A stretch of DNA of 64,000 nucleotides. Source: Pedobacter sp. Leaf194 (GTDB taxonomy: Bacteria > Bacteroidota > Bacteroidia > Sphingobacteriales > Sphingobacteriaceae). The position numbers and the translations under genes are program-made. The notes beneath the pieces were generated by a model. The model had not been told where the DNA came from. It did no database searches and saw nothing but the letters and a program-made list of their open reading frames with translations. This document shows positions 1-64,000 of this stretch, in pieces. The first letter of the stretch is position 1, and every line of letters starts with the position of its first letter. The DNA lies in the NCBI RefSeq assembly GCF_001423945.1, contig NZ_LMPU01000012.1:1-64000 (forward strand), written 5' to 3'.

Positions 1-131
1 TATTGATCTACCCATCTTGTCAATAAAGACCGCGATAAACCCCACTTAAATGCTACTGCTGTAAGAGAATCGCCCTCTAAATGTTCTTTAACAACTTCGG
101 CTTTAAAAGCCGCATCATACTTCTTGTTCAT
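1..131 (-). CDS. IS3-family transposase OrfA, N-terminal fragment
   Basis: The ATG is at 131-129 and the reading frame runs off the window after 43 codons. The visible protein starts MNKKYDAAFKAEVV and continues with a helix-turn-helix that includes AFKWGLSRSLLTRWV. This is the DNA-binding domain of IS3/IS150-type OrfA (HTH_Tnp_1 family). Its role is to bind the IS ends; the catalytic DDE part is normally supplied by OrfB through frameshifting and would lie to the left. A stem-loop followed by five T lies directly before the ATG. Whether the element is intact cannot be judged. Confidence 0.75.
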   Translation of the reverse strand, partial: MNKKYDAAFKAEVVKEHLEGDSLTAVAFKWGLSRSLLTRWVDQ

Positions 132-171
132 AAAAATGCCCCCAATAAGTGTCTAACTTTTTGGGGGCAGT
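1..171 (-). mobile_element. IS3-family insertion sequence, left-truncated by window edge
   Basis: The minus strand reads from an IS end into the start of a transposase OrfA. The end carries the word TGCCCCCAAAAAGTTAGACA (169 back to 150), which resembles IS3-family terminal repeats. Arms at 137-145 and 161-169 (TGCCCCCAA/TTGGGGGCA) form a hairpin between the IS end and the OrfA start. The outer boundary near 171 is approximate because the other end lies outside the window and no target duplication can be checked. Confidence 0.72.
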
Positions 172-260
172 GTATATGTAAGCCTTTTTTGTTTTAAAAG
201 GAATTGCTAAACGCTGTTATGGAGCAAACATGGCAATGCGAATTTGTGAAGTGTTGCTGT

Positions 261-1166
261 TTATAACTGGAAGGTTTTACCCTCAATTGCAAGCTCAGTA
301 TTCTCAAAAACCGATTGTGTTTCTTCGAGCAACATCTGCAACGTTTTATACCGGGACGAGAAGTGACCAATAATCAACTTATCAATTCGGTTGACTTTAG
401 CAATTTCTCCGGCCTGAAGGGCTGTTGTATGGTGTGTTTCATTCGCCCTGTCTAAAAGCTCGTGCATAAAGGTAGCTTCATGGTAAAGCGTGTTACATCC
501 AGCTATAACCGGAAAATACCGCTCATCATACATCGTGTCTGAACAATAAGCATAACTTCTTGGCGGGTCTGGCGGGGTTGTGTAATCTTCGCTCTTCAAA
601 ACTTTACCATCAGGCAGTTCTACATCCAGGCCTTTTTTCAAAGCTGTATAGTACGCCATTGGAATTTCTTCTGTTAGCTCTTTAATCAGTTTACGCTGTC
701 TTTGTTTTTGTTGGAAAACAAAACCTGTTGTTGGAATGCGGTGATTTAAAACAATCGTTTTAACAATTAAATCCTGATTTTCAAATATCAACCTGGATTC
801 ATCTGCCTCAATTGGAAAAAATTCCAGCGGATATCTTAAACTGGTATCAGAATATTTAAATTGAATTTCAAGTATTTCTAAAAGTGGCTTCGGACCGAAA
901 ATCTGCATTGCTTTAGTTCTGCCGTTTAAGTGCAAACTTGAAAGTAAACCGATTAGACCAAAGTAATGGTCGCCGTGTAAGTGGCTGATGAAAATATAAT
1001 CTATCCTTGCAGCTTTTAAATTGTATTTTGTAAGCTGCTGCTGGGTGCCTTCTCCGCAGTCTATCAAATAAAATTTTTCGTTACAATTTAAAAGCTGTGC
1101 CGATGGGTTCCTGTTAAAAACAGGAGTTGCCGAACTGCTTCCAAGAATGGTAACTTCGAATTTCAT
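261..1166 (-). CDS. rnz: ribonuclease Z
   Basis: This is a 301-residue metallo-beta-lactamase-fold tRNA 3' processing endonuclease, of the usual length for the short bacterial form. The zinc-binding motif HLHGDH is at residues 62-67, the N-terminal LGSSSATP segment is typical of the family, and YCSDT, HEATF and GHFSSRY follow as the remaining metal and substrate motifs. It removes 3' trailers from tRNA precursors in the cytoplasm. It lies downstream of the STAS gene in the same orientation, but a hairpin terminator at 1180-1213 separates them, so it probably has its own promoter. Confidence 0.95.
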   Translation of the reverse strand: MKFEVTILGSSSATPVFNRNPSAQLLNCNEKFYLIDCGEGTQQQLTKYNLKAARIDYIFISHLHGDHYFGLIGLLSSLHLNGRTKAMQIFGPKPLLEILEIQFKYSDTSLRYPLEFFPIEADESRLIFENQDLIVKTIVLNHRIPTTGFVFQQKQRQRKLIKELTEEIPMAYYTALKKGLDVELPDGKVLKSEDYTTPPDPPRSYAYCSDTMYDERYFPVIAGCNTLYHEATFMHELLDRANETHHTTALQAGEIAKVNRIDKLIIGHFSSRYKTLQMLLEETQSVFENTELAIEGKTFQL

Positions 1167-1179
1167 ATTATTGTTATAT

Positions 1180-1213
1180 AAAAAGCCTCGTAGGTTTTTG
1201 AAAACTACGAGGC
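1180..1213 (-). terminator. intrinsic terminator after STAS gene
   Basis: Arms GCCTCGTAG (1185-1193) and CTACGAGGC (1205-1213) pair perfectly. On the minus strand they are followed by TTTTTATA, so transcription from the STAS gene would stop just before rnz. Confidence 0.8.
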
Positions 1214-1234
1214 CTCAATTTATGTAAAACGTAC

Positions 1235-1612
1235 TTATTTATCGCCTCTAAATTCTTTTTCCAACTCATCCATGAAAATGAAATCGGTAGCCTCCTCTAA
1301 TGTATTAACAAACGTAACAGATTGAAATATATTTGATAATTCTATAATAGGCGCAATTTCTTCGTTTACAGCGGTTACAATAAATAAACCACCCGCAGAT
1401 TTACAAAGCCTGTCGCCAACCAGCAAACAACTTAAATCTTGCGCATCGGTGCACTCTTTTACATGGCTCAAATCGACAATAATATTTTTAAAACCCTCTG
1501 CATTAAGTAAATATAATTCTGATTTTAAACCTGGAGCGTTTTCATTCGTAAACTTGGGCTCTTTGAGCTTTAAGGTTACATATTTATCGTGTTTATCTAC
1601 TGAAAATTTCAT
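1235..1612 (-). CDS. STAS-domain protein (anti-sigma factor antagonist-like)
   Basis: This 125-residue protein is a single STAS domain of the SpoIIAA/RsbV type: an N-terminal beta hairpin, IIVDLSHV as the core strand, then helices and FIVTAV. In canonical antagonists the strand is followed by a D-S/T-S-G-L motif whose Ser is phosphorylated. Here the segment is CTDAQDLSCLLVG, so the usual phospho-Ser pair is not kept; Thr or the later Ser may substitute, or the protein may not be phospho-regulated. It sits 35 bases after purC on the same strand and is likely co-transcribed. No partner anti-sigma kinase is in the window. Confidence 0.75.
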   Translation of the reverse strand: MKFSVDKHDKYVTLKLKEPKFTNENAPGLKSELYLLNAEGFKNIIVDLSHVKECTDAQDLSCLLVGDRLCKSAGGLFIVTAVNEEIAPIIELSNIFQSVTFVNTLEEATDFIFMDELEKEFRGDK

Positions 1613-1647
1613 CTCTACTAATCTTTATTTTGCTAATGTATAAAAAT

Positions 1648-2592
1648 TTAAAGTGTTTCCAAAGCCTTTAAAACATTGCTTTCTATGCGGGCTGAAATTG
1701 CATCAGCATCTGCTTTTATAAACTTTTCGCCAACAATTTTTTCATAAAGTTCAATATATCTTTCAGAAATTGAATTCACTATTTCGGGTGTCATCTCTGG
1801 AACTGACTGCCCGTCTTTGCCTTGGAAGCCATTTTCTATCAACCATTTCCTCACAAATTCTTTCGAAAGTTGTTTTTGAGGCTCATCAGCGTTTTGGCGC
1901 TCTTGATAGCCATCAGCATAGAAATAACGCGACGAATCTGGAGTGTGAATCTCATCAATCAGGTAAATCATACCATCAGCTTTTCCGAATTCGTATTTAG
2001 TGTCTACTAAAATCAAACCACTTTTGGCAGCGATTTCCGTTCCGCGTTGATAAAGGGCGTAAGTGTATTGTTCTAATTGTTCATAATCATTTAAAGAAAC
2101 AATTCCCTTTGCCAAAATATCCGCTCTTGAAATGTCTTCATCATGGCCAACAGATGCTTTTGTAGTTGGCGTAATAATTGGCTGGGGAAGTTTGTCGTTT
2201 TCCTTTAAACCATCCGGCAGCGACACGCCACAAACCGAACGTTTTCCTGCGCTATATTCACGCCAGGCATGACCAGCCAAATAACCTCTAATCACCATTT
2301 CAACTTTAAACGGCTCGCAGATACGGCCAATTGTTACCATTGGGTCTGGAACAGATAATACCCAGTTTGGAATGATATCTTGTGTGGCTGCTAGAAATTT
2401 CGCTGCAATCTGATTTAAAACCTGCCCTTTAAAAGGAATTGGCTCTGGCAAAACGACGTCGAACGCCGAGATACGGTCTGACACGACCATTACCATAACT
2501 TTATCGGCTATCGTGTAAACGTCGCGTACTTTGCCCTTATAGAAATTGCTCTGGTTTGGAAAATTGAAATTTGTTTCTTTTTGTGCTTTCAT
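1648..2592 (-). CDS. purC: phosphoribosylaminoimidazole-succinocarboxamide synthase (SAICAR synthase)
   Basis: This 314-residue enzyme condenses CAIR with aspartate using ATP in de novo purine synthesis. It has the [11 protein letters not shown] start, [44 protein letters not shown] and VDTKYEFG motifs. The length and these motifs match the long Ade1-like form found in Bacteroidota rather than the short form of about 240 residues in E. coli. A promoter-like TAACTTTC lies about 30 bases before the ATG on the minus strand. The STAS gene follows closely. Confidence 0.96.
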
Positions 2593-2659
2593 GTGGCGAT
2601 AAAATTAAATAAAAATTCGGAAAGTTAGCGGGCCAATGCCGAAACCGGAAGATTAAACT

Positions 2660-2697
2660 TGCAAAAGAAAACCCCGTAGCTTAAGTGCTGCGAGGTT
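2660..2697 (-). terminator. intrinsic terminator after phoH
   Basis: Arms at 2670-2680 (AACCCCGTAGC) and 2687-2697 (GCTGCGAGGTT) pair with one G-U and one mismatch. On the minus strand they are followed by TTTTCTTTT. The hairpin lies between the phoH stop and the purC start. Confidence 0.65.
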
Positions 2698-2749
2698 TAA
2701 TCTTTTTAATCTGTACTTTAACTTCGTTATTCTTTGTTAAACTTTCGCC

Positions 2750-3709
2750 TTACTGAATATCGCCGTAAGCTTTGAGTATGTCCTTAACCAGTTTGTGACG
2801 AACAACATCTTCTCCGCTCAGATAGATGATATCGATGCCCTTAATATCCTCGAGGATACGTAATCCATTGAACAAGCCAGACATTTGTTTTTTAGGTAAA
2901 TCTATCTGCGTAACATCACCCGTAACAATAAATTTCGCCGTCGGCCCCATCCGCGTCAAAAACATTTTCAACTGCATGTCTGTAGCGTTCTGTGCCTCAT
3001 CCAGAATAACGAAACAATTGTCTAACGTACGGCCACGCATAAAAGCTAAAGGTGCAATTTCGATGGTTCTGTTTTCGATGTAAAACTTGAGTTTCTCTGC
3101 AGGAATCATATCGTCCAGCGCATCATAAAGCGGGCGCAAGTATGGGTCGATTTTCTCCTTTAAATCGCCGGGTAAGAAACCAAGGTTCTCCCCCGCCTCT
3201 ACTGCCGGGCGGGTTAATATTATGCGTTTAATTTCTTTGTTTTTTAGAGCACGTACGGCCAGCGCAACCGCTGTATAGGTTTTACCCGTTCCGGCAGGAC
3301 CAATTGCAAAAAGAATGTCGTTTTTTGCAATACTACTTACCATTTTCCGTTGGTTCGCCGTTCTTGCTTTCACCAGCAATCCATTTGTACCGAAAACAAT
3401 TACTTCGCCGCCACCACCGGTTGGTTGCTCCACGTCTTTTTTGGCAACGCCGGCAGCTTTAGCACCTAAAATAGATTCGACATCGTTATTTGTTAGCGAA
3501 CTGTACTTTTCGAGATGCGCAACCAGCTGATTAAATTTTTCTTCAAATGCCTTAAGTTCCTGTTCATCACCAAGAACCTTCACATCACTTCCCCTCGCTA
3601 CCAGTTTTAACTTCGCGAAAGCACCTTTAATCATTTCGTAATTCTCGTTATTTGGCCCCCAGAAGTGAGCAGGATTTACCGTGTCAAGAGATAATTTTAA
3701 TTCGTTCAA
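2750..3709 (-). CDS. phoH: PhoH-family ATPase
   Basis: This 319-residue protein has the PhoH P-loop domain in its C-terminal two thirds: Walker A GPAGTGKT at residues 137-144 and Walker B VILDEAQ at 234-240. The first 120 residues are the usual PhoH-like N-terminal region. PhoH proteins are cytoplasmic ATPases linked to RNA metabolism; the exact substrate is unsettled. The start is TTG at 3709-3707, since no in-frame ATG precedes the conserved region. The gene is divergent from the SAM hydrolase, with a shared upstream region of about 100 bases. Confidence 0.93.
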   Translation of the reverse strand: MNELKLSLDTVNPAHFWGPNNENYEMIKGAFAKLKLVARGSDVKVLGDEQELKAFEEKFNQLVAHLEKYSSLTNNDVESILGAKAAGVAKKDVEQPTGGGGEVIVFGTNGLLVKARTANQRKMVSSIAKNDILFAIGPAGTGKTYTAVALAVRALKNKEIKRIILTRPAVEAGENLGFLPGDLKEKIDPYLRPLYDALDDMIPAEKLKFYIENRTIEIAPLAFMRGRTLDNCFVILDEAQNATDMQLKMFLTRMGPTAKFIVTGDVTQIDLPKKQMSGLFNGLRILEDIKGIDIIYLSGEDVVRHKLVKDILKAYGDIQ

Positions 3710-3812
3710 ACTGTAGTATTTTAAAAAGTTATCGGGGTATATTAATTAAAATTTGAATATTTGCAGACGCTTACGCCTGTACACAAGAATAAGCAATAAT
3801 AATGAATTTTTA

Positions 3813-4592
3813 ATGGGGATAATTACTTTAACAACAGATTTAGGTTCGAAAGATTTTTACCAGAGTGCCCTTAAAGGTAGTCTGTTAAATCTTATGCCTA
3901 ATGTTAATTTAGTTGATATTACCCACGAGGTTCCATCATTCAATATTTCTTATGCAGCATTCGTTTTAAAGAATGCATATCCATATTTTCCGAAGAATAC
4001 TGTGCATTTAATTGGCATCGATTCTGTGTACAGCGAAAATACAAAATACATTGCTATTAAGCATCGCGACCACTATTTCGTTGGCGCAGATAATGGTATC
4101 TTTTCTTTGCTTTTTGATGATGTTCCTGAAGATGTAGTTGAGCTGAACATTATGCAAGACCTAAAATATCTTCACTTTCCTTTAGTTGATATTTTTGTAA
4201 AAGCGGCTACGCATTTAGCGAAAGGTGGAAAATTAAAAGACATTGGTTTACCTGTAGCAGAAATTGAGCAAAAGATGCTTTTACATCCTGTTATCGAGCG
4301 TGATATCATTCGCGGAAGCGTGGTCTACATCGACACTTTCTGCAATGTAATAACGAACATCACCAAAGACCTCTTCACAAAAATCCAAAAGAACCGCGAC
4401 TTTACTTTATACTTTAGAAAAAGCGAAACCATAACGCAGCTAAGCTGGCATTATAACGAAGTACAGGAAGGCGAAAAACTCTGCTTGTTCGGAATCAGCA
4501 ATCATCTTGAAATCGCCATTAACAAAGGTAAAGCAAGTGGTTTACTTGGCTTGCACCTCGGCGACATTGTAAGGGTTGAGTTTCATCCTTAG
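3813..4592 (+). CDS. SAM hydrolase / SAM hydroxide adenosyltransferase (DUF62 family)
   Basis: This 259-residue protein starts MGIITLTTDLGSKDFYQSAL, the signature N-terminus of the DUF62 family, whose members use water or halide to cleave S-adenosylmethionine. The first domain includes DITHEV and the VGADNGIFS segment; the second, beta-barrel domain includes YIDTFCNVITNI. In bacteria without halogenation pathways these enzymes release adenosine and methionine from SAM. I chose the ATG at 3813 because it matches the family start; an upstream ATG at 3753 would add 20 unrelated residues. It is divergent from phoH. Confidence 0.88.
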   Translation: MGIITLTTDLGSKDFYQSALKGSLLNLMPNVNLVDITHEVPSFNISYAAFVLKNAYPYFPKNTVHLIGIDSVYSENTKYIAIKHRDHYFVGADNGIFSLLFDDVPEDVVELNIMQDLKYLHFPLVDIFVKAATHLAKGGKLKDIGLPVAEIEQKMLLHPVIERDIIRGSVVYIDTFCNVITNITKDLFTKIQKNRDFTLYFRKSETITQLSWHYNEVQEGEKLCLFGISNHLEIAINKGKASGLLGLHLGDIVRVEFHP

Positions 4593-4623
4593 TTTGTTGG
4601 TTTATTGGTTTAATTGTTCATTA

Positions 4624-4682
4624 GTTCAATTGTTCACTGGTTCAGTCGTTTTTGGTTCAATTGTTCACTGGTTCAGTCGTTT
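4624..4682. repeat. two 28-base direct repeats with 31-base period
   Basis: The word beginning GTTCAATTGTTCACTGGTTC occurs at 4624-4651 and again at 4655-4682, separated by three bases. Looser GGTTTAATTGTTCATTAGTT variants lie just upstream and a GGTAGTTGTTTATTGGTT variant downstream. It occupies the 281-base space between the SAM hydrolase and the next gene, in which I see no gene. Confidence 0.85.
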
Positions 4683-4873
4683 ATTGGTAGTTGTTTATTG
4701 GTTCTGTTGTCAAATATTGATTGATTATCGGGTTGAAAAGCATTGCATGCTGCCGGAGTGATAGAGATTATTAAATAGCCGACTTGCAAATTAATGAACA
4801 AATGAACTGCTCAGCCAATGAACCTTTTAAACGACTTTCCAAACAACTTTTAACCTTTACACGTTTATATCAG

Positions 4874-5398
4874 ATGAAGAAATATTTCTATTTTGTTTGC
4901 ATTATATTTTTAAATTTTCAGGTTTTTGCCCAGCAGGATACCACCGCATTTGCTGCACAACGCGTTAAGGTTAATTCTTTGCTTGCGGAGCGCAGTTCGA
5001 AATTTGGGCAATATGATGAAAGTTTAAATCAAAGAACCGGAATATTCGGCTGGCAAACCAAACGCGACATTAAAAACTCGAACGAAATTTTACGCCAGGT
5101 TGTGCTCACAGACAATAATATTTTTAAAGAACTGAAAATATTAATGGACTATAAGGATCTACAAAATCAACAGAAGGTAGCCGTAGCGGATAATTCTCAG
5201 GAACGACTGGAAAATTACATGCAAACAATTAAAAAGCTACAGGATCAAAATGAGGAATTGAATAAGGAGTTGAGTAAACAAAGTAAAAGCTGGTCAACTT
5301 ACATCATCATTTTATTGATTTTAGTAATAATTGGCGGCTTTTATTTTTACAGTAAGAAATTGCAAAAATACAAGAAGTATGAAAAAAGCGCTATTTAA
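4874..5398 (+). CDS. hypothetical signal-peptide protein with coiled coil and C-terminal membrane segment
   Basis: I do not recognise a named family. From the ATG at 4874 the product is 174 residues: a signal peptide ending near FQVFAQQ, a polar helical stretch, a coiled-coil-like region (KKLQDQNEELNKELSKQSK) at about residues 115-135, then a single hydrophobic segment (YIIILLILVIIGGFYFY) and a short Lys-rich cytoplasmic tail. This start is preferred over 4784 because the signal peptide begins there. The layout suggests a periplasmic coiled-coil protein anchored in the inner membrane by its C-terminus. It overlaps the next gene by 20 bases. Confidence 0.7.
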   Translation: MKKYFYFVCIIFLNFQVFAQQDTTAFAAQRVKVNSLLAERSSKFGQYDESLNQRTGIFGWQTKRDIKNSNEILRQVVLTDNNIFKELKILMDYKDLQNQQKVAVADNSQERLENYMQTIKKLQDQNEELNKELSKQSKSWSTYIIILLILVIIGGFYFYSKKLQKYKKYEKSAI

Positions 5399-5525
5399 AA
5401 CGCTGGTGAGAATTAATAAGGCAATTTTACCAAGTTTGTATAAGAAAGATCCGAATAAACTAACCAGCCTTCAGAAAGCACTGTTAGGTTATCGGTACTG
5501 GGTGTTAACTAAAGCCTTAGATTAA
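5379..5525 (+). CDS. small basic protein, 48 residues
   Basis: The ATG at 5379 lies inside the end of the preceding gene (20-base overlap), which suggests translational coupling. The 48-residue product MKKALFKTLVRINKAILPSL... is basic and includes KLTSLQKALLGYRYWVLTKAL. Short proteins of this pattern (N-KAILPS then a Trp/Tyr-containing helix) are common in Bacteroidota, where they are sometimes auto-annotated as SsrA-binding protein. It is far too short to be SmpB, so that name should not be used. The function is unknown. Confidence 0.65.
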   Translation: MKKALFKTLVRINKAILPSLYKKDPNKLTSLQKALLGYRYWVLTKALD

Positions 5526-5580
5526 AAAAGTCATTCTGAGCTTAATCGATAACAAGTTCGTTGATTAAGCCCAGAATGAC
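5523..5580. terminator. bidirectional hairpin between convergent genes
   Basis: Arms at 5530-5547 (GTCATTCTGAGCTTAATC) and 5563-5580 (GATTAAGCCCAGAATGAC) pair over 18 bases with one mismatch. An A6 tract precedes it, giving T6 on the minus strand. It separates the small basic protein from serA. The GTCATTCTGAGC arm also resembles dispersed palindromes of this bacterial group. Confidence 0.7.
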
Positions 5581-5587
5581 CAAACTA

Positions 5588-6538
5588 TTATTTTTTGAAA
5601 TGCTCAATAATTAAGGTGGCAAGTTCTGTACCGATACGCTCTTGCGCCTCATTGGTTGATGCACCAATATGCGGTGTCAATGAAATTTTCGGATGGCTTA
5701 AAATTTCAGCCAGAGGTGTTGGTTCATTATCAAATACGTCTAAACCAGCAAAAGCAACCTTACCAGAATTTAAAGCTTCAATCAAAGCTGGCTCATCAAT
5801 GGTTCCGCCACGAGAACAATTTACAATTCCAACACCATTTTTCATTTTGGCAAATTCCTCAGCGCCCAGAATCGGTTTATCTGCAAATGGCGTATGCAGA
5901 CTAAGGAAATCGCTACCAGCAATTACTTCCTCTAATGAGATCGTTTTTATCGGAATACTTACCGATTTCCCCCCCTGGAATCGCAAGGTGATTTCGGCAT
6001 CTGCCGGATACAAATCGTAGGCCAAAACATTCATCCCCAATCCCAAAGCAACTTTGGCCGTGGCACGACCGATACGACCAAAACCAATAATTCCTATCGT
6101 TTTCCCACTTAGTTCTGTCCCTTTTGCGTAAGCCTTTTTTAAGTTGTTAAATTGTGTTGCACCTTCAATTGGCATTTTTCGGTTTGCATCCTGTAAAAAC
6201 CTAATACCTGTAAACAAATGTGAAAAAACCAATTCTGCAACAGATAATGAAGATGCAGCTGGCGTATTGACCACAGCAACGCCCTTACTACGGGCATATT
6301 CAACATCAATATTATCCATACCAACACCGCCCCTTCCAATCAGTTTTATATTCGGAACAGCATCAATTAGTTCTTTTCTAACTTTAGTTGCGCTGCGCAC
6401 CGTAATGGCATCATAGTTTTTTAAAGCTTCTGCCAATTGGTCTTGCGGAACGGTTTCGGTATCAACCTGAAAACCTGCTTTTTCTAGTAACTCTTTTCCG
6501 ATAGGATCTATCCCATCGTTTGCTAATATCTTAATCAT
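5588..6538 (-). CDS. serA: D-3-phosphoglycerate dehydrogenase
   Basis: This 316-residue NAD-dependent dehydrogenase oxidises 3-phosphoglycerate in the first step of serine synthesis. The Rossmann motif GFGRIG is at residues 152-157. The catalytic Arg (NCSRGGTIDE), Glu (DVFDNEP) and His (TPHIGAST) are present. It lacks the C-terminal ACT domain of the E. coli enzyme (410 residues), so serine feedback through that domain is not expected. It lies 79 bases downstream of serC on the same strand, and together they form the serine pathway pair. Confidence 0.93.
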   Translation of the reverse strand: MIKILANDGIDPIGKELLEKAGFQVDTETVPQDQLAEALKNYDAITVRSATKVRKELIDAVPNIKLIGRGGVGMDNIDVEYARSKGVAVVNTPAASSLSVAELVFSHLFTGIRFLQDANRKMPIEGATQFNNLKKAYAKGTELSGKTIGIIGFGRIGRATAKVALGLGMNVLAYDLYPADAEITLRFQGGKSVSIPIKTISLEEVIAGSDFLSLHTPFADKPILGAEEFAKMKNGVGIVNCSRGGTIDEPALIEALNSGKVAFAGLDVFDNEPTPLAEILSHPKISLTPHIGASTNEAQERIGTELATLIIEHFKK

Positions 6539-6616
6539 TGTTATTTACGACTTTCCAGATTTTGTGAACAGATGGCTCAAAAGATGCACCTGCAGCTCTG
6601 TGATTTGATAAAAATC

Positions 6617-7690
6617 TTAATTTGCCTTTGCTTGTTTCTCTTCAAATGACTGCATTGCATCAATAAGTGCATGAACGCTTGTAATTGGCAACGCATTGTA
6701 AATTGATGCCCGGAAGCCGCCAACACTTCTGTGGCCTTTAATGCCAATGATGCCCTGATCTTCTGCGAATTTTAGAAATGGTTTCTCCAATTCGGCGTTT
6801 TCCATTACAAAACAAATGTTCATTTTAGAGCGATCTTCAACAGCACAAGTGCCTTTAAATAATGGGTTACGGTCAATTTCTCTATAAAGTGCTTCAGCCT
6901 TTTGCTTATTTTCTTTTTCAATTTCGGCAACGCCCCCTTTTGATTTTAACCAACGCAGGTTCAATAAAGCCACATAAATGGAGAAAACCGGTGGTGTGTT
7001 ATACATTGAACCATTATCGATGTGAGCCTGGTAATTTAACATTGATGGGATTTTACGCTCAATTTTACCAAGTGCATCGTTTTTCACAATTACAATGGTT
7101 AAGCCTGCCGGACCAACGTTTTTTTGTGCCCCAGCATAAATTAAATCGAATTTAGAAACGTCGATAACCCTGCTCATAATATCAGATGACATATCACAAA
7201 CAACAGGAACGCTCGTTTCAGGAACATTGAAAAGTTCCGTTCCATAAATGGTGTTGTTTGATGTATAATGAAAATAAGCGCTGTCTGCCGGGATTTGAAA
7301 ACCTTTTGGAATGAACGTATAATTTGCATCTTTTGAGGAAGCAACAACATTAACATTCCCTATAAATTTGGCTTCCTTTAAAGCCTTTGTCGCCCAAACG
7401 CCAGAATCAAGATAACATGCTGTCTGCCCATCGCCCAACAAATTCATCGGAACCATGGCAAATTGCAAACTTGCACCGCCTTGTAAAAATAAAACGGAAT
7501 AATCTGATGGCACATTTAATAACTCCTTCACTAACTTATCAGCTTCAGCAACAACTGCCTCAAATTCAGTTGTTCTATGCGAAATTTCTAGAATTGATAG
7601 TCCATCATTAAAATCCAAAACTGCCTGTGCAGCTTGTTTAAACACTTCTTGAGGTAAAATACAAGGGCCTGCGCCAAAATTATGCTTCAT
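6617..7690 (-). CDS. serC: phosphoserine aminotransferase
   Basis: This 357-residue PLP enzyme converts 3-phosphohydroxypyruvate and glutamate to phosphoserine. The start [12 protein letters not shown] is typical of SerC. The Schiff-base Lys is K190 in [11 protein letters not shown], and the phosphate-binding [14 protein letters not shown] is near the C-terminus. It precedes serA in the same orientation, so one transcript probably serves both steps. A promoter-like TACATTTA lies about 40 bases upstream on the minus strand. Confidence 0.96.
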
Positions 7691-7945
7691 CTTATTATAT
7701 AAATGATTATGGCCGTAAATGTAAAATTTTTAAAGCAGTTATGTCCAAAAAATCGTATTATAAAAAATTAAAATTTGCTAAAAATTAGGCTGATTTTCGA
7801 AGTTTTATTGCACTTTTTGCAATAGTTTAATAAGCCATAATCGACTGTTTTGATATCAGCCGCACATTGAAAAAAGTAACATCAAAACTTCGACGCAGGT
7901 CCTCATTTCAAAAAGAAGAAATTAATTGAATGTTTACCAAGCAAG

Positions 7946-10375
7946 TTAGTTGCGTTTCGTTTTCAATTTTACTATCAGCTTCAAATTGAATTGCCTGCCC
8001 GTTAAATAATTTGGAACCGCATACTGAACATTATCAACATCTTTAAGCCACAAATAAGAAACTGTATTATTGATATTTAGCATATTAAAGACCTCAAAAA
8101 ACAGAATTACTGAACTAAAGTTCTTGTCCAAAAACTTTGGTTTGTGCAGCGCAGCATCATCCAGAAAATCCTTTGAAAAGCCAATATCAACCCGCTTGTA
8201 AGATGGCACAAAGAATTTATCTAAATATCTCGGTGTTTGCGAAGGACCAATGGGCAAACGAGAGCCATATAGGGCATTTAGATGAACTTTATAGGTCGGA
8301 CTGTTCAAAAGCCTGTCCTGAAAAAAAACTGAAAAATTGACCCGCTGGTCAGTTGGGCGTTTCAAAAAACCAGGATAAATCGTTTCTCCGTTTTGGGTAT
8401 AACTATCAGCAATTATATCTTCATTGGCATGCATTACCGACATCCTGAAATAAGAAACCAAATCTTTCACAAACTCCCCACCTATGCTAAAATCAGCGCC
8501 ATAAGCATATCCTTTAGAAACCTCATCGGCAAGATATTTAATCCTGAGGTTGTCAATTTTGTATGGAATAAGCCTGTCAGAATACTTGAAATAAATTTCT
8601 GAAGTGAATTTTAAGCGTGTTCCGAAAGCATCAAATGCATAATCATAGCCGAATGATGTGTTGTAAGAACTTTGCGCCTTTTGTGAAATATTTAGCTTTC
8701 CTGTGAAATCCCGAATGGTTCGGTAAGATGGCGGTTGTTTATAAACGCCGGCAGTAAATCTAAAAATTTTATTATTTGAATTCGGTCGGTAAGCAATCAG
8801 CATCCGCGGACTAATCAGCAGCTGCTTACTCAAGGAACTATAAGTTGCACGTGCACCCAGTTGAAGCTCTACATAATTTGAGAGCGAGTAACTATCCTGA
8901 ATATAAGCACTATATTTTATTATATCGATGTTATTTTCTACATTAATAACATTTTGAAGCTTTATGTTTTGTGAATTGTTTGGCAAAATGTATCCGGCAG
9001 AATCAACATAGTTAAATTCGTTCAATTTATCGTTAAACCTCGATTTATCAAACTTCAATCCCCAGGAGAAAACATGATTATTAAAATTCTGATCAACCTT
9101 AAATTCTGAAGCGAAAATCTGCGTGTTCAAACTGTTGCGCCCATAATTATAATAACTTCCAAGGCCTCTGTTCTTACTAACCGGGCCAAAATTATCCGCT
9201 GAAAAAGTATTATCTACTTCATCGAAAATATAACTTCCTTCAATATCAAACCGTTCTCTTTCTATCGTATTGAAATAACTATTTATAAATTTTATAACCA
9301 GATTTGGTTTAGGGGAGTAAGTTGCTGTAACTGCTGTTCCAAGAGTTTGGTAGTCATCAACCTCTTTTCCTGTATAATCAACATTTAGGCGCAAGGTTGT
9401 ACTTAGCGTTCCAAACTGGGTTTCACGGTTTGTTGGCTCCAATTTAAACTGACCCAAATTCAAATTCCCCAACACACTTATATTAAATTTCGACGAAAAA
9501 TCATATTGATACATCAGTTGTGCATCAGCAAAATTTGGATTGTAACTCCCTTTTTCATCTTGTTTAATCAACACGCTCGAATTGTTTTTGTATCGCAGCC
9601 CTGCAAGTAGAAAACTGTGCTTAAAAAGTCTTTTTGCAGTTAAGGAAGTGTTTAACAGACTGGTACTTAAAATGGTTTGGTTGCTGTCTGGTTTATCATA
9701 CCGGATATCTAAAACAGAGGAAAGTTTATCACCATATTTTGCTTCGAAACCACCGGCAGAGAATTTTGCTTTGCTCACTAGTTCAGAATTTATAAAGCTT
9801 AGCCCCTCTTGCTGGCCGTTGCGTATCAACACCGGCCTGTTTACTTCTACATTGTTGATGTAAATTAAGTTTTCGTCAAAATTCCCTCCTCGAACACTAT
9901 ATTGAGCACTTAACTCATTATTTGTGGATACCCCGGGCAAGGTTTTCAGCATCGTTTCAAAGTTGCCAGATACTAAAGGCATCGAGGCAATATCGGCAAC
10001 ATTAATTGTTGTGGTATTACTGAGCTGATTCTGTTTGTTCGTAATATTTACCTGTTCGAGTTCATTTATATTGGCAACCAGGTTAACCTGCTGTATAATT
10101 CTGGCGCCTGAACGTTCATTAAACTTCAGGGTTTTTGGCTGATAACCGAGCAATGAATATTTAATAGCGAAAGTTTTGAACTTGGAGTAAATTGTATATG
10201 CACCAAATTCGTCGGTAACGGTAGATTGTGCCTGACCGAGAACGATAACTGTAACTTGTGGCAGAGGAATTTTTTCTTCGTTGTAAATTATGCCCGATAC
10301 CCTGACCAATGGCTGTGCTACAGCAAAACTGCAGCCAGCGATTAGTAGAAAAAGGATTAGCCGAAACTGGAGCAT
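7946..10375 (-). CDS. TonB-dependent receptor with carboxypeptidase-like regulatory domain
   Basis: This 809-residue outer membrane protein begins with a signal peptide (MLQFRLILFLLIAGC...AVAQ). A CarboxypepD_reg-like domain follows at about residues 24-105, then a plug domain at about 115-220 (SMPLVSGNFETMLKTLPGVS; YSVRGGNFDENLIYINNVEV), then a beta-barrel to the C-terminus. It imports a substrate across the outer membrane using TonB energy. There is no SusD-like partner, so it is not a typical glycan-utilisation pair; the ligand cannot be told. It lies 75 bases downstream of rpe. Confidence 0.9.
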   Translation of the reverse strand: MLQFRLILFLLIAGCSFAVAQPLVRVSGIIYNEEKIPLPQVTVIVLGQAQSTVTDEFGAYTIYSKFKTFAIKYSLLGYQPKTLKFNERSGARIIQQVNLVANINELEQVNITNKQNQLSNTTTINVADIASMPLVSGNFETMLKTLPGVSTNNELSAQYSVRGGNFDENLIYINNVEVNRPVLIRNGQQEGLSFINSELVSKAKFSAGGFEAKYGDKLSSVLDIRYDKPDSNQTILSTSLLNTSLTAKRLFKHSFLLAGLRYKNNSSVLIKQDEKGSYNPNFADAQLMYQYDFSSKFNISVLGNLNLGQFKLEPTNRETQFGTLSTTLRLNVDYTGKEVDDYQTLGTAVTATYSPKPNLVIKFINSYFNTIERERFDIEGSYIFDEVDNTFSADNFGPVSKNRGLGSYYNYGRNSLNTQIFASEFKVDQNFNNHVFSWGLKFDKSRFNDKLNEFNYVDSAGYILPNNSQNIKLQNVINVENNIDIIKYSAYIQDSYSLSNYVELQLGARATYSSLSKQLLISPRMLIAYRPNSNNKIFRFTAGVYKQPPSYRTIRDFTGKLNISQKAQSSYNTSFGYDYAFDAFGTRLKFTSEIYFKYSDRLIPYKIDNLRIKYLADEVSKGYAYGADFSIGGEFVKDLVSYFRMSVMHANEDIIADSYTQNGETIYPGFLKRPTDQRVNFSVFFQDRLLNSPTYKVHLNALYGSRLPIGPSQTPRYLDKFFVPSYKRVDIGFSKDFLDDAALHKPKFLDKNFSSVILFFEVFNMLNINNTVSYLWLKDVDNVQYAVPNYLTGRQFNLKLIVKLKTKRN

Positions 10376-10450
10376 TCTTTGGTATCAAGATAAATTTCAG
10401 GTATCAAGACTTTCAGGCATTTTATAGCCCGACAAACGATTAATTTAACG

Positions 10451-11122
10451 TTAAATCGTAAAATTACTAACCGTAAGAGATTTCATTTTAGCAATGGTTT
10501 CCGTTGGGTTGTCTGTTGCAAAAATGGCATTTCCGGCCACAAATGCGTTTGCACCTGCTGAAACCAGCGTAACAATATTTTGCAAGCTTACACCACCGTC
10601 AACTTCGATAATTAGCTCTTCATTTACGCCCTGAATTAAAAGTTTTAAATCTTTAATTTTTTTGTAAGTATTATATATAAATGCTTGTCCGCCAAAACCT
10701 GGATTTACAGACATAATTAAAACCAAATCTAAATCTTCGATTACATCTTGCAATAAACTAACCGGCGTATGTGGGTTCAAAGCCACACCAGCCTTGCAAC
10801 CAGATGATTTTATCAACTGAATAGTTCTGTGCAAATGAGTACAGGCCTCATAATGAACTGTAATTCTATCGGCACCGACTTCTGCAAATTCTGGAATAAA
10901 TTTGTCTGGCTCAACAATCATCAAATGAACATCTAAAGGTTTTGTTGCATGCTTTTTAACGGCTGCCATGACCGGGAAACCAAAAGATATGTTCGGAACA
11001 AAAACACCATCCATCACATCGACATGAAACCAATCGGCGTCACTCTGATTAATCATTTCAATATCGTGTTGTAAATTGCCAAAATCGGCAGAAAGTATTG
11101 ATGGGGCAATAATGTATTTCAT
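10451..11122 (-). CDS. rpe: ribulose-phosphate 3-epimerase
   Basis: This 223-residue TIM-barrel enzyme interconverts ribulose 5-phosphate and xylulose 5-phosphate in the pentose phosphate pathway. The start is MKYIIAPSILSADFG at 11122. A longer frame from 11152 would add ten unrelated residues. The metal and catalytic residues lie in WFHVDVMDGVFVPN, HLMIVEP, VNPGFGGQ and IEVDGGVS. It is followed by the TonB receptor gene on the same strand; a functional link is not obvious. Confidence 0.95.
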   Translation of the reverse strand: MKYIIAPSILSADFGNLQHDIEMINQSDADWFHVDVMDGVFVPNISFGFPVMAAVKKHATKPLDVHLMIVEPDKFIPEFAEVGADRITVHYEACTHLHRTIQLIKSSGCKAGVALNPHTPVSLLQDVIEDLDLVLIMSVNPGFGGQAFIYNTYKKIKDLKLLIQGVNEELIIEVDGGVSLQNIVTLVSAGANAFVAGNAIFATDNPTETIAKMKSLTVSNFTI

Positions 11123-11136
11123 TTTATGGTGTTTTA

Positions 11137-11219
11137 CGTCATTGCAAGGCACAAAGCATTTTAATCAGTTAGTGTTGTAAAATGAGTTTGCTTTTTGCCT
11201 CGCAGCGATACAGATGACG
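11137..11219. repeat. REP-like imperfect palindrome
   Basis: The left arm CGTCATTGCAAGGCACAAAGC starts at 11137. The right arm (11189-11219) is its reverse complement with a nine-base insertion (CTGTATCGC in complement) and three substitutions. Palindromes of the CGTCATTGCGAGGCACGAAGC type are scattered between genes in related genomes. It lies upstream of rpe, between rpe and the next gene on the same strand. Confidence 0.5.
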
Positions 11220-11315
11220 ATGTGGTTATATACTTTTATTAACAATGCAAGTTACAAAATCAATGTTAAACAAAACAGAATTCAACAAAAAACCCTTCCA
11301 GTAAAACAGAAAACC

Positions 11316-11900
11316 CTATTTTTTCAGTTTAATTTCAATTGCCTGTCCACCTCTTGTTATTTCTACAATTTCCTCAATTCTATCAGTATAATTATTAGTA
11401 TAGTTTTGATAATCATAATAATCTGTTCTTCCACCATAAGTGTTATAGCCACTACCCCTGTAAACCGGCGTAGACCCACTTTTACTGTAACTTGCAAAAG
11501 ATTGTAAGAAATATTTACCTGGTTTCATTTTATCGAACTTAAATCTCCCATACTCATCGGTTTGAACAGTAATACGGTATCTAAAAGCTTGTTCAGACAT
11601 ATATACACTGTTTTTTTTATTTTCCAGCTTACCTCTTAACTTGTACCATTCATTAAAATAGGCAGTAACCGGAAATATTGTTACCACAACATTTGTGGCA
11701 TAAAGCTTTTTAGAGCCCCATTGTCCTGGTACTTTAGCGTATGCTAGTCCTTCAATACTCGATGTTCCCAGGCCCAACATACTTTTTGCTTGTAATGAAT
11801 CAAATGGAACCTGCGGATAATAGGCGGTCTTTTGTGCATTTACTTTAAAAAATGAGGATGTGAGGATTAGGGATAGAATAATGATTCGTAATTTTTTCAT
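11316..11900 (-). CDS. secreted protein with carboxypeptidase-regulatory-like fold
   Basis: The 194-residue product has a clear signal peptide (MKKLRIIILSLILTSSFFKVNAQ). The middle region reads YRITVQTDEYGRFKFDKMKPGKYFLQSF, the pattern of a carboxypeptidase regulatory-like or prealbumin-like beta domain. A Tyr/Gly/Asn-rich linker (about residues 145-172) and a short charged tail (EIVEITRGGQAIEIKLKK) follow. It is probably periplasmic or outer membrane associated. No enzymatic motif is visible. It is divergent from the MORN-repeat gene. Confidence 0.65.
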   Translation of the reverse strand: MKKLRIIILSLILTSSFFKVNAQKTAYYPQVPFDSLQAKSMLGLGTSSIEGLAYAKVPGQWGSKKLYATNVVVTIFPVTAYFNEWYKLRGKLENKKNSVYMSEQAFRYRITVQTDEYGRFKFDKMKPGKYFLQSFASYSKSGSTPVYRGSGYNTYGGRTDYYDYQNYTNNYTDRIEEIVEITRGGQAIEIKLKK

Positions 11901-11983
11901 AATACAGTTATAGAATTTATTTTTTAAAAATGTAGTTATAATATTACATATTTAACCTATTTTGAACTATAAATCAATTCACC

Positions 11984-12603
11984 ATGAAAAAATATTTATC
12001 CGTCATCATCCTTTTTTTGTTTTTAATCTCGCATCCGCTCAAAAAGAGAAGCCATGCGGAATTAAGGATGGGTTGCAAGAGGGAACCTGTAAACAATTTT
12101 TTGCTAATGGCAAACTAAGCGCAACTGCAAATTGGAAAAAAGGCAAAAAAGAAGGAATTGCAAATTACTACTATGAAAATGGCCAATTAAAAATTACAGG
12201 AAATTTTACTAAAGATAAAAGAAATGGAGAGTGGAAATATTTTTACGAAAACGGAGCTATAGAGGCTGATGAATTTTATGTTTACAGAGATTTTGCTGAA
12301 CTAAAAGAAGGAACTTTTAAAAAGTTTTTTAAAAATCGTAAACCAGAAGAAGTCTGCGTTTATGTAGATGATAAACTAGAGGGAAACTTTACATCCTATT
12401 TCAATAATGGTACAATATCGCAACAGGGTGCTTACCACAACGATAAACAAGAAGGCAACTGGAAAAGCTTTTTTGAAAGCGGCAAACCAAAATGCGAATC
12501 ATTTTATGTAAACGGCAACAAAGAAGGCACCAGGATTTGTAGAGATGAAACAGCTAAAATTGTAAGCGAAGAACTTTATAAAAACGGAGTTAAAATAAAG
12601 TAG
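11984..12603 (+). pseudogene. MORN-repeat protein with frameshifted signal peptide
   Basis: Downstream of about 12020 the reading frame encodes five or so MORN_2-type repeats (YYYENGQLKITGNF, YFYENGAIEADEF, SYFNNGTISQQGAY, SFFESGKPKCESFY), as in the YwqK-like family. The ATG at 11984 opens MKKYLSVIIL in a different frame from the repeats. Adding one T to the seven-T run at 12012-12018 would join them into an ideal signal peptide ending FNLASAQ and a 206-residue protein. Without it the repeats can only be reached from a TTG at 11962 that gives no signal peptide. It may be a true mutation, a phase-variable or slippery site, or a sequencing error. Confidence 0.7.
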
Positions 12604-12610
12604 TAATCAA

Positions 12611-12644
12611 TAAAAAAGCCCTTTCAGTGTAAAACTAAAAGGGC
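12611..12644 (-). terminator. intrinsic terminator after pnp
   Basis: Arms GCCCTTTCAGT (12618-12628) and ACTAAAAGGGC (12634-12644) pair with one mismatch. On the minus strand the stem is followed by TTTTTTATT. It lies between the convergent MORN gene and pnp. Confidence 0.7.
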
Positions 12645-12692
12645 CCATTCTTATATTTCTAAGTACCGAATTTCCGCTACTTTTAAACTAGC

Positions 12693-14828
12693 TTATGCTT
12701 TTGGTGCAGCTGGTTTTTCTGGTCTTGGCAATAAAACCTTACGGGAAAGTTTCATTTTGCCTTGTTTGTCAATATCTAACAATTTAACCTCGATTTTATC
12801 ACCTTCTTTTAAAACACCATCCATAGTCTCTAAACGCTCCCATGAAATTTCAGAAATGTGTAATAAACCATCTTTACCAGGCATAACCTCTACAAAGGCA
12901 CCAAACGGCATAATTGATTTCACTTTACCTTGGTAAACTTCGCCAATTTCTGGTTTGGCCACAATGTTACGGATTCTGGTAACGGCCGCATCGATAGCAG
13001 CTTTGTTATCAGCAAAAACCTCAACAATACCTTTGCCATCAACTTCTTCGATAGATATTGAAGCACCAGTTTCGCGTTGCATTTCCTGAATAATTTTACC
13101 TCCTGGGCCGATAATTGCACCTATAAATTCTTTCTCAATAGTTAAAGAAACAATTCTTGGCGCATGTGGTTTGTAATCTTCATTCGGCTGACTAATCGTT
13201 TTCTTCATCTCATTTAAGATGTGTAAACGACCTTCTTTAGCCTGTAACAACGCTTTTGTTAAAACTTCGTACGATAAACCATTGATTTTTAAGTCCATTT
13301 GACAAGCAACAATTCCGTGTTCAGTACCTGTTACTTTAAAATCCATATCACCCAGGTGATCTTCATCTCCTAAAATATCTGAAAGGATTGCATATTTACC
13401 AGTCTTTTCATCAGTAATTAAACCCATGGCGATACCAGAAACCGGTGATTTGATTTTGATACCTGCATCCATAAGTGCTAAAGTACCAGCACAAACAGTT
13501 GCCATTGATGATGAACCGTTAGATTCTAATATATCGGAAACAATACGAATTGTATAAGGATTTGCCTCACCTTGTGGCAATACTTTTTTCAATGAACGTT
13601 GTGCTAAAGCACCGTGGCCAATTTCGCGGCGACCAGCACCTCGGTTTGGTCTAACCTCTCCGGTTGAGAAACCAGGGAAATTATAGTGCAATAAGAATTT
13701 TTGGTAACCGTTAAAGAAAGCACCATCAATCATTTGCTCATCATCTTTGCTACCTAAAGTAACGGATGTAAGTGATTGAGTTTCGCCACGTGTAAACACA
13801 GCTGAACCGTGAGCAGCAGGTAAATAACCAACTTCACTCCAGATTGGACGAATTTCAGTCGTCTTACGGCCGTCTAAGCGAATACCTTCATCCAACAACA
13901 AATTTCTAATCGCATCGTACTGAACATCGTGGTAATAATGTTTAGCCATTGCCTTGGTTAAATCTGCTGTATCTTCCGGCATTGCCTCAAAAAACTCATT
14001 GATAATTGCTGTAAAACCTACTTTACGTTCATCTTTGTTAGAACCTGATTTCGCAATAGCATAAACCTTATCATAAGTGTCCGCATAAACCTTCGCCTTT
14101 AAATCAGCATCATGGTCTTCGTGACTGTATTCGCGTTTTACAGTTTTACCTGTAGCTTCAGTTAATTCAACCTGGATTGCGCATTGAACTTTAATTGCAT
14201 CGTGTGCAAATTTTAACGCCTCAACCATTTCATCTTCCTGAATTTCGTCGCACTCACCTTCCACCATGCCTATATCATTAGCAGAACCAGCAACCATAAA
14301 CTCCAGGGTTGCACGCTCTAAATCGCTGGCTAAAGGATTAATTACCAATTTACCATCAATTTTAGCCACACGCACTTCAGAAATCGGAACGTTGAAAGGA
14401 ATATCAGAAACTGATAATGCAGCCGACGCCGCTAAACCTGCCAAACAATCCGGCATTATATTTTTATCTGCAGAGATTAATGAAATCATCACCTGTGTAT
14501 CAGAGTGATAATCACTTGGAAACATTGGGCGTAAAGCTCTGTCAACCAAACGAGAAATCAATACCTCGTAATCAGACAATCTTGCCTCACGGCGTAAAAA
14601 GCCTCCTGGAATACGGCCAGTAGCCGCATATTTTTCCTGATAATCAACCGATAGCGGTAAAAAATCAGTACCCGGTTTAGCACCAACAGTTGATACCACT
14701 GTTGCTAACAACATCGTATCGCCCATTTTTACCACAACCGAACCATCAGCTTGTTTAGCTAATTTGCCAGTTTCAATCTCTACAATTCTGCCATCGCCCA
14801 AATCGAACGATTTTTTTATTACATTCAT
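12693..14828 (-). CDS. pnp: polynucleotide phosphorylase
   Basis: This 711-residue 3'-5' exoribonuclease has the standard order of two RNase PH domains (about 1-230 and 310-545) with a helical domain between them. A KH domain ([20 protein letters not shown], about 560-610) and an S1 domain ([20 protein letters not shown], about 625-695) follow. It degrades mRNA by phosphorolysis and is part of the degradosome in many bacteria. It follows rpsO on the same strand, the widespread rpsO-pnp order, with a terminator-like hairpin between them and a second hairpin in its own leader. Confidence 0.97.
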
Positions 14829-14842
14829 TTAAATAGAATTAT

Positions 14843-14868
14843 GGTGTGTTTTCCTCTTTCTACACACC
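14843..14868 (-). promoter_or_regulatory. hairpin in pnp 5' leader
   Basis: Arms GGTGTGT (14843-14849) and ACACACC (14862-14868) pair perfectly, leaving a 12-base purine-rich loop in the RNA, about 15 bases before the pnp ATG. In enterobacteria a leader hairpin cut by RNase III mediates pnp autoregulation; a similar role here is inference from position only. Confidence 0.45.
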
Positions 14869-14959
14869 GTTGTTTATATATGTTTTGTTTTTGCAAACGA
14901 AGATAAGGTTTAAAAAGCCTATCTAAAATAAATCCCGTTAAATATTTAACAGGAAATGT

Positions 14960-14987
14960 AAAAAGCCATTCCGTAAAGAATGGCTTT
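14960..14987 (-). terminator. terminator or processing hairpin between rpsO and pnp
   Basis: Arms AAAGCCATTC (14962-14971) and GAATGGCTTT (14978-14987) pair perfectly and are followed on the minus strand by TTTTT. This looks like a rho-independent terminator for rpsO. Partial read-through into pnp is likely by analogy with other bacteria. Confidence 0.7.
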
Positions 14988-15003
14988 CGCTGATAAAATT
15001 CGC

Positions 15004-15288
15004 TTATTTTTGTTTAATGATATCACGAAGCGATAAAGCTTTGATGATAGCACGGTAGCGCTCAATATCTTTTTTGTAAAGGTAAGCCAAAATACCGCGG
15101 CGTTTACCTACTAATTTTTGAAGTGACAACTGAGTTGAAAAATCTTTACGGTTTTTCTTTAAGTGTTCTGTTAAGTGCGCAATACGGTATGTAAATAACG
15201 CTACTTGACCTTCTGCAGAACCCGTGTTGGTTTCTACTTCGCCGTGTTGTTTAAAGATTTCGGCTTTCTTTTCTGGACTTAAATACAT
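15004..15288 (-). CDS. rpsO: 30S ribosomal protein S15
   Basis: The 94-residue protein contains the S15 signatures GSAEGQVALFTYRI and HLKKNRKDFSTQLSLQKLVG, then KRRGILAYLYKKD. It binds 16S rRNA helices 20-22 in the central domain of the 30S subunit. The length is slightly above the usual 89 residues. It is transcribed toward pnp. Confidence 0.98.
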   Translation of the reverse strand: MYLSPEKKAEIFKQHGEVETNTGSAEGQVALFTYRIAHLTEHLKKNRKDFSTQLSLQKLVGKRRGILAYLYKKDIERYRAIIKALSLRDIIKQK

Positions 15289-15401
15289 TTCTTGAATAAT
15301 ATTAAAGCAATAAAAATTAATTAATTGTGGCGCAAAGATAGGTAATTAAAGAATTGAAATACAAAAATACTTTAATATAAATATTTCTTGTGTCTATTCG
15401 A

Positions 15402-15409
15402 TACTTTTG
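15402..15409 (+). promoter_or_regulatory. Bacteroidota -7 promoter element for thioesterase gene
   Basis: TACTTTTG matches the TAnnTTTG -7 consensus. No clear TTTG -33 element lies at the expected distance. It places the transcript start near 15413, which argues for translation from TTG 15427 and against the in-frame TTG at 15388. Confidence 0.5.
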
Positions 15410-15426
15410 CACAAAACATTTTACCA

Positions 15427-15846
15427 TTGGAAAAGAATCAATTCAACATTTTTGAAAGCGAACTCCGCGTACGCCCTGACGATATAGACATGTTTAACCA
15501 CGTGCATAACAGCAAATACCTGGATTACGTATTGGCCGCCCGTTACGAACAGATGGAAAAATTTTACAACATGCCTTGGGAACATTTCACCAAGCAAGGC
15601 TTGGGTTGGGTTGTAAGCCATGTCGATATTAATTTTAAGCGCCCGCTTTTGATGAATGATTTGATGCTAATCAGAACGGGGATATTAACCATGCATGATA
15701 AAGGATGTTCGGTTCAGTTTGAGATTCTGAATAAAAAAACCGGCAAAATTGCATCAGACGGCATATTTGACTATGTATTAATTGATTTAAACACCAGTCG
15801 TGGAACAAAAGTTACCGAAGAAATGATTAAAGCCTACAGTATATAG
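15427..15846 (+). CDS. acyl-CoA thioesterase (4-hydroxybenzoyl-CoA thioesterase-like hotdog fold)
   Basis: The 139-residue product has the hotdog-fold thioesterase pattern RVRPDDIDMFNHVHNSKYLDYVLAARYEQM, where the Asp before the NHVHN segment is the expected catalytic residue. WVVSHVDINFKRPLLMND follows. Such proteins hydrolyse acyl-CoA or acyl-ACP thioesters in the cytoplasm; the acyl substrate is not predictable. The start TTG 15427 is chosen because a promoter element lies just upstream at 15402-15409 and the conserved domain begins a few residues later. Confidence 0.85.
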   Translation: MEKNQFNIFESELRVRPDDIDMFNHVHNSKYLDYVLAARYEQMEKFYNMPWEHFTKQGLGWVVSHVDINFKRPLLMNDLMLIRTGILTMHDKGCSVQFEILNKKTGKIASDGIFDYVLIDLNTSRGTKVTEEMIKAYSI

Positions 15847-16007
15847 CCGTTCATCAAGCTAAATTCATTAAAGCATTTCAATAAATGATGATTCCTTATC
15901 GGTTTTGGCTCCAAAAACCGAAACGGAGATTTATATAAATTAATCGCGTGGTTCGGCGTTATTGCAGTGAGCAAATCAATCAACCTGCTAGAAATCAGTC
16001 ATGAAAA

Positions 16008-16037
16008 TTTGACAATTGGAAATTTTATCTATCTTTG
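16008..16037 (+). promoter_or_regulatory. Bacteroidota promoter for MATE gene
   Basis: TTTG at 16008-16011 and TATCTTTG at 16030-16037 are separated by 18 bases, an excellent match to the Bacteroidota -33/-7 consensus. Transcription would start near 16041, leaving a leader of about 145 bases before the gene. Confidence 0.75.
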
Positions 16038-16040
16038 ACT

Positions 16041-16184
16041 CATCAAAAAGAACAGAACGATGATAGTATCTGCAATCCGTTTGAGGTTTTAAGCAACCGA
16101 GGATTCCCTCTCATTTCAATTTCAGGTATATGTCGCCTAGCGGCATATCGTTTGGTTTATTCATAACATTTTACATATATTTTT
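16041..16184 (+). promoter_or_regulatory. structured leader with mini-ORF upstream of MATE gene
   Basis: The leader contains a ten-codon reading frame (ATG 16060 to TAA 16092, MIVSAIRLRF). A small GAGG/CCTC hairpin follows, and then a stem ATATGTCGC/GCGGCATAT with a three-base loop near 16126-16150. There is no clear T tract, so classic termination is uncertain; control of translation is also possible. It does not match a riboswitch class I can name. Confidence 0.4.
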
Positions 16185-17609
16185 ATGTCACAGTCGACAA
16201 AGACACAGGGCAAGCTTTCATCTTTTTTTGATGTAGTCATCCAATCGTTAAAAGGAAACGAGGTTGATTTAACTTCGATCAGTATTAAACGGGCAATAAT
16301 ATTACTGGCCATTCCGATGATGTTGGAAATGGCGATGGAATCTGTTTTTGCGTTGGTCGATTTGTATTTTGTAGGGCATTTAGAAAACAGTAGTTATGCA
16401 ATACAAACTGTCGGTTTAACAGAGTCTGTTTTAACAATTATTTATTCACTTGCAATTGGTTTGAGTATGGCTGCAACAGCAGTTGTTGCAAGAAGAATCG
16501 GCGAAAAAAATCCTGAAGCAGCATCGAAAGCTGGCATGCAAACCATCGTAATTGCGGTAGCTATAAATATATTGATAAGTGTTGCAGGTTTTATTTATGC
16601 CCGCGACATACTCCTGCTGATGGGTGCCTCTGTAGAAACGGCAAACCAGGGAGTCAATTTTGTTCAGATTATGATGGGTGGTAGCATCATTATTGTCTTG
16701 CTTTTCTTAATTAACGGGATTTTTAGAGGAGCCGGAAATGCAGCAATCGCTATGCGGAGTTTATGGATTGCAAACATTGCCAATATCATCCTCTGCCCTA
16801 TTTTTATCAACGGTTTCGGGCCAGTTCCTGCATTTGGTTTAACAGGTGCGGCCATTGCAACAACTATTGGCCGTGGTTTGGGTGTGCTCTATCAAGTGTA
16901 TAATTTATTCAACGGAAAAAATGCGCTAAAAATCCGTATCATTCATTTCATTCCAGATCTCACCCAAATAAAAGCAATTATTAAAATTGCTGCTCCGGCT
17001 ATTTTTCAATTTGTAATCGCAAGCTGCAGTTGGGTATTCCTTGCAGAACTGGTGGCGACAACCGGTGGCGATGAAGGCTCGGCTGGTTACCAAACGGCGC
17101 TACGTTTGATGATGTTTTTCATGCTTCCGGCCTGGGGCTTAAGTAACGCCGCTGCAACTTTAGTGGGTCAAAATTTAGGTGCAGGTCATATCGACAGGGC
17201 CGAGAAATCAGTTTACCAAACCTTGAAATACATCATTATTTTCATGGCTATAGTTAGCATACTGTTTCTTACCTGTGGCCATTTATTCGCGGCATTTTTT
17301 ACCTCGGATGCGAAGGTGATTGCGATTGCAGGCAAGGCATTAAAAATTCTAAGTTTTGGGTTTGTAATTTACGGTGCCGCGATGGTTTTCAGCAGTGCTT
17401 TTAACGGTGCGGGTGATACCTGGACGCCGACCAAAATAAATGTGTTCGCTTTTTGGTTGTTTCAAATTCCACTGGCTTATTTTTTAGCCAAATATTTAGA
17501 AATGGGTCCGACGGGTGTTTTTATAGCCATTCCAACCGCAGAGGCTGGAATTGCAGTTGCAGCATTTATCTTATTTAAAAAAGGTAAATGGAAGAAAACA
17601 ATGGTTTAA
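16185..17609 (+). CDS. MATE-family multidrug/metabolite exporter
   Basis: The 474-residue inner membrane protein has two six-helix halves typical of MATE transporters. The conserved elements include AIPMMLEMAMESVFALVDLYFVGHL near the N-terminus and the second-half copy LPAWGLSNAAATLVGQNLGAGH. These proteins expel organic cations, drugs or metabolites in exchange for sodium or protons. The N-terminus carries about 30 extra polar residues. It has its own promoter and a long leader, which suggests regulation by a ligand or by translation stress. Confidence 0.93.
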   Translation: MSQSTKTQGKLSSFFDVVIQSLKGNEVDLTSISIKRAIILLAIPMMLEMAMESVFALVDLYFVGHLENSSYAIQTVGLTESVLTIIYSLAIGLSMAATAVVARRIGEKNPEAASKAGMQTIVIAVAINILISVAGFIYARDILLLMGASVETANQGVNFVQIMMGGSIIIVLLFLINGIFRGAGNAAIAMRSLWIANIANIILCPIFINGFGPVPAFGLTGAAIATTIGRGLGVLYQVYNLFNGKNALKIRIIHFIPDLTQIKAIIKIAAPAIFQFVIASCSWVFLAELVATTGGDEGSAGYQTALRLMMFFMLPAWGLSNAAATLVGQNLGAGHIDRAEKSVYQTLKYIIIFMAIVSILFLTCGHLFAAFFTSDAKVIAIAGKALKILSFGFVIYGAAMVFSSAFNGAGDTWTPTKINVFAFWLFQIPLAYFLAKYLEMGPTGVFIAIPTAEAGIAVAAFILFKKGKWKKTMV

Positions 17610-17746
17610 TCTCATCACTACATTACATATGGTACGAAGATTCGCATTTACAAAAATGAATGTTTTGGCTGTAATGGGCATTTCTGCACCAAAAACCAAC
17701 GGTTTTTCCTCCCTATTTTCAACCTTAAATTTTCCATTAAAAACTA

Positions 17747-17754
17747 TATCTTTG
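17747..17754 (+). promoter_or_regulatory. Bacteroidota -7 promoter element at lepA start
   Basis: TATCTTTG matches TAnnTTTG and ends seven bases before the lepA ATG at 17762, which predicts a leader of only a few bases. A -33 TTTG at the ideal distance is not evident. Confidence 0.5.
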
Positions 17755-17761
17755 CGCAAAG

Positions 17762-19549
17762 ATGAAGCATATACGTAATTTTTGCATTATTGCACATATC
17801 GACCATGGTAAGAGTACCTTGGCCGATAGGTTATTAGAATATACAGCGACGATTTCGCAGCGGGAGGCGCAGGCGCAATTACTCGATAACATGGATTTGG
17901 AGCGTGAGAGAGGCATTACGATTAAAAGTCATGCCATACAAATGAACTACAAAGTTGGAGATATCGAGTACAATTTCAATTTAATTGATACACCCGGACA
18001 CGTAGATTTTTCATACGAAGTTTCGCGTTCAATAGCGGCCTGCGAAGGCGCTTTGTTAATTGTTGATGCTTCTCAGGGAATTCAGGCACAAACGATTTCG
18101 AATTTATATTTAGCCTTAGAACACGACCTTGAGATTATTCCGATCTTAAATAAAATGGACCTTCCGGGTGCAATGCCTGAGGAAGTTAAAGATCAGATTA
18201 TTGATTTAATCGGTTGTAAGCGTGAAGAAATTATTCCTGCATCCGGCAAAACCGGAATGGGTATTCCTGATATTATTCAGGCTATCGTAGATCGTGTTCC
18301 TGCACCCGTAGGCGAACCTGACGCACCTTTACAAGCCTTAATTTTCGACTCCGTTTTTAACTCCTTCCGCGGCATCATCGCTTACTACAAAGTGGTTAAC
18401 GGTGAAATCAAAAAAGGCGATAAGGTTAAATTTATCAATACCGGTAAAGAATACCTGGCTGATGAGGTTGGTATTCTAAAACTAGATATGGCTCCCCGCA
18501 ACGTGGTAAAAACCGGAGATGTTGGTTATATAATTTCCGGCATTAAAGAAGCGCGTGAGGTAAAAGTTGGAGATACGATTACGACCGTTGCCAGACCTTC
18601 TTTGGATGCGATACAAGGCTTTGAGGAAGTTAAGCCAATGGTTTTTGCAGGAATTTATCCAGTTGATACGGATGAGTTTGAAGAACTTCGCGAAGCGATG
18701 CACAAACTTCAGTTAAATGATGCATCTATAGTTTTCGAACCGGAAAGTTCGGCGGCACTTGGCTTCGGTTTCCGTTGCGGATTCTTGGGCATGTTGCACA
18801 TGGAAATTATCCAGGAGCGTTTAGAACGTGAATTCGATATGACCGTAATTACGACCGTTCCTAACGTTTCATACATTGCCCATACCACTAAAGGCGATGA
18901 AATTATTGTTAACAATCCTTCAGATTTGCCAGACCCTAGCAAACTGGATTCGGTTGAAGAACCATACATCAAGGCAAACATCATTACCAAAGCTGAGTTT
19001 GTTGGTCCTGTAATGTCTCTTTGTATTCAAAAACGCGGAATTATCGTAAACCAGTCCTACTTAACCTCTGACCGGGTAGAATTGGTTTTTGAAATGCCAA
19101 TGGGTGAAATTGTATTCGATTTCTATGATAAACTGAAAACGATTTCAAAAGGCTACGCATCTTTCGATTATCATCAAACGGGTTATCGCAAATCAGACTT
19201 AGTTCGTTTGGATATGCTATTGAATGATGAACCTGTTGATGCCTTGTCATCACTTATCCACCGTAGTAATGCCTACGATTTTGGAAAGAAAATTTGTGAG
19301 AAGCTGCGAGAGTTAATTCCCCGTCAGCAGTTCGAAATTAAAATTCAGGCATCAATTGGCGCAAAAGTCATTGCCCGCGAAACGCTTAGTGCTTTGCGTA
19401 AAGATGTTACAGCCAAATGTTATGGCGGCGATATATCGCGTAAGCGTAAGTTGTTAGAGAAACAGAAAAAAGGTAAAAAACGGATGCGCCAGGTTGGAAA
19501 TGTGGAAATTCCACAAACAGCTTTCATGGCCGTTTTGAAATTGGATTAA
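17762..19549 (+). CDS. lepA: elongation factor 4 (LepA GTPase)
   Basis: This 595-residue translational GTPase has G1 AHIDHGKST at residues 11-19, G3 DTPGH and G4 NKMD. The EF-G-like domains and the LepA-specific C-terminal domain ([22 protein letters not shown]) follow. It binds ribosomes and affects initiation and elongation under stress. The ATG is almost on the promoter element, so the mRNA may be nearly leaderless. It is followed by folD after 130 bases. Confidence 0.97.
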
Positions 19550-19552
19550 ATA

Positions 19553-19583
19553 GGTATCAAGATACAAGTATCAGGTATCGAGA
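19553..19583. repeat. GGTATCAAGATA-type dispersed repeat
   Basis: GGTATCAAGA at 19553-19562 and GGTATCGAGA at 19574-19583 lie just after the lepA stop. The same pair of words occurs at 10381-10390 and 10400-10409 between rpe and the TonB receptor gene, with similar spacing. The two sites align over about 33 bases, which points to a short dispersed intergenic repeat of unknown role. Confidence 0.55.
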
Positions 19584-19679
19584 TTTTCCACGAATTTAAA
19601 TAGTACTTAAAATCATAAAGTGTAATCAAGTAGTCCATCAATTTTTGATACTTGATTCTCTTTACCCGATGCTTTTAAA

Positions 19680-20561
19680 ATGGAATTATTAAACGGCAAA
19701 TACGTATCAGAAAAAATTAAAGTTCAAATTGCTGAAGAGGCTGCAGAATTTTTAACCAAAAGCGGTCGCAAGCCCCATTTGGTTGCTATTTTAGTTGGTA
19801 ACGATGGTGGTAGCGAAACATATGTGGCCAGTAAGATGAAAAACTGCGAAAAGGTTGGTTTTAAATCGTCTCTACATCGGTATGATAATTCGGTTACAGA
19901 AGCTGAATTGTTGGCAAAAATTGAAGAAATTAATCAGGATGATGATGTTGATGGGTTAATTGTTCAATTGCCTTTACCGAAACATATAGACCCTGAAAAA
20001 GTGACCGAAACCATCGATTACCGCAAAGATGTTGATGGTTTTCATCCTGTTAATTTAGGAAGGATGATGCGTAATCTACCTTGTTTCATTCCTGCTACGC
20101 CTTATGGAATTTTATTAATGCTTCAGGAATACAATATCGATACCACCGGAATGCATTGCGTTGTGGTGGGAAGAAGCAATATTGTTGGCAGTCCGATGAG
20201 TATTTTGATGGCCCGCAACACAAATCCGGGCAATTGCACGGTAACGCTTACGCACTCCCGCACTAAAGATTTAAAAGAGCAGGTGCTACAAGCTGATATT
20301 ATCATCGCTGCGATTGGAAAAAAGAATTTCATTACTGCGGATATGGTAAAACCTGGTGCAGTTGTCATCGATGTCGGAATTAACCGCGAAAATTCCTCTG
20401 AAACAAAATCGGGTTTCAAACTTTATGGTGATGTAGACTTTGAAAACGTCGCACCGAAATCGTCATTCATCACCCCGGTTCCGGGTGGAGTTGGTTTAAT
20501 GACAATTGTTGGCTTATTGAAAAACACACTGGCTTCAGCCAGAAAAGAAATATATGCTTAA
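19680..20561 (+). CDS. folD: methylenetetrahydrofolate dehydrogenase / cyclohydrolase
   Basis: The 293-residue bifunctional enzyme interconverts 5,10-methylene-, methenyl- and 10-formyl-tetrahydrofolate with NADP. The catalytic Lys lies in [16 protein letters not shown]. The signature motifs [29 protein letters not shown] and [12 protein letters not shown] are all present. It supplies one-carbon units for purine synthesis. A strong terminator follows. Confidence 0.97.
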
Positions 20562-20606
20562 GCGAAAAGGTAATCGGAAAAGATATAGCAAGCTTTAAGA
20601 CATGGA

Positions 20607-20649
20607 ATAATAAAAAAGCAGCTTACAAAATAGGTTGCTTTTTTATTAT
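20607..20649. terminator. hairpin terminator after folD
   Basis: Arms ATAATAAAAAAGCAGC (20607-20622) and GTTGCTTTTTTATTAT (20634-20649) pair with one G-U. The T6 tract sits on the plus strand and the A6 tract on the other arm, so it could serve both folD and the convergent Rieske gene. Confidence 0.75.
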
Positions 20650-20734
20650 AGCCTTTAATGCACATTTATTCGGCTAGATTTAAATAGATAAAAAGCTAAG
20701 ACTAAATTAGTTTAACCTTTGAGAGCTTACTTAT

Positions 20735-21070
20735 CTAGCCCCAAAGTTTAGTCCACCAGCTTTCTTCAAACCCAATATAAAGTCCATCATCACGTACTTC
20801 ATTTGGGTAAATATTAATGTAATCGCCTTGCCCCTCGGCACCGCGGCCGGTTTCAAGGTTGTAAGCATAGCGGTGTATAGGGCAAATTAAGTGACCATTT
20901 TTACACCAGCCACCAGAAAAATGACCTCCGGCATGGGGACAAGAAGATTGTGTTGCGATAATTTTGTCGTCATTATTGATAATGCAAAGCTGTTTTCCAC
21001 CAACTTCAACCGTTTTTATCGTGTTAACGTGAGGAATTTGAGCTGTATTCAATGCCTTAAACCACTTCAT
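20735..21070 (-). CDS. Rieske [2Fe-2S] ferredoxin-type protein
   Basis: The 111-residue soluble protein has the Rieske cluster ligands C44-x-H46 and C63-x2-H66 (SSCPHAGGHF; LICPIHRYAY). It has no membrane segment and is of the NirD/ferredoxin-component type. It would carry one electron to an oxygenase or reductase partner, but none is encoded next to it. It is divergent from queE, with 106 bases between the starts. Confidence 0.9.
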   Translation of the reverse strand: MKWFKALNTAQIPHVNTIKTVEVGGKQLCIINNDDKIIATQSSCPHAGGHFSGGWCKNGHLICPIHRYAYNLETGRGAEGQGDYINIYPNEVRDDGLYIGFEESWWTKLWG

Positions 21071-21176
21071 GGTACTAAAATAGCTATTTAAATATCAGTG
21101 TTATTTCATCTTTGAGTTAATTTTTGAAAGAGAAACTGCTTGCTGGTATTTTTTTAAGATATTTGCATCCTCAAAA

Positions 21177-21800
21177 ATGAAACAAGACATACCAGAAGAC
21201 GGCACATTACTTCCTTTAATGGAAGAATTTTATACAATACAAGGCGAAGGCTTTAACACTGGCAAAGCGGCTTATTTCATTCGTTTAGGCGGTTGCGATG
21301 TGGGTTGCCATTGGTGCGATGTTAAAGAAAGCTGGGATGCTGAAATGCACCCCTTAACAACAGCTGACGTTATTGTCGAAAATGCCGATAGATTCCCAGG
21401 CAAGGCTGTTGTAATTACTGGTGGAGAGCCTTTAATCTACAACCTCGATTACCTCACTAAAAAACTAAAAGAACGTGGCATTTTGACTTTTATCGAAACT
21501 TCGGGCGCCTATCCACTTTCTGGCACATGGGATTGGATTTGTTTATCACCAAAGAAGTTTAAGGCTCCGCGACCAGACATTACCCCATTCGCACACGAAT
21601 TAAAAGTTATCGTTTTTAACAGAAGTGATTTTAAATGGGCTGAGGAATATGCCGCCATGGTATCTTCTACCTGCAAATTGTATTTACAGCCCGAATGGTC
21701 TAAATCGAAAGAAATTACGCCATTGATTATTGAATACGTTATGGCAAACCCAAAATGGGAAATTTCGCTTCAAACACACAAATTTTTAAATATTCCTTAA
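21177..21800 (+). CDS. queE: 7-carboxy-7-deazaguanine synthase
   Basis: The 207-residue radical SAM enzyme makes the 7-deazaguanine ring in queuosine biosynthesis. The cluster motif is C40-x3-C44-x2-C47 (GGCDVGCHWCD), the form seen in QueE. The N-terminal EEFYTIQGEGFNTGKAAYFI and the SAM-binding VVITGGEP segment are present. No other que genes are in the window. The OmpA-family gene follows after 38 bases but has its own promoter element. Confidence 0.95.
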   Translation: MKQDIPEDGTLLPLMEEFYTIQGEGFNTGKAAYFIRLGGCDVGCHWCDVKESWDAEMHPLTTADVIVENADRFPGKAVVITGGEPLIYNLDYLTKKLKERGILTFIETSGAYPLSGTWDWICLSPKKFKAPRPDITPFAHELKVIVFNRSDFKWAEEYAAMVSSTCKLYLQPEWSKSKEITPLIIEYVMANPKWEISLQTHKFLNIP

Positions 21801-21811
21801 ATAGTTTACAT

Positions 21812-21819
21812 TAGCTTTG
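21812..21819 (+). promoter_or_regulatory. Bacteroidota -7 promoter element for OmpA-family gene
   Basis: TAGCTTTG matches TAnnTTTG and lies 19 bases before the ATG at 21839, within the 38-base gap after queE. The -33 part would fall inside the queE end and is not clear. Confidence 0.45.
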
Positions 21820-21838
21820 GTAAGCAAATGTTAATGTA

Positions 21839-23725
21839 ATGAAATTCTGGTTTCTCTTAATCCTTATTCTGCCGGGCTTTTTCTGCGATGCGCAAAATGC
21901 TCCAAATAGAAAAGCCCAAACGCTTTTTGATAGAGCTAAACCACTTTTAGAGCAATCGGATTTTGCAGGTGCTGAGCAAGCATTAAAAAGTGCTGTTGAA
22001 GCTGACAACAACTTTCAGGAGGCTTACATTTTATTGGCAGATGTGTTTAAAAGGCAAAAGAAATACGCAGATGCTAAAGCAGCATATCAGCGGGCGATGG
22101 TCATCAATAAAGACGTTGCTCCAGCTGTTATCTATAACCTTGCGGAAATGGAATTTGCAACTCAGGATTACCAAAAGGCAAAACAAGATTTTGGCGTATT
22201 TCTGGCTTCGGATGGTTCATCTGACAGGGCAAAGCGGGCTAGAAAATACCTTGTCGACTGCGATTTTGCGACCTTAAACATTAAAAATGCGGTAACCTAC
22301 ACACCAGTTAATCTTGGAAATGGGGTAAATACAATTGATTCAGAATATTTCCCCGCCCTGACTGCTGATGGAGAAAGTTTGATTTTTACCCGCCAGATAA
22401 ATGGAAATGAGGATTTTTGGACCGCAAAGTTTAACGGCAATGTGTGGAGTGCCGCCACGCCTTTATCAACAAATATCAACACACCAAAATTTAATGAAGG
22501 TGCCCAAACCATCTCCCCAGATGGGAAATACCTGTTCTTCACTGGATGTAACCGCCCCGATGGATTAGGCCGATGCGATATTTATGTTTCCCATCGTGAA
22601 GGTAAAGATTGGGGCGAGCCTTATAATGTGGGCAAACCTGTAAACTCCGAATATTGGGAATCACAACCGGCAATAAGTCCTGACGGCAAAACCCTTTATT
22701 TTATTAGCAACCGGCCCGGAGGTTTAGGTGGATACGACATTTGGAAAAGCACAATTACCGATGATGCGAAATGGGGACCCGCCATAAACCTTGGCCCCGA
22801 AATTAATACACCATTTGATGAAAACACACCGTTTTTACATGCTGACGGAAAAACGCTCTATTTTTCTTCTGATGGTTGGCCGGCCTTTGGCAATAAAGAT
22901 ATTTTTTACAGCAGAATGGATGAAGCCGGTAAGTTTCAAAAGCCTTTAAACATAGGCTACCCAATAAATTCTTTTGATGATGAAAGCGGCCTGATTGTAA
23001 GTGCTGACGGAAATTCCGGGATGTTTTCTTCAAACTTAAAAGATGGTTTCGGCAAACAGGATATTTATAGTTTTGGAATACCGGAAACGGCCAAACCGAA
23101 AAAAATATCTTACGTAAAAGGAATTGTAAAAGATAAGGATACCAGGAAAACTATCGAAAGTAACGTTCAGGTTATCGACTTAAAATCAAATAAAACGGTT
23201 TTCGACGATTACACCGACCCCGAAACAGGTCAATTTCTGGCCGTAATGCCGATTGGAAGCGATTACCTCTTCAACGTAAATGCAGAGGGTTATCTCTTTT
23301 ACTCCGAAAACTTCGCTCTCAAACCGGAAGATATTAACAAGCCTTATCAGATAGAAGTTTATATTGAAAAAATAAAACAGGGCGGAAATGTGACCCTTCG
23401 GAATATCTTTTTCGATACCGATAAGTACAATCTGCTCCCACAATCGATCAGGGAATTGGATCTTTTAATTGACTTCCTCAACCAGAACGAAACCGTAAAC
23501 ATCGAAATCCAAGGACACACCGATAGCATGGGCGATGCGAAATTAAATCAGAAACTATCATTAAACCGGGCTAATGCGGTTTACGAATACTTAGTTAAAA
23601 ATGGTATCGGTGGTAATCGGCTCATATTTAAAGGTTTCGGAGCAAGCACTCCTGTCGCTAATAACAACACCGAGGCCGGAAGAAAAAATAACCGCCGGAC
23701 CTCTTTTGTAATCACGAAAGTTTAG
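21839..23725 (+). CDS. OmpA-family protein with TPR and WD40-like (PD40) repeats
   Basis: The 628-residue secreted protein has a signal peptide (FLLILILPGFFCDAQ) and TPR-like helices at about 25-135. A PD40/TolB-like beta-propeller follows at about 160-385 (TISPDGKYLFFTG, AISPDGKTLYFISN, LHADGKTLYFSS), then a carboxypeptidase-regulatory-like domain at about 395-490. The C-terminal OmpA domain spans about 510-628 (IEIQGHTDSMGDAKLNQKLS...NNRRTSFV) and binds peptidoglycan. This architecture is common in Bacteroidota, including PorE-like proteins; its role here is probably envelope anchoring. Confidence 0.92.
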   Translation: MKFWFLLILILPGFFCDAQNAPNRKAQTLFDRAKPLLEQSDFAGAEQALKSAVEADNNFQEAYILLADVFKRQKKYADAKAAYQRAMVINKDVAPAVIYNLAEMEFATQDYQKAKQDFGVFLASDGSSDRAKRARKYLVDCDFATLNIKNAVTYTPVNLGNGVNTIDSEYFPALTADGESLIFTRQINGNEDFWTAKFNGNVWSAATPLSTNINTPKFNEGAQTISPDGKYLFFTGCNRPDGLGRCDIYVSHREGKDWGEPYNVGKPVNSEYWESQPAISPDGKTLYFISNRPGGLGGYDIWKSTITDDAKWGPAINLGPEINTPFDENTPFLHADGKTLYFSSDGWPAFGNKDIFYSRMDEAGKFQKPLNIGYPINSFDDESGLIVSADGNSGMFSSNLKDGFGKQDIYSFGIPETAKPKKISYVKGIVKDKDTRKTIESNVQVIDLKSNKTVFDDYTDPETGQFLAVMPIGSDYLFNVNAEGYLFYSENFALKPEDINKPYQIEVYIEKIKQGGNVTLRNIFFDTDKYNLLPQSIRELDLLIDFLNQNETVNIEIQGHTDSMGDAKLNQKLSLNRANAVYEYLVKNGIGGNRLIFKGFGASTPVANNNTEAGRKNNRRTSFVITKV

Positions 23726-23743
23726 TTATTGAAGAAACCCGGG

Positions 23744-24460
23744 TTAAAACTTCTTCCCCTTCAAAACCCTGATTTCAGAACCTTCGGCAAGCATTACCGA
23801 ATCAGGTTTTGTATGGTTTAAAAAAGCAAAGTCTTCACCGTAATTTGTGCCAAATTCGACTTCAATAGTGTAATCTTTTACTGAATAAACTTGCCAGCGA
23901 GGATGCTCTACGCCATACTCGGAGGTTTTACCTGGGCCAATTTCAGTATAACCCCAATAATGTTCGGTAATAAATTCCTCTTCACTTCCGACAGCAATTT
24001 CTTCTGCTTTTGATGCAGCCGTAACAGAAAATTTATGCCAGCTTTTGTTTTTCCAAAGGTAGTTAACTTCAAGCTGATGCTCCTGCTCAATCCATACATG
24101 CTTCATGGGCAATGTTTGGTAATTTTCTTTATAAATTGTGTTGGCCACAAACGTTATCGCAGGCAGAGGAACAATTTCTTTGATAAAAACGACTCCGCGT
24201 TTCCACTCGTCACCATCTTTAAATTTAACGTAAAAACGCAAATTTACCTCTTCAAAATCAGTATGAAACGGAATGTTGAAGCCCCGCAGTTTCACATCAA
24301 TAAACATAAAACCTACCAAACTCACATAATATTTGCCTTGCCAGTCGTCTAGTTCAGTGTGTGGAGGTAAATACTTCGACAATATATTTTTATCGACCTG
24401 ATATTGCGCCAGGGCCAATTTGCGCCATTCGGCTGTTAGAAACACTTTAGAAGCTTCCAA
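23744..24460 (-). CDS. YqjF-like DUF2071 protein
   Basis: The 238-residue protein matches the DUF2071/YqjF pattern: AEWRKLALAQYQVDKNILSKYLPPHTELD, then YYVSLVGFMF and VNLRFYVKF, with further beta strands to the C-terminus. The family has an acetoacetate-decarboxylase-like fold, but its enzymatic activity is not established. It lies two bases downstream of the kdsA stop on the same strand and is probably co-transcribed with it. Confidence 0.85.
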   Translation of the reverse strand: MEASKVFLTAEWRKLALAQYQVDKNILSKYLPPHTELDDWQGKYYVSLVGFMFIDVKLRGFNIPFHTDFEEVNLRFYVKFKDGDEWKRGVVFIKEIVPLPAITFVANTIYKENYQTLPMKHVWIEQEHQLEVNYLWKNKSWHKFSVTAASKAEEIAVGSEEEFITEHYWGYTEIGPGKTSEYGVEHPRWQVYSVKDYTIEVEFGTNYGEDFAFLNHTKPDSVMLAEGSEIRVLKGKKF

Positions 24461-24462
24461 AA

Positions 24463-25275
24463 TTACAAAATTGCTTGTCTGATGCGGATTAATTTCGTCA
24501 ACGTGTCTTCCAGCAAATCAAGATGCAACATATTGGCGCCATCTGATTTTGCATTTGCGGGGTCCGGATGCGTTTCAATAAATAAACCATCTGCCCCTAC
24601 TGCAATCGCTGCTTTTGCTATCGTTGAAATGAGCTCTGGCTTACCGCCAGTTACACCGCTACTTTGATTGGGTTGTTGCAGAGAATGCGTACAATCCATC
24701 ACAACAGGCACACCGAAACTTTGCATTTCTGGCAAACCCCTGTAATCAACAATTAAATCCTGATAGCCAAAAGTGTTCCCCCTATCGGTTAAAATTACTT
24801 TTTCGTTTCCAGCTTCCTTAATCTTTTCAACGGCAAATTTCATCGAACCGGCCGATAAAAACTGACCTTTTTTTACATTGACAACCTTACCAGTTTCTGC
24901 AGCTGCAATTAGCAAATCGGTTTGCCGGCACAGAAAAGCAGGAATCTGCAGTACATCAACATAGGCAGCAGCCATGGCAGCTTCTGCACTTTCATGTATA
25001 TCAGTTACCGTTGGTACGCCAAACTCGCGGCCAACACGCTCCAGAATACGCAAAGCTTTCTCATCCCCAATCCCTGTAAAAGAACTTCCCTTACTTCTGT
25101 TTGCCTTTCGATAAGACCCTTTGAAAATATATGGAATTTGAAGTTTATCCGTAATTGTGATGATCTTTTCAGCAATCCGCATCGCAATGTCTTCGCCTTC
25201 AATTGCACAAGGTCCCGCCATTAAAAAGAAATTTCCCGATTCTGTGTTTTTAATCTTATCTAAATAATTAAGCAT
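24463..25275 (-). CDS. kdsA: 3-deoxy-8-phosphooctulonate synthase
   Basis: The 270-residue enzyme condenses phosphoenolpyruvate with arabinose 5-phosphate to KDO 8-phosphate for lipopolysaccharide. Motifs include MAGPCAIEGED, FKGSYRKANRSKGSSFTG, TDIHE and DCTHSLQQPNQSSGVTGG. The start MLNYLDKIKN at 25275 fits the family better than the ATG at 25305. The matching arabinose-5-phosphate isomerase (kdsD) lies on the other side of recQ, so the two pathway steps are close but on opposite strands. Confidence 0.96.
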   Translation of the reverse strand: MLNYLDKIKNTESGNFFLMAGPCAIEGEDIAMRIAEKIITITDKLQIPYIFKGSYRKANRSKGSSFTGIGDEKALRILERVGREFGVPTVTDIHESAEAAMAAAYVDVLQIPAFLCRQTDLLIAAAETGKVVNVKKGQFLSAGSMKFAVEKIKEAGNEKVILTDRGNTFGYQDLIVDYRGLPEMQSFGVPVVMDCTHSLQQPNQSSGVTGGKPELISTIAKAAIAVGADGLFIETHPDPANAKSDGANMLHLDLLEDTLTKLIRIRQAIL

Positions 25276-25359
25276 AGCTGATATTTGAGACCTGAGATGC
25301 AACAAGCAAAATTAAAAACGGTTACGCTTCAATTTAAATAGCTGCATCAAAAGCCTAAG

Positions 25360-27549
25360 TTAGTTTCCTAGTTCCGACATGAACTTTATCCGCATTAATT
25401 GTATTTCCTCACGAGTGTAGTCTGTTTCACCCAATTCGTTTAATGCCTCATCAATCGAGTCGCTTTCTGCAGCTCTGAAATAATCGAAGACTTCATCCTG
25501 CCTATCATCGTCAATTACCTCATCAATGAAATAGTTAAGGTTAAGTTTTGTACCAGAATTTACAATTGATTCTACTTCTTTAAGTATTTCTTCGTAGGTA
25601 ATACCCTTCGAATCAGCGATATCTTCTAAACCAATTTGCCTGTCGATGTTTTGGATAATCGATACTTTCATTTGCGATTTATTGGCCTGAGTTTTAATAA
25701 TCAGGTCAATTGGGCGCTCAATATCATTGTCTTCAACATATTTTTTTATCAATTCTATAAAAGGCGTCCCAAACTTCATTGCCTTACCAGAGCCTACGCC
25801 AGAAATCTGACGAAGTTCTTCCATCGTAACCGGATAATGTGTACACATTTCTTCGAGCGATGGGTCTTGAAAAACAACAAATGGCGGCACACTTTTTTGC
25901 TTCGCGATTTTTTTCCGCAAATCCTTAAGCAGTTGCAGCAAATGAGTGTCTAGCGCACCAGTACCGTGCTTCAAATCATCATCGTCATCATCTGCACCGG
26001 TTTCAATCGGCTCATTCAAAATGAATTTCAAGCTATAAGGGTTAATGATAAAATCTTTCCCTTGTTTGGTCAGTTTTAATAAGCCATAGTTATCAATATC
26101 TTTAAAAAGATAATTATTTAACACAGCCTGGCGGATGACTGATTTCCAAAGCAATTCACCTTCTTGTTTGCCGATACCAAATTCAGGAACCTTACTGTGC
26201 TCATAAGCGATTGTTTGGGCAGTTTCCAAACCTAAAAACACATTAAGTAAGTGTGCATCGTCGAATTTTTCGCCGGTTTTATCAATAAACTTTAAAAGTG
26301 TTGAGAGTTGCTCCTCAGCATCAAACTGCTTTTTCGGTTTCTTACAATTGTCGCACATGCAGTTGCAACCCGTTTCGTTAAAATTTTCTCCAAAATAGTG
26401 AAGGATCTGTTTACGGCGGCAAACGCCTGATTCGGCATAATCAATTACTTCTTTCAATATTTGGGTACCAATTTCCCGCTCAGAAACAGGCTTGTCTTTC
26501 ATAAACTTTGCAAGCTTGTCTACGTCTTTCTGAGCATAAAAAGCAATACAAACGCCCTCGCCTCCATCCCTTCCGGCCCTGCCAGTTTCCTGGTAGTAGC
26601 CTTCCATGCTTTTCGGCACGTCGTGATGTATAACAAAACGCACATCTGGCTTATCAATGCCCATCCCGAAGGCGATAGTTGCAACAATTACCTCGGCGTC
26701 TTCCATTAAAAATCTATCCTGGGTTTCTGCCCGTACCTTTGGTTCGAGGCCGGCATGGTATGGGAGCGCACTGATTCCATTAAGATTTAAAGCTTCAGCA
26801 ACTTCTTCCACCTTTTTTCTGCTCAAACAATAAATAATACCAGATTTTCCCGGGTTGGATTTTATGTATTTGATAATCTCTTTCGTAATATCTCTTTTAG
26901 GCCGGATTTCATAAAATAAATTTGGCCTGTTAAACGATGATTTAAATAAAGTAGCCTCAGTCATCCCAAGGTTCTTCATAATATCCTGTTGTACCTTTGG
27001 AGTTGCCGTTGCGGTTAACGCAATGATTGGAATATTGTTACCTAACCCGGCAATAACTTGTTTAATTTTACGGTATTCGGGCCGGAAATCGTGACCCCAT
27101 TCAGAAATACAATGTGCTTCATCAACGGCGACAAAAGAAATTTTTATCAGGTTTAAAAACTCAATATTATCTTGTTTCGCCAGAGACTCCGGTGCCACAT
27201 AAAGCAATTTTGTCTGACCGCTCAAGAGGTCAGATTTAACCTGTGTAATTTCTGATTTGTTTAGGGATGAATTAAGAAAATGAGCGATGCTGTCATTTCC
27301 ACCAAATGCCCTGAGTTGGTCAACCTGGTTTTTCATTAATGCTATCAATGGCGAAATAACAATTGCTGTTCCTTCACTCATTAAAGCTGGTAATTGATAG
27401 CAAATAGACTTCCCTCCGCCCGTTGGCATAATAACGAAAGTGTTATTGCCTTCTAAAATATTTGTAATGATCGACTCCTGATCACCTTTGAAATTATCAA
27501 ACCCGAAGAAATTTTGCAGGTTATCAAATAACGACTTTTTCACGTCCAT
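25360..27549 (-). CDS. recQ: ATP-dependent DNA helicase RecQ
   Basis: From the ATG at 27549 the protein has 729 residues. It has the DExH helicase core (Walker A PTGGGKS near 42-48; VDEAHCISEWGHDFRPEY), the zinc-binding Cys cluster GCNCMCDNC, an RQC winged-helix domain and an HRDC domain (LRQISGVGSGKAMKFG). A C-terminal extension of about 120 residues carries helical and acidic stretches. It unwinds DNA in recombination and replication repair. The TTG at 27588 would add 13 weak residues. It is divergent from kdsD. Confidence 0.95.
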   Translation of the reverse strand: MDVKKSLFDNLQNFFGFDNFKGDQESIITNILEGNNTFVIMPTGGGKSICYQLPALMSEGTAIVISPLIALMKNQVDQLRAFGGNDSIAHFLNSSLNKSEITQVKSDLLSGQTKLLYVAPESLAKQDNIEFLNLIKISFVAVDEAHCISEWGHDFRPEYRKIKQVIAGLGNNIPIIALTATATPKVQQDIMKNLGMTEATLFKSSFNRPNLFYEIRPKRDITKEIIKYIKSNPGKSGIIYCLSRKKVEEVAEALNLNGISALPYHAGLEPKVRAETQDRFLMEDAEVIVATIAFGMGIDKPDVRFVIHHDVPKSMEGYYQETGRAGRDGGEGVCIAFYAQKDVDKLAKFMKDKPVSEREIGTQILKEVIDYAESGVCRRKQILHYFGENFNETGCNCMCDNCKKPKKQFDAEEQLSTLLKFIDKTGEKFDDAHLLNVFLGLETAQTIAYEHSKVPEFGIGKQEGELLWKSVIRQAVLNNYLFKDIDNYGLLKLTKQGKDFIINPYSLKFILNEPIETGADDDDDDLKHGTGALDTHLLQLLKDLRKKIAKQKSVPPFVVFQDPSLEEMCTHYPVTMEELRQISGVGSGKAMKFGTPFIELIKKYVEDNDIERPIDLIIKTQANKSQMKVSIIQNIDRQIGLEDIADSKGITYEEILKEVESIVNSGTKLNLNYFIDEVIDDDRQDEVFDYFRAAESDSIDEALNELGETDYTREEIQLMRIKFMSELGN

Positions 27550-27640
27550 TTTGTGTAATAAAATATGCGATGCTATTTTTCTATCCAAAATAACATAATT
27601 TTACAAGAAATTCAAGTATCAACAAACAATTTTTTTCTCT

Positions 27641-28609
27641 TTGAAAAGTAAAAAATCAATTATCCAATCAGCTATAAGCACATTGGAGCTGGAAGCCGCG
27701 GCAATTTTAAACGTTGCGAAAAACCTAAGCGACGATTTTGAAAAAGTGGTATCAACCATTTTACAGTGCAAAGGTCGCGTTATCGTTACCGGCATTGGCA
27801 AGAGTGCCATAATTGCTCAGAAAATTGTTGCAACCTTTAATTCTACAGGTACACCTGCGATTTTTATGCATGCAGCAGATGCGATACACGGCGATTTGGG
27901 AATGATCCAGATTGATGATGTGATAATTTGCCTGTCGAAGAGCGGCAATACTCCGGAAATCAAGGTGCTGATACCGTTATTAAAAGGCGCAAAAAACAAG
28001 CTCATTGCCATGGTCGGAGAAACAAAGTCGTTTCTGGCCCAGCATGCCGATTTTATACTAAATACTTCGGTGGAGAAAGAAGCCTGTCCGCATAATTTGG
28101 CGCCAACAACCAGCACCACTGCACAGTTAGCCATGGGCGATGCGCTTGCAATTTGTTTATTGGAGAGCAGGGCGTTCAATGAATCTGATTTTGCAAAATA
28201 CCATCCTGGCGGTTCTCTAGGCAAAAAACTTTACCTGAAAGCAGGCGATTTAGCTTCCTCAAATGAAAAACCTTCAATAAGTCCGTTGGCATCAGTTAAA
28301 GAGGTTTTAATCGAAATTAGTAAAAACCGTTTGGGTGCAGTTGCTGTTATTGATGAGAAAAATGAGGTCTTAGGAATCATTACAGATGGTGATATTAGGC
28401 GGATGTTGGAGAATAATACTGACATTGAAAATTTAAGCGCTCAACAAATAATGGGGAAAACGCCTAAAAGCATTCAACGTGAAGCGCTTGCGGTTGATGC
28501 GCTCGCCATGATCAAAAGAAATAACATTACGCAACTATTAGTTTTAGACAAAAATACCTATTTTGGCATCATACACCTGCACGATTTATTGAATGAGGGC
28601 ATTGTGTAG
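27641..28609 (+). CDS. kdsD: arabinose-5-phosphate isomerase (KpsF/GutQ family)
   Basis: The 322-residue protein has an N-terminal SIS domain (GRVIVTGIGKSAIIAQKI; CLSKSGNTPEI) and two C-terminal CBS domains (about 205-320). It converts ribulose 5-phosphate to arabinose 5-phosphate, the precursor used by KdsA. The start is TTG 27641 because no ATG precedes the conserved IIQSAISTLELEAAAI segment in frame. The manC gene follows after 14 bases and is likely in the same operon. Confidence 0.93.
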   Translation: MKSKKSIIQSAISTLELEAAAILNVAKNLSDDFEKVVSTILQCKGRVIVTGIGKSAIIAQKIVATFNSTGTPAIFMHAADAIHGDLGMIQIDDVIICLSKSGNTPEIKVLIPLLKGAKNKLIAMVGETKSFLAQHADFILNTSVEKEACPHNLAPTTSTTAQLAMGDALAICLLESRAFNESDFAKYHPGGSLGKKLYLKAGDLASSNEKPSISPLASVKEVLIEISKNRLGAVAVIDEKNEVLGIITDGDIRRMLENNTDIENLSAQQIMGKTPKSIQREALAVDALAMIKRNNITQLLVLDKNTYFGIIHLHDLLNEGIV

Positions 28610-28623
28610 ATTTAAATTTTAAA

Positions 28624-29715
28624 ATGAATAAAGACTTTTATGCTCTAATTATGGCCGGCGGCGTTGGAAGCCGTTTCTGGCCGGTAAGCCGTACAGAATA
28701 CCCTAAACAGTTTATCGATTTTTTTGGTGTTGGTAAAACATTAATCCAAAGCACGTACGAGCGGTTCCTTCAAATCTGCCCACCTGAAAATATTTTTATC
28801 GTTACTAACGAAATCTATTCAGATTTAATTAAGACTCAAATACCGGAAATTACTGAAAACCAAATACTCGCCGAGCCGTTGTTGAGAAATACAGCGCCTT
28901 GTATTGCCTACGGCTGTATGAAAATTTCAGAACTGAACCCGAACGCAACCATTGTTGTCGCACCTTCAGATCACACAATTGCCGACATGCCGGGTTTTGT
29001 TTCTTCAATAGAACAGTCGTTGAGCGCTGCTTCAGGAAACGACTGCCTGATAACTTTGGGTATAAAGCCTAACCGTCCGGATACGGGTTATGGATATATT
29101 CAACATACAGACCATGTTCTAAATACAGATAAAGACCTGCATAAGGTTAAAACATTTACCGAAAAGCCGAATCTTGAACTTGCCAAGTCTTTCATTCAAA
29201 GCGGGGATTTCCTATGGAATGCTGGTATTTTTATCTGGTCGGCAAAGGCTATTCTAAAATCGTTTCAAAAATATCTGCCTGATATGTATGAGATTTTTAG
29301 CTCCGGAAGAAACGAAATGAACACTCCAAGGGAAAAGGCATTTATAAATAATGCTTACTTTCAATGCACCAATATCTCCATCGATTTCGGAATTATGGAA
29401 AAAGCGGAAAATGTTTACGTTCTGCCGGCTGACTTTGGATGGTCTGATTTAGGAACCTGGGCTTCGATATATGAAATGGCAGATAAAGACTATGTTGGCA
29501 ATGCTGTTATTCCGTCTGACCAGGTAATTATGTTCGATTCATCTAATTGTATGGTTAATGTACCAAAGGATAAATTGGTGATTTTGAATGGATTGCACGA
29601 CTTTATAGTTGTTGAAAACAATAATATGCTTTTAATTTGTCCACGCGATGAAGAACAGCGGGTTAAAGAATTTGTTGCCGAGGTGAAATCGAGGTTTGGC
29701 AATAAATACATTTAG
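28624..29715 (+). CDS. manC: mannose-1-phosphate guanylyltransferase
   Basis: The 363-residue nucleotidyltransferase makes GDP-mannose from mannose 1-phosphate and GTP. The signature is YALIMAGGVGSRFWPVSRTE plus PKQF at the N-terminus, with VVAPSDHTI, FTEKP and LWNAGIFIW following. It lacks the C-terminal phosphomannose isomerase domain of bifunctional forms. It sits 14 bases after kdsD, so both feed cell-surface glycan synthesis. Its TAG stop shares bases with the stop of the convergent DUF5995-like gene (TTAG at 29712-29715). Confidence 0.95.
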   Translation: MNKDFYALIMAGGVGSRFWPVSRTEYPKQFIDFFGVGKTLIQSTYERFLQICPPENIFIVTNEIYSDLIKTQIPEITENQILAEPLLRNTAPCIAYGCMKISELNPNATIVVAPSDHTIADMPGFVSSIEQSLSAASGNDCLITLGIKPNRPDTGYGYIQHTDHVLNTDKDLHKVKTFTEKPNLELAKSFIQSGDFLWNAGIFIWSAKAILKSFQKYLPDMYEIFSSGRNEMNTPREKAFINNAYFQCTNISIDFGIMEKAENVYVLPADFGWSDLGTWASIYEMADKDYVGNAVIPSDQVIMFDSSNCMVNVPKDKLVILNGLHDFIVVENNNMLLICPRDEEQRVKEFVAEVKSRFGNKYI

Positions 29716-30461
29716 TCTTTTAAAAACTTAATAATATCGCCAACGTCTTTTGGCTCAAACGTCCTAACGGTTCTCAGTGTAAAACTTTGAGAAAAGTTAG
29801 GATTTTTTATGCCATTTGCAACCAACGCTATTTTGGAATCAAGGGCGTTAATGTACGGAATGTACATGCCGGGTAAAACCTTCGATAGGCCCACCGCGTT
29901 AGCCCAGGCAGCATCTCTTGCTGCAGTAATGCTAAAATTTATTACGGATTCTTTACTTTTATTATCCACATATTTCAACATCTTCATTGGCAGGCAAATC
30001 TCTTCCAAATCCTTTTGAACAATATTTATCAGACTGGCAATGATATCATTTATCAGGTTAAAGTCTTGCTTAAGTAACTGAATGTCTCCAGCTTTACTGG
30101 TCTCAGCTGCAGCAACGCCTAAGTCGAGGTTTATATGCGCATTCATTCCTAAAAGCAAGTGCTGAATTACTGTATAAGGTTGGAAGGCTGCAGAAAAGGC
30201 GGCATTCCAAGATGAACTTAATGGCTTCCGTTGCGATTGACAATGATAGGCATCAATATACCTGTTCGCAAAAATAACATCCAGCTTTTCCATTCGCTGC
30301 CCGTCTTTAAATAAGCCATCATTAATACCTTTTTGGACGGCGATGGTCATTTTTCGATAAAGGCAGGCAAAGTATCCGTTTCGTGATTTAACTTTAATAC
30401 TATCAATGATGATATCATCTAAACGTGATATCACTTCGATTATGGTATTGGCAGGTTGCAT
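29712..30461 (-). CDS. DUF5995-like protein of unknown function
   Basis: The 249-residue, mostly helical protein has the pattern NRYIDAYHCQSQ...SWNAAFSAAFQPY followed by VIQHLLLGMNAHINLDLGVAAAE. I associate this with the DUF5995 family. The clustered His/Asn/Asp residues (HLLLGMNAHINLDLG) may form a metal or active site, but this is not established. No signal peptide or membrane segment is seen. It overlaps the end of manC by four bases in convergent orientation. Confidence 0.65.
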   Translation of the reverse strand: MQPANTIIEVISRLDDIIIDSIKVKSRNGYFACLYRKMTIAVQKGINDGLFKDGQRMEKLDVIFANRYIDAYHCQSQRKPLSSSWNAAFSAAFQPYTVIQHLLLGMNAHINLDLGVAAAETSKAGDIQLLKQDFNLINDIIASLINIVQKDLEEICLPMKMLKYVDNKSKESVINFSITAARDAAWANAVGLSKVLPGMYIPYINALDSKIALVANGIKNPNFSQSFTLRTVRTFEPKDVGDIIKFLKD

Positions 30462-30514
30462 AGCGATAATTTTGTTAATAAATTTAACAAATTATCGGCC
30501 TAAAAATCAACAAA

Positions 30515-31282
30515 TTATAAAGTTCTTTGTCTTACGGCCTCATACAAAATTACCCCTGCGGCAACCGATACATTAAGTGATTCAATTTTTCCTGCCATCG
30601 GGATTTTAGCCAGATGATCCGCTACCCTTAAAAGTTCATTAGAAATGCCTTCGTCTTCGGAGCCCATTACAATTGCAGTGGGCATTGTATAGTCAGGCGC
30701 ATAAATGAAGTCGTTCGTTTTTTCTGTACAAGCAACAATTTGTAAGCCACTCTCCTGCAGAAAAAGACAGGTTTTATGAAGATTTGAATGCCTGCAAATG
30801 GGAATGCTGAAAAGTGCTCCGGCCGATGTTTTTATGGCATCGGCATTAATTTGAGCTGCATTTTTTAACGGCACAACGATAGCGTGAACACCCACGCAAG
30901 CAGCCGTACGGGCAATTGCACCCATATTACGTACATCAGTAACGCTATCCAATACTAAAATCAGCGGCACCTCTCCTTTTTCAAAAACAGAAGGAATAAT
31001 ATCTTCAATATTTTGATAAGTGATAGGCGAAATTACCGCAATAACACCCTGATGGTTCTTTTGTGACATCCGGTTCAGCTTTTCAACCGGTACAGAATTT
31101 AATGGAATCAATGTTCCTGCTAACAATGCTTTCAATTCAAGAAATAAATCACCACCCAATCCCCTCTGTACATAAATGGTTTCGATATCCCTTCCTGCTT
31201 TAATGGCTTCTATTACCGCCCTTATACCGAATACAAATTCATTATTTTCTTTTACGCGTTGTGGTCTTCTAAAATTATCCAT
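30515..31282 (-). CDS. rlmB: 23S rRNA (guanosine-2'-O)-methyltransferase RlmB
   Basis: The 255-residue SpoU-family enzyme methylates the 2'-O of G2251 in 23S rRNA. It has the N-terminal substrate-binding domain (EFVFGIRAVIEAIKAGRDIE) and the knotted SPOUT domain with LDSVTDVRNMGAIARTAACVG, VMGSEDEGIS and IPMAGKIESLNVSVAAGVIL. It is divergent from dnaB, with about 200 bases between the starts. Confidence 0.94.
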   Translation of the reverse strand: MDNFRRPQRVKENNEFVFGIRAVIEAIKAGRDIETIYVQRGLGGDLFLELKALLAGTLIPLNSVPVEKLNRMSQKNHQGVIAVISPITYQNIEDIIPSVFEKGEVPLILVLDSVTDVRNMGAIARTAACVGVHAIVVPLKNAAQINADAIKTSAGALFSIPICRHSNLHKTCLFLQESGLQIVACTEKTNDFIYAPDYTMPTAIVMGSEDEGISNELLRVADHLAKIPMAGKIESLNVSVAAGVILYEAVRQRTL

Positions 31283-31468
31283 GTTTAAAAATTGTTAGGC
31301 AAAAGTATTCAAATAAATGTTTTAGCACTAATCTATAATCTTCTTATTAACATTTAATTGTTTAAAAATTTTCCATTTTCCTAAAAGTGAAAGAATTTAA
31401 ATTTATTCTGGATCAATTTGTTAACAAACAACTCAAAACTTATTAAAACAAACCGCCTAACTTTTATC

Positions 31469-31476
31469 TACTTTTG
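31469..31476 (+). promoter_or_regulatory. Bacteroidota -7 promoter element at dnaB start
   Basis: TACTTTTG matches TAnnTTTG and ends four bases before the ATG at 31481. If used, transcription starts at or next to the start codon. Confidence 0.5.
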
Positions 31477-31480
31477 TTGT

Positions 31481-33043
31481 ATGAGTATCGAAAACGAACA
31501 AGGCGGAAAAGGCAACATTTTATCCCGAAAAGCAAGATTGACAAGTACAGTAAGTTCGATGGGTAAACTGCCGCCTCAGGCACTGGATTTAGAGGAAGCA
31601 GTTTTAGGCGCACTAATGCTTGAAAAAGATGCCTTGTCTGCCGTTATCGATATCTTAAAGCCTGAAATTTTTTACCAGGAAGCACATCAAAAGATTTTCG
31701 CTGCAATACATATGCTTTTCGAAAAATCTAAGCCTGTAGATATTTTAACGGTTACTTCAGAACTACGCCAGCAAGGTACTTTAGAAATGGTTGGCGGTGC
31801 ATATTACATTACAAATTTAACAAACCGGGTAGCCTCGGCGGCAAATATTGAGTACCACGCCCGGATTATATCTCAAAAATATATTCAAAGAGAGCTCATC
31901 AGAATTTCTACTGACATTATTACGAATGCTTACGAAGATACCACAGATATTTTCGATTTGTTAGACCATGCGGAAAAAGGTTTGTTCGACATTGCCCAAA
32001 ATAACCTGCGTAGAGATACCCAGAAAATGGACGATATCATTAAACAATCTTTGGCCACGCTTGAGGAACTTAGAACTAAAACAGACGGCTTAACCGGCGT
32101 TCCAACAGGTTTTACCGGGCTTGATAGAATAACCGGCGGTTGGCAAAAGCAGGATTTAGTAATTATTGCTGCACGTCCGGCGATGGGAAAAACTGCTTTT
32201 GTATTAACCTGTGCAAGAAACGCGACAGTCGATTTCCAAAAACCAACTGTAGTTTTCTCTTTGGAGATGTCATCGGTTCAGCTTGTTAATCGTTTAATAT
32301 CTGGAGAGGCTGAAATTGAGCAGGAAAAGATTAGAAAAGGAAACTTGCAAGAATGGGAATGGCAGCAGTTACACAGCAAAATTGGCCGTTTAACTGAAGC
32401 CCCGCTATTGATAGATGATACACCGGCTTTGAATATTTTCGAATTCAGGGCAAAATGCAGGCGACTCAAATCGCAATACGACATTCAATTGGTGATTGTC
32501 GATTATCTTCAGCTGATGCATGGCAAAGGCGAAGGTGGAAAAGGTGGCGGAAACCGTGAGCAGGAAATCGGTAGCATTTCGCGGGCTTTAAAATCGGTAG
32601 CGAAAGAGTTAGATGTTCCTGTTTTGGCATTATCGCAGTTAAGTAGAGCGGTAGAAAGCAGACCAGGTTTACAGGGAAAAAGGCCAATGCTCTCGGATTT
32701 AAGGGAATCTGGTTCGATTGAGCAGGATGCGGATATGGTTTTATTTCTTTATCGCCCTGAATATTATGGAATTACCGAAGATGAACAAGGAAGATCGCAG
32801 GCAGGTATTGGCGAGGTAATCATCGCTAAACACCGTAATGGGGAAACTGGAATTGTTCCACTTAGATTCATTGGTAAGTTTGTTAAATTTACCGATTTAG
32901 AAGAGGATTTTACCGCTCCGGCCTCATTTTCAGCAGACCCATCGGCTGGCATGTATCCTTCGCAGGATTTTGAAAAGCAAAGTAACGTTATCATTCGCCC
33001 ATCTAAAATGGACGATTATAATGATGAAGAGCCACCGTTTTAA
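31481..33043 (+). CDS. dnaB: replicative DNA helicase
   Basis: From the ATG at 31481 the protein has 520 residues. It has the N-terminal DnaB domain (PPQALDLEEAVLGALMLEKDALS) and the RecA-like motor (IIAARPAMGKTAFVLTCARN as Walker A; LVIVDYLQLMHG as Walker B; LSDLRESGSIEQDADMVLFL). It unwinds the replication fork as a hexamer. The upstream ATG at 31418 would add 21 hydrophobic residues upstream of the promoter element and is not preferred. An acidic tail (DYNDEEPPF) ends the protein. Confidence 0.97.
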   Translation: MSIENEQGGKGNILSRKARLTSTVSSMGKLPPQALDLEEAVLGALMLEKDALSAVIDILKPEIFYQEAHQKIFAAIHMLFEKSKPVDILTVTSELRQQGTLEMVGGAYYITNLTNRVASAANIEYHARIISQKYIQRELIRISTDIITNAYEDTTDIFDLLDHAEKGLFDIAQNNLRRDTQKMDDIIKQSLATLEELRTKTDGLTGVPTGFTGLDRITGGWQKQDLVIIAARPAMGKTAFVLTCARNATVDFQKPTVVFSLEMSSVQLVNRLISGEAEIEQEKIRKGNLQEWEWQQLHSKIGRLTEAPLLIDDTPALNIFEFRAKCRRLKSQYDIQLVIVDYLQLMHGKGEGGKGGGNREQEIGSISRALKSVAKELDVPVLALSQLSRAVESRPGLQGKRPMLSDLRESGSIEQDADMVLFLYRPEYYGITEDEQGRSQAGIGEVIIAKHRNGETGIVPLRFIGKFVKFTDLEEDFTAPASFSADPSAGMYPSQDFEKQSNVIIRPSKMDDYNDEEPPF

Positions 33044-33105
33044 CCGAACAAGAATTGCTCTAAGGTACAGTATTTGTAATTTAGCCTTAAACTAATATAT
33101 CCGCC

Positions 33106-34323
33106 TTAAAAAATATAACCAATTAAAATACCGGCCAAAACAATTACCGGCGGACTTATTTTCGTATAATTAAGCAACAGAAACGTTGCCAGCATAATGG
33201 CCAAAAAAAGCCAGTTAAAACCCATTGGTATTAACAGTAGAATAAAAGCCGCGATAATAAAACCAACGCTAACGGCATTGATACCCGAAAGGCTGTGACG
33301 AATTCGGGAAATCTTTTTTAGATCATCCCAGAAAGGCACAATAAAAAGAACCAAAATGAGTCCGGGCAGATTAATGCCGACCACGCCAATTAAACCTCCA
33401 AGTATCTGTCCCCACATGCCATAGCCGAAGTTTTTCATGCTCAGCGCCCCCAGGTAGCTTGTAAATGAAAACGTTGGACCAGGCAAAGCTTGTTGTAAAG
33501 CAAATCCAGATAAAAACCCTGATGCATGAAGATAATGCTTCATTTCAACAAATTCTGTGTACATCAGCGGAACCAAAACCTGCCCGCCGCCAAATACAAG
33601 TATTCCGTTTCGATAAAAATTTTCAAGTAAACGTATTGGCAAACTAAAAGGAGATGTTCGGTTTATAATTGCGCCAACTAAGGCAAACAAAAGCAATGCA
33701 CTGAAAAAGTAAATTAACTTTTTAGGGTTAACATTTGAAAACAACTTAACCCTTAACTCTGCTTCCTCTTTGGGCGTTTCAATTGCCGATGAAATCATGC
33801 CACCCACAAGAATTGCCAGCGGAAAAACGTAGGCATTCTTCAACACAAATGTAGCAACCACAGCAGCAATTGAAAGGAAAACAGACATTTGAGAAGTAAG
33901 CACTTTTTTAGCTAACTTGAAGGCTCCAAAAGCAACAATCCCCAAAGCAATCGGTTGTATGTATTCCAGTATATCGATAAATTTCTGCTTTTGATCAAGC
34001 ATCGCATAGCTAATTGCGGCAAAAGTCATAATTGCCGCGGTTGGCAGAATCCAAATCAAAAAGGTAATGATTGCAAGTTTCAATCGCCCAACCTTCCAGG
34101 CGATACCTACCAGGGTTTGCGTAGACGCCGGACCAGGCAATACCTGCGCCAGAGCGTTTAGCTCTAGAAGTTCTTCTTCTGTTATAAATTTTGTGTTATA
34201 AACAAAGTACTTTAAAAGCAGTGCCAGGTGTGCCTGAGCACCTCCAAAAGACGTAAAAGTAAAAAAAAGTACATTCCTTAAAAAAAGTAACTGCTTTTTG
34301 AATTGTAAAGGTTTCGCCTGCAT
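33106..34323 (-). CDS. chrA: chromate transporter (CHR family)
   Basis: The 405-residue inner membrane protein has two homologous CHR halves. The first contains FFTFTSFGGAQAHLALL and VLPGPASTQTLVGIAWKVG; the second contains VFGGGQVLVPLM and ALQQALPGPTFSFTSYLG. The long bidomain form exports chromate in exchange for protons in characterised members. Without other resistance genes nearby, the natural substrate could be another anion. A small TPR gene lies upstream on the same strand. Confidence 0.9.
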   Translation of the reverse strand: MQAKPLQFKKQLLFLRNVLFFTFTSFGGAQAHLALLLKYFVYNTKFITEEELLELNALAQVLPGPASTQTLVGIAWKVGRLKLAIITFLIWILPTAAIMTFAAISYAMLDQKQKFIDILEYIQPIALGIVAFGAFKLAKKVLTSQMSVFLSIAAVVATFVLKNAYVFPLAILVGGMISSAIETPKEEAELRVKLFSNVNPKKLIYFFSALLLFALVGAIINRTSPFSLPIRLLENFYRNGILVFGGGQVLVPLMYTEFVEMKHYLHASGFLSGFALQQALPGPTFSFTSYLGALSMKNFGYGMWGQILGGLIGVVGINLPGLILVLFIVPFWDDLKKISRIRHSLSGINAVSVGFIIAAFILLLIPMGFNWLFLAIMLATFLLLNYTKISPPVIVLAGILIGYIF

Positions 34324-34365
34324 TAATATTGTTTTTTTTACCCCGCTGTTTTAAAACCTGTACCT

Positions 34366-34701
34366 TTAATCATCTTCGTAATCTAACCCGGCAGCAGTGT
34401 TGTAGGCTCCCTGAAGTTCAGAAAATGCATGCATATCTCTTTTGGTTTTGGCAACTGTCATTCCCTTTTGATAAATTTCGATTGCTTTCTCTTTTGAACC
34501 ATCCTTTTCGTATAATTTTCCTAAATGATAGTAAGTGCCAACATAATCAGGATGTTTATCAGTTAATTGAAGGTAAAAAGAATAGGCCTTTTCCTTATCA
34601 TTTTGAGCGTTATACTCTGTGGCTAAGGCATATAGTATAAACGGATCATTCGGATCGCTCTCCAAAAATTCTAATAACTTACTTAAACGGGTTGATGACA
34701 T
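34366..34701 (-). CDS. small tetratricopeptide repeat protein
   Basis: The 111-residue protein holds two to three TPR units: DPFILYALATEYNAQNDKEKAYSFYLQL, then DYVGTYYHLGKLYEKDGSKEKAIEIYQKG. It has no signal peptide, so it is probably a cytoplasmic scaffold. It lies 42 bases upstream of the chromate transporter on the same strand and is divergent from etfB. Confidence 0.85.
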   Translation of the reverse strand: MSSTRLSKLLEFLESDPNDPFILYALATEYNAQNDKEKAYSFYLQLTDKHPDYVGTYYHLGKLYEKDGSKEKAIEIYQKGMTVAKTKRDMHAFSELQGAYNTAAGLDYEDD

Positions 34702-34762
34702 TTTATTTCCTTGCTTTTTTAATTAAATTTGCAGAAAGACCTTATATATTAAACGTAATTAT

Positions 34763-35500
34763 ATGAAAATATTAGTTTGTATCAGTAACGTGCCAGACAC
34801 GACGACAAAAATAACTTTTACCAACGATAATACCGAATTCAATACTGCAGGTGTTCAATATATTGTTAACCCTTACGATGAGATTGCGTTATCCAAGGCA
34901 ATTGAACTAACCGAAGGCGGAAAGGGTACGGTAACTGTAATAAATGTTGGCGAGGCAGGCAACGACCCAACCATTAGAAAGGCGCTTGCCATTGGCGCAG
35001 ACGATGCCGTAAGGGTGAATGCGGCCCCTAGAGATGCTTATTTTGTGTCAAAGCAGATTGCTGAATATGCAAAAGACAAAGATTTCGATATTATACTTAC
35101 AGGTCGGGAATCTATTGATTACAATGGTAACCAGGTTGCAGCCATGGTAGGCGAGTTTTTGGATATTCCTTCCATTTCAATCATTAAAAAGTTAGACACT
35201 GATGGTACTAATGCTACCATAGAACGAGAAATTGAAGGTGGAAAAGAAGTGGTTACCGTTACAGGTAAATTTATTGCAAGTTGCGCTGAAGGCGTTGCTG
35301 AGCCAAAAATTCCAAATATGCGGGGCATTATGTCGGCCAGAACGAAGCCATTAAACGTAGTTGAAGCTGTTTCGATTGAAGAAGTAACTAAAGTTGCGAA
35401 ATACGAAACCCCTGCCCCACGTGGCACCGTTAAATTAATACCGGCAGAGCAAACAGAAGATTTAATTAATCTTTTACACAGCGAAGCCAAAGTTATCTAA
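34763..35500 (+). CDS. etfB: electron transfer flavoprotein beta subunit
   Basis: The 245-residue subunit starts MKILVCISNVPDTTTKITFT and has VNPYDEIALSKAIEL, then the AMP-binding ILTGRESIDYNGNQVAAMVGEFL. With EtfA it accepts electrons from acyl-CoA dehydrogenases and passes them to ETF:quinone oxidoreductase. The etfA gene follows after 68 bases on the same strand. Confidence 0.96.
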   Translation: MKILVCISNVPDTTTKITFTNDNTEFNTAGVQYIVNPYDEIALSKAIELTEGGKGTVTVINVGEAGNDPTIRKALAIGADDAVRVNAAPRDAYFVSKQIAEYAKDKDFDIILTGRESIDYNGNQVAAMVGEFLDIPSISIIKKLDTDGTNATIEREIEGGKEVVTVTGKFIASCAEGVAEPKIPNMRGIMSARTKPLNVVEAVSIEEVTKVAKYETPAPRGTVKLIPAEQTEDLINLLHSEAKVI

Positions 35501-35568
35501 GCGGCATTATCAATTAACTAAATAATTTATCACAAGTCCTTTTCTTTGAGGGATATAGAATTAAATAT

Positions 35569-36540
35569 ATGTCAGTATTAGTATATGTAGAACAAGCTGA
35601 AGGAAAATTTAAGAAATCGGTTTTCGAAGCTGTTTCTTATGCCAAAGCTATCGCCGATCAGCAATCAACTAATTTAACAGCAATTTCTATCGGCGATGTA
35701 GCAGAAAGCGAGTTGAACGAACTGGGAAAATATGGTGCTTCCAAAGTATTAAATGTAAGCGCAGCGCAATTAAAAACTTTTGTTAACCAGGCTTATGCCA
35801 GTGTAATTGCTGCAGCTGCAGAAAAAGAAACTGCTGACATCGTAGTGCTTTCCAATTCGTTTTCAGGAAAAGGTCTTGCTCCCCGCATCGCGGTAAAACT
35901 GAAAGCAGGTTTAGCAGATGGCGCAGTGGAGTTACCAAAAATTGACGGCCCAAAATTCGAGGTTAAGAAAACAGCCTTTTCCGGGAAGGCTTTCGCCATC
36001 ACAGAATTAACTTCTGCAAATAAAATTATTGCTTTGAATCCGAATGCCTTTGGTGTAAAAGAAAATGCAACTGAGGTAGCTATCGAGAATTTCTCAGCAG
36101 ACATAAAACAATCAGATTTAGGAACGGTAATTAAAGACATTGTTCGTGCAACTGATAAAGTATCATTACCAGATGCAGAATTGGTTGTTTCTGCCGGCAG
36201 AGGCTTAAAAGGCCCCGAGAACTGGGGAATGATTGAAGAACTAGCGGGTTTGTTAGGCGCAGCAACGGCTTGTTCTAAGCCAGTTAGTGATGCCGACTGG
36301 AGACCGCATTCAGAACACGTAGGCCAAACTGGTATCGCAATCAGCCCTAATTTATATATCGCAGTTGGTATTTCAGGTGCTATTCAGCATCTGGCGGGCG
36401 TAAGTTCGTCAAAAGTTATTGTGGTGATAAATAAAGATCCGGAAGCGCCGTTTTTTAAGGTTGCCGATTACGGTATTGTAGGTGATGCATTTGAAGTTGT
36501 TCCAAAATTAATCGAGGCTTTAAAGGCACACAAAGGATAA
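35569..36540 (+). CDS. etfA: electron transfer flavoprotein alpha subunit
   Basis: The 323-residue subunit has an N-terminal alpha/beta domain and the C-terminal FAD-binding domain with VSAGRGLKGPENWGMIEELA, VSDADWRPHSEHVGQTG and YIAVGISGAIQHLAGV, ending in VINKDPEAPFFKVADYGIVGD. It holds the FAD of the ETF heterodimer. It is in one operon with etfB and probably supports beta-oxidation. Confidence 0.97.
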   Translation: MSVLVYVEQAEGKFKKSVFEAVSYAKAIADQQSTNLTAISIGDVAESELNELGKYGASKVLNVSAAQLKTFVNQAYASVIAAAAEKETADIVVLSNSFSGKGLAPRIAVKLKAGLADGAVELPKIDGPKFEVKKTAFSGKAFAITELTSANKIIALNPNAFGVKENATEVAIENFSADIKQSDLGTVIKDIVRATDKVSLPDAELVVSAGRGLKGPENWGMIEELAGLLGAATACSKPVSDADWRPHSEHVGQTGIAISPNLYIAVGISGAIQHLAGVSSSKVIVVINKDPEAPFFKVADYGIVGDAFEVVPKLIEALKAHKG

Positions 36541-36611
36541 TCATGTTATTAAGAGTGTTGGCGAAGTGCTTAATTAAGCATTTCGTCAGGCCTTAAATGA
36601 CAGTTTGAAAT

Positions 36612-37226
36612 ATGAAAAAAGTAAAATTAGATATCGTGGGCTTATCGTACAGCCAAACTCAGTCTGGGGCTTACGCATTAGTTTTAGGTGAAGTAAATGG
36701 CCGAAGACGCTTACCCATCATTATCGGGGCATTCGAGGCGCAGGCGATAGCCATTGAGATAGAGAAAATGACGCCTAGCAGGCCGCTTACGCATGATTTG
36801 TTCAAGTCGATGGCGGAAACTTTTCATATTCACATTCAGGAAATTATAATTTATAACCTGGTAGATGGAGTCTTTTATGCTAAGTTGATTTGCAGCGATG
36901 GCAAAAACACACACGAAATTGATGCGAGAACCTCTGATGCAATAGCGCTAGCCGTTAGGTTTAATGCATTGATTTATACCTATGAATTTATTTTAGCCTC
37001 GGCAGGCATTGTGATTGAAGGCAATGATTTTCTTTTTCTTGAAAACATGGATAGCATTGCCAAAGAACCTGATGCGGATACCATTCCAATCGCTACCAGC
37101 CAGCAGGGTTTTACAGACCTCACGGTAGAAGAACTGCAGCAAAAGCTTCAGGAAGCAATTGGAGACGAGGCTTACGAAAAGGCAGCCAGGATTAGAGATG
37201 AGCTAAATAAAAGAGGTAAATCTTAA
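36612..37226 (+). CDS. bifunctional nuclease-domain protein with UVR motif
   Basis: The 204-residue protein has the BFN (DUF151) domain at about 1-150: GLSYSQTQSGAYALVLGEVNG, PIIIGAFEAQAIAIEIEKM and RTSDAIALAVRF. A C-terminal UVR motif (LQQKLQEAIGDEAYEKAARI) spans about 170-200. BFN members have been reported to cleave DNA or RNA. The BFN-UVR fusion is common in Bacteroidota, and UVR motifs mediate contacts in UvrB/UvrC and McsA. A terminator follows at 37304. Confidence 0.88.
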   Translation: MKKVKLDIVGLSYSQTQSGAYALVLGEVNGRRRLPIIIGAFEAQAIAIEIEKMTPSRPLTHDLFKSMAETFHIHIQEIIIYNLVDGVFYAKLICSDGKNTHEIDARTSDAIALAVRFNALIYTYEFILASAGIVIEGNDFLFLENMDSIAKEPDADTIPIATSQQGFTDLTVEELQQKLQEAIGDEAYEKAARIRDELNKRGKS

Positions 37227-37303
37227 TCTTCGTAATTCTCTTCGAATCCGTTACAAAGCTTTGATTATAGCATTAATCAACAGAAGGAAAATGGATTTAG
37301 ACC

Positions 37304-37340
37304 AGCCCAAATTGTTTAAAATAATTTGGGCTCATTTTTT
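37304..37340 (+). terminator. intrinsic terminator
   Basis: Arms AGCCCAAATT (37304-37313) and AATTTGGGCT (37323-37332) pair perfectly and are followed by CATTTTTTAATT. It ends the etfBA / BFN transcript ahead of the permease gene. Confidence 0.8.
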
Positions 37341-37399
37341 AATTATGATTCAAAATAGTTCTATATTCAGCCTTTACTTTCAAAATCAAACAAAACTAT

Positions 37400-38788
37400 A
37401 TGATGAACGTTAAGTTTCGCTTAACCATAATGAGCTTTATGCAATTTTTTGTGTGGGGTGCATGGCTTATCACGATTGCGAATTATTGGTTTGGAACAAA
37501 ACAATGGGACGGAACCCAGTTCGGTGCAATTTTTGCAACGATGGGTTTTGCGTCGCTCTTTATGCCAACCTTAACTGGCATCATTGCAGATAAATGGGTT
37601 AACGCAGAAGTTTTGTACGGCATTCTTCATATTCTATATGCCTGTGTTTTGTTTTATCTACCTCAGGTAGAAAGCCCAAATGCCTTCTTTTGGACTATCC
37701 TTATTGCCATGTGTTTCTACATGCCAACAATATCATTAAGTAACTCCATATCCTACACCACTTTAAAATCCGGCAACCTGGATGTGGTTAAAGATTTTCC
37801 TCCAATCAGGGTTTGGGGAACGGTCGGCTTTATCGTTGCCATGTGGATTACAAATTTAACGGGAAACAAAGCAAGCGCTTATCAGTTTTACATAGCTGGC
37901 TCGGGTGCATTCCTCTTAGGCTTATATGCCTTTACATTACCAAAATGTAAACCTAGCAAATTAATTTCTGAAAAGGCATCGGTTATACAAACACTGGGTT
38001 TAGAAGCTTTTAAGCTTTTTGCGAACTATAAAATGGCCCTTTTCTTCATCTTTTCTATGTTTTTGGGCGGTGCTTTACAGCTTACCAATGCATATGGTGA
38101 TGTATTTTTGGATGAGTTTAAGCATTTTCCAAAATATGCAGATTCTTTTGTAGTTAAGTATTCTACAATTATCATGTCTATTTCGCAGGTATCAGAAACG
38201 CTCTTCATTTTGGCCATTCCATTCTTTTTAAAACGTTTCGGCATTAAGAAGGTAATGATTATTGCAATGCTTGCCTGGGTTTTCCGCTTCGGCCTTTTTG
38301 CCTACGGTAATCCTGCAGGTAATTTATGGATGATAATTTTATCATGCGTAGTGTACGGTATGGCTTTCGATTTCTTTAATATTTCGGGCTCATTATTTGT
38401 AGAAACTTCGACAACTGCAAAAACACGTTCGTCGGCACAAGGCATGTTCATGATGATGACAAACGGATTTGGTGCCGTGTTCGGGAGTTTGGTTTCCGGT
38501 TGGATGATTGATAAATACTTCACTAAATCGTTCTCTACAATTCAGGCAACCTCAGAATTTGTAGGTTCAGAGCCTACAAATAATCATTTACTTGATTTCG
38601 TGAAAAGTCAGGGCGTAAGTATTTTAAACAATGGCACCTTCGATAAAGCTATCCATATGAAAGACTGGCATAGCATATGGTTGTCATTTACCATTTATGC
38701 ATTAATTATAACAGTCCTTTTCGCCTTGCTTTTTAAACACAAACATACCAAAGCCGAAGAAAAAGCAATTGAAGCAATAAGTCACTAA
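37400..38788 (+). CDS. nucleoside:proton symporter (NupG/XapB-type MFS)
   Basis: The 462-residue inner membrane protein has twelve predicted helices. It matches the nucleoside:H+ symporter family by the N-terminus KFRLTIMSFMQFFVWGAWLI, the SISYTTLKSG segment and FPPIRVWGTVGFIVAMW. These transporters import purine or pyrimidine nucleosides. It is preceded by a terminator and followed after 20 bases by the DUF3667 gene. Confidence 0.88.
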   Translation: MMNVKFRLTIMSFMQFFVWGAWLITIANYWFGTKQWDGTQFGAIFATMGFASLFMPTLTGIIADKWVNAEVLYGILHILYACVLFYLPQVESPNAFFWTILIAMCFYMPTISLSNSISYTTLKSGNLDVVKDFPPIRVWGTVGFIVAMWITNLTGNKASAYQFYIAGSGAFLLGLYAFTLPKCKPSKLISEKASVIQTLGLEAFKLFANYKMALFFIFSMFLGGALQLTNAYGDVFLDEFKHFPKYADSFVVKYSTIIMSISQVSETLFILAIPFFLKRFGIKKVMIIAMLAWVFRFGLFAYGNPAGNLWMIILSCVVYGMAFDFFNISGSLFVETSTTAKTRSSAQGMFMMMTNGFGAVFGSLVSGWMIDKYFTKSFSTIQATSEFVGSEPTNNHLLDFVKSQGVSILNNGTFDKAIHMKDWHSIWLSFTIYALIITVLFALLFKHKHTKAEEKAIEAISH

Positions 38789-38808
38789 AATTATTTTCGA
38801 AATCCCCT

Positions 38809-39930
38809 ATGTCTGCAGGTAAATACAGAAAAGAACATAATTGTTTAAACTGCGGTTCTCATGTAGAAACGCATTATTGTAGCAACTGTGGTCAACCTAA
38901 TTTAGAGTTAAAAGAAAGTTTTTGGGGGTTCATAAGTCATAGTATTGCTCATTATTTCCATTTCGACAATAAATTTTTTCAAACGCTAACCCCACTCCTA
39001 ACCAAACCCGGACAAGTTACGCTCGACTATTTAGCTGGTAAAAGAGCTAGATACATCAATCCGGTGAGCATGTACATTTTCGTTTCTATCGTTTATTTTT
39101 TGGTGGCATATTCACCAGAGCACAGCACAAACAACGAGGACCATGTTGATGCAAAAACAAGAGTTCAGCAAAAGGCTACAATAGATACCGTTAATAATAA
39201 GCTTGAAAAATCAGGGATTTTTGGCAAGGCACCCGGAATTGCAGACAAAGTTAAAGCAAAAATTAAAGAAGATTTTGACAGAAGTACTTTTAAAAATCTT
39301 GATTTTAAAACGCAGACTGTTGTTCTCGATGATTTGAAAAAACAACAAAAAGCGAAGAAATCAGACTCCTTGCAGAAAATTATTGAAAGGTTTAACACCA
39401 TTCATAACGATAGAAATGATTCAACTTATGATGCATATCTATCGAGACAAAAAGATTTACCATTGATTGAAAGAGACAACTGGTTTGAGCGAATGGTTAC
39501 AAAACGTTCAATTACAATCGGACAAAAATCTGAAGTGATACAGGAAACTTTAGAGCATAACAGGCCGAAGCAATACTTTTTGCTGATGCCTTTACTTGCG
39601 CTATTTATTATGTGGAATTTTAGAAAAAATCATATTTATTACCTTGACCACTTGATATTTACCATACATGGGATGACAGCGTACTTTATCGTCTCCATTT
39701 TTACCAAACCACTTATGAAGTATGTATTTGGTGAAGATTCAATAATTTCAAATCTAATTGGACTTGCCATTATAGTATGGATTTGCTGGTATATGTTTAA
39801 TGCATTGAAGATATTTTACCAACGCAAGAAAGTGATTTTCAAGATGATTATGATTTTTTTGCTGTATGCTATCGCATTTAAATTAACAGAAATGGTGATG
39901 TTAAATTTAATTTATTACGTAGCAACATAG
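38809..39930 (+). CDS. DUF3667 membrane protein with N-terminal zinc ribbon
   Basis: The 373-residue protein starts with a zinc-ribbon (CLNCGSHVETHYCSNCGQ; two CxxC pairs). A DUF3667-like region (SFWGFISHSIAHYFHFDNKF, TLTPLLTKPGQVTLDYLAGK) and a membrane segment near residue 95 follow. A long charged helical region and four or so C-terminal membrane helices complete it. The family is frequent in Bacteroidota and has no established function. It lies 20 bases after the permease gene and may share its transcript. Confidence 0.85.
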   Translation: MSAGKYRKEHNCLNCGSHVETHYCSNCGQPNLELKESFWGFISHSIAHYFHFDNKFFQTLTPLLTKPGQVTLDYLAGKRARYINPVSMYIFVSIVYFLVAYSPEHSTNNEDHVDAKTRVQQKATIDTVNNKLEKSGIFGKAPGIADKVKAKIKEDFDRSTFKNLDFKTQTVVLDDLKKQQKAKKSDSLQKIIERFNTIHNDRNDSTYDAYLSRQKDLPLIERDNWFERMVTKRSITIGQKSEVIQETLEHNRPKQYFLLMPLLALFIMWNFRKNHIYYLDHLIFTIHGMTAYFIVSIFTKPLMKYVFGEDSIISNLIGLAIIVWICWYMFNALKIFYQRKKVIFKMIMIFLLYAIAFKLTEMVMLNLIYYVAT

Positions 39931-39943
39931 ATGAGATTATCGG

Positions 39944-39987
39944 GCACAAAAAAAAGCTTCAGAATTTCTGAAGCTTTTTTTTTGTGC
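39944..39987. terminator. bidirectional terminator between convergent genes
   Basis: The core GCTTCAGAA/TTCTGAAGC (39956-39973) is a perfect palindrome. An A8 tract lies on one side and a T9 tract on the other, and outer GCAC/GTGC pairs extend it. It can stop both the DUF3667 transcript and the citrate synthase transcript. Confidence 0.88.
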
Positions 39988-39996
39988 TTGACTGAA

Positions 39997-41286
39997 TTAT
40001 TTTCTGTCCTTCAAGGCAACGAAATCTCTGTCAGTTTCTCCAACATAAATTTGTCTCGGACGCCCAATTGGTTCTTTATTCTCGTGCATTTCTTTCCATT
40101 GTGCAATCCATCCAGGTAAACGTCCAAGTGCGAAAAGAACCGTAAACATTTCTGAAGGGAAACCTAACGCCCTGTAAATAATTCCTGAATAAAAATCTAC
40201 GTTAGGGTATAATTTTCTGTCGATAAAATATTGATCAGTTAAGGCGGCTTCTTCAAGTTTCTTAGCGATTTCTAAAATTGGATCATCAATTCCCAAATTT
40301 TCTAAAATATCATCACAAGCTTTTTTAATTATCTTTGCACGTGGGTCGAAATTTTTGTAAACCCTGTGCCCAAAGCCCATCATGCGGAATGAGTCATTTT
40401 TATCTTTGGCTTTGTTAATCCATTTTTCAGTATCGCCGCCATCAGCTTTAATTAATTCAAGCATATCGATAACGGCCTGGTTAGCACCACCGTGAAGCGG
40501 CCCCCAAAGTGCTGCAATACCTGCTGAAATTGAGGCGTAGAGATTACAATCTGATGAACCCACAATACGAACCGTAGATGCAGAGCAATTCTGCTCGTGG
40601 TCTGCATGTAAAATCAATAACTTGTTCATTGCGTTAACAACGATAGGGTTTACATCATAATCTTCAGTACGCTGACCAAAGGTCATCCAAAGGAAATTTG
40701 TTACGTAATCGTATTTATTCTTTGGATAGATAAGCGGATGGCCTAACGATTTTTTATAGATAAAGGAAACTATCGTCGGCAACTTGGCCAACAATTTAAT
40801 AATTGTTAAGTTTTGCTCCTCCGCAGTTTGATTTGGCTTTAAACACTCTGGATAGAACGTTGACAAAGAGAAAATTAGCGAACCTAACTGACCCATTGGA
40901 TGAGACCTTGATGGATAACCGTCGAAGAATTTTTTCATATCTTCATGAATCAGCGTGTGTTTACTGATATCGGCCTGAAAACTATCTAGTTGTTCCTGGG
41001 TAGGTAAATTGCCGTATACGATAAGATAAGAAACCTCTAAAAAGCTAGACTTTTCAGCAAGTTCTTCAATAGAATACCCTCTGTATTTTAAAATACCCTT
41101 CTCCCCGTCTAAAAATGTAATTTTACTTTTGGTAGAGCCTGTATTTTTAAAACCTGTATCTAAAGTTACAAATCCGGTTAAATCTCTTAATTTAGAAATA
41201 TCAATAGCTTTCTCGTCTTCTGTTCCTGTTATTACCGGTAACTCTATCGTTTTACCATCAACTTTAATCTCTGCAATATCTGACAT
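39997..41286 (-). CDS. gltA: citrate synthase
   Basis: The 429-residue enzyme condenses oxaloacetate and acetyl-CoA at the entry of the TCA cycle. Active-site segments are LHADHEQNCSAST, GPLHGGANQAVIDML, FGHRVYKNFDPRA and NVDFYSGIIYRALG, with the catalytic His and Asp residues in place. Length and the N-terminal beta domain (GKTIELPVITG) match the hexameric type II form that is NADH-sensitive in Gram-negative bacteria. It stands alone with its own terminator. Confidence 0.97.
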   Translation of the reverse strand: MSDIAEIKVDGKTIELPVITGTEDEKAIDISKLRDLTGFVTLDTGFKNTGSTKSKITFLDGEKGILKYRGYSIEELAEKSSFLEVSYLIVYGNLPTQEQLDSFQADISKHTLIHEDMKKFFDGYPSRSHPMGQLGSLIFSLSTFYPECLKPNQTAEEQNLTIIKLLAKLPTIVSFIYKKSLGHPLIYPKNKYDYVTNFLWMTFGQRTEDYDVNPIVVNAMNKLLILHADHEQNCSASTVRIVGSSDCNLYASISAGIAALWGPLHGGANQAVIDMLELIKADGGDTEKWINKAKDKNDSFRMMGFGHRVYKNFDPRAKIIKKACDDILENLGIDDPILEIAKKLEEAALTDQYFIDRKLYPNVDFYSGIIYRALGFPSEMFTVLFALGRLPGWIAQWKEMHENKEPIGRPRQIYVGETDRDFVALKDRK

Positions 41287-41421
41287 ATTATTGTGTTGTG
41301 TTTATAGCTTTCTAATTTATATAAAATTAATATACATGCATAGCAAATCTGTTAATTTAATATGAAATATTAGTCAGGACGACGTAACAATCATGATTTA
41401 TAACAGTGCACTTTAGCAATC

Positions 41422-41949
41422 CTACTTTACCTTAATTTCCTCTATAACCCGGCCGCAGGTTAACATTTCTTTCCCGTAGTACGGGTTTTTAATATCCTTT
41501 TCGGTTGATAGCCAATCTCCCCCATCACCCTTGTTAGCCATTGGGCAATGCTGAACATAAATTGTTCCTTTTTCAATTTCGCCTGATTTGATGAAGGCTA
41601 TCAAATCCATGCTTAAAGCGGTAAAGTTTTTTCTTTGTGCGACAAGATTTTCAGTTTCGCCAATTTTTTTAGCAATACTGGCCGTAGTTTCGCAGCCCTC
41701 ATAAGCAGCCAGGCTTTTTTCGAGTTTTAGACCATTTGTTTGAGCGGCACCAGCATCTGAATTAACCAAAGCATCCTTCAAATCTTCGTACTGAGCAAAA
41801 ATTTCCATTTTTTTCTCGTCCTTAATTACAATGGGTGCTTGAGTTGAAGAACTCACTTGAGTAGAATCATTTTTCTCAACCGTTTTGTGCTCACTTTGGT
41901 TACATCCCATTAACACGGTTAATATTGCAACTCCGACTATTCGTTTCAT
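41422..41949 (-). CDS. DUF3347-domain lipoprotein
   Basis: From the ATG at 41949 the product has 175 residues. Its lipoprotein signal (MKRIVGVAILTVLMGC) has the lipobox Cys at residue 16, followed by a Ser/Thr-rich linker and a DUF3347 domain: IFAQYEDLKDALVNSDAGAA, then YVQHCPMANKGDGGDWLS and YYGKEMLTCGRV. The Cys/Met/His residues in HCPMAN and the terminal region suggest copper binding, as in DUF3347 domains fused to CusB-like proteins. No efflux system is adjacent. Confidence 0.85.
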   Translation of the reverse strand: MKRIVGVAILTVLMGCNQSEHKTVEKNDSTQVSSSTQAPIVIKDEKKMEIFAQYEDLKDALVNSDAGAAQTNGLKLEKSLAAYEGCETTASIAKKIGETENLVAQRKNFTALSMDLIAFIKSGEIEKGTIYVQHCPMANKGDGGDWLSTEKDIKNPYYGKEMLTCGRVIEEIKVK

Positions 41950-41995
41950 TGTATTTGGTTTTGGCCTCAAAATAGCAATTTTAAAGTTAAATAAA

Positions 41996-42024
41996 TAAAA
42001 AAAGCCCCCGAAAAATTCGGAGGC
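41996..42024 (-). terminator. terminator of first beta-barrel gene
   Basis: GCCCCCGAA (42004-42012) pairs with TTCGGAGGC (42016-42024) with one G-U. On the minus strand it is followed by T7. It has almost the same core as the terminator at 42694-42720. Confidence 0.85.
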
Positions 42025-42045
42025 TTCTATTAAATGATGTTTCGA

Positions 42046-42591
42046 TTATAATTTGAAATTATATCCAAGTCTTAATGCGTACTGACCAGTTTTCATAAAG
42101 TACAAGTCAGAAGAACTATTGTTAACGTAACCTTCATACTTCACACCTACTTCAAGGCCGTTGGTCCACTCGTAACCCAAACCACCAGTATAAATAAAGT
42201 TCATATTAGCGCCGTCTTTTAAAGCTAAGCCAGTACCTGCGCCACCAGTTAAAAACATTCTGTCTACAACGAATGCTTTAACACCGCCCATTAAAGGAAT
42301 AAATTCAAAATTTAGCGGACTGCTTTTCCATTTCAATTTTGTATAACCGCCAGAAGCTGTAATTGCCACCGAAGGGCTTAAATCGTATTGCAGTCTAACA
42401 TCTGCTCCATATCCGTAATCCATTTCAGATTTATCAGGAAAAAGACCGCCCTGTACGCCTACGCCCACTTTAAATGCCATGCCACTATTTGCCGGCATCG
42501 AAGTGGTAGTCATTGTTTGCGCTTTTAAGTTTGTTGTTGCAAAAACCGCAAAGACGGAAGCGGCTGCTAAAAATTTAGTAATTGTTCTCAT
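42046..42591 (-). CDS. outer membrane beta-barrel protein (paralogue 1)
   Basis: From the ATG at 42591 the 181-residue product has a signal peptide (MRTITKFLAAASVFAVFATTNLKAQ). Repeating amphipathic strands follow (GVGVQGGLFPDKSEMDYGYG, QYDLSPSVAITASGGYTKLK, GYEWTNGLEVGVKYEGYV), and it ends in ALRLGYNFKL with a terminal aromatic/hydrophobic strand. This is the pattern of a small eight-stranded OmpX/OmpW-like barrel. It is a tandem paralogue of the gene at 42740, sharing the WSNGL/KYEGY region. The function is unknown. Confidence 0.8.
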   Translation of the reverse strand: MRTITKFLAAASVFAVFATTNLKAQTMTTTSMPANSGMAFKVGVGVQGGLFPDKSEMDYGYGADVRLQYDLSPSVAITASGGYTKLKWKSSPLNFEFIPLMGGVKAFVVDRMFLTGGAGTGLALKDGANMNFIYTGGLGYEWTNGLEVGVKYEGYVNNSSSDLYFMKTGQYALRLGYNFKL

Positions 42592-42693
42592 TTTGGATGT
42601 ATTTAAGTTATTAATTAAGGGTTTAATCATACTTACGTAGATAAAATGAAAACAGATTTTGTAAAAATTATTTTTTTTGAAAATACTGAAAAT

Positions 42694-42720
42694 AAAAAAA
42701 GCCCCCGAGTATTCGGAGGC
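42694..42720 (-). terminator. terminator of second beta-barrel gene
   Basis: GCCCCCGA..TCGGAGGC (42701-42720) forms a hairpin with one G-U pair and is followed on the minus strand by T7. It lies between the two paralogues, so each has its own transcript end. Confidence 0.83.
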
Positions 42721-42739
42721 TTTAAGATAAGTTTAAAAC

Positions 42740-43240
42740 TTACAATGAAAAACCGTAAGCTAAGCGGATACCAGCAAAGCCGATACTTCCATTATTTGAA
42801 TAACCTTCATATTTAGCGGCTAAATCAAGTCCGTTACTCCAGGCGTAACCAATTGCAGGAGAATAAACGAATGCAGTACCAGACCCTTTGTTAGTTCCGA
42901 AACCAGCACCTAATTCAGCCAAGCCATATGCACCTGCCCCAGAATCATTAAAGAAATATTTTGCACCAACTTTTACAGGGATGATACCAAAACTACCACC
43001 GCCAAAAGAATCTTTAATAGAGAAATTATTATAACCTGCAGTAACAGGGATTGATAATTGCTTATCTACATTAAATTGATATCTGATATCGCCACCGATA
43101 ACCAGTCCGTAACCTGTAGTAGTTCCTGCGCCAACATTTAAACCAATACCTAAGTTTCTTGATTGAGCATTAACGTTGGTAGAGAAAAATAAAGCTACTG
43201 CAGCTACTGAAGTTGCCATAATTTTAGTAATTGTTTTCAT
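42740..43240 (-). CDS. outer membrane beta-barrel protein (paralogue 2)
   Basis: From the ATG at 43240 the 166-residue product has a signal peptide (MKTITKIMATSVAAVALFFSTNVNAQ) and barrel strands rich in Gly and aromatics (GIGLNVGAGTTTGYGLVIGG, IGYAWSNGLDLAAKYEGYSN). It ends GIRLAYGFSL with the terminal-strand signature for outer membrane insertion. It shares signal peptide, central repeats and C-terminal architecture with the next gene, so the pair arose by tandem duplication. The ATG at 43306 would bury the signal peptide and is rejected. Confidence 0.8.
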   Translation of the reverse strand: MKTITKIMATSVAAVALFFSTNVNAQSRNLGIGLNVGAGTTTGYGLVIGGDIRYQFNVDKQLSIPVTAGYNNFSIKDSFGGGSFGIIPVKVGAKYFFNDSGAGAYGLAELGAGFGTNKGSGTAFVYSPAIGYAWSNGLDLAAKYEGYSNNGSIGFAGIRLAYGFSL

Positions 43241-43362
43241 TTTGATATTTTTTTTTGAGTTAAACGAATATGCCTCAGCAAACACAAACCCTGTGCCAAA
43301 CGACAAAGAATTGGTAGCTTAAGTTTACAATTAGGTCATATTTAGCACACAAAACAGAAAAA

Positions 43363-44292
43363 TCACCACTTTAAAACCTTTTCAACAATTTGTTGTTTCA
43401 AAAGGTTGTTTGATTGAGCGGCATCTAACCAGTTTATCTTAACACCGTCTTTTTCCATCTTCCTAAAAAAAGTGTTCTGTCTTTTAGCAAACTGGCAAAT
43501 TGCAGTGCCAAGTCTGAGCTTCAGGTCATCAAAGCTAAGTTCTCCTGATAGATATGAAACGATGAATTTATACTCCAACCCGTAAAAAATCAGCATTTCC
43601 TTACTTACTCCATTGTTGAGCAAAGTTTCCACCTCTTCTATCATGCCATTGCTTAGCCTGAATTCCAGCCTTGCCAAGATATTTGCTCGTGTTTGTTCGA
43701 CTGCGTTTTTCAAACCAAAAACAACAGGGGTAATCTTTGGCCTCGAAATTTCCGGAATGGTATGTTCACGAAGGTATTCAACAATCTCAATAGCCCTTAT
43801 TAACCTTTTCTTTGAAGAAAGATCAACATTTCTGGTAAATTCCTTCGGATGTTTCTTCAACTCATTCATCAAAGCTTCACGAGGCAGACTTTCCAGTTGC
43901 AATCTCAATTCATTATTAACGGGAACGGCTGTAAAAGGTTGGTTTTGCAAAATGCTGTGAATATACATTCCGGTGCCACCACAGAGAATTGGTAAATGAT
44001 CACGATTTAATATCTCCTGAAAGGAAGCATAAAAATCGTTTTTAAAAGCATCAACATTGTATCGCTCGCCAGGTTCCAGAATATTGATTAAATGAAACGG
44101 TATCGATTTTTCTCCAATCTGATACTCCTCCAAATCTTTACCCGTACCAATATCCATCCTCTTAAAAACCTGTCGACTGTCGGCACTGATAATTTCTCCA
44201 TTTAGCTCATCCGCAATTTGTACCGCCAGTTTGGTTTTACCAGATGCAGTTGCACCTAAAAGTATAAGTAAAGGGTTTTCGGGTGTCTTCAA
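43363..44292 (-). CDS. miaA: tRNA dimethylallyltransferase
   Basis: The 309-residue enzyme adds a dimethylallyl group to A37 of tRNAs that read UNN codons. The P-loop GATASGKT is at residues 13-20, SADSRQVFKRMDIGTGK follows, and ILCGGTGMYIHSIL is the conserved central motif. Its ATG overlaps the end of the upstream gene by four bases, so the two are translationally coupled. Confidence 0.96.
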   Translation of the reverse strand: MKTPENPLLILLGATASGKTKLAVQIADELNGEIISADSRQVFKRMDIGTGKDLEEYQIGEKSIPFHLINILEPGERYNVDAFKNDFYASFQEILNRDHLPILCGGTGMYIHSILQNQPFTAVPVNNELRLQLESLPREALMNELKKHPKEFTRNVDLSSKKRLIRAIEIVEYLREHTIPEISRPKITPVVFGLKNAVEQTRANILARLEFRLSNGMIEEVETLLNNGVSKEMLIFYGLEYKFIVSYLSGELSFDDLKLRLGTAICQFAKRQNTFFRKMEKDGVKINWLDAAQSNNLLKQQIVEKVLKW

Positions 44293-45089
44293 AATTTTAA
44301 AATAAATTTTAAGCTGCCAGTGTTGAAAACTTGCAGTCCATTGATTTCAGAACCTTCTTTAATCAAAATTCGATTCAATTTATCGTCTAAAACAAAATGC
44401 TGTGGTTCTAAAACCGCAACTTTTTGAAAGCCCAGTTTTAAATAAGCGTCGCCGGAAGACCAGTCGCAATCTGCATAGGTCATTATATCTGCAGGGTTAT
44501 GCACGTTTTCTGCATGTTTAATTAGTTTGCTCAGTCCTCCGGTTATCGAAAAGCCACCAGAAACCGCAAATCTTATCAACTCTATTGATTTGTAATTATC
44601 CGAATGGTTCATTCGCCGAAGTGCAGAAAAAGTAGCGACGGCAACCAGCTCATCTAAATAATATAAACCATATTTATATCGGCTACTTACAGCTCCCTGC
44701 AAATGGTTTTCATTTAAAAACTTATCAGCGATGGCTTTATCGAGTCTTAAACAGTTTGTCTTTCTACCGTGAATGGTTTTGTTTAAACCGAGAAGAGATT
44801 TAATCCTAAAAATGACTTGTTTTGTTTTGCTTAGCCACACGTCTTCCCATAAATTGATAAGCTTAACACCTTTATGTAGCTCAAAATTTTGAAGGGCTAT
44901 GAGTTCTGCCGGCAAAAAGCGGTTTTCAATATTAATGAGGTTAATGGAAAGATTGTGTGCTGGGAACGATACAATAGTAAAATAATCATAGCTACAATCA
45001 AAAACAATGTTCTGTTCTGGAAGTGCAGCCAAAAAATTATTTTTCCAGGTATCAGGAAATATTTGCCGGTTCGATTGCGCAGTGGTCAA
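44289..45089 (-). CDS. degenerate Vsr-like / Mom-like acyltransferase-fold protein
   Basis: The 266-residue product resembles phage and mobile-element proteins that join a Vsr-like nuclease to a GNAT/Mom-like domain. Residues 72-110 (KGVKLINLWEDVWLSKTKQV) match the end of the nuclease part. Residues 126-235 match the second domain (FLNENHLQG, YGLYYLDELVAVATFSALRR, ELIRFAV-type core, YADCDWSSGDAYLKLGF). The nuclease core motif with EYNG and WHS, expected before residue 70, is absent. The start is TTG 45089, because no Met occurs before residue 160. It overlaps miaA by four bases. This family assignment is from remembered motifs. Confidence 0.55.
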   Translation of the reverse strand: MTTAQSNRQIFPDTWKNNFLAALPEQNIVFDCSYDYFTIVSFPAHNLSINLINIENRFLPAELIALQNFELHKGVKLINLWEDVWLSKTKQVIFRIKSLLGLNKTIHGRKTNCLRLDKAIADKFLNENHLQGAVSSRYKYGLYYLDELVAVATFSALRRMNHSDNYKSIELIRFAVSGGFSITGGLSKLIKHAENVHNPADIMTYADCDWSSGDAYLKLGFQKVAVLEPQHFVLDDKLNRILIKEGSEINGLQVFNTGSLKFILKF

Positions 45090-45145
45090 TAAGATTAATT
45101 AAAGATATTGAACCACAAATTTAGAATTTCAAACCGACAATGGAT

Positions 45146-45508
45146 TTAAATCCACTCCTTTTCTTTAAAGTTTGTGTGAATAATTTCTATAAGTGTTTCC
45201 ACCTCTTTAAGTCTGTCGTCAGTTAACTCAGCAATTGATAAACCGGCCTTATTATCTCCAAATTCGGTGAGGTTTTGTTTAGACGATTCGAATTCAGTTG
45301 TATTCAACTTTACTTCGACGGCGTTACCACTAATGTAAATTCCGGCAAAAAATCTTTCAGTTACTTTCTCTCCATCTATCTCTACATTCTTTTCACTGTA
45401 CAAATCGTAACCAGTCTCCGAATTTTCGTGTACGGTATAGCCACGCGTTGCGTAGGGCTGTAAACTTGCTCTGATGGTTTGGAAAATTTCTACTAAATCG
45501 GTTTTCAT
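45146..45508 (-). CDS. hypothetical protein, 120 residues
   Basis: I do not recognise a family. From the ATG at 45508 the protein is 120 residues, acidic and soluble, with an alpha/beta pattern (DLVEIFQTIRASLQPYATRG, TERFFAGIYISGNAVEVKLN). It has no signal peptide. It lies 57 bases upstream of the Mom-like gene and 42 bases downstream of the metallo-beta-lactamase-fold gene, all on the minus strand, so it may belong to that transcript. Confidence 0.6.
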   Translation of the reverse strand: MKTDLVEIFQTIRASLQPYATRGYTVHENSETGYDLYSEKNVEIDGEKVTERFFAGIYISGNAVEVKLNTTEFESSKQNLTEFGDNKAGLSIAELTDDRLKEVETLIEIIHTNFKEKEWI

Positions 45509-45550
45509 AAGCTTAATTATAGCTACTAAACACGTGCACAATGTAATTGT

Positions 45551-46651
45551 TTAATCAATATGATTTATCCACCATTTTTTTTGAGAAAAACTTTCGCCTA
45601 AAACTACCGTTTCACCAAGTTTTGGGGTAATTAGTGGTAGATTCCTTTTTTCAGCCTCGAGTGTGAGGCGTTGAATGGGCTCATTCCATTTATGCATTGC
45701 CAAACTAAATTTTGCCCAGTGTACAGGCATTAAAGCCTTAGATTTTAAATCGATAGCAGCCTGCACTGCCTGTTCAGGAAACATGTGAATATATGGCCAT
45801 AACTCGTTGTATTGCCCACATTCGAGCAGTGCGAGATCGAAGGGCCCATATTCATTTCCAATTTTTTGAAAATGAGTATCGTAACCTGAATCTCCTCCTA
45901 AAAATAATCTGTACCCGGCAACTTCCAATACAAAAGCCGACCAAAGTGTTTGATTACGCTTAAATTTTCTTCCCGTAAAATGGCGTGCAGGCACAGCGGT
46001 AAGTTTTATCGAGTTTGATAGGTTTATTTCCTGATACCAGGAAAGCTCAGTAATCCTGTTGGTTTCGATACCCCATTTTTCGAGGTGCGACCCCACTCCA
46101 ATCGAGGTTAAAATGTTTTTAACCCTCGGTGCAATTTCGAGGATGCTTTTATAATCGAGGTGGTCATAATGGTCATGGGTAATCACTAAAACATCAATAT
46201 CTTTAAAATCAGCAGCCTGAACAAACTCAGTGCCGGGGAAAGCTTTGCTACCGATGAATGAGAATGGAGACGCTGTTTTGCTGAAAACCGGGTCGACCAG
46301 TATACGCTTACCATTAATTTTTATAAGATATGAGGAATGGCCAAACCAGATTATTTCCGGCTTATTACTTTTGGCTTCCGCATCTAAATCCGGCATTACA
46401 AAGGGGAGCGCTTTGTTTGGTACTTTTTCAGGTTCCTTATTAAATATGAATTTTGTTAACAAGGTAAAAAAACTAACGCCTTCTGGCTGCATCGGCGTGT
46501 AAGATAGATTTTGAATAGCGCCCGCCCTGTAATTTGGTAACTGATGAATTATTTTGAGTCGCGAGCCTTGAGGCAAACGGCCGAAAACAGGCAAATTAAC
46601 AATGATAACAATGCTTAGAATAATAAAGGCTAGAATACAGACAACGATCAT
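45551..46651 (-). CDS. membrane-anchored metallo-beta-lactamase-fold hydrolase (NAPE-PLD/UlaG-like)
   Basis: The 366-residue protein begins with one membrane helix (CILAFIILSIVIIVNL). The zinc-binding core is THDHYDHLD at residues 158-166, preceded by WFGHSSYLIKINGKRILVDP. AVPARHFTGRKFKRNQTLWS and MPVHWAKFSLAMHKWNEP complete the N-acyl-phosphatidylethanolamine phospholipase D-like pattern. It may act on a phospholipid or other phosphodiester at the membrane surface. No neighbour indicates the substrate. Confidence 0.85.
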   Translation of the reverse strand: MIVVCILAFIILSIVIIVNLPVFGRLPQGSRLKIIHQLPNYRAGAIQNLSYTPMQPEGVSFFTLLTKFIFNKEPEKVPNKALPFVMPDLDAEAKSNKPEIIWFGHSSYLIKINGKRILVDPVFSKTASPFSFIGSKAFPGTEFVQAADFKDIDVLVITHDHYDHLDYKSILEIAPRVKNILTSIGVGSHLEKWGIETNRITELSWYQEINLSNSIKLTAVPARHFTGRKFKRNQTLWSAFVLEVAGYRLFLGGDSGYDTHFQKIGNEYGPFDLALLECGQYNELWPYIHMFPEQAVQAAIDLKSKALMPVHWAKFSLAMHKWNEPIQRLTLEAEKRNLPLITPKLGETVVLGESFSQKKWWINHID

Positions 46652-46688
46652 TTATTTTTTTGGTGTAATGTAAGCCGAATTTCAGCTT

Positions 46689-46719
46689 AAAAAAAACGCT
46701 CCTGAAAAAAGGAGCGTTT
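46689..46719 (-). terminator. intrinsic terminator after GH109-like gene
   Basis: Arms AAACGCTCCT (46694-46703) and AGGAGCGTTT (46710-46719) pair perfectly. On the minus strand the stem continues into T8. Confidence 0.88.
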
Positions 46720-46763
46720 GAATGCTTTGTTGAGAAAAATATGGTATTTTAATGGCAATTGAT

Positions 46764-48116
46764 TTAATATTCGTCTGATAACGCAAATATTGGTTTCCTG
46801 TTCATCCACTGACCACCGGTAAAATCAGGGAAGTCGACGGTTTCATTGCCCATTTCAATGGATTGCTCGCTCAGCGGCGTGATTGCACTCCAAGCCGCCG
46901 CGTCGTAAACATCCAATGGTGTAGGTTCATCACGCTTTGCGGCCTCAATGAATGCATGGATTACGAAAAAATCCATACCGCCATGTCCGGCACCCTGCGC
47001 ATCATCACCAAATTTTTTCCAAAGTGGATGATCATATTTGTCGAGCCATTGCTTCGCGTCATCCCAGGTATGCGGTTTGCTCACGCCTTCAACATAAATG
47101 CCTTTATTTACATCCATCCATAAGCCTTTAGTTCCTTGAAATCTAAAGCCCAAAGAGTACGGCCTCGGCGAATTGGTATCGTGTTGTAAAATAATTGTTT
47201 CGCCGTTAGCGCAGCCGATGGTTGTGGTTACGATATCACCGAGCTTAAAATTAACTTTAGCATTGGCATGTGCCGCACCACCTTTTTCTACAATGTATTT
47301 GTGTAAACCAAGGGCTTTGGTAGAGAAAGAATTCAGCTTAACAAAGCGATTACCACGATTTATGTTAATGCATTGCGCCACGGGCCCGATGCCATGGGTT
47401 GGATACAAATCTCCATTGCGATAAACGGAATGATTCGTTCTCCACTTCGCTTCCGAAAAACCTTTTTCGCCAAACTCTACACCATGCCCATAAGGATTAA
47501 CGCCATCGTTAAACTTTACCTCCCGTAAATCGTGTTGGTAACCACCTTGAAAATGCAGCATTTCTCCGAAAACACCCTGACGAACCATATTTAGCGCCGC
47601 CATAACATCTCTGCGATAGCAAACGTTTTCGAGCATCATTACGTGGGCATTATGTTGCTCTGCGGCATGTACAATATCCCAATGATCCTGTAAGTTTATG
47701 CCTAAAATTACTTCGGTGCCGACGTATTTGATGCCTGCATTTATTGCACCTAATATCATTGGCTTATGCAGCTCCCAGGGTGTAGCGATTACAACAGCTT
47801 TGATTCCCTTCAGTTCGAGCATTTTTTTCCATGCATCATTGCTGCCGGTAAAAATTTTTGGCATTGGCTTTCCGCTTTTGGCGATAATGGCTTTACTCAT
47901 TTCGAGCATTCGGCTATCCACATCACAGATGGCAACTAAATTTACATCCTTTCTTTTTAAGAGCAAATCAAGATGATTCTGACCACGCAGGCCAACACCA
48001 ATCATTACAACATTAATTTTTTCGTTAGATTCTGAAGCGAATAACGCTTTATCCGGTACAACCGCAAAAGCAGCTGTTGTTAATCCGGCATCTCTTAAAA
48101 AGTCTCTTCTGTTCAT
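46764..48116 (-). CDS. Gfo/Idh/MocA-family oxidoreductase, GH109-like, Tat-exported
   Basis: The 450-residue protein begins with a twin-arginine signal (MNRRDFLRDAGLTTAAFAVV). An NAD(P)-binding domain follows (VVMIGVGLRGQNHLDLLLKR, VAICDVDSRM), then a second domain with EVILGINLQDHWDIV, the GIGPVAQCININRGN segment and a C-terminal TPLDVYDAAAWSAITPLSEQ. The pattern matches GH109 enzymes, which use bound NAD to cleave alpha-N-acetylgalactosaminides. Other Gfo/Idh/MocA members have the same fold, so the substrate is uncertain. It is divergent from a LacI regulator with an operator between them. Confidence 0.85.
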   Translation of the reverse strand: MNRRDFLRDAGLTTAAFAVVPDKALFASESNEKINVVMIGVGLRGQNHLDLLLKRKDVNLVAICDVDSRMLEMSKAIIAKSGKPMPKIFTGSNDAWKKMLELKGIKAVVIATPWELHKPMILGAINAGIKYVGTEVILGINLQDHWDIVHAAEQHNAHVMMLENVCYRRDVMAALNMVRQGVFGEMLHFQGGYQHDLREVKFNDGVNPYGHGVEFGEKGFSEAKWRTNHSVYRNGDLYPTHGIGPVAQCININRGNRFVKLNSFSTKALGLHKYIVEKGGAAHANAKVNFKLGDIVTTTIGCANGETIILQHDTNSPRPYSLGFRFQGTKGLWMDVNKGIYVEGVSKPHTWDDAKQWLDKYDHPLWKKFGDDAQGAGHGGMDFFVIHAFIEAAKRDEPTPLDVYDAAAWSAITPLSEQSIEMGNETVDFPDFTGGQWMNRKPIFALSDEY

Positions 48117-48213
48117 AAATAGTTTTAGAAAATTGATTTAATAAAGTGGTCTTATCTTGCCGAAAGTATAGATATTAAAGCTTCAATTGAAAAAAATGAG
48201 GCAAAAAAAACAA

Positions 48214-48227
48214 CGCAAACGTTTGAT
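48214..48227. promoter_or_regulatory. LacI-type operator between divergent genes
   Basis: CGCAAACGTTTGAT contains the ten-base palindrome CAAACGTTTG (48216-48225) with a central CG, as expected for LacI/GalR-family binding. It sits between the GH109-like gene and the lacI-type gene. The reverse complement of the whole 14-base word recurs at 49301-49314. Confidence 0.7.
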
Positions 48228-48279
48228 TAATTTTGTATTATTACATCACTAACAAATTTTATATAGTTTAGCAACTTAA

Positions 48280-49290
48280 ATGCAATCGAAACCAACAACC
48301 ATAAAGGAGATAGCCAAACTTTTAAACCTTTCGCCGTCCAGCGTATCCAGAGGTTTACACGACCATCCGAGCATAGGTGTTGTTACCCGTGAACGTATAA
48401 AAGAGCTCGCTAAATCATTAAATTACGAGCCTAATAATGCTGCAATTCTTTTTCAGAAGGGGAAAACATATACTATAGGCGTAATTTTACCCGAATTATC
48501 TGAGCACTTCTTTTCCGTTGCAATCTCCGCTATTGAAGATGAAGCTTTAAAGAAAAATTACACGGTAATCTTTGCCCAGTCTCATGATGATTTTGCGAAA
48601 GAAGTTCGCTTGGTTGATAAAATGAAATACCAGCGGGTAGATGGCCTTTTGGTTTCTATAACTAAAGATACGTCTAACTTCGACCATTTCGAAAAATTGA
48701 AAGCCCTGAATATACCGGTCGTTTTTTTTGATAGAATTCCACCCTCAAAGAATGTGCATTCAGTGGCGTGTTCGCTTGAAAGCGCTACCATTAAAGCGGT
48801 TAATTTCCTGTTAAAGAAAGGTCACAGAAGTATTGGATTGATAAACGGCCCAACTACGCTTTTTGCGAGTGGTGAACGAAAAGATGGTTATATGCATGCC
48901 ATTAACTTCAACCGGTTAAAGTTCGATCCATCGCTGGTAATAAACTGCGACTTAACTGAAGAAGGTACCATAGATGCTGCTAATCAGTTAATTAATCACA
49001 AAAGAAAGCCCACTGCAATTGTTGCTTTTAATGATTATATCGCCCTTTTCTTAATCAGATACCTTAAAAAACTCGGCCTTTCTGAAACGATAGATATCGT
49101 TAGTTATGCAAATTTGCCCATCATGGCTTACCTGGATTATTCACCAATTGCATCAGTTGAGCAAAATCCTTATCTGCAAGGGCAGAAAGCCGCTAATATT
49201 TTGCTGGATTTAATTAACAGCCCTACAACCGAAACGCAAGCTTATTATAACACAATTGTAGAGTCCGATTTGGTGATTAACAATAAGTAA
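48280..49290 (+). CDS. LacI-family transcriptional regulator
   Basis: The 336-residue protein has an N-terminal helix-turn-helix (TIKEIAKLLNLSPSSVSRGLHDHPSIG) and the hinge helix. A periplasmic-binding-protein-like sensor domain follows (TIGVILPELSEHFFSVAISAIEDEA, PVVFFDRIPP, AIVAFNDYIALFLIRYL). It probably represses the divergent GH109-like gene and itself through the flanking palindromes, with a sugar or sugar phosphate as ligand. The ligand cannot be read from the sequence. Confidence 0.93.
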   Translation: MQSKPTTIKEIAKLLNLSPSSVSRGLHDHPSIGVVTRERIKELAKSLNYEPNNAAILFQKGKTYTIGVILPELSEHFFSVAISAIEDEALKKNYTVIFAQSHDDFAKEVRLVDKMKYQRVDGLLVSITKDTSNFDHFEKLKALNIPVVFFDRIPPSKNVHSVACSLESATIKAVNFLLKKGHRSIGLINGPTTLFASGERKDGYMHAINFNRLKFDPSLVINCDLTEEGTIDAANQLINHKRKPTAIVAFNDYIALFLIRYLKKLGLSETIDIVSYANLPIMAYLDYSPIASVEQNPYLQGQKAANILLDLINSPTTETQAYYNTIVESDLVINNK

Positions 49291-49300
49291 CTGCGGCACA

Positions 49301-49314
49301 ATCAAACGTTTGCG
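49301..49314. promoter_or_regulatory. second LacI-type operator downstream of lacI
   Basis: ATCAAACGTTTGCG is the exact reverse complement of the 14-base site at 48214-48227 and contains the same CAAACGTTTG palindrome. It lies ten bases after the lacI stop codon, about 1.1 kb from the first site. Confidence 0.65.
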
Positions 49315-49332
49315 TGGAGAAACTTGGTTTTT

Positions 49333-49470
49333 TTAGGCTTTCAGGTTAAAGCTTGTACTTTTTTTTTTTAAAATCACCTGTAAAATGCTGTGCGTTTTAC
49401 CACCAACCAGAAATACAACTTCGCCTTTCGCTTGTTTCTCAACAGCTACATGATGAAAAGCCTTTTCCAT
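49333..49470 (-). other. possible 45-residue reading frame or gene remnant
   Basis: An ATG at 49470 opens a 45-residue frame (MEKAFHHVAVEKQAKGEVVF, then LVGGKTHSILQVILKKK) ending at 49333. The first 35 residues have normal composition, and the frame then runs into an A-rich tract. It may be the end of a degraded gene. I recognise no family, and it may not be translated. Confidence 0.3.
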
Positions 49471-49581
49471 CCTTATTTTATTCAGAGCTAATATAGTCAA
49501 ACCGTTAAGGGCTTTAAATCGAACCTTCGTGAGTCGTGTTTTTTAAAGCGAATTACAGCCAATTGGCATAAGTTCAAACGC

Positions 49582-49612
49582 AAAAAGGTCTTGACGTTAA
49601 TCAAGACCTTTT
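49582..49612 (-). terminator. intrinsic terminator after histone H1-like gene
   Basis: Arms AAAAGGTCTTGA (49583-49594) and TCAAGACCTTTT (49601-49612) pair perfectly around a six-base loop, with a T5 run on the minus strand. Confidence 0.82.
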
Positions 49613-49631
49613 CGTTCATACTCGCGAAATA

Positions 49632-49811
49632 TTATTTTCCAGAGTTTTTCTTGTCAGTTACTTCTGCACGGATTTCTTGTGCTAAAACTTTAAGATCTTG
49701 CATTGCTTTACGCACACGAGTACCAGCAGCTGCATTGCCAGCGTTATAAAATTTTTCTACATCTGCTTCAATAGCAGCAACAGCAGCTTTAACTTTTGAG
49801 AATTTTTCCAT
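49632..49811 (-). CDS. histone H1-like (Hc1-type) small protein
   Basis: The 59-residue product starts MEKFSKVKAAVAAIEADVEK and continues with FYNAGNAAAGTRVRKAMQDL, ending in a Lys-rich tail. This matches the short histone H1-like proteins widespread in Bacteroidota (Hc1-like family), which are thought to bind and compact DNA. It has its own strong terminator. About 180 bases upstream are AT-rich and presumably contain its promoter; I see no gene there. Confidence 0.85.
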   Translation of the reverse strand: MEKFSKVKAAVAAIEADVEKFYNAGNAAAGTRVRKAMQDLKVLAQEIRAEVTDKKNSGK

Positions 49812-49991
49812 CGCTAATTGATGTTTTTAAGGTTTAAAAAATTTATTTTTTCAATAATACATATTTACCTTGAATTAACAAGAGAAAGCAAATTTTAATT
49901 TGAAAGAAGTTTTGCACATTTATAAAGTGCTAACATGCCCTTAGAACTATTTAAAACTATTTTTTAGTTTCCTTGCTAACAGATCCTCTAA

Positions 49992-50576
49992 TTATTGAAG
50001 CTGTTCTGCCAGGCGAATTAGATTATCGAAGGTTCGATTTGCACTGGTTACGCAGAGCGCATAATCCTCCTCTTTAACCGTTTCATTCAATACATTGAGA
50101 AATGTTTTCCATTTTGCGCCCAATTGCTCACCATAAACGCCGTAATAGTTCAATCCGGCTTCATGACCCTCAAAATTCCGGTTAGAAAGCAAGTGTTTCT
50201 TTATAACGTTACCGCCAAGTGTAGCGCCCTCGAGTACGTAAAATGCACCTAATACTGCTGCATTGTTTTTCTCAGGAATAAAAAGCTCGAAATCTAAAGC
50301 CGGCAAGGTGAGCGGGTCGATGTTCCAATAGGTCAGGTCGCGTTCCAGTGAAGTGAGTTTAAGCCTCGAGTTCATTTCCATCTTATTGGCAATGTTTGCA
50401 TCTAAGCTATTCGCGAGCGTATTTTCTAATTTTTGATGAACAATGTAGTTAACGATGAGCAGTGTTTTATATTCTTCAACGCTGAGCGAACGGTTCATAA
50501 TTTCGTTTACGAACATCATTGCTTCAAGCGCCTTATGCCTATCAGCAGTTTCGCTTCTTAATAAATTGGAAATCAT
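49992..50576 (-). CDS. bphO: biliverdin-producing heme oxygenase
   Basis: From the ATG at 50576 the enzyme has 194 residues. The proximal heme ligand is H14 in ETADRHKALE. The distal helix region EGATLGGNVIKKHLL and YYGVYGEQLGAKWKTFL fit bacterial BphO/HemO proteins. It opens heme to biliverdin IXalpha, the chromophore of bacteriophytochromes. It is the third gene after the phytochrome and its response regulator, on the same strand, so the operon makes both the photoreceptor and its pigment. The TTG-started frame from 50618 adds only hydrophobic residues and is not preferred. Confidence 0.9.
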   Translation of the reverse strand: MISNLLRSETADRHKALEAMMFVNEIMNRSLSVEEYKTLLIVNYIVHQKLENTLANSLDANIANKMEMNSRLKLTSLERDLTYWNIDPLTLPALDFELFIPEKNNAAVLGAFYVLEGATLGGNVIKKHLLSNRNFEGHEAGLNYYGVYGEQLGAKWKTFLNVLNETVKEEDYALCVTSANRTFDNLIRLAEQLQ

Positions 50577-50642
50577 ACAGGAGATAATTTTTAAAAAACA
50601 AAAGATCCGAATCAGCACCCGAATCTTTGCAAAGATGCAGGA

Positions 50643-51062
50643 TTAATTTAACCTTAGGTGCTGGTTAAACCAAAAATCGTGTACGGAGTGTACACACTTT
50701 ACAAGCTTGTCGTAACCATCGGGTTTTGTTAAATAGGCATTTGCACCGAACTCAATTGAAGCTTTTACGTCATCAGGATTATCTGAGGTTGAAAAAAGAA
50801 TAACCGGGATGGATTTAAGATAGGGAATATCTTTAATAAACTTTAAAAGGTCTAAGCCTGATAAACCTGGCAAGTTTAAATCAAGCAAAATTAACTTTGG
50901 TTTTGTTTTGCTGTCGGCAAAGTTTTGCAGTCTTGCAAGCGCTTCCACCCCATCTTCAACAATGGTTAAATTTAAAGTTTCCTTAACTTCCTGAATGGCA
51001 CTTTGCATAAAAAATGCATAGTCCACATCATCCTCTACATAAAATATATCCGGCGTTTTCAT
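50643..51062 (-). CDS. single-domain response regulator of the phytochrome operon
   Basis: The 139-residue protein is a lone receiver domain of the Rcp1/BphR type: acidic pair EDDVDYAFF, phospho-acceptor Asp in LILLDLNLPGLSG, Ser/Thr switch in VILFSTSDN, and Lys in YLTKPDGYDKL. It has no output domain. It begins one base after the phytochrome kinase stop codon, so it is very probably the kinase's phosphorylation target. Confidence 0.93.
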   Translation of the reverse strand: MKTPDIFYVEDDVDYAFFMQSAIQEVKETLNLTIVEDGVEALARLQNFADSKTKPKLILLDLNLPGLSGLDLLKFIKDIPYLKSIPVILFSTSDNPDDVKASIEFGANAYLTKPDGYDKLVKCVHSVHDFWFNQHLRLN

Positions 51063-51063
51063 T

Positions 51064-53277
51064 TTAATTATTCTTAAAAGCTACATAAAAAGTAGAACCA
51101 ACATTAAGTTTGCTTTCAAACCAAACTCTTCCATTATGCTTTTCAACTACCCGTTTTACAATAGCAAGCCCTACCCCTGTTCCCTCAATGTCTTTAACAT
51201 TATCCATCCGCTTAAAAAGCTCAAAAACTCTGTCGTAATAACGGTTATCAATTCCTATACCATTATCTTTAACAGCGTAAATCGTTTCATTACCATCTAT
51301 ATACGCAGAAACCTCAATCTTGGGTTTATCAACCATCAGCGAATATTTTACGGCATTGCCAAGTAAATTTGTAAATACCTGGGCAATCATTGTTTTATCT
51401 CCTTTTATATCTGGCAATTGCCCTAAAATAAGTTCGGCTTTGTCTGCTTTAAAAGCCGACCATACCTCAACGCTCACCTCCTGAACGAGGGCTTGCATTT
51501 CGACGGTTTCAAAATTGATTTCAGAGCGGCCAACCCGGGCGAGGTTGAGAATTTCTTTTATCAAAAAATTCATCTTATCTGCGCCTGCTAAAATCCTACC
51601 TAACATTTTTCTTCCGTTTTCGTCGATGCTTTTATTCTTGAGCATCAACTCGGCATACGTTTTTATTGAGGTTAAAGGCGTTCGTAAATCATGAGATATG
51701 GTGTAACTAAAGGTATCAAGCTCCTCGTAAGCAGATTGAAGCTTTTCATTTAACAACCTTATCTCATTGGCCTTTTTGTTCAAATCTGTAATAATTATCT
51801 CCCGGATACGCAACACGGATGAAATCTCCTCCTGAAGCCACTTTTCAGATGTATTATTTACGACCTGAGCCCAGGTTTCGAAAGATTTTCTGGGCGACAG
51901 ACTCAGCAATCCGTTTTCTGAGGGTGTTACTGGTTTTTCAGGATTCCCAGCCCAGTTAACAGTTTCTATTTGCTCAGGTTTAAACCAGATAATCATTTCA
52001 TTAAGTTCTTTACTTAATGAACAGGATAAAATCCCTGAAGCAACATTCTTATAGTTTTTCGCCGGATGAAATATTTCGGATAACCTGTGTGTATAATAAA
52101 CGGACTCATCAGTACTGGATTTCAACCATTCGGCCAACTCCAAAATATCTGCGCTGTCGGGTACTTCGCCAATTGTTTTTAATTCGTTCTCAAAAACGAG
52201 CGCAACACCGGTTGCTTTTGTAACATTTAATATTGTTCGCTTATGGCAGGTTAACGCATCCGTTAAATACTTGTCGCGGTTTAACTGGTCTGAAAGTATA
52301 TTTGCGGTCTCTTTAAATTGTTGCACAATTTCAGAATCTTCCTCACCCTGTCGATATTCAAGTGCTGAAGAAAGAATTTGCCCGATTAATTTAGAACCTT
52401 CGCGGGCCTTGTAATCTATAAATTTCGGACTGTAGTTGTGGCAGGCAATCAGCCCCCACAATTCGCCATGCGAAATCAGCGAAATACTAAAGCTGGATTG
52501 TACGCCCATATTTTTCAGGTATTGAATATGTATCGGCGAAACGGCTCGCAAACTGCTGTTTGTTAAATCCAGTGGATGCTCATCCCTAAAGGTTATAATT
52601 TCGGCATCCAGTGTGTTAACGTTTGCAATTAGCCTGGTCAAATTGAGTTTATAAAGTTCTCTGGCTTGTTTTGGAATATCAGAAGCCGGATAGTGCAATC
52701 CAAAAAATGGCTCCAGCTTTTCTTCTTTTTCTTCCGCGACAACTTCACCATGGCCATCATCGAGGAACTTGTAGATCATTACGCGGTCGTAACCGATTAG
52801 TTGTTTTACCTCGGTAGCTGCACGCTTTAGCAATGCAGAAACGCTTTTTCCCTGCAACATAGCAGAAGCCGAACGCCCGATTGAACTTTGTAAATCGTAT
52901 TGTAAGGTTACTGGCTCGAACTCCAAGAGCCAGTCATGCGAAGAAGATGTTATTACTAAATAGAACGGACGATCGTTAATTTCCAGGGGATGAGGGGCAA
53001 TTGCATCGAAGCTTTTTCTTATGATGCCAAGTTTTAACAAATCCTCTACACTAAAATGTGGGTCTTGTTGTTTAATAAATTTATCGATGATGTTTAATGG
53101 CATCTCCAACAAATCCTTTGGCGGGCAATTGAGAAAGGCCTGCGCATTCTCGCTGATGTAAGAAATTTTGCCTGTTGATTTATCGACAGCAATTAAAAAA
53201 CCATGAGATTGTACTTTTCCGGGAATGTGGATAGGTTCTTTATCACAATTCGTTAGATCTACAGAGAATTTATTCAT
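51064..53277 (-). CDS. bphP: bacteriophytochrome histidine kinase
   Basis: The 737-residue cytoplasmic red/far-red light sensor has the order PAS (about 10-120), GAF (135-305), PHY (320-500), HisKA (515-585) and HATPase (620-735). The biliverdin-binding Cys is C11 in TNCDKEPIHIPG. The GAF motif PASDIP is at 197-202, with chromophore-pocket His at H250 and H280. The PHY tongue motif PRKSF is at 462-466, and the phospho-acceptor His is H529 in YTISHDLRTPL. All photochemical key residues are kept, so it should be functional. A well-formed promoter lies at 53293-53322. Confidence 0.96.
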   Translation of the reverse strand: MNKFSVDLTNCDKEPIHIPGKVQSHGFLIAVDKSTGKISYISENAQAFLNCPPKDLLEMPLNIIDKFIKQQDPHFSVEDLLKLGIIRKSFDAIAPHPLEINDRPFYLVITSSSHDWLLEFEPVTLQYDLQSSIGRSASAMLQGKSVSALLKRAATEVKQLIGYDRVMIYKFLDDGHGEVVAEEKEEKLEPFFGLHYPASDIPKQARELYKLNLTRLIANVNTLDAEIITFRDEHPLDLTNSSLRAVSPIHIQYLKNMGVQSSFSISLISHGELWGLIACHNYSPKFIDYKAREGSKLIGQILSSALEYRQGEEDSEIVQQFKETANILSDQLNRDKYLTDALTCHKRTILNVTKATGVALVFENELKTIGEVPDSADILELAEWLKSSTDESVYYTHRLSEIFHPAKNYKNVASGILSCSLSKELNEMIIWFKPEQIETVNWAGNPEKPVTPSENGLLSLSPRKSFETWAQVVNNTSEKWLQEEISSVLRIREIIITDLNKKANEIRLLNEKLQSAYEELDTFSYTISHDLRTPLTSIKTYAELMLKNKSIDENGRKMLGRILAGADKMNFLIKEILNLARVGRSEINFETVEMQALVQEVSVEVWSAFKADKAELILGQLPDIKGDKTMIAQVFTNLLGNAVKYSLMVDKPKIEVSAYIDGNETIYAVKDNGIGIDNRYYDRVFELFKRMDNVKDIEGTGVGLAIVKRVVEKHNGRVWFESKLNVGSTFYVAFKNN

Positions 53278-53292
53278 AAATAATTGTTGCTA

Positions 53293-53322
53293 CAAAAATA
53301 TTAGAAATTTCCAATTATCAAA
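53293..53322 (-). promoter_or_regulatory. Bacteroidota promoter for bphP
   Basis: On the minus strand TTTG (53322-53319) is followed after 18 bases by TATTTTTG (53300-53293), which matches the -33/-7 consensus. The start codon is about 15 bases further. Confidence 0.7.
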
Positions 53323-53365
53323 TACGTAATTCATTTAAGAAAAATTCTATTTTAGTAATTTCGGT

Positions 53366-53394
53366 TTTGCTGTTTACTTTTTATTATATATTTG
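53366..53394 (+). promoter_or_regulatory. Bacteroidota promoter for divergent response regulator
   Basis: TTTG at 53366-53369 and TATATTTG at 53387-53394 are 17 bases apart. The TTG start follows at 53417, so this promoter and the bphP promoter lie back to back. Confidence 0.65.
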
Positions 53395-53416
53395 TTAAAA
53401 TTTTAATGTTATCCCG

Positions 53417-53794
53417 TTGGCGAAAAAAAATATTTTGGTTGTTGAAGATAACCATGCAATTTTAGATGTTATTACACTTATTCTGGAAAGTGAAGCTTTT
53501 AATGTTACTGGTTTAAATAAAGGTGCTGATTTTATAAGTCATGTTCAGGATTTTAAGCCCCATGTTATTATAATGGATATTATGCTTCCTGATATAGATG
53601 GACGCGTTTTATTGAAGGAGTTGAAGAATGATGCCACAACAAACCACATTCCAGTGTTAATGATATCGGCCAGGTATAATTCTACAAATTATATACTGGA
53701 TGACGTTCCTGCAGATGACTTTATGGCAAAACCTTTCAATATAGATGAGTTGATGGATAAAATTTATTCGCTGTTAAAGCAATCTGCAATTTAA
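53417..53794 (+). CDS. single-domain response regulator (divergent from bphP)
   Basis: The 125-residue receiver domain has the acidic pair VVEDNH, phospho-acceptor Asp in VIIMDIMLPDIDG, the switch residue in VLMISARYN and Lys in FMAKPFNIDEL. It has no output domain. The start is TTG 53417 (encoding MAKKNILVVEDN), placed just after a good promoter. Its position back to back with bphP suggests, but does not prove, that it is a second partner of the same kinase. Its stop overlaps the stop of the convergent mscS gene (TTAA at 53791-53794). Confidence 0.9.
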   Translation: MAKKNILVVEDNHAILDVITLILESEAFNVTGLNKGADFISHVQDFKPHVIIMDIMLPDIDGRVLLKELKNDATTNHIPVLMISARYNSTNYILDDVPADDFMAKPFNIDELMDKIYSLLKQSAI

Positions 53795-54597
53795 TCGGGC
53801 ATACCCGGAAGTTTGATACCACCATTCTTTAAGTTTTGCATTAATTCCTTTTGGAAAACTAGCTTGGTGTCCATAAAGCCATGCGCCTTTACCCAAACGT
53901 TCAGGCTCACTTTGAAGCCGCTATCGTCTAACACAGAGACACCTATTCTACGCTCAGGTGTTTTTAAACAGTTTTTAAATTCTTCGACCGTTTTGTTAAA
54001 AATTGCTTCGACCTTGTCGTAATCTATGCCGTAACTAAACTTAATTTCGATATCCAACCTGCGGCTACCCTTTTTACTAATGTTGAGAATAACCTCATTA
54101 GATAGCTTCGAATTCGGAATCACCACCGTCCTGTTATCGAAAGTTGTAATGATGGTATAAAATATTTCAATTGAGGTAACAATGCCTTCCTGCCCTTGTG
54201 CAACAACATTATCGCCGACTACAAATGGCTTTAACAATAAAATAAGCACGCCGCTGGCGAAGTTTTGAAGTGTACCAGATAAGGCGAGTCCGGCGGCTAC
54301 TCCAATTCCCCCAATTAATACGGTGAGAAATGTAAGCTCTATGCCGATAATTTGCATTACCGTTAGAACCAGCAATATTCTAAGCGTGATTACAGTAAGG
54401 CTGGCTAAGAACGGCCTGAGCGAGGGATTTACCTCTTTCCGGTGCATCCCGTTTGCAAGCCATTTCCCTAATAACTTTATTAGCCACAGCCCAATAAAAA
54501 GCAGAACAATACCTAATATAACCGACGGTCCTTTTAATATTAACCAATCATACACTTTATCATAAAATCGATCGATAGTACTTGCATCTAATTTCAT
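53791..54597 (-). CDS. mscS: small-conductance mechanosensitive channel (MscS family)
   Basis: The 268-residue inner membrane protein has three membrane helices and the pore-lining TM3 GVAAGLALSGTLQNFASGVL, followed by the beta domain (VGDNVVAQGQEGIVTSIEIF, NRTVVIPNSKL) and the C-terminal alpha/beta domain. It opens under membrane tension to release solutes during osmotic downshock. It is of the usual short form (E. coli MscS has 286 residues). Confidence 0.93.
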   Translation of the reverse strand: MKLDASTIDRFYDKVYDWLILKGPSVILGIVLLFIGLWLIKLLGKWLANGMHRKEVNPSLRPFLASLTVITLRILLVLTVMQIIGIELTFLTVLIGGIGVAAGLALSGTLQNFASGVLILLLKPFVVGDNVVAQGQEGIVTSIEIFYTIITTFDNRTVVIPNSKLSNEVILNISKKGSRRLDIEIKFSYGIDYDKVEAIFNKTVEEFKNCLKTPERRIGVSVLDDSGFKVSLNVWVKAHGFMDTKLVFQKELMQNLKNGGIKLPGMPD

Positions 54598-54620
54598 AAA
54601 ACGGGTAACAGCAGATATTT

Positions 54621-54773
54621 TTATGGTTTTTTATGTTTTACTGAGGAATCTTTGTTAACACTAACTTTCTTAGCGTCTTTTGCGGAGGTGGTGTTTTCAT
54701 CAGCGCCTTTTGCTTTTGACGTTTTCGGTGCAGTAGCCTTGCTACGCTCTGCCGAAGTTTTAGAACCTTTCAT
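54621..54773 (-). CDS. small Lys/Ala/Ser-rich protein, 50 residues
   Basis: An ATG at 54773 opens a 50-residue frame: MKGSKTSAERSKATAPKTSK, then a low-complexity tail with many Lys, Ser and Asp, ending VKHKKP. It is highly basic and likely disordered, and could bind nucleic acid like histone-tail proteins. It starts five bases after the stop of the SpoIIAA-like gene on the same strand, which supports it being a real, coupled gene. No family is recognised. Confidence 0.55.
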   Translation of the reverse strand: MKGSKTSAERSKATAPKTSKAKGADENTTSAKDAKKVSVNKDSSVKHKKP

Positions 54774-54778
54774 AATTA

Positions 54779-55144
54779 TTAATTTTCTACTAACCAAGCT
54801 TTAGCCTCTTCAAGCTCTTCTGGCTTAAATCCTTTAGAGGTGCCAGGGGTGGCAACTGTAAATACATCCGTAAACCACTCCACTCCTTTCTCGGCAGTTA
54901 CTACCGCTATTTTTTTCCACTTTGTAAAATTCTGCAAACCCGCTTTCGCATCTTGTACCCAGGCACCGGCAGTAAACTGTTTTACATCGGTTTCTAAAAC
55001 CAATAAATATCGTATTTCATCGAACTTTTCTGCAGTTCTTTTAAGTCCGGGTAGCAAAACATTTTTAATGTCTTCACTATCAACTTCGCCTGTTGCCCTT
55101 ACTCCAAATACGTTATCCGGTAATCCTGTAATCTCTGTCAACAT
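54779..55144 (-). CDS. SpoIIAA-like (STAS-like) protein
   Basis: The 121-residue protein matches the SpoIIAA-like family: DNVFGVRATGEVDSEDIKNV, then RYLLVLETDVKQFTAGAW and KWKKIAVVTAEKGVEWF, ending with the helix EELEEAKAWLVEN. The fold resembles STAS domains, and some members bind lipid-like ligands. Its role here is unknown. The 50-residue basic gene follows directly. Confidence 0.85.
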   Translation of the reverse strand: MLTEITGLPDNVFGVRATGEVDSEDIKNVLLPGLKRTAEKFDEIRYLLVLETDVKQFTAGAWVQDAKAGLQNFTKWKKIAVVTAEKGVEWFTDVFTVATPGTSKGFKPEELEEAKAWLVEN

Positions 55145-55293
55145 AATTTTATTGTTTGTAGATAGTAGAACACCCTTTTAGTTGAAGATGTTTGGAAATT
55201 GGTAAAATTCTAAGAAGTTGTAAGTGAGCTAAAACAGTTATCTGCCTGACGGCGTTATAGAATCATCATTTAATTAAAATAAAAATTAACCTT

Positions 55294-56412
55294 ATGAAAA
55301 ACACTTATCCAATCCTTACTGCCCTGGCGCTATCGGCCACACTAGCCATGTCTGCCTGCAACAGTGAGCAAAAAAATACATCGCAAAGCGATTCTTCTGT
55401 AAAAGACTCGATGGCATCCGCATCATTAAAACCTGCCGGACCAGCACCTGAATGGGGCAAAAGTATAAAACCCGAAATGCAGACTGTAATTGAAAAGCTG
55501 GTGAGCTACGGAGATAAGCCAATTGAAACATTAGATGCAACCTCGGCCCGCAAAAACCACACGCCAACAGATGCTGTTATGGATGTTGCAAAGTTAAATA
55601 ATATTGCGATTCCTGCTGCAAAAGTAGATACAACCGGAAACGACATCGTAGTTTCAGGCGGTAAAATCCATGTAAGAATATATACGCCGAAAGAAGGAAA
55701 AGGTCCGTTTCCATTGATTGTTTATTACCATGGCGGTGGCTTTGTAATTGCAGATCTCGATGTTTATAATGCATCGGCACAAGGGTTAGCGGAACAGGTT
55801 GGTGCGATTGTAGTTTCTGTTGCCTATCGCCTTGCACCGGAACATAAATTTCCGGTTGCACACAATGACGCTTTTGCAGCCTATGAATGGGCGGTTAAAA
55901 ATGCTGCATCTTTAAAAGCAGATCCTGCAAAAATTGCCGTAGTTGGCGAGAGCGCCGGTGGAAATTTAGCTGCGAATGTGTCAATAATGGCAAGAGACAA
56001 ACATATAATGGTTCCGGTGCATCAGGTTTTGGTATACCCGATTGCTCAGGCAGATATGAATACCGAATCTTATAAAATGTATGCGGATGCAAAACCACTG
56101 AATAAAGCAATGATGAGCTGGTTTACTGAAAAGTATTTAACCACAATGATTGAAGCACAGAATCCGAAAATATCATTGGTTAATGCAAACCTAAAAGGAT
56201 TGCCAACAACAACGATAATTACCGCAGAAATTGACCCTTTGCATGATGATGGTGTTATGCTGGCAAACAAACTTTCTGATGCTGGCGTTAAGGTAAACAG
56301 CAGAAACTATGAGGGTGTTACGCATGAGTTTTTTGGAATGGCACTTGTTGTACCAGAAGCTAAAGCTGCTCAGGCCTATGCTGGAGAACAATTAAAGGCT
56401 GCATTTAAATAA
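55294..56412 (+). CDS. lipoprotein alpha/beta-hydrolase (HSL-type esterase/lipase)
   Basis: The 372-residue protein has a lipoprotein-like signal with Cys at residue 22 (LAMSACNSEQK). The oxyanion motif HGGGF is at 144-148 and the nucleophile Ser218 is in GESAGG (216-221). The Asp (AEIDPLHDDG) and His (GVTHEFFGM) complete the triad of hormone-sensitive-lipase-like (family IV) esterases. It should hydrolyse short-chain esters in the periplasm or at the outer membrane. It ends at a strong bidirectional terminator. Confidence 0.93.
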   Translation: MKNTYPILTALALSATLAMSACNSEQKNTSQSDSSVKDSMASASLKPAGPAPEWGKSIKPEMQTVIEKLVSYGDKPIETLDATSARKNHTPTDAVMDVAKLNNIAIPAAKVDTTGNDIVVSGGKIHVRIYTPKEGKGPFPLIVYYHGGGFVIADLDVYNASAQGLAEQVGAIVVSVAYRLAPEHKFPVAHNDAFAAYEWAVKNAASLKADPAKIAVVGESAGGNLAANVSIMARDKHIMVPVHQVLVYPIAQADMNTESYKMYADAKPLNKAMMSWFTEKYLTTMIEAQNPKISLVNANLKGLPTTTIITAEIDPLHDDGVMLANKLSDAGVKVNSRNYEGVTHEFFGMALVVPEAKAAQAYAGEQLKAAFK

Positions 56413-56423
56413 TTATAAAGCAC

Positions 56424-56462
56424 AAAAAAAAAGGGAACCAATCATGGTTCCCTTTTTTTTTT
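56424..56462. terminator. bidirectional terminator between esterase and ku
   Basis: Stem GGGAACCA (56433-56440) / TGGTTCCC (56445-56452) is flanked by A9 on the left and T10 on the right, so it can stop both convergent transcripts. Confidence 0.9.
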
Positions 56463-56469
56463 GTAATTA

Positions 56470-57240
56470 TTAAGCTCCTTTCTTAGAACCCAAACTCTGC
56501 ATAAGCTGATCGTATAAGTCATCACTGGTCGCTTTCTGCGGCTTGATTTTCTTCACAGTTGCCCGTTTACCTTTAGCTTTTGCTTTAATGATTTTAAGTA
56601 GCTCATCACTGTAATCATCTTTAAAAGCACTCAAATCGAATTTTGAACTATACTGTTTTATTAGCGCAAGGCCAACATCCATTTCTTTCTTTGTAATCGA
56701 AATATCTTCAACTTTCGTAATTTCAGACAAATCTCTAATTTCCTGTTGAAAGCGTATTTTTGTAACAACGATAACGCCATCCATGGGATGAATTACGCAA
56801 AGGTTTTCAGTGTTTCGAAGTACAAACCTTGCTACACCTGCTTTTCCTGATTTCTCCAAGGCCTTTAACAATAAAGCATAAGCTTTTCTACCCTGTTTTT
56901 CAGGCTCCGTGTAATATGATGTTTCGTAGTATACAGGATTAATTTCCTTGATGTCAACAAAGTTTTCTAGCTCAATGATTTTCGTTTTCTCTGGTGCCGC
57001 TTCTTCAAAGTCGTGCTTATCAAGAATTACGTACCTATCTTTTAAGAAATACCCTTTAACAATTTTATCGTAGGGAACCTCCTTCTGGCTATTCTCATTA
57101 ACGCGAAGAAATTTAATTTTCCCGTGGTCGCGTTCGTCAAGCATATCGAGATCAAGGTTGCTATTTTGCACACCAGAAAACAACTTAACAGGGATATTTA
57201 CCAATCCAAATCCAATGGAACCTTTCCAAATCGACCTCAT
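56470..57240 (-). CDS. ku: non-homologous end-joining protein Ku
   Basis: From the ATG at 57240 the protein has 256 residues and starts MRSIWKGSIGFGLVNIPVKL, the bacterial Ku signature. DMLDERDHGKIKFLRVNENS, ELENFVDIKEINPVYYETSYY and the minimal Ku core follow, ending in a Lys-rich tail (KAKGKRATVKKIKPQKATS). It forms a homodimeric ring on DNA ends and recruits LigD. No ligD is in the window, so the ligase partner must lie elsewhere. It is divergent from the glycosyltransferase gene. Confidence 0.95.
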   Translation of the reverse strand: MRSIWKGSIGFGLVNIPVKLFSGVQNSNLDLDMLDERDHGKIKFLRVNENSQKEVPYDKIVKGYFLKDRYVILDKHDFEEAAPEKTKIIELENFVDIKEINPVYYETSYYTEPEKQGRKAYALLLKALEKSGKAGVARFVLRNTENLCVIHPMDGVIVVTKIRFQQEIRDLSEITKVEDISITKKEMDVGLALIKQYSSKFDLSAFKDDYSDELLKIIKAKAKGKRATVKKIKPQKATSDDLYDQLMQSLGSKKGA

Positions 57241-57379
57241 ATTAAAATTTTTTAGAAATTGCCTTATTAACAAGTTTGCAAATGGTATTGTTTGAATTTT
57301 CTTGGTTCATAATTTCCCCAATTCCAAACCATTTGTGTGTTTCAATGTTATTTCAATATCTAATCTTTTGAAATAGTAT

Positions 57380-59650
57380 ATGAAAATTGCCTACATTTCC
57401 ACCTATCCACCACGAGAATGTGGTTTAGCAACGTTTAATCAGAATTTGGTTAATGCTTTAGGTTTAAATCCATCCTACGATGCTAATAAAAGTTTCATCG
57501 TGGCAATGAACGAATCGGATAATCTTGACGAACACGCCTATCCAAAAGAAGTTAAATTTATTATCCGACAGCAAAACCAACAAGATTATATAGACGCTGC
57601 CGACTTTATCAATAAAAGCGATGTTGACACCTGCATAATCGAACATGAGTTTGGTATTTACGGCGGCAACAGTGGTGTATTTCTATTATCATTGATAAAT
57701 AATTTACAAAAACCTTTTATAACAATCCTGCATACGGTTTTGAAAGACCCAAGTTTTATGCAGCAAACTATTATTAAAGAGATTTCATTGAAGTCATCTA
57801 AAATAGTAGTGATGAGCAAAAAGGCTGTCCTATTTTTAACAAGCATTTACCAGATTCCTCAAAAATCTATTGAGTTAATTGAGCATGGTGTTCCTGATTT
57901 GGAACCAATTCCTGGTAATGAGGTTGCAAAAAGTGATTTATTTAAACAACGCAAAGTCTTGTTTACCTTTGGGTTGATAAGCAGAAATAAAGGGCTGGAA
58001 ACCGTAATCAAGGCGCTTCCGTCAATTGTTGAGCGTCATCCAGATGTGCTGTATGTTATTTTAGGAAATACTCATCCTGGTGTTGTAAAGCATAATGGAG
58101 AGGAGTATCGCGACAGCTTAAAATCTTTAGCCAAAGAACTGGGCGTAGAAAATAACATCGCATTTGTAAACAAATTTGTTTCGGAAGAGGAGTTGCACCA
58201 ATATTTAACGGCCTGCTATGTTTACATTACGCCATACCTGAACGAGGCGCAAATTACCAGCGGAACGCTTTCTTATGCAGTTGGTGCAGGCGCCGCCGTG
58301 GTTTCTACACCTTACTGGCATGCGCAGGAACTCCTTGCAGATAACAGGGGCAAATTGTTTGATTTTAAAGACGATATCCAACTTGCTCAAATCGTTAATA
58401 CGCTTCTTGATGATGAAAACAAACACCGTGAACTAAAGAACAATGCTTACCAATATGGGCTAAAGTTGCGCTGGCCTGCAATTGGCAATGTTTACCTCAA
58501 AGTTTTAAGAAACGCACTAACAGATGGTAAAAAGCCGGGAAGAACGATACCCCCAATCATTGATGTAGACAATATGCCGGCTTTAAACCTGAATCATGTT
58601 GCCCTACTTACTGATGATACCGGTATTATTCAACATGCAAAGTTTGGAATACCAAATCTAAAAGAAGGTTATTGCATTGATGACAATGCCAGGGCACTAA
58701 TTTTATCGCTGTTAGCTTACGATCAGGATAAAAATCAAAAAGCCTTGAAATTAATGCCCGTTTACCTGAGTTTCATTCAATATATGCAACGTGAGGATGG
58801 AAATTTCAGAAACTTTTTAAGCTTTAACCGTAGCTATCTTGATGAGGTCGGTTCTGAAGATTCGTTTGGCAGAACAATCTGGTCTTTAGGTTACTTAATC
58901 TGCACCGGCCCGAATAACTCGTACAGAGAATTTGGTAAGGAATTATTCTCGAACTCGGTGCCGCATTTCAAAGACTTGAAATACCTTCGTGCTATTGCAA
59001 ACACAATTATTGGTATATCATACTATCTCTGTGCTCACCCTGGTGATGAACTTTTAGTAAAAGAAATCAACAGACTGGCGAAAACCTTGACCGAATCGTA
59101 CAAACAACACAAAGATGGAGAATGGACCTGGTTTGAAGACATCCTGACCTATGACAATGCAATTTTGCCACTAGCCTTGCTCAGTCACTATGAGGCAACC
59201 AACAATAAAGAATCTTTTAATATAGCAATGGAAAGCATTGCGTTTTTAAATAGCTTTTCATTTGAGAATGGATATTTAAATCCGGTTGGAAATGATGGCT
59301 GGATGAAGAAACATGGCAAGAACCCGGTTTACGACCAGCAGGCACTAGAGACCATGGCAATGGTTTTAATGTATTCGAAAGCATTCGAAGTTACAAAAGA
59401 CGATAAATACTTAAGTTTAATGCAATTAAGCTACGAATGGTTTTTAGGGAAAAACAGTTTGCACATTCCACTCTATGATTTTGAAACGCATGGTTGTGCA
59501 GATGGTTTACAGTTTAACAGTGTGAACAGAAACCAGGGCGCTGAAAGCACGCTTGCCTATTTTATCTCACATCTTACTGTTTTAAAGGCTGCTGAAATCG
59601 AATTTCAGACTTTATCATCTCCACTAGTGGATGAAGAGAAATGTATTTGA
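57380..59650 (+). CDS. GT4 glycosyltransferase fused to a helical glycosidase-like domain
   Basis: The 756-residue protein has an N-terminal GT-B, GT4-like domain at about 1-380: YISTYPPRECGLATFNQNLV, EHEFGIYGG, LFTFGLISRNKGLETVIKAL and PYLNEAQITSGTLSYAVGAG near the donor site. A second domain at about 390-745 is all-helical, with IDDNARALILSLLA, WTWFEDILTYDNAILPLALL and an NQGAEST segment. This is the layout of an (alpha/alpha)6 barrel with acidic and aromatic pocket residues. It is convergent with a GH130-like gene, with a shared terminator. The donor is likely a nucleotide sugar such as GDP-mannose, by inference from context only. Confidence 0.85.
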   Translation: MKIAYISTYPPRECGLATFNQNLVNALGLNPSYDANKSFIVAMNESDNLDEHAYPKEVKFIIRQQNQQDYIDAADFINKSDVDTCIIEHEFGIYGGNSGVFLLSLINNLQKPFITILHTVLKDPSFMQQTIIKEISLKSSKIVVMSKKAVLFLTSIYQIPQKSIELIEHGVPDLEPIPGNEVAKSDLFKQRKVLFTFGLISRNKGLETVIKALPSIVERHPDVLYVILGNTHPGVVKHNGEEYRDSLKSLAKELGVENNIAFVNKFVSEEELHQYLTACYVYITPYLNEAQITSGTLSYAVGAGAAVVSTPYWHAQELLADNRGKLFDFKDDIQLAQIVNTLLDDENKHRELKNNAYQYGLKLRWPAIGNVYLKVLRNALTDGKKPGRTIPPIIDVDNMPALNLNHVALLTDDTGIIQHAKFGIPNLKEGYCIDDNARALILSLLAYDQDKNQKALKLMPVYLSFIQYMQREDGNFRNFLSFNRSYLDEVGSEDSFGRTIWSLGYLICTGPNNSYREFGKELFSNSVPHFKDLKYLRAIANTIIGISYYLCAHPGDELLVKEINRLAKTLTESYKQHKDGEWTWFEDILTYDNAILPLALLSHYEATNNKESFNIAMESIAFLNSFSFENGYLNPVGNDGWMKKHGKNPVYDQQALETMAMVLMYSKAFEVTKDDKYLSLMQLSYEWFLGKNSLHIPLYDFETHGCADGLQFNSVNRNQGAESTLAYFISHLTVLKAAEIEFQTLSSPLVDEEKCI

Positions 59651-59667
59651 GCCGCTGATAGTTAAAC

Positions 59668-59703
59668 AAAAAAAGGCTGACAAATTTGTCAGCCTTTTTT
59701 TTT
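59668..59703. terminator. bidirectional terminator between GT4 and GH130 genes
   Basis: AGGCTGACAAA (59674-59684) and TTTGTCAGCCT (59685-59695) form a perfect palindrome, flanked by A7 on the left and T9 on the right. Confidence 0.88.
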
Positions 59704-59707
59704 GAAC

Positions 59708-61183
59708 TTAATTGTTACCACTATTTTCGAGGAGCTTATTTAATAAAAGCTCCAGGTTTACTGTCGCGAACGTTGAACTATAATCTGACAAACCGTATGG
59801 AATTATCAGCTCTCCGTTGCTAATTATTGAACCGCATGAATAAACAACATTGGGCACATAGCCTTCGCGTTCATCATTATTAGGAATAATTAATGGCTCT
59901 TTTAAGTGACCAATTTCCTTACTTGGATCATCCAAATCAAGTAAACTTACCCCAATGCAGTATCTTCTCATCGGGCCAACGCCATGCGTGATTACAATCC
60001 AGCCTTTTTCTGTTTCTATCGGCGACCCACAGTTTCCAATCTGCACTAAATCCCAATCGAACCTGGGCTGTTTTAACAAAATTGGATTCTCCCAAACATT
60101 AACTTTATCAGAAAACATCAGGTAATTATTCCAGCCGTCAATTCTGCTCATCATTACGTACTTTCCGTTAATTTTGCGGGGAAACAGCGCCAAATTTTTA
60201 TTTTGGGCCCCGTCACCATAGAGCGGAATCACTTTAAATTCATAAAAATCTTCAGTTTTTACCAGTTTGGGAATAATCAGAGAGCCATCGAAAGCAGTGT
60301 ATGTTGCATAATAAACAATTCCACCATCATCCTTAATAAATTTCACAAAGCGTGCATCTTCGATACCTTTACGTTCAAATTCCGAGATTGGAAAAATTAC
60401 GCGGTCTGAAATATCTGTATCTTTCGAAAAGGTAATGGTATGATAGGTATCAGACAACCAAAGCACTTTATCATATTCCATCAACCGCTGTGGATTATCT
60501 TTATGGAGCGTTTTAGAATCTTTGATTATGTTACTTAAACTTGTGTATTCGAATTTTTCATCAAGTTTAGTTTCCATTTCTTCCAAAACCGAAACGTCTA
60601 TTTGTGCATAAGCTGCTTTCTTCAAAAACATCTTTTTTACATAAATAGCGTTTTTTACAACCTCAGCCTCATCAACATAATTTCCTACAGGTAAAACCTG
60701 AATATTATTCTTCGCATCAATAAGGGCACGCCTAAAAACAATTGATGAAATATGGCCTTCGCCAACGGCCCTAAAACTTATGATAACACGCTTTTCGCCT
60801 TCCACCAAATCTTTCTGATCGGGATCTTCAATTATACTTGGATTAAAAAAGGCGGCTGATTCTATGGAATACTCGTGCGTGAAGTAAGCACCAATCAGTA
60901 GCTTTGTGTAAGGATGTAAATCTTCCGGTTCTACGTTAAGTTCAATAAACTGCTTTTTTAGCTTTTTGCAGTGGCGGTTAAAAATTTTTGTAATGTTTCG
61001 GTGCCTTTTTGAATACTCCTGAAGTATAGGTGATATTATCGAAAAGACCTTTTCATCCGAAAACTCAAGCACTTTCTTTATCACCTGAAGTGCTCTTTCA
61101 TCACCATTAAAGAAGAACCGGGCGATAACTCTCTTGGTATCCGGATTTACTTTTACGGGTTTTCGTTCTATGTATAATCTCAT
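59708..61183 (-). CDS. GH130-like mannoside phosphorylase/hydrolase
   Basis: The 491-residue protein has the five-bladed GH130 (DUF377) domain at about 235-490: KVLWLSDTYHTITFS, the catalytic Asp D276 in GIEDARF, then YATYTAFDG, RIDGWNNYLMFS, IGNCGSPIETEKGWIVITHG and YGLSDYSSTFATV. The first 230 residues are a helical extension longer than in most characterised members. GH130 enzymes phosphorolyse beta-mannosides and are inverting. The typical motif around the catalytic Asp is kept. The neighbouring convergent GT4 gene suggests a pair acting on the same glycan. Confidence 0.88.
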   Translation of the reverse strand: MRLYIERKPVKVNPDTKRVIARFFFNGDERALQVIKKVLEFSDEKVFSIISPILQEYSKRHRNITKIFNRHCKKLKKQFIELNVEPEDLHPYTKLLIGAYFTHEYSIESAAFFNPSIIEDPDQKDLVEGEKRVIISFRAVGEGHISSIVFRRALIDAKNNIQVLPVGNYVDEAEVVKNAIYVKKMFLKKAAYAQIDVSVLEEMETKLDEKFEYTSLSNIIKDSKTLHKDNPQRLMEYDKVLWLSDTYHTITFSKDTDISDRVIFPISEFERKGIEDARFVKFIKDDGGIVYYATYTAFDGSLIIPKLVKTEDFYEFKVIPLYGDGAQNKNLALFPRKINGKYVMMSRIDGWNNYLMFSDKVNVWENPILLKQPRFDWDLVQIGNCGSPIETEKGWIVITHGVGPMRRYCIGVSLLDLDDPSKEIGHLKEPLIIPNNDEREGYVPNVVYSCGSIISNGELIIPYGLSDYSSTFATVNLELLLNKLLENSGNN

Positions 61184-61335
61184 TTCGTATTTTTTTGTGT
61201 GTTGTAAAATTAAATATCCTCGGGATTTTTATATTAATAGAAACTAAAATATACGGTATTTGTTTCAGTATTTGTACTATAACGCCACGGGATTTCTAAC
61301 AAATTTATTCAGGAAGAGCGATCGTTAATACCTAA

Positions 61336-62421
61336 TCATTCAAGCAGATTTTTCAGACTCATTTCCTCCAGCACATATCTTTGTGGATGCCCGCTTTTTT
61401 GATAAGACCACTTGATGAGTCTTATTTGTCCTGATTCGATTTCGATGCCGGTAATATCGCCATCATTGAAGCAGCAGCAACCCGAATTAAAGTAACCAGA
61501 CCTGTATTTATTAGAAATTGTTGAGTCCTCTCCTTTCGCCTCAAGCCCGGTCAGTTCCTTATTAACCGCCTCAACTGCAATAGCATCATGCGCAGCTGTT
61601 GCTTTCGTTAGCTTAACATAAAGTCGTTCTAAATGGGTTAGCGAGGCGAAAACCGGCTGATGGGTGTGACCGGTAATTAAGGCAATATTTTTTTGTGCCT
61701 GAACCCAATTATACATCAAAGTATTGTGCACCGTTTTGAGCTGATTATTATATGCCGGCGTATTTAAATTGATGCGGAGATAAGACTGCAGCGGTGCCCA
61801 GATTGTACTCACAAACCACTTGCTAAACCAGTTGCCGTCGCTTTGAAGGTCGCCCTGGTGCCCGTGAGTTAAGAAAACATCGAGCACCGTTCCATCAAAG
61901 TCGAAGCGTAAAATTGCGCCCTCATATATCCGTATTACTTCTCCGTAAATTCTTTTTAAGTTAAGTTGCGATAAAGGGTCGTTATCCCAATACAAATCAT
62001 GGTTGCCGAAAATTTTTGTAAAGGCATTTCGATTTATAAATAACTTTTCGGCTTCAAATGTTTGCTTGTTGTGCCTTATGATTGTTTCCATAAGGTTTTC
62101 CCAAAGTTCTTCACTATCGCCCAGGTTTATGTAGTGAAATTTTTCTGATTCATAAAACTGAAGCGCCCCGAGGTAATTTTTTTCGGCAAGGGCAAAATCA
62201 TCTGCAAAATCCCTTGCGCCTTTATGCTGGTCGGAAAGAATGATGAACCTATCACCTGCTTTGACTTCAAATATTTCGCCCCTCTTGCCCGGATTCGAGT
62301 AAATGTTTTCGTAGAGCTTGGATAGCGCTTCCTGAATTCGCTGGTTATCCGGCCTCGATCCAAATCTGTTAGACATTCTGACAATCCATCCGGTTAACAA
62401 TTTCTGTAATAGTTTCCTCAT
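61336..62421 (-). CDS. metallophosphoesterase (calcineurin-like)
   Basis: From the ATG at 62421 the protein has 361 residues. The metal-binding motifs of the calcineurin-like fold are present in order: ILSDQHKGARD, NLGDSEELWE, IFGNHDLY, THGHQGD and GHTHQP. It probably hydrolyses a phosphate ester or lipid head group, as LpxH-like enzymes do, but the long spacing and extra N-terminal helix differ from LpxH. A TTG at 62427 lies two codons upstream and cannot be excluded. The 152 bases between this gene and the GH130-like gene carry no gene that I can see. Confidence 0.85.
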   Translation of the reverse strand: MRKLLQKLLTGWIVRMSNRFGSRPDNQRIQEALSKLYENIYSNPGKRGEIFEVKAGDRFIILSDQHKGARDFADDFALAEKNYLGALQFYESEKFHYINLGDSEELWENLMETIIRHNKQTFEAEKLFINRNAFTKIFGNHDLYWDNDPLSQLNLKRIYGEVIRIYEGAILRFDFDGTVLDVFLTHGHQGDLQSDGNWFSKWFVSTIWAPLQSYLRINLNTPAYNNQLKTVHNTLMYNWVQAQKNIALITGHTHQPVFASLTHLERLYVKLTKATAAHDAIAVEAVNKELTGLEAKGEDSTISNKYRSGYFNSGCCCFNDGDITGIEIESGQIRLIKWSYQKSGHPQRYVLEEMSLKNLLE

Positions 62422-62548
62422 TAACAATTTTGGGTATTTAGCAAAGTAACAAAAATCGGGAGCTTTAGTTTAACTGAACTAAGCAAGTTTATATGCTCAA
62501 GGCTGGAAAAAAAAATATGGAAAATACAGGAATTGCAAGAAGAATTAC

Positions 62549-62556
62549 TAATTTTG
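62549..62556 (+). promoter_or_regulatory. Bacteroidota -7 promoter element at DUF763 start
   Basis: TAATTTTG matches TAnnTTTG and ends six bases before the TTG start at 62563. Confidence 0.45.
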
Positions 62557-62562
62557 TTAGTA

Positions 62563-63765
62563 TTGAAAAGGTCAGGAAGTACAGATTTACCATTACATTA
62601 CGGTCAGGTTCCGCCCTGGCTTGCAGAACGTATGGCCAAATTAGGTTTGGCAATCACTGAATCAATTTTGGCAGAGTATGGCAAGGCAGAGGTAATCAGA
62701 AGAATGAGCAATCCATTCTGGTTCCAAAGTCTAGGCGCCGTTATGGGTATGGACTGGCATTCTTCAGGCATTACAACCTCTGTGATCGGTGCCTTAAAAA
62801 AGTCTATCAATCCACGCTCAAAAGAACTTGGTATTTACATCTGTGGTGGAAAAGGGAAACACAGCAGGGCCACACCTGATGAACTTTTGAGAATTGCGGA
62901 TAAAACGGGATTGAATGGAGCGGAGTTGGTACGAGCGAGTAAACTTAGTGCGAAAGTCGATAATACCGCCATTCAGGATGGATTTCAGCTTTATCTCCAC
63001 AGTTTTATTTTGAGCAGCGAAGGCGATTGGGCTGTTGTTCAGCAAGGCATGTGCGATTCCACATCGACGGCCAGACGCTATCACTGGCATTCAGAGAATT
63101 TAAAATCTTTTGTTGAAGAGCCTCATACTGCCGTTTGCGGTATAAACCAAGGGAAAATTTTAAATTTAACTGCTAATGAAGCGGCTGAAACGCGAACCAG
63201 CATGTTGGCGATTACGGATGAAAAACCAAATAAAATGCTCGCTGAAGTTCAGAAGTTAGTTATGCCTTCACATCACGATGTGCGGGCAAAAGACGTTGAT
63301 TTAAAAAGATTGGGTAGTATTTTGTGGTTGGCTCAGGAAAAAAAACCTGCTGATTTTGAGTCACTTTTGATGCTTGAAGGTATGGGGCCGAGAACGCTAC
63401 AATCAATGGCTTTAGTTAGTGAAGTGATTTATGGAACGCCTTCGCGTTTCAGCGACCCGGCCCGCTATTCTTTTGCAAACGGTGGTAAAGATGGCCACCC
63501 ATTTCCTGTACCCGTTAATGTTTACGACGAGACAATTAAGGTTTTGCAGAAAGCCGTTGAGATGGCAAAAATCGGTAACACTGATAAACAGCAGGCCATT
63601 AAAGCTTTACATCAGATTGCAAAAAATGCCGAACAGGACTTTGTTCCAAATATGGATTTCGACAGGTTAATAGAAAAGGAAAGAGCGGAAAGCTGGAAAT
63701 TTGGTGGACGCACAGTTTTCGGAATTGAAAAGCCACCTTCTGTGAAGCAGCTAAGCCTGTTTTAA
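62563..63765 (+). CDS. DUF763 protein
   Basis: From TTG 62563 the protein has 400 residues and starts MKRSGSTDLPLHYGQVPPWL, the characteristic DUF763 N-terminus. GAVMGMDWHSSGITTSVIGALK, GIYICGGKGKHSRATP and WAVVQQGMCDSTSTARRYHW follow. Residues from about 265 contain a helix-hairpin-helix-like LEGMGPRTLQSMALVSEVIYG and then SDPARYSFANGGKDGHPFPV. The family is best known from archaea and scattered bacteria and is thought to act on nucleic acids, without proven activity. The TTG at 62533 would place the start before the promoter element and adds residues outside the family. Confidence 0.88.
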   Translation: MKRSGSTDLPLHYGQVPPWLAERMAKLGLAITESILAEYGKAEVIRRMSNPFWFQSLGAVMGMDWHSSGITTSVIGALKKSINPRSKELGIYICGGKGKHSRATPDELLRIADKTGLNGAELVRASKLSAKVDNTAIQDGFQLYLHSFILSSEGDWAVVQQGMCDSTSTARRYHWHSENLKSFVEEPHTAVCGINQGKILNLTANEAAETRTSMLAITDEKPNKMLAEVQKLVMPSHHDVRAKDVDLKRLGSILWLAQEKKPADFESLLMLEGMGPRTLQSMALVSEVIYGTPSRFSDPARYSFANGGKDGHPFPVPVNVYDETIKVLQKAVEMAKIGNTDKQQAIKALHQIAKNAEQDFVPNMDFDRLIEKERAESWKFGGRTVFGIEKPPSVKQLSLF

Positions 63766-63770
63766 AACTA

Positions 63771-63799
63771 AAAAGGTCGCGACTTGAAGCCGCGACCTT
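63771..63799. terminator. bidirectional terminator between DUF763 and gltD
   Basis: AAGGTCGCG (63773-63781) pairs with CGCGACCTT (63791-63799). The A-run before it serves as a T tract for the gltD transcript on the minus strand; on the plus strand the T tract is weak. Confidence 0.7.
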
Positions 63800-63820
63800 A
63801 TGAAATAGTTGGTTTTAATT

Positions 63821-64000
63821 TTAAGCGTAAGCCACCGCATCACGGGATGCGAGCTTAGTTGTTCCCATCAAATATTCGTCAACCTTCCGGGCGGCTTCCC
63901 TACCCTCAGAAATGGCCCAAACAACCAAAGATTGTCCACGGCGAACATCGCCAGCGGCAAAAATTTTGGCTATATTAGTTTGATAAGTATGCTCCGAAGC
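63821..64000 (-). CDS. gltD: glutamate synthase small subunit, C-terminal fragment
   Basis: The minus strand reads into the window from the right edge and ends at 63821. The visible 59 residues include [35 protein letters not shown] and a short tail ending VAYA. This is the FAD/NAD-binding C-terminus of the GltD subunit, which passes electrons from NADPH to the large subunit for glutamate synthesis. The stop codon is in the usual place. The rest of the gene is outside the window. Confidence 0.88.

Follow-up and report, generated by a model that had tools for sequence, protein, structure and literature searches.

A glycosyltransferase/helical-barrel fusion and a long-form GH130 protein encoded side by side in Pedobacter: a possible synthesis-plus-phosphorolysis unit for an internal mannoside

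Enzymes of family GH130 target beta-mannosides. Canonical GT4 glycosyltransferases are retaining and generate alpha-mannosides when GDP-mannose is the donor; the reversible trehalose synthases also belong to GT4. Several described systems combine related enzymes. In Thermoanaerobacter, Teth514_1788 and Teth514_1789 are GH130 beta-1,2-mannoside phosphorylases with a proposed salvage function, and their cluster also contains a guanylyltransferase gene, a GT4 gene and an ABC importer (PMC4264767). The mycobacterial methylmannose polysaccharide involves ManT, a GDP-mannose-dependent GT4 enzyme, and the (alpha/alpha)6 endomannosidase MmpH, both acting on one mannose polymer; these are separate proteins, the linkages are alpha-1,4, methyltransferases participate and the four-gene cluster has no GH130 (PMC9883506). 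In Leishmania an intracellular beta-1,2-mannan, mannogen, is turned over by GH130-fold enzymes including GT108, and a GT4-barrel fusion is not mentioned in the excerpt at hand (PMC8950772). A glucose-based system unites a transferase, a helical barrel and a phosphorylase-type domain in a single polypeptide. Finally, PDB 7tem is the structure of YPO2471, named as an exported protein of Yersinia, for which a search of the open-licence PMC literature returned no naming paper.

The window, i.e., the whole stretch of 64,000 nucleotides from Pedobacter sp. Leaf194 that was analysed, encodes a fusion of a GT4-type domain with a helical barrel and, convergent with it at a distance of 57 bp, a long-form GH130 protein (Table 1). 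An earlier note had recognised this pair from the letters alone, and open reading frames and Pfam profiles agree with it. The locus resembles the Thermoanaerobacter cluster in that a GH130 of the Glu-Asp type has GT4 and GDP-mannose genes in its vicinity; in addition, the window GH130 finds its best PDB match in a 1,2-beta-oligomannan phosphorylase. It differs by the importer of that cluster, by the fusion, which the available description of Thermoanaerobacter does not report, and by extra N-terminal and inserted GH130 sequence absent from the Thermoanaerobacter-type matches. The likeness to ManT and MmpH is one of enzyme types; a Pfam scan of the eight proteins encoded at 53.8-63.8 kb revealed no methyltransferase and thus no O-methyltransferase as in the methylmannose polysaccharide cluster. 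With the glucose-based system the pair shares the three kinds of modules, yet the families differ throughout (Pfam gives PF00534 and PF04041 instead) and a gene of its own encodes the phosphorylase-type protein, i.e., the resemblance is architectural only. Turnover of a beta-1,2-mannan by a GH130-fold enzyme, as for mannogen, is predicted for the pair. GT108 membership of the window GH130 was considered and found no support: no GT108 chain was among its 18 PDB matches at E values up to 10. We lean towards viewing the pair as a cytosolic unit which makes, trims and recycles a mannoside, probably beta-1,2-linked.

Table 1. Features of the Pedobacter locus, with positions in the window
Feature	Position	Strand	Basis
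GT4-type/helical-barrel fusion, 756 aa	57380..59650	+	ORF; PF00534 (GT group 1) 76.8 bits, Pfam cut-off 26.4; 65 full-length homologues aligned
GT-B glycosyltransferase domain, residues 1-385	57380..58534	+	profile and Foldseek matches
Q291-x7-Y299 at the canonical EX7E site, including invariant S294-G295-T296	58250..58276	+	65-homologue alignment, hhalign
C-terminal helical barrel (residues 392-756), probably glycosidase-like	58553..59647	+	profile match to 7tem, partial GH88
IDDNARAL motif, residues 433-440	58676..58699	+	65-homologue alignment
WFEDILTYDNA motif, residues 584-594	59129..59161	+	65-homologue alignment
NQGAEST motif, residues 718-724	59531..59551	+	65-homologue alignment
Long-form GH130 protein, 491 aa	59708..61183	-	ORF; PF04041 95.9 bits, Pfam cut-off 26; best PDB matches
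Extra N-terminal region of long GH130, about residues 1-105	60869..61183	-	alignment of long and short forms
Insertion of about 100 residues in long GH130, between propeller blades 1 and 2	60434..60733	-	N114, R138, S146 before; E275-D276 after
GIEDARF, residues 273-279: catalytic D276, preceded by the GH130_NC / beta-1,2-group Glu	60347..60367	-	alignment; PMC4599007 and PMC4264767
Mannose-1-phosphate guanylyltransferase-like gene, possible GDP-mannose supply, non-adjacent	28624..29715	+	own-genome search, PF00483, PF22640

The GT domain of the fusion matches profiles of MshA, sucrose-phosphate synthase, PimA and PimB. A Foldseek search retrieved MshA as the best hit and also the methylmannose polysaccharide mannosyltransferase and PimB' with GDP-Man. 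The underlying model was computed from 30 sequences of 77-87% identity and is usable for the GT domain and weak for the barrel, therefore the Foldseek result is valid for the GT domain only. The EX7E signature is missing in all 65 full-length fusions. Q291, S294, G295, T296 and Y299 are invariant (65/65). By hhalign, a canonical short GT4 has its second Glu at the position of Y299, and Gln291 takes the place of the first Glu in every sequence if the alignment is read ungapped. The loss indicates that the domain may be an inverting beta-mannosyltransferase. A small hint in the same direction comes from a modelling preprint, which places Thr260 of inverting GumI and Ala284 of retaining GumH at equivalent sites; in the ungapped reading the invariant T296 coincides with this position.

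The earlier note overlooked a stereochemical problem. A retaining GT4 enzyme and a beta-specific GH130 may act on different bonds, and synthesis followed by phosphorolysis works only if the GT domain is atypical or builds primers. One rival is an ordinary retaining GT4, which would form an alpha-linked or a non-mannose glycan while GH130 acts on another molecule, the pairing reflecting shared regulation, e.g., under stress. In its favour, the domain matches the GT group 1 profile, both UDP-sugars and GDP-sugars serve its closest solved relatives, and chaperone genes adjoin 6 of 16 plasmid loci carrying the pair. Yet the lost EX7E signature, the frequent linkage to GH130 and the company of standalone barrels with GH130 and GH2 genes, which points to one glycan (see below), make this quite unlikely. 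A bolder version of the preferred reading, in which the GT4-class domain lacking EX7E inverts and acts as a cytosolic GDP-mannose beta-mannosyltransferase producing a beta-1,2-mannan, with a barrel of a new glycosidase or transglycosidase family trimming or cyclising and GH130 phosphorolysing the product, is tentative and in our estimate somewhat unlikely.

In the long GH130 protein, E275, the catalytic D276 of the G-x-E/Y-D motif and R278 are identical in 31/31 long and 33/33 short forms, in line with the earlier claim that the catalytic Asp is kept. The N-terminal extension of 230 residues claimed at the same time is not a single segment. It resolves into about 105 N-terminal residues and about 100 residues inserted between blades 1 and 2, because N114, R138 and S146 align to blade 1 of the propeller in ordinary GH130s. 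R18, V19 and R60 are invariant in the 31 long forms; the columns of R60 and H61 are gaps in all 33 short ones. The best PDB matches of the window protein are beta-1,2-oligomannan and beta-1,2-mannobiose phosphorylases. Glu ahead of the catalytic Asp marks the beta-1,2-mannoside group (PMC4264767), and Lys199 of BT3780 is the GH130_NC lysine determinant (PMC4599007). K329, a candidate for this determinant, falls on the NK lysine in an alignment with two characterised beta-1,2 phosphorylases. R347 and H400, candidates for the phosphate-binding basic residues that would set a phosphorylase apart from a hydrolase, occur in every long and short form, and sequence alignment places them in two phosphorylases too; Y408 is kept as well. 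The window protein scores far below the NCBIfam equivalog cut-offs for BtaManbiosPhlase (144.3 of 550 bits) and beta-1,2-mannobiose phosphorylase (135.1 of 450 bits), which counts against the preferred reading. Judged from sequence, the mannoside probably carries beta-1,2 bonds, at least at the sites on which GH130 acts. Structure prediction, proposed earlier as a check, delivered a usable GT domain next to the weak barrel and a poor GH130 model (pLDDT 45.6; 20 sequences, 87-92% identical, most rows ending at about residue 475).

The C-terminal half of the fusion is a probable helical barrel. This label derives from homology to 7tem, a partial GH88 match and a mostly helical model of low confidence. 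A profile of 50 members matches 7tem, the only solved relative, at E 8.5e-22, and 9 of the 50 resemble GH88 in part (28.3 bits over about 128 residues). No member matches a Pfam family of helical-barrel glycosidases (GH88, GH127 and others) over its full length; other weak matches are scattered. The three acidic motifs reported earlier are all present, and the majority of their positions do not vary across the 65 fusions: D435, N436 and R438 (D434 in 64/65), W584, E586, Y591 and N593, and G720, E722 and S723. D435, E586 and E722, kept in 65/65, are candidate catalytic acids of a putative (alpha/alpha)6 pocket. YPO2471 likewise carries the DD-AR, Y-N and GAES motifs; it differs in being unfused and named as exported. 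Standalone relatives of the barrel are adjoined by GH130 genes in 7/7 loci, have a hydrophobic N-terminus in 7/7 and so look secreted; their loci also hold sugar ABC importer genes, and GH2 genes are linked. From this company one can conclude that the fused barrel and GH130 probably act on one and the same glycan. The earlier assignment of the C-terminal domain to carbohydrate enzymes is thereby strengthened.

The pairing is conserved over large evolutionary distances. Of 65 diverse loci, 52 have a GH130 gene less than 3 kb from the fusion; in the other 13 none was found within this distance, which counts against the preferred reading. Among 395 Bacteroidota genomes 73 have a strong barrel match, 55 the N-terminal half of the long GH130, 46 both and 36 only one, i.e., an odds ratio of 59, uncorrected for relatedness. 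Weaker barrel matches (G054, G076, G117, G400) were excluded from the 73. From the barrel-positive genomes 60 loci were taken; the 13 omitted comprise the window genome, which is already represented by the window, another Pedobacter, and 11 others that are for the most part near-duplicates within a single genus. L124 and L143, which contain no full-length fusion, are not part of the 65. Both genes are full length in 34 of 36 Pedobacter genomes, in three of those with both they are no longer adjacent, and the 99%-complete G022 has neither. Plasmids of Alphaproteobacteria and Ilyobacter carry the pair too, in most cases arranged as an operon; 16 of 30 plasmid records matching the fusion were opened. 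The earlier expectation that the two genes would co-occur in other genomes is borne out. A search of the open-licence PMC literature found no description of the fusion or of the cross-phylum pair. The only labels in the plasmid records are 'glycosyltransferase family 4' and 'glycoside hydrolase family 130'.

Gene neighbourhoods are informative with respect to donor and location. ManC-, ManA- or PMM-like genes occur in 10 of the 16 plasmid loci, and in Sphingobium amiense ManC, ManA, the fusion, GH130 and PMM form a single run. Five of the six ManC-bearing loci resemble one shared island, so the ten are not independent cases. In 64 Bacteroidota loci neither ManC nor PMM was detected and ManA only as a weak match in L172, hence the link to GDP-mannose genes rests on the Alphaproteobacteria. 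In the window, 28 kb separate the ManC-like gene from the pair. It is the sole such match in its genome and scores 287 bits against TIGR01479, below the cut-off of 373. The donor, the product, its linkage and the activity of the pair are predicted. A sugar-phosphate product, suggested by a HAD-family protein next to the Croceicoccus and Sphingomonas paeninsulae genes, was dropped since this protein matches the HAD-type phosphomannomutase family PF03332. A glucosyl product was suggested by the short GT4 of Ilyobacter-type modules, whose closest solved relatives include 7fg9, tied to a glucosylsucrose synthase paper. A search of the window genome gave no orthologue of this short GT4 (best identity 31%), which is therefore not essential to the pair here, and the candidate was rejected.

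Among the window genes from about 50 to 64 kb we saw neither an uptake transporter nor a TonB receptor or SusD; a mechanosensitive channel gene is situated at 53.8-54.6 kb. The earlier view that this is no classical uptake locus holds for the window but does not extend to the whole family. In the marine Bacteroidota L144, L148 and L154 the fusion shares a gene run with parts of a sugar ABC importer (solute-binding protein, permease), a secreted-looking barrel and two GH130s (by Pfam for L144), with GH2 downstream confirmed in L144 and L148. Such runs fit catabolism and count against making and recycling. They would suit a salvage route as proposed for Thermoanaerobacter, in which GH130 splits incoming beta-mannosides, mannose 1-phosphate is converted to GDP-mannose and the fusion builds another glycoconjugate; the grouping of phosphorylases, guanylyltransferase, GT4 gene and importer in that cluster argues likewise. 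Yet no sugar importer is directly adjacent to the pair in the window, among its conserved Pedobacter neighbours or in the 16 plasmid loci (Devosia has a carbohydrate ABC permease at a distance of about 9 kb), and salvage leaves the cytosolic barrel of the fusion unexplained. We regard it as unlikely. The import genes of the three marine loci, together with the existence of GT4 trehalose phosphorylases (PMC8950772), could also speak for a reversed or reversible GT domain generating an activated sugar from an imported glycoside and GDP or phosphate. This is highly improbable, as chaperone islands and GDP-mannose synthesis genes imply supply of a donor and not its recovery.

A hydrophobic N-terminal segment is absent from all 65 fusions and from all 31 long GH130s, and the neighbours scanned include no polymerase or flippase genes. 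A surface glycan, which the earlier note had left as an option, is thus disfavoured; its proposal of an internal mannoside built and recycled is now better supported, as a synthesis-plus-phosphorolysis unit read from sequence. Its observed foundation consists of the domains, the conservation of active-site residues, the linkage across phyla, the association of standalone barrels with GH130, importer and GH2 genes, and the missing export signals. In such a cytosolic unit the fused barrel would cut, trim or transfer within the same glycan, holding its length in range or yielding new primers. By family chemistry the long GH130 would convert terminal beta-mannosyl units with phosphate to alpha-mannose 1-phosphate, from which a guanylyltransferase would again form GDP-mannose. 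The product would most likely be a reserve or stress-protective sugar because several relatives are located in chaperone islands; this is the weakest step.

Beta-mannosides are hard to make chemically (PMC4264767), so a one-protein beta-mannan maker would be useful. The fusion would also be a test case for loss of the retaining signature in a GT4-type GT-B enzyme and, if the assignment is true, add a helical-barrel glycosidase family absent from the known classification. The chaperone-island setting raises the question whether the sugar is protective under heat or osmotic stress. To our knowledge, an internal mannogen-like reserve is otherwise known only from trypanosomatids. If the preferred reading is right, the widespread pair would define a bacterial internal mannoside cycle; in the inverting beta-mannan case, several bacterial phyla would hold a mannogen-like reserve or protectant.

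Both open reading frames claimed in an earlier note on this DNA are present exactly where it had placed them. The 756-aa protein has a Pfam match to Glycos_transf_1 at residues 183-358, followed by a probable helical barrel (residues 392-756); the 491-aa protein, hereafter the long GH130, matches GH130 at residues 259-482. The two genes are convergent and 57 bp apart. The neighbourhood also includes an MscS channel, a SpoIIAA-like protein and an alpha/beta hydrolase; of 46 Pedobacter loci, 43 have a match to the Ku-type gene and 24 one to the DUF763 gene.

Coordinates of the gene pair and of other features in the window and in fetched loci (L numbers)
Sequence	Positions	Strand	Feature
Window	27641-29715		KpsF/KdsD-like sugar-phosphate isomerase, then a ManC-like gene
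Window	49992-53277		Heme oxygenase adjoining a response regulator and a bacteriophytochrome-like histidine kinase (latter two named from sequence alone); probable light-sensing set
Window	56470-57273		Ku-type DNA-repair gene, directly upstream of the fusion and divergent from it
Window	57380-59650	+	Fusion of GT4-type domain and helical barrel
Window	59708-61183	-	Long GH130
Window	62533-63765		DUF763 protein, 457 bits
L119	6997-8064		Short canonical GT4 alongside the fusion
L143 (genome of the window's family)	8953-11292		GT and barrel encoded by separate neighbouring ORFs (405 and 374 aa)
L198 (Sphingomonas paeninsulae)	5043-7822		Fusion gene seemingly broken into several short ORFs

Within the genus the pair is retained almost throughout. 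A full-length fusion was found in 34 of 36 genomes (the window's own and 35 others), and the same 34 possess a full-length long GH130. The latter is absent from the remaining two, G021 (78% complete), which has a 228-residue fragment of the fusion, and G022 (99% complete), in which a search for the fusion found none. Three genomes (G003, G010, G033) keep both genes though far apart or on separate contigs. A GH130 gene convergent with the fusion lies inside the fetched flank in 40 of 46 named loci; of the other six, five have no GH130 in the flank and one stops at a contig edge. The split ORFs of L143 are either a natural fission or a frameshift.

Among 395 Bacteroidota genomes the barrel was detected in 77 (E up to 1e-10), mostly within ORFs of 730-880 aa, i.e., fused, and the N-terminal half of the long GH130 in 55. 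With the barrel restricted to its 73 strong matches, both are present in 46 genomes, the barrel alone in 27 and the long GH130 alone in 9 (Fisher odds ratio 59, p 7e-32, without correction for relatedness). We assembled 65 full-length fusions, from the window, 5 plasmid loci and 59 Bacteroidota loci. A GH130 gene of either type lies within 3 kb of the fusion in 52 of them and within 7.4 kb in 2 more. Because the window genome has only four GH130 matches, three above cut-off, in 4.57 Mb, we estimate the likelihood of such proximity by chance at <1%. The full module of fusion, short GT4, short GH130 and long GH130 occurs in Ilyobacter (Fusobacteriota) and several Bacteroidota; in Deinococcus fusion, short GT4 and a GH130 protein stand in a row. 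In 16 of 67 loci (e.g., L119, L125-L136) the fusion is found together with a short canonical GT4, a relative of the glucosylsucrose synthase family.

Profile and fold searches group the GT domain with MshA, PimA, PimB' and the methylmannose-polysaccharide mannosyltransferase. K204 and H118 are present in 65/65 fusions, as are Q291, S294, G295, T296 and Y299. The EX7E signature of retaining GT4 enzymes is absent from the alignment of these 65 domains. According to hhalign, Y299 is the counterpart of the second Glu of one canonical short GT4; Q291 occupies the first-Glu position only in an ungapped reading, and profile alignments place gaps there. A modelling preprint puts the first Glu of GumH near the anomeric carbon, the second in contact with ribose, and Thr260 of the inverting GumI at the position of GumH Ala284; read ungapped, T296 falls at this position. 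The GT domain may thus be inverting, which is a hint and not a proof. The clash between a retaining GT4, with its alpha product, and a GH130 acting on a beta substrate would then vanish.

The top solved relatives of the long GH130 are 9fj8, a 1,2-beta-oligomannan phosphorylase, and 7fip, a beta-1,2-mannobiose phosphorylase. N114, R138, D276, R347, H400, Y408 and D467 are common to long and short GH130s; the long form alone is extended at its N-terminus, by about 105 residues, and has a further stretch of about 100 residues inserted. Two papers (PMC4264767, PMC4599007) describe a GH130 group with Glu in place of Tyr before the catalytic Asp, and E275-D276 is consistent with this group. Since the basic positions match those of two phosphorylases in sequence, we infer that the protein is probably a phosphorylase and not a hydrolase.

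A profile of 50 diverse barrel members retrieves a single solved relative, 7tem (E 8.5e-22), and yields only partial matches to GH88. Seven loci with standalone barrels, i.e., without GT domain, were examined. Four of these, L201-L204 from Bacteroidota, contain short and long GH130s and share further genes, identified in L201 as a pair of ABC permeases plus a solute-binding protein. A large neighbour is a GH2 in both L202 and L203, the L203 protein also having an Ig_mannosidase domain; in L201 it has weak glycosidase matches only. With a secreted-looking barrel, at least two GH130s and importer-type genes, these loci are probably a beta-mannoside uptake system with a putative glycosidase. In L144, L148 and L154 the fusion itself resides in a locus of this type; importer genes were confirmed in L144, GH2 in L144 and L148. 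Scored by a rule on hydropathy and not with a signal-peptide predictor, 7/7 standalone barrels have a strongly hydrophobic N-terminus versus 0/65 fusions and 0/31 long GH130s. This gene context and the N-terminal hydrophobicity argue that the barrel most likely acts on the beta-mannoside handled by GH130. Standalone, it would most likely do so outside the cytosol; as part of the fusion, inside it.

The gene context of the pair differs from lineage to lineage. The fusion matches 30 plasmid records, and 16 of these were examined: ManC-like genes are present in 6, ManA-like genes in 5, PMM or HAD-type PMM in 3, and any of these in 10. In Sphingobium amiense groES-groEL is followed by ManC, ManA, fusion, GH130 and PMM, all in one direction. 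Five other sphingomonad loci (L192, L193, L197, L199, L200) have ManC, fusion and GH130 beside grpE-dnaK, and L192 and L193 also show Hsp20 genes; the five loci seem to be copies of a single island, hence not independent counts. These chaperone islands adjoin an integrase. The plasmid islands would be a mobile stress island carrying a sugar module. In two Rhizobium loci an AGE-family epimerase follows the fusion/GH130 pair. By contrast, and against a GDP-mannose link, a search for such genes near the fusion in 64 Bacteroidota loci found one weak ManA-like neighbour only; the sole ManC-like match of the window genome lies at 28.6-29.7 kb of the window, 28 kb from the pair.

The nearest functional precedent for pairing a GT4 enzyme with a helical-barrel hydrolase is ManT with MmpH, which, according to PMC9883506, act on one mannose polymer. 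We lean, if only slightly, towards the view that fusion and long GH130 would constitute a cytosolic unit which makes, trims and recycles a mannoside.
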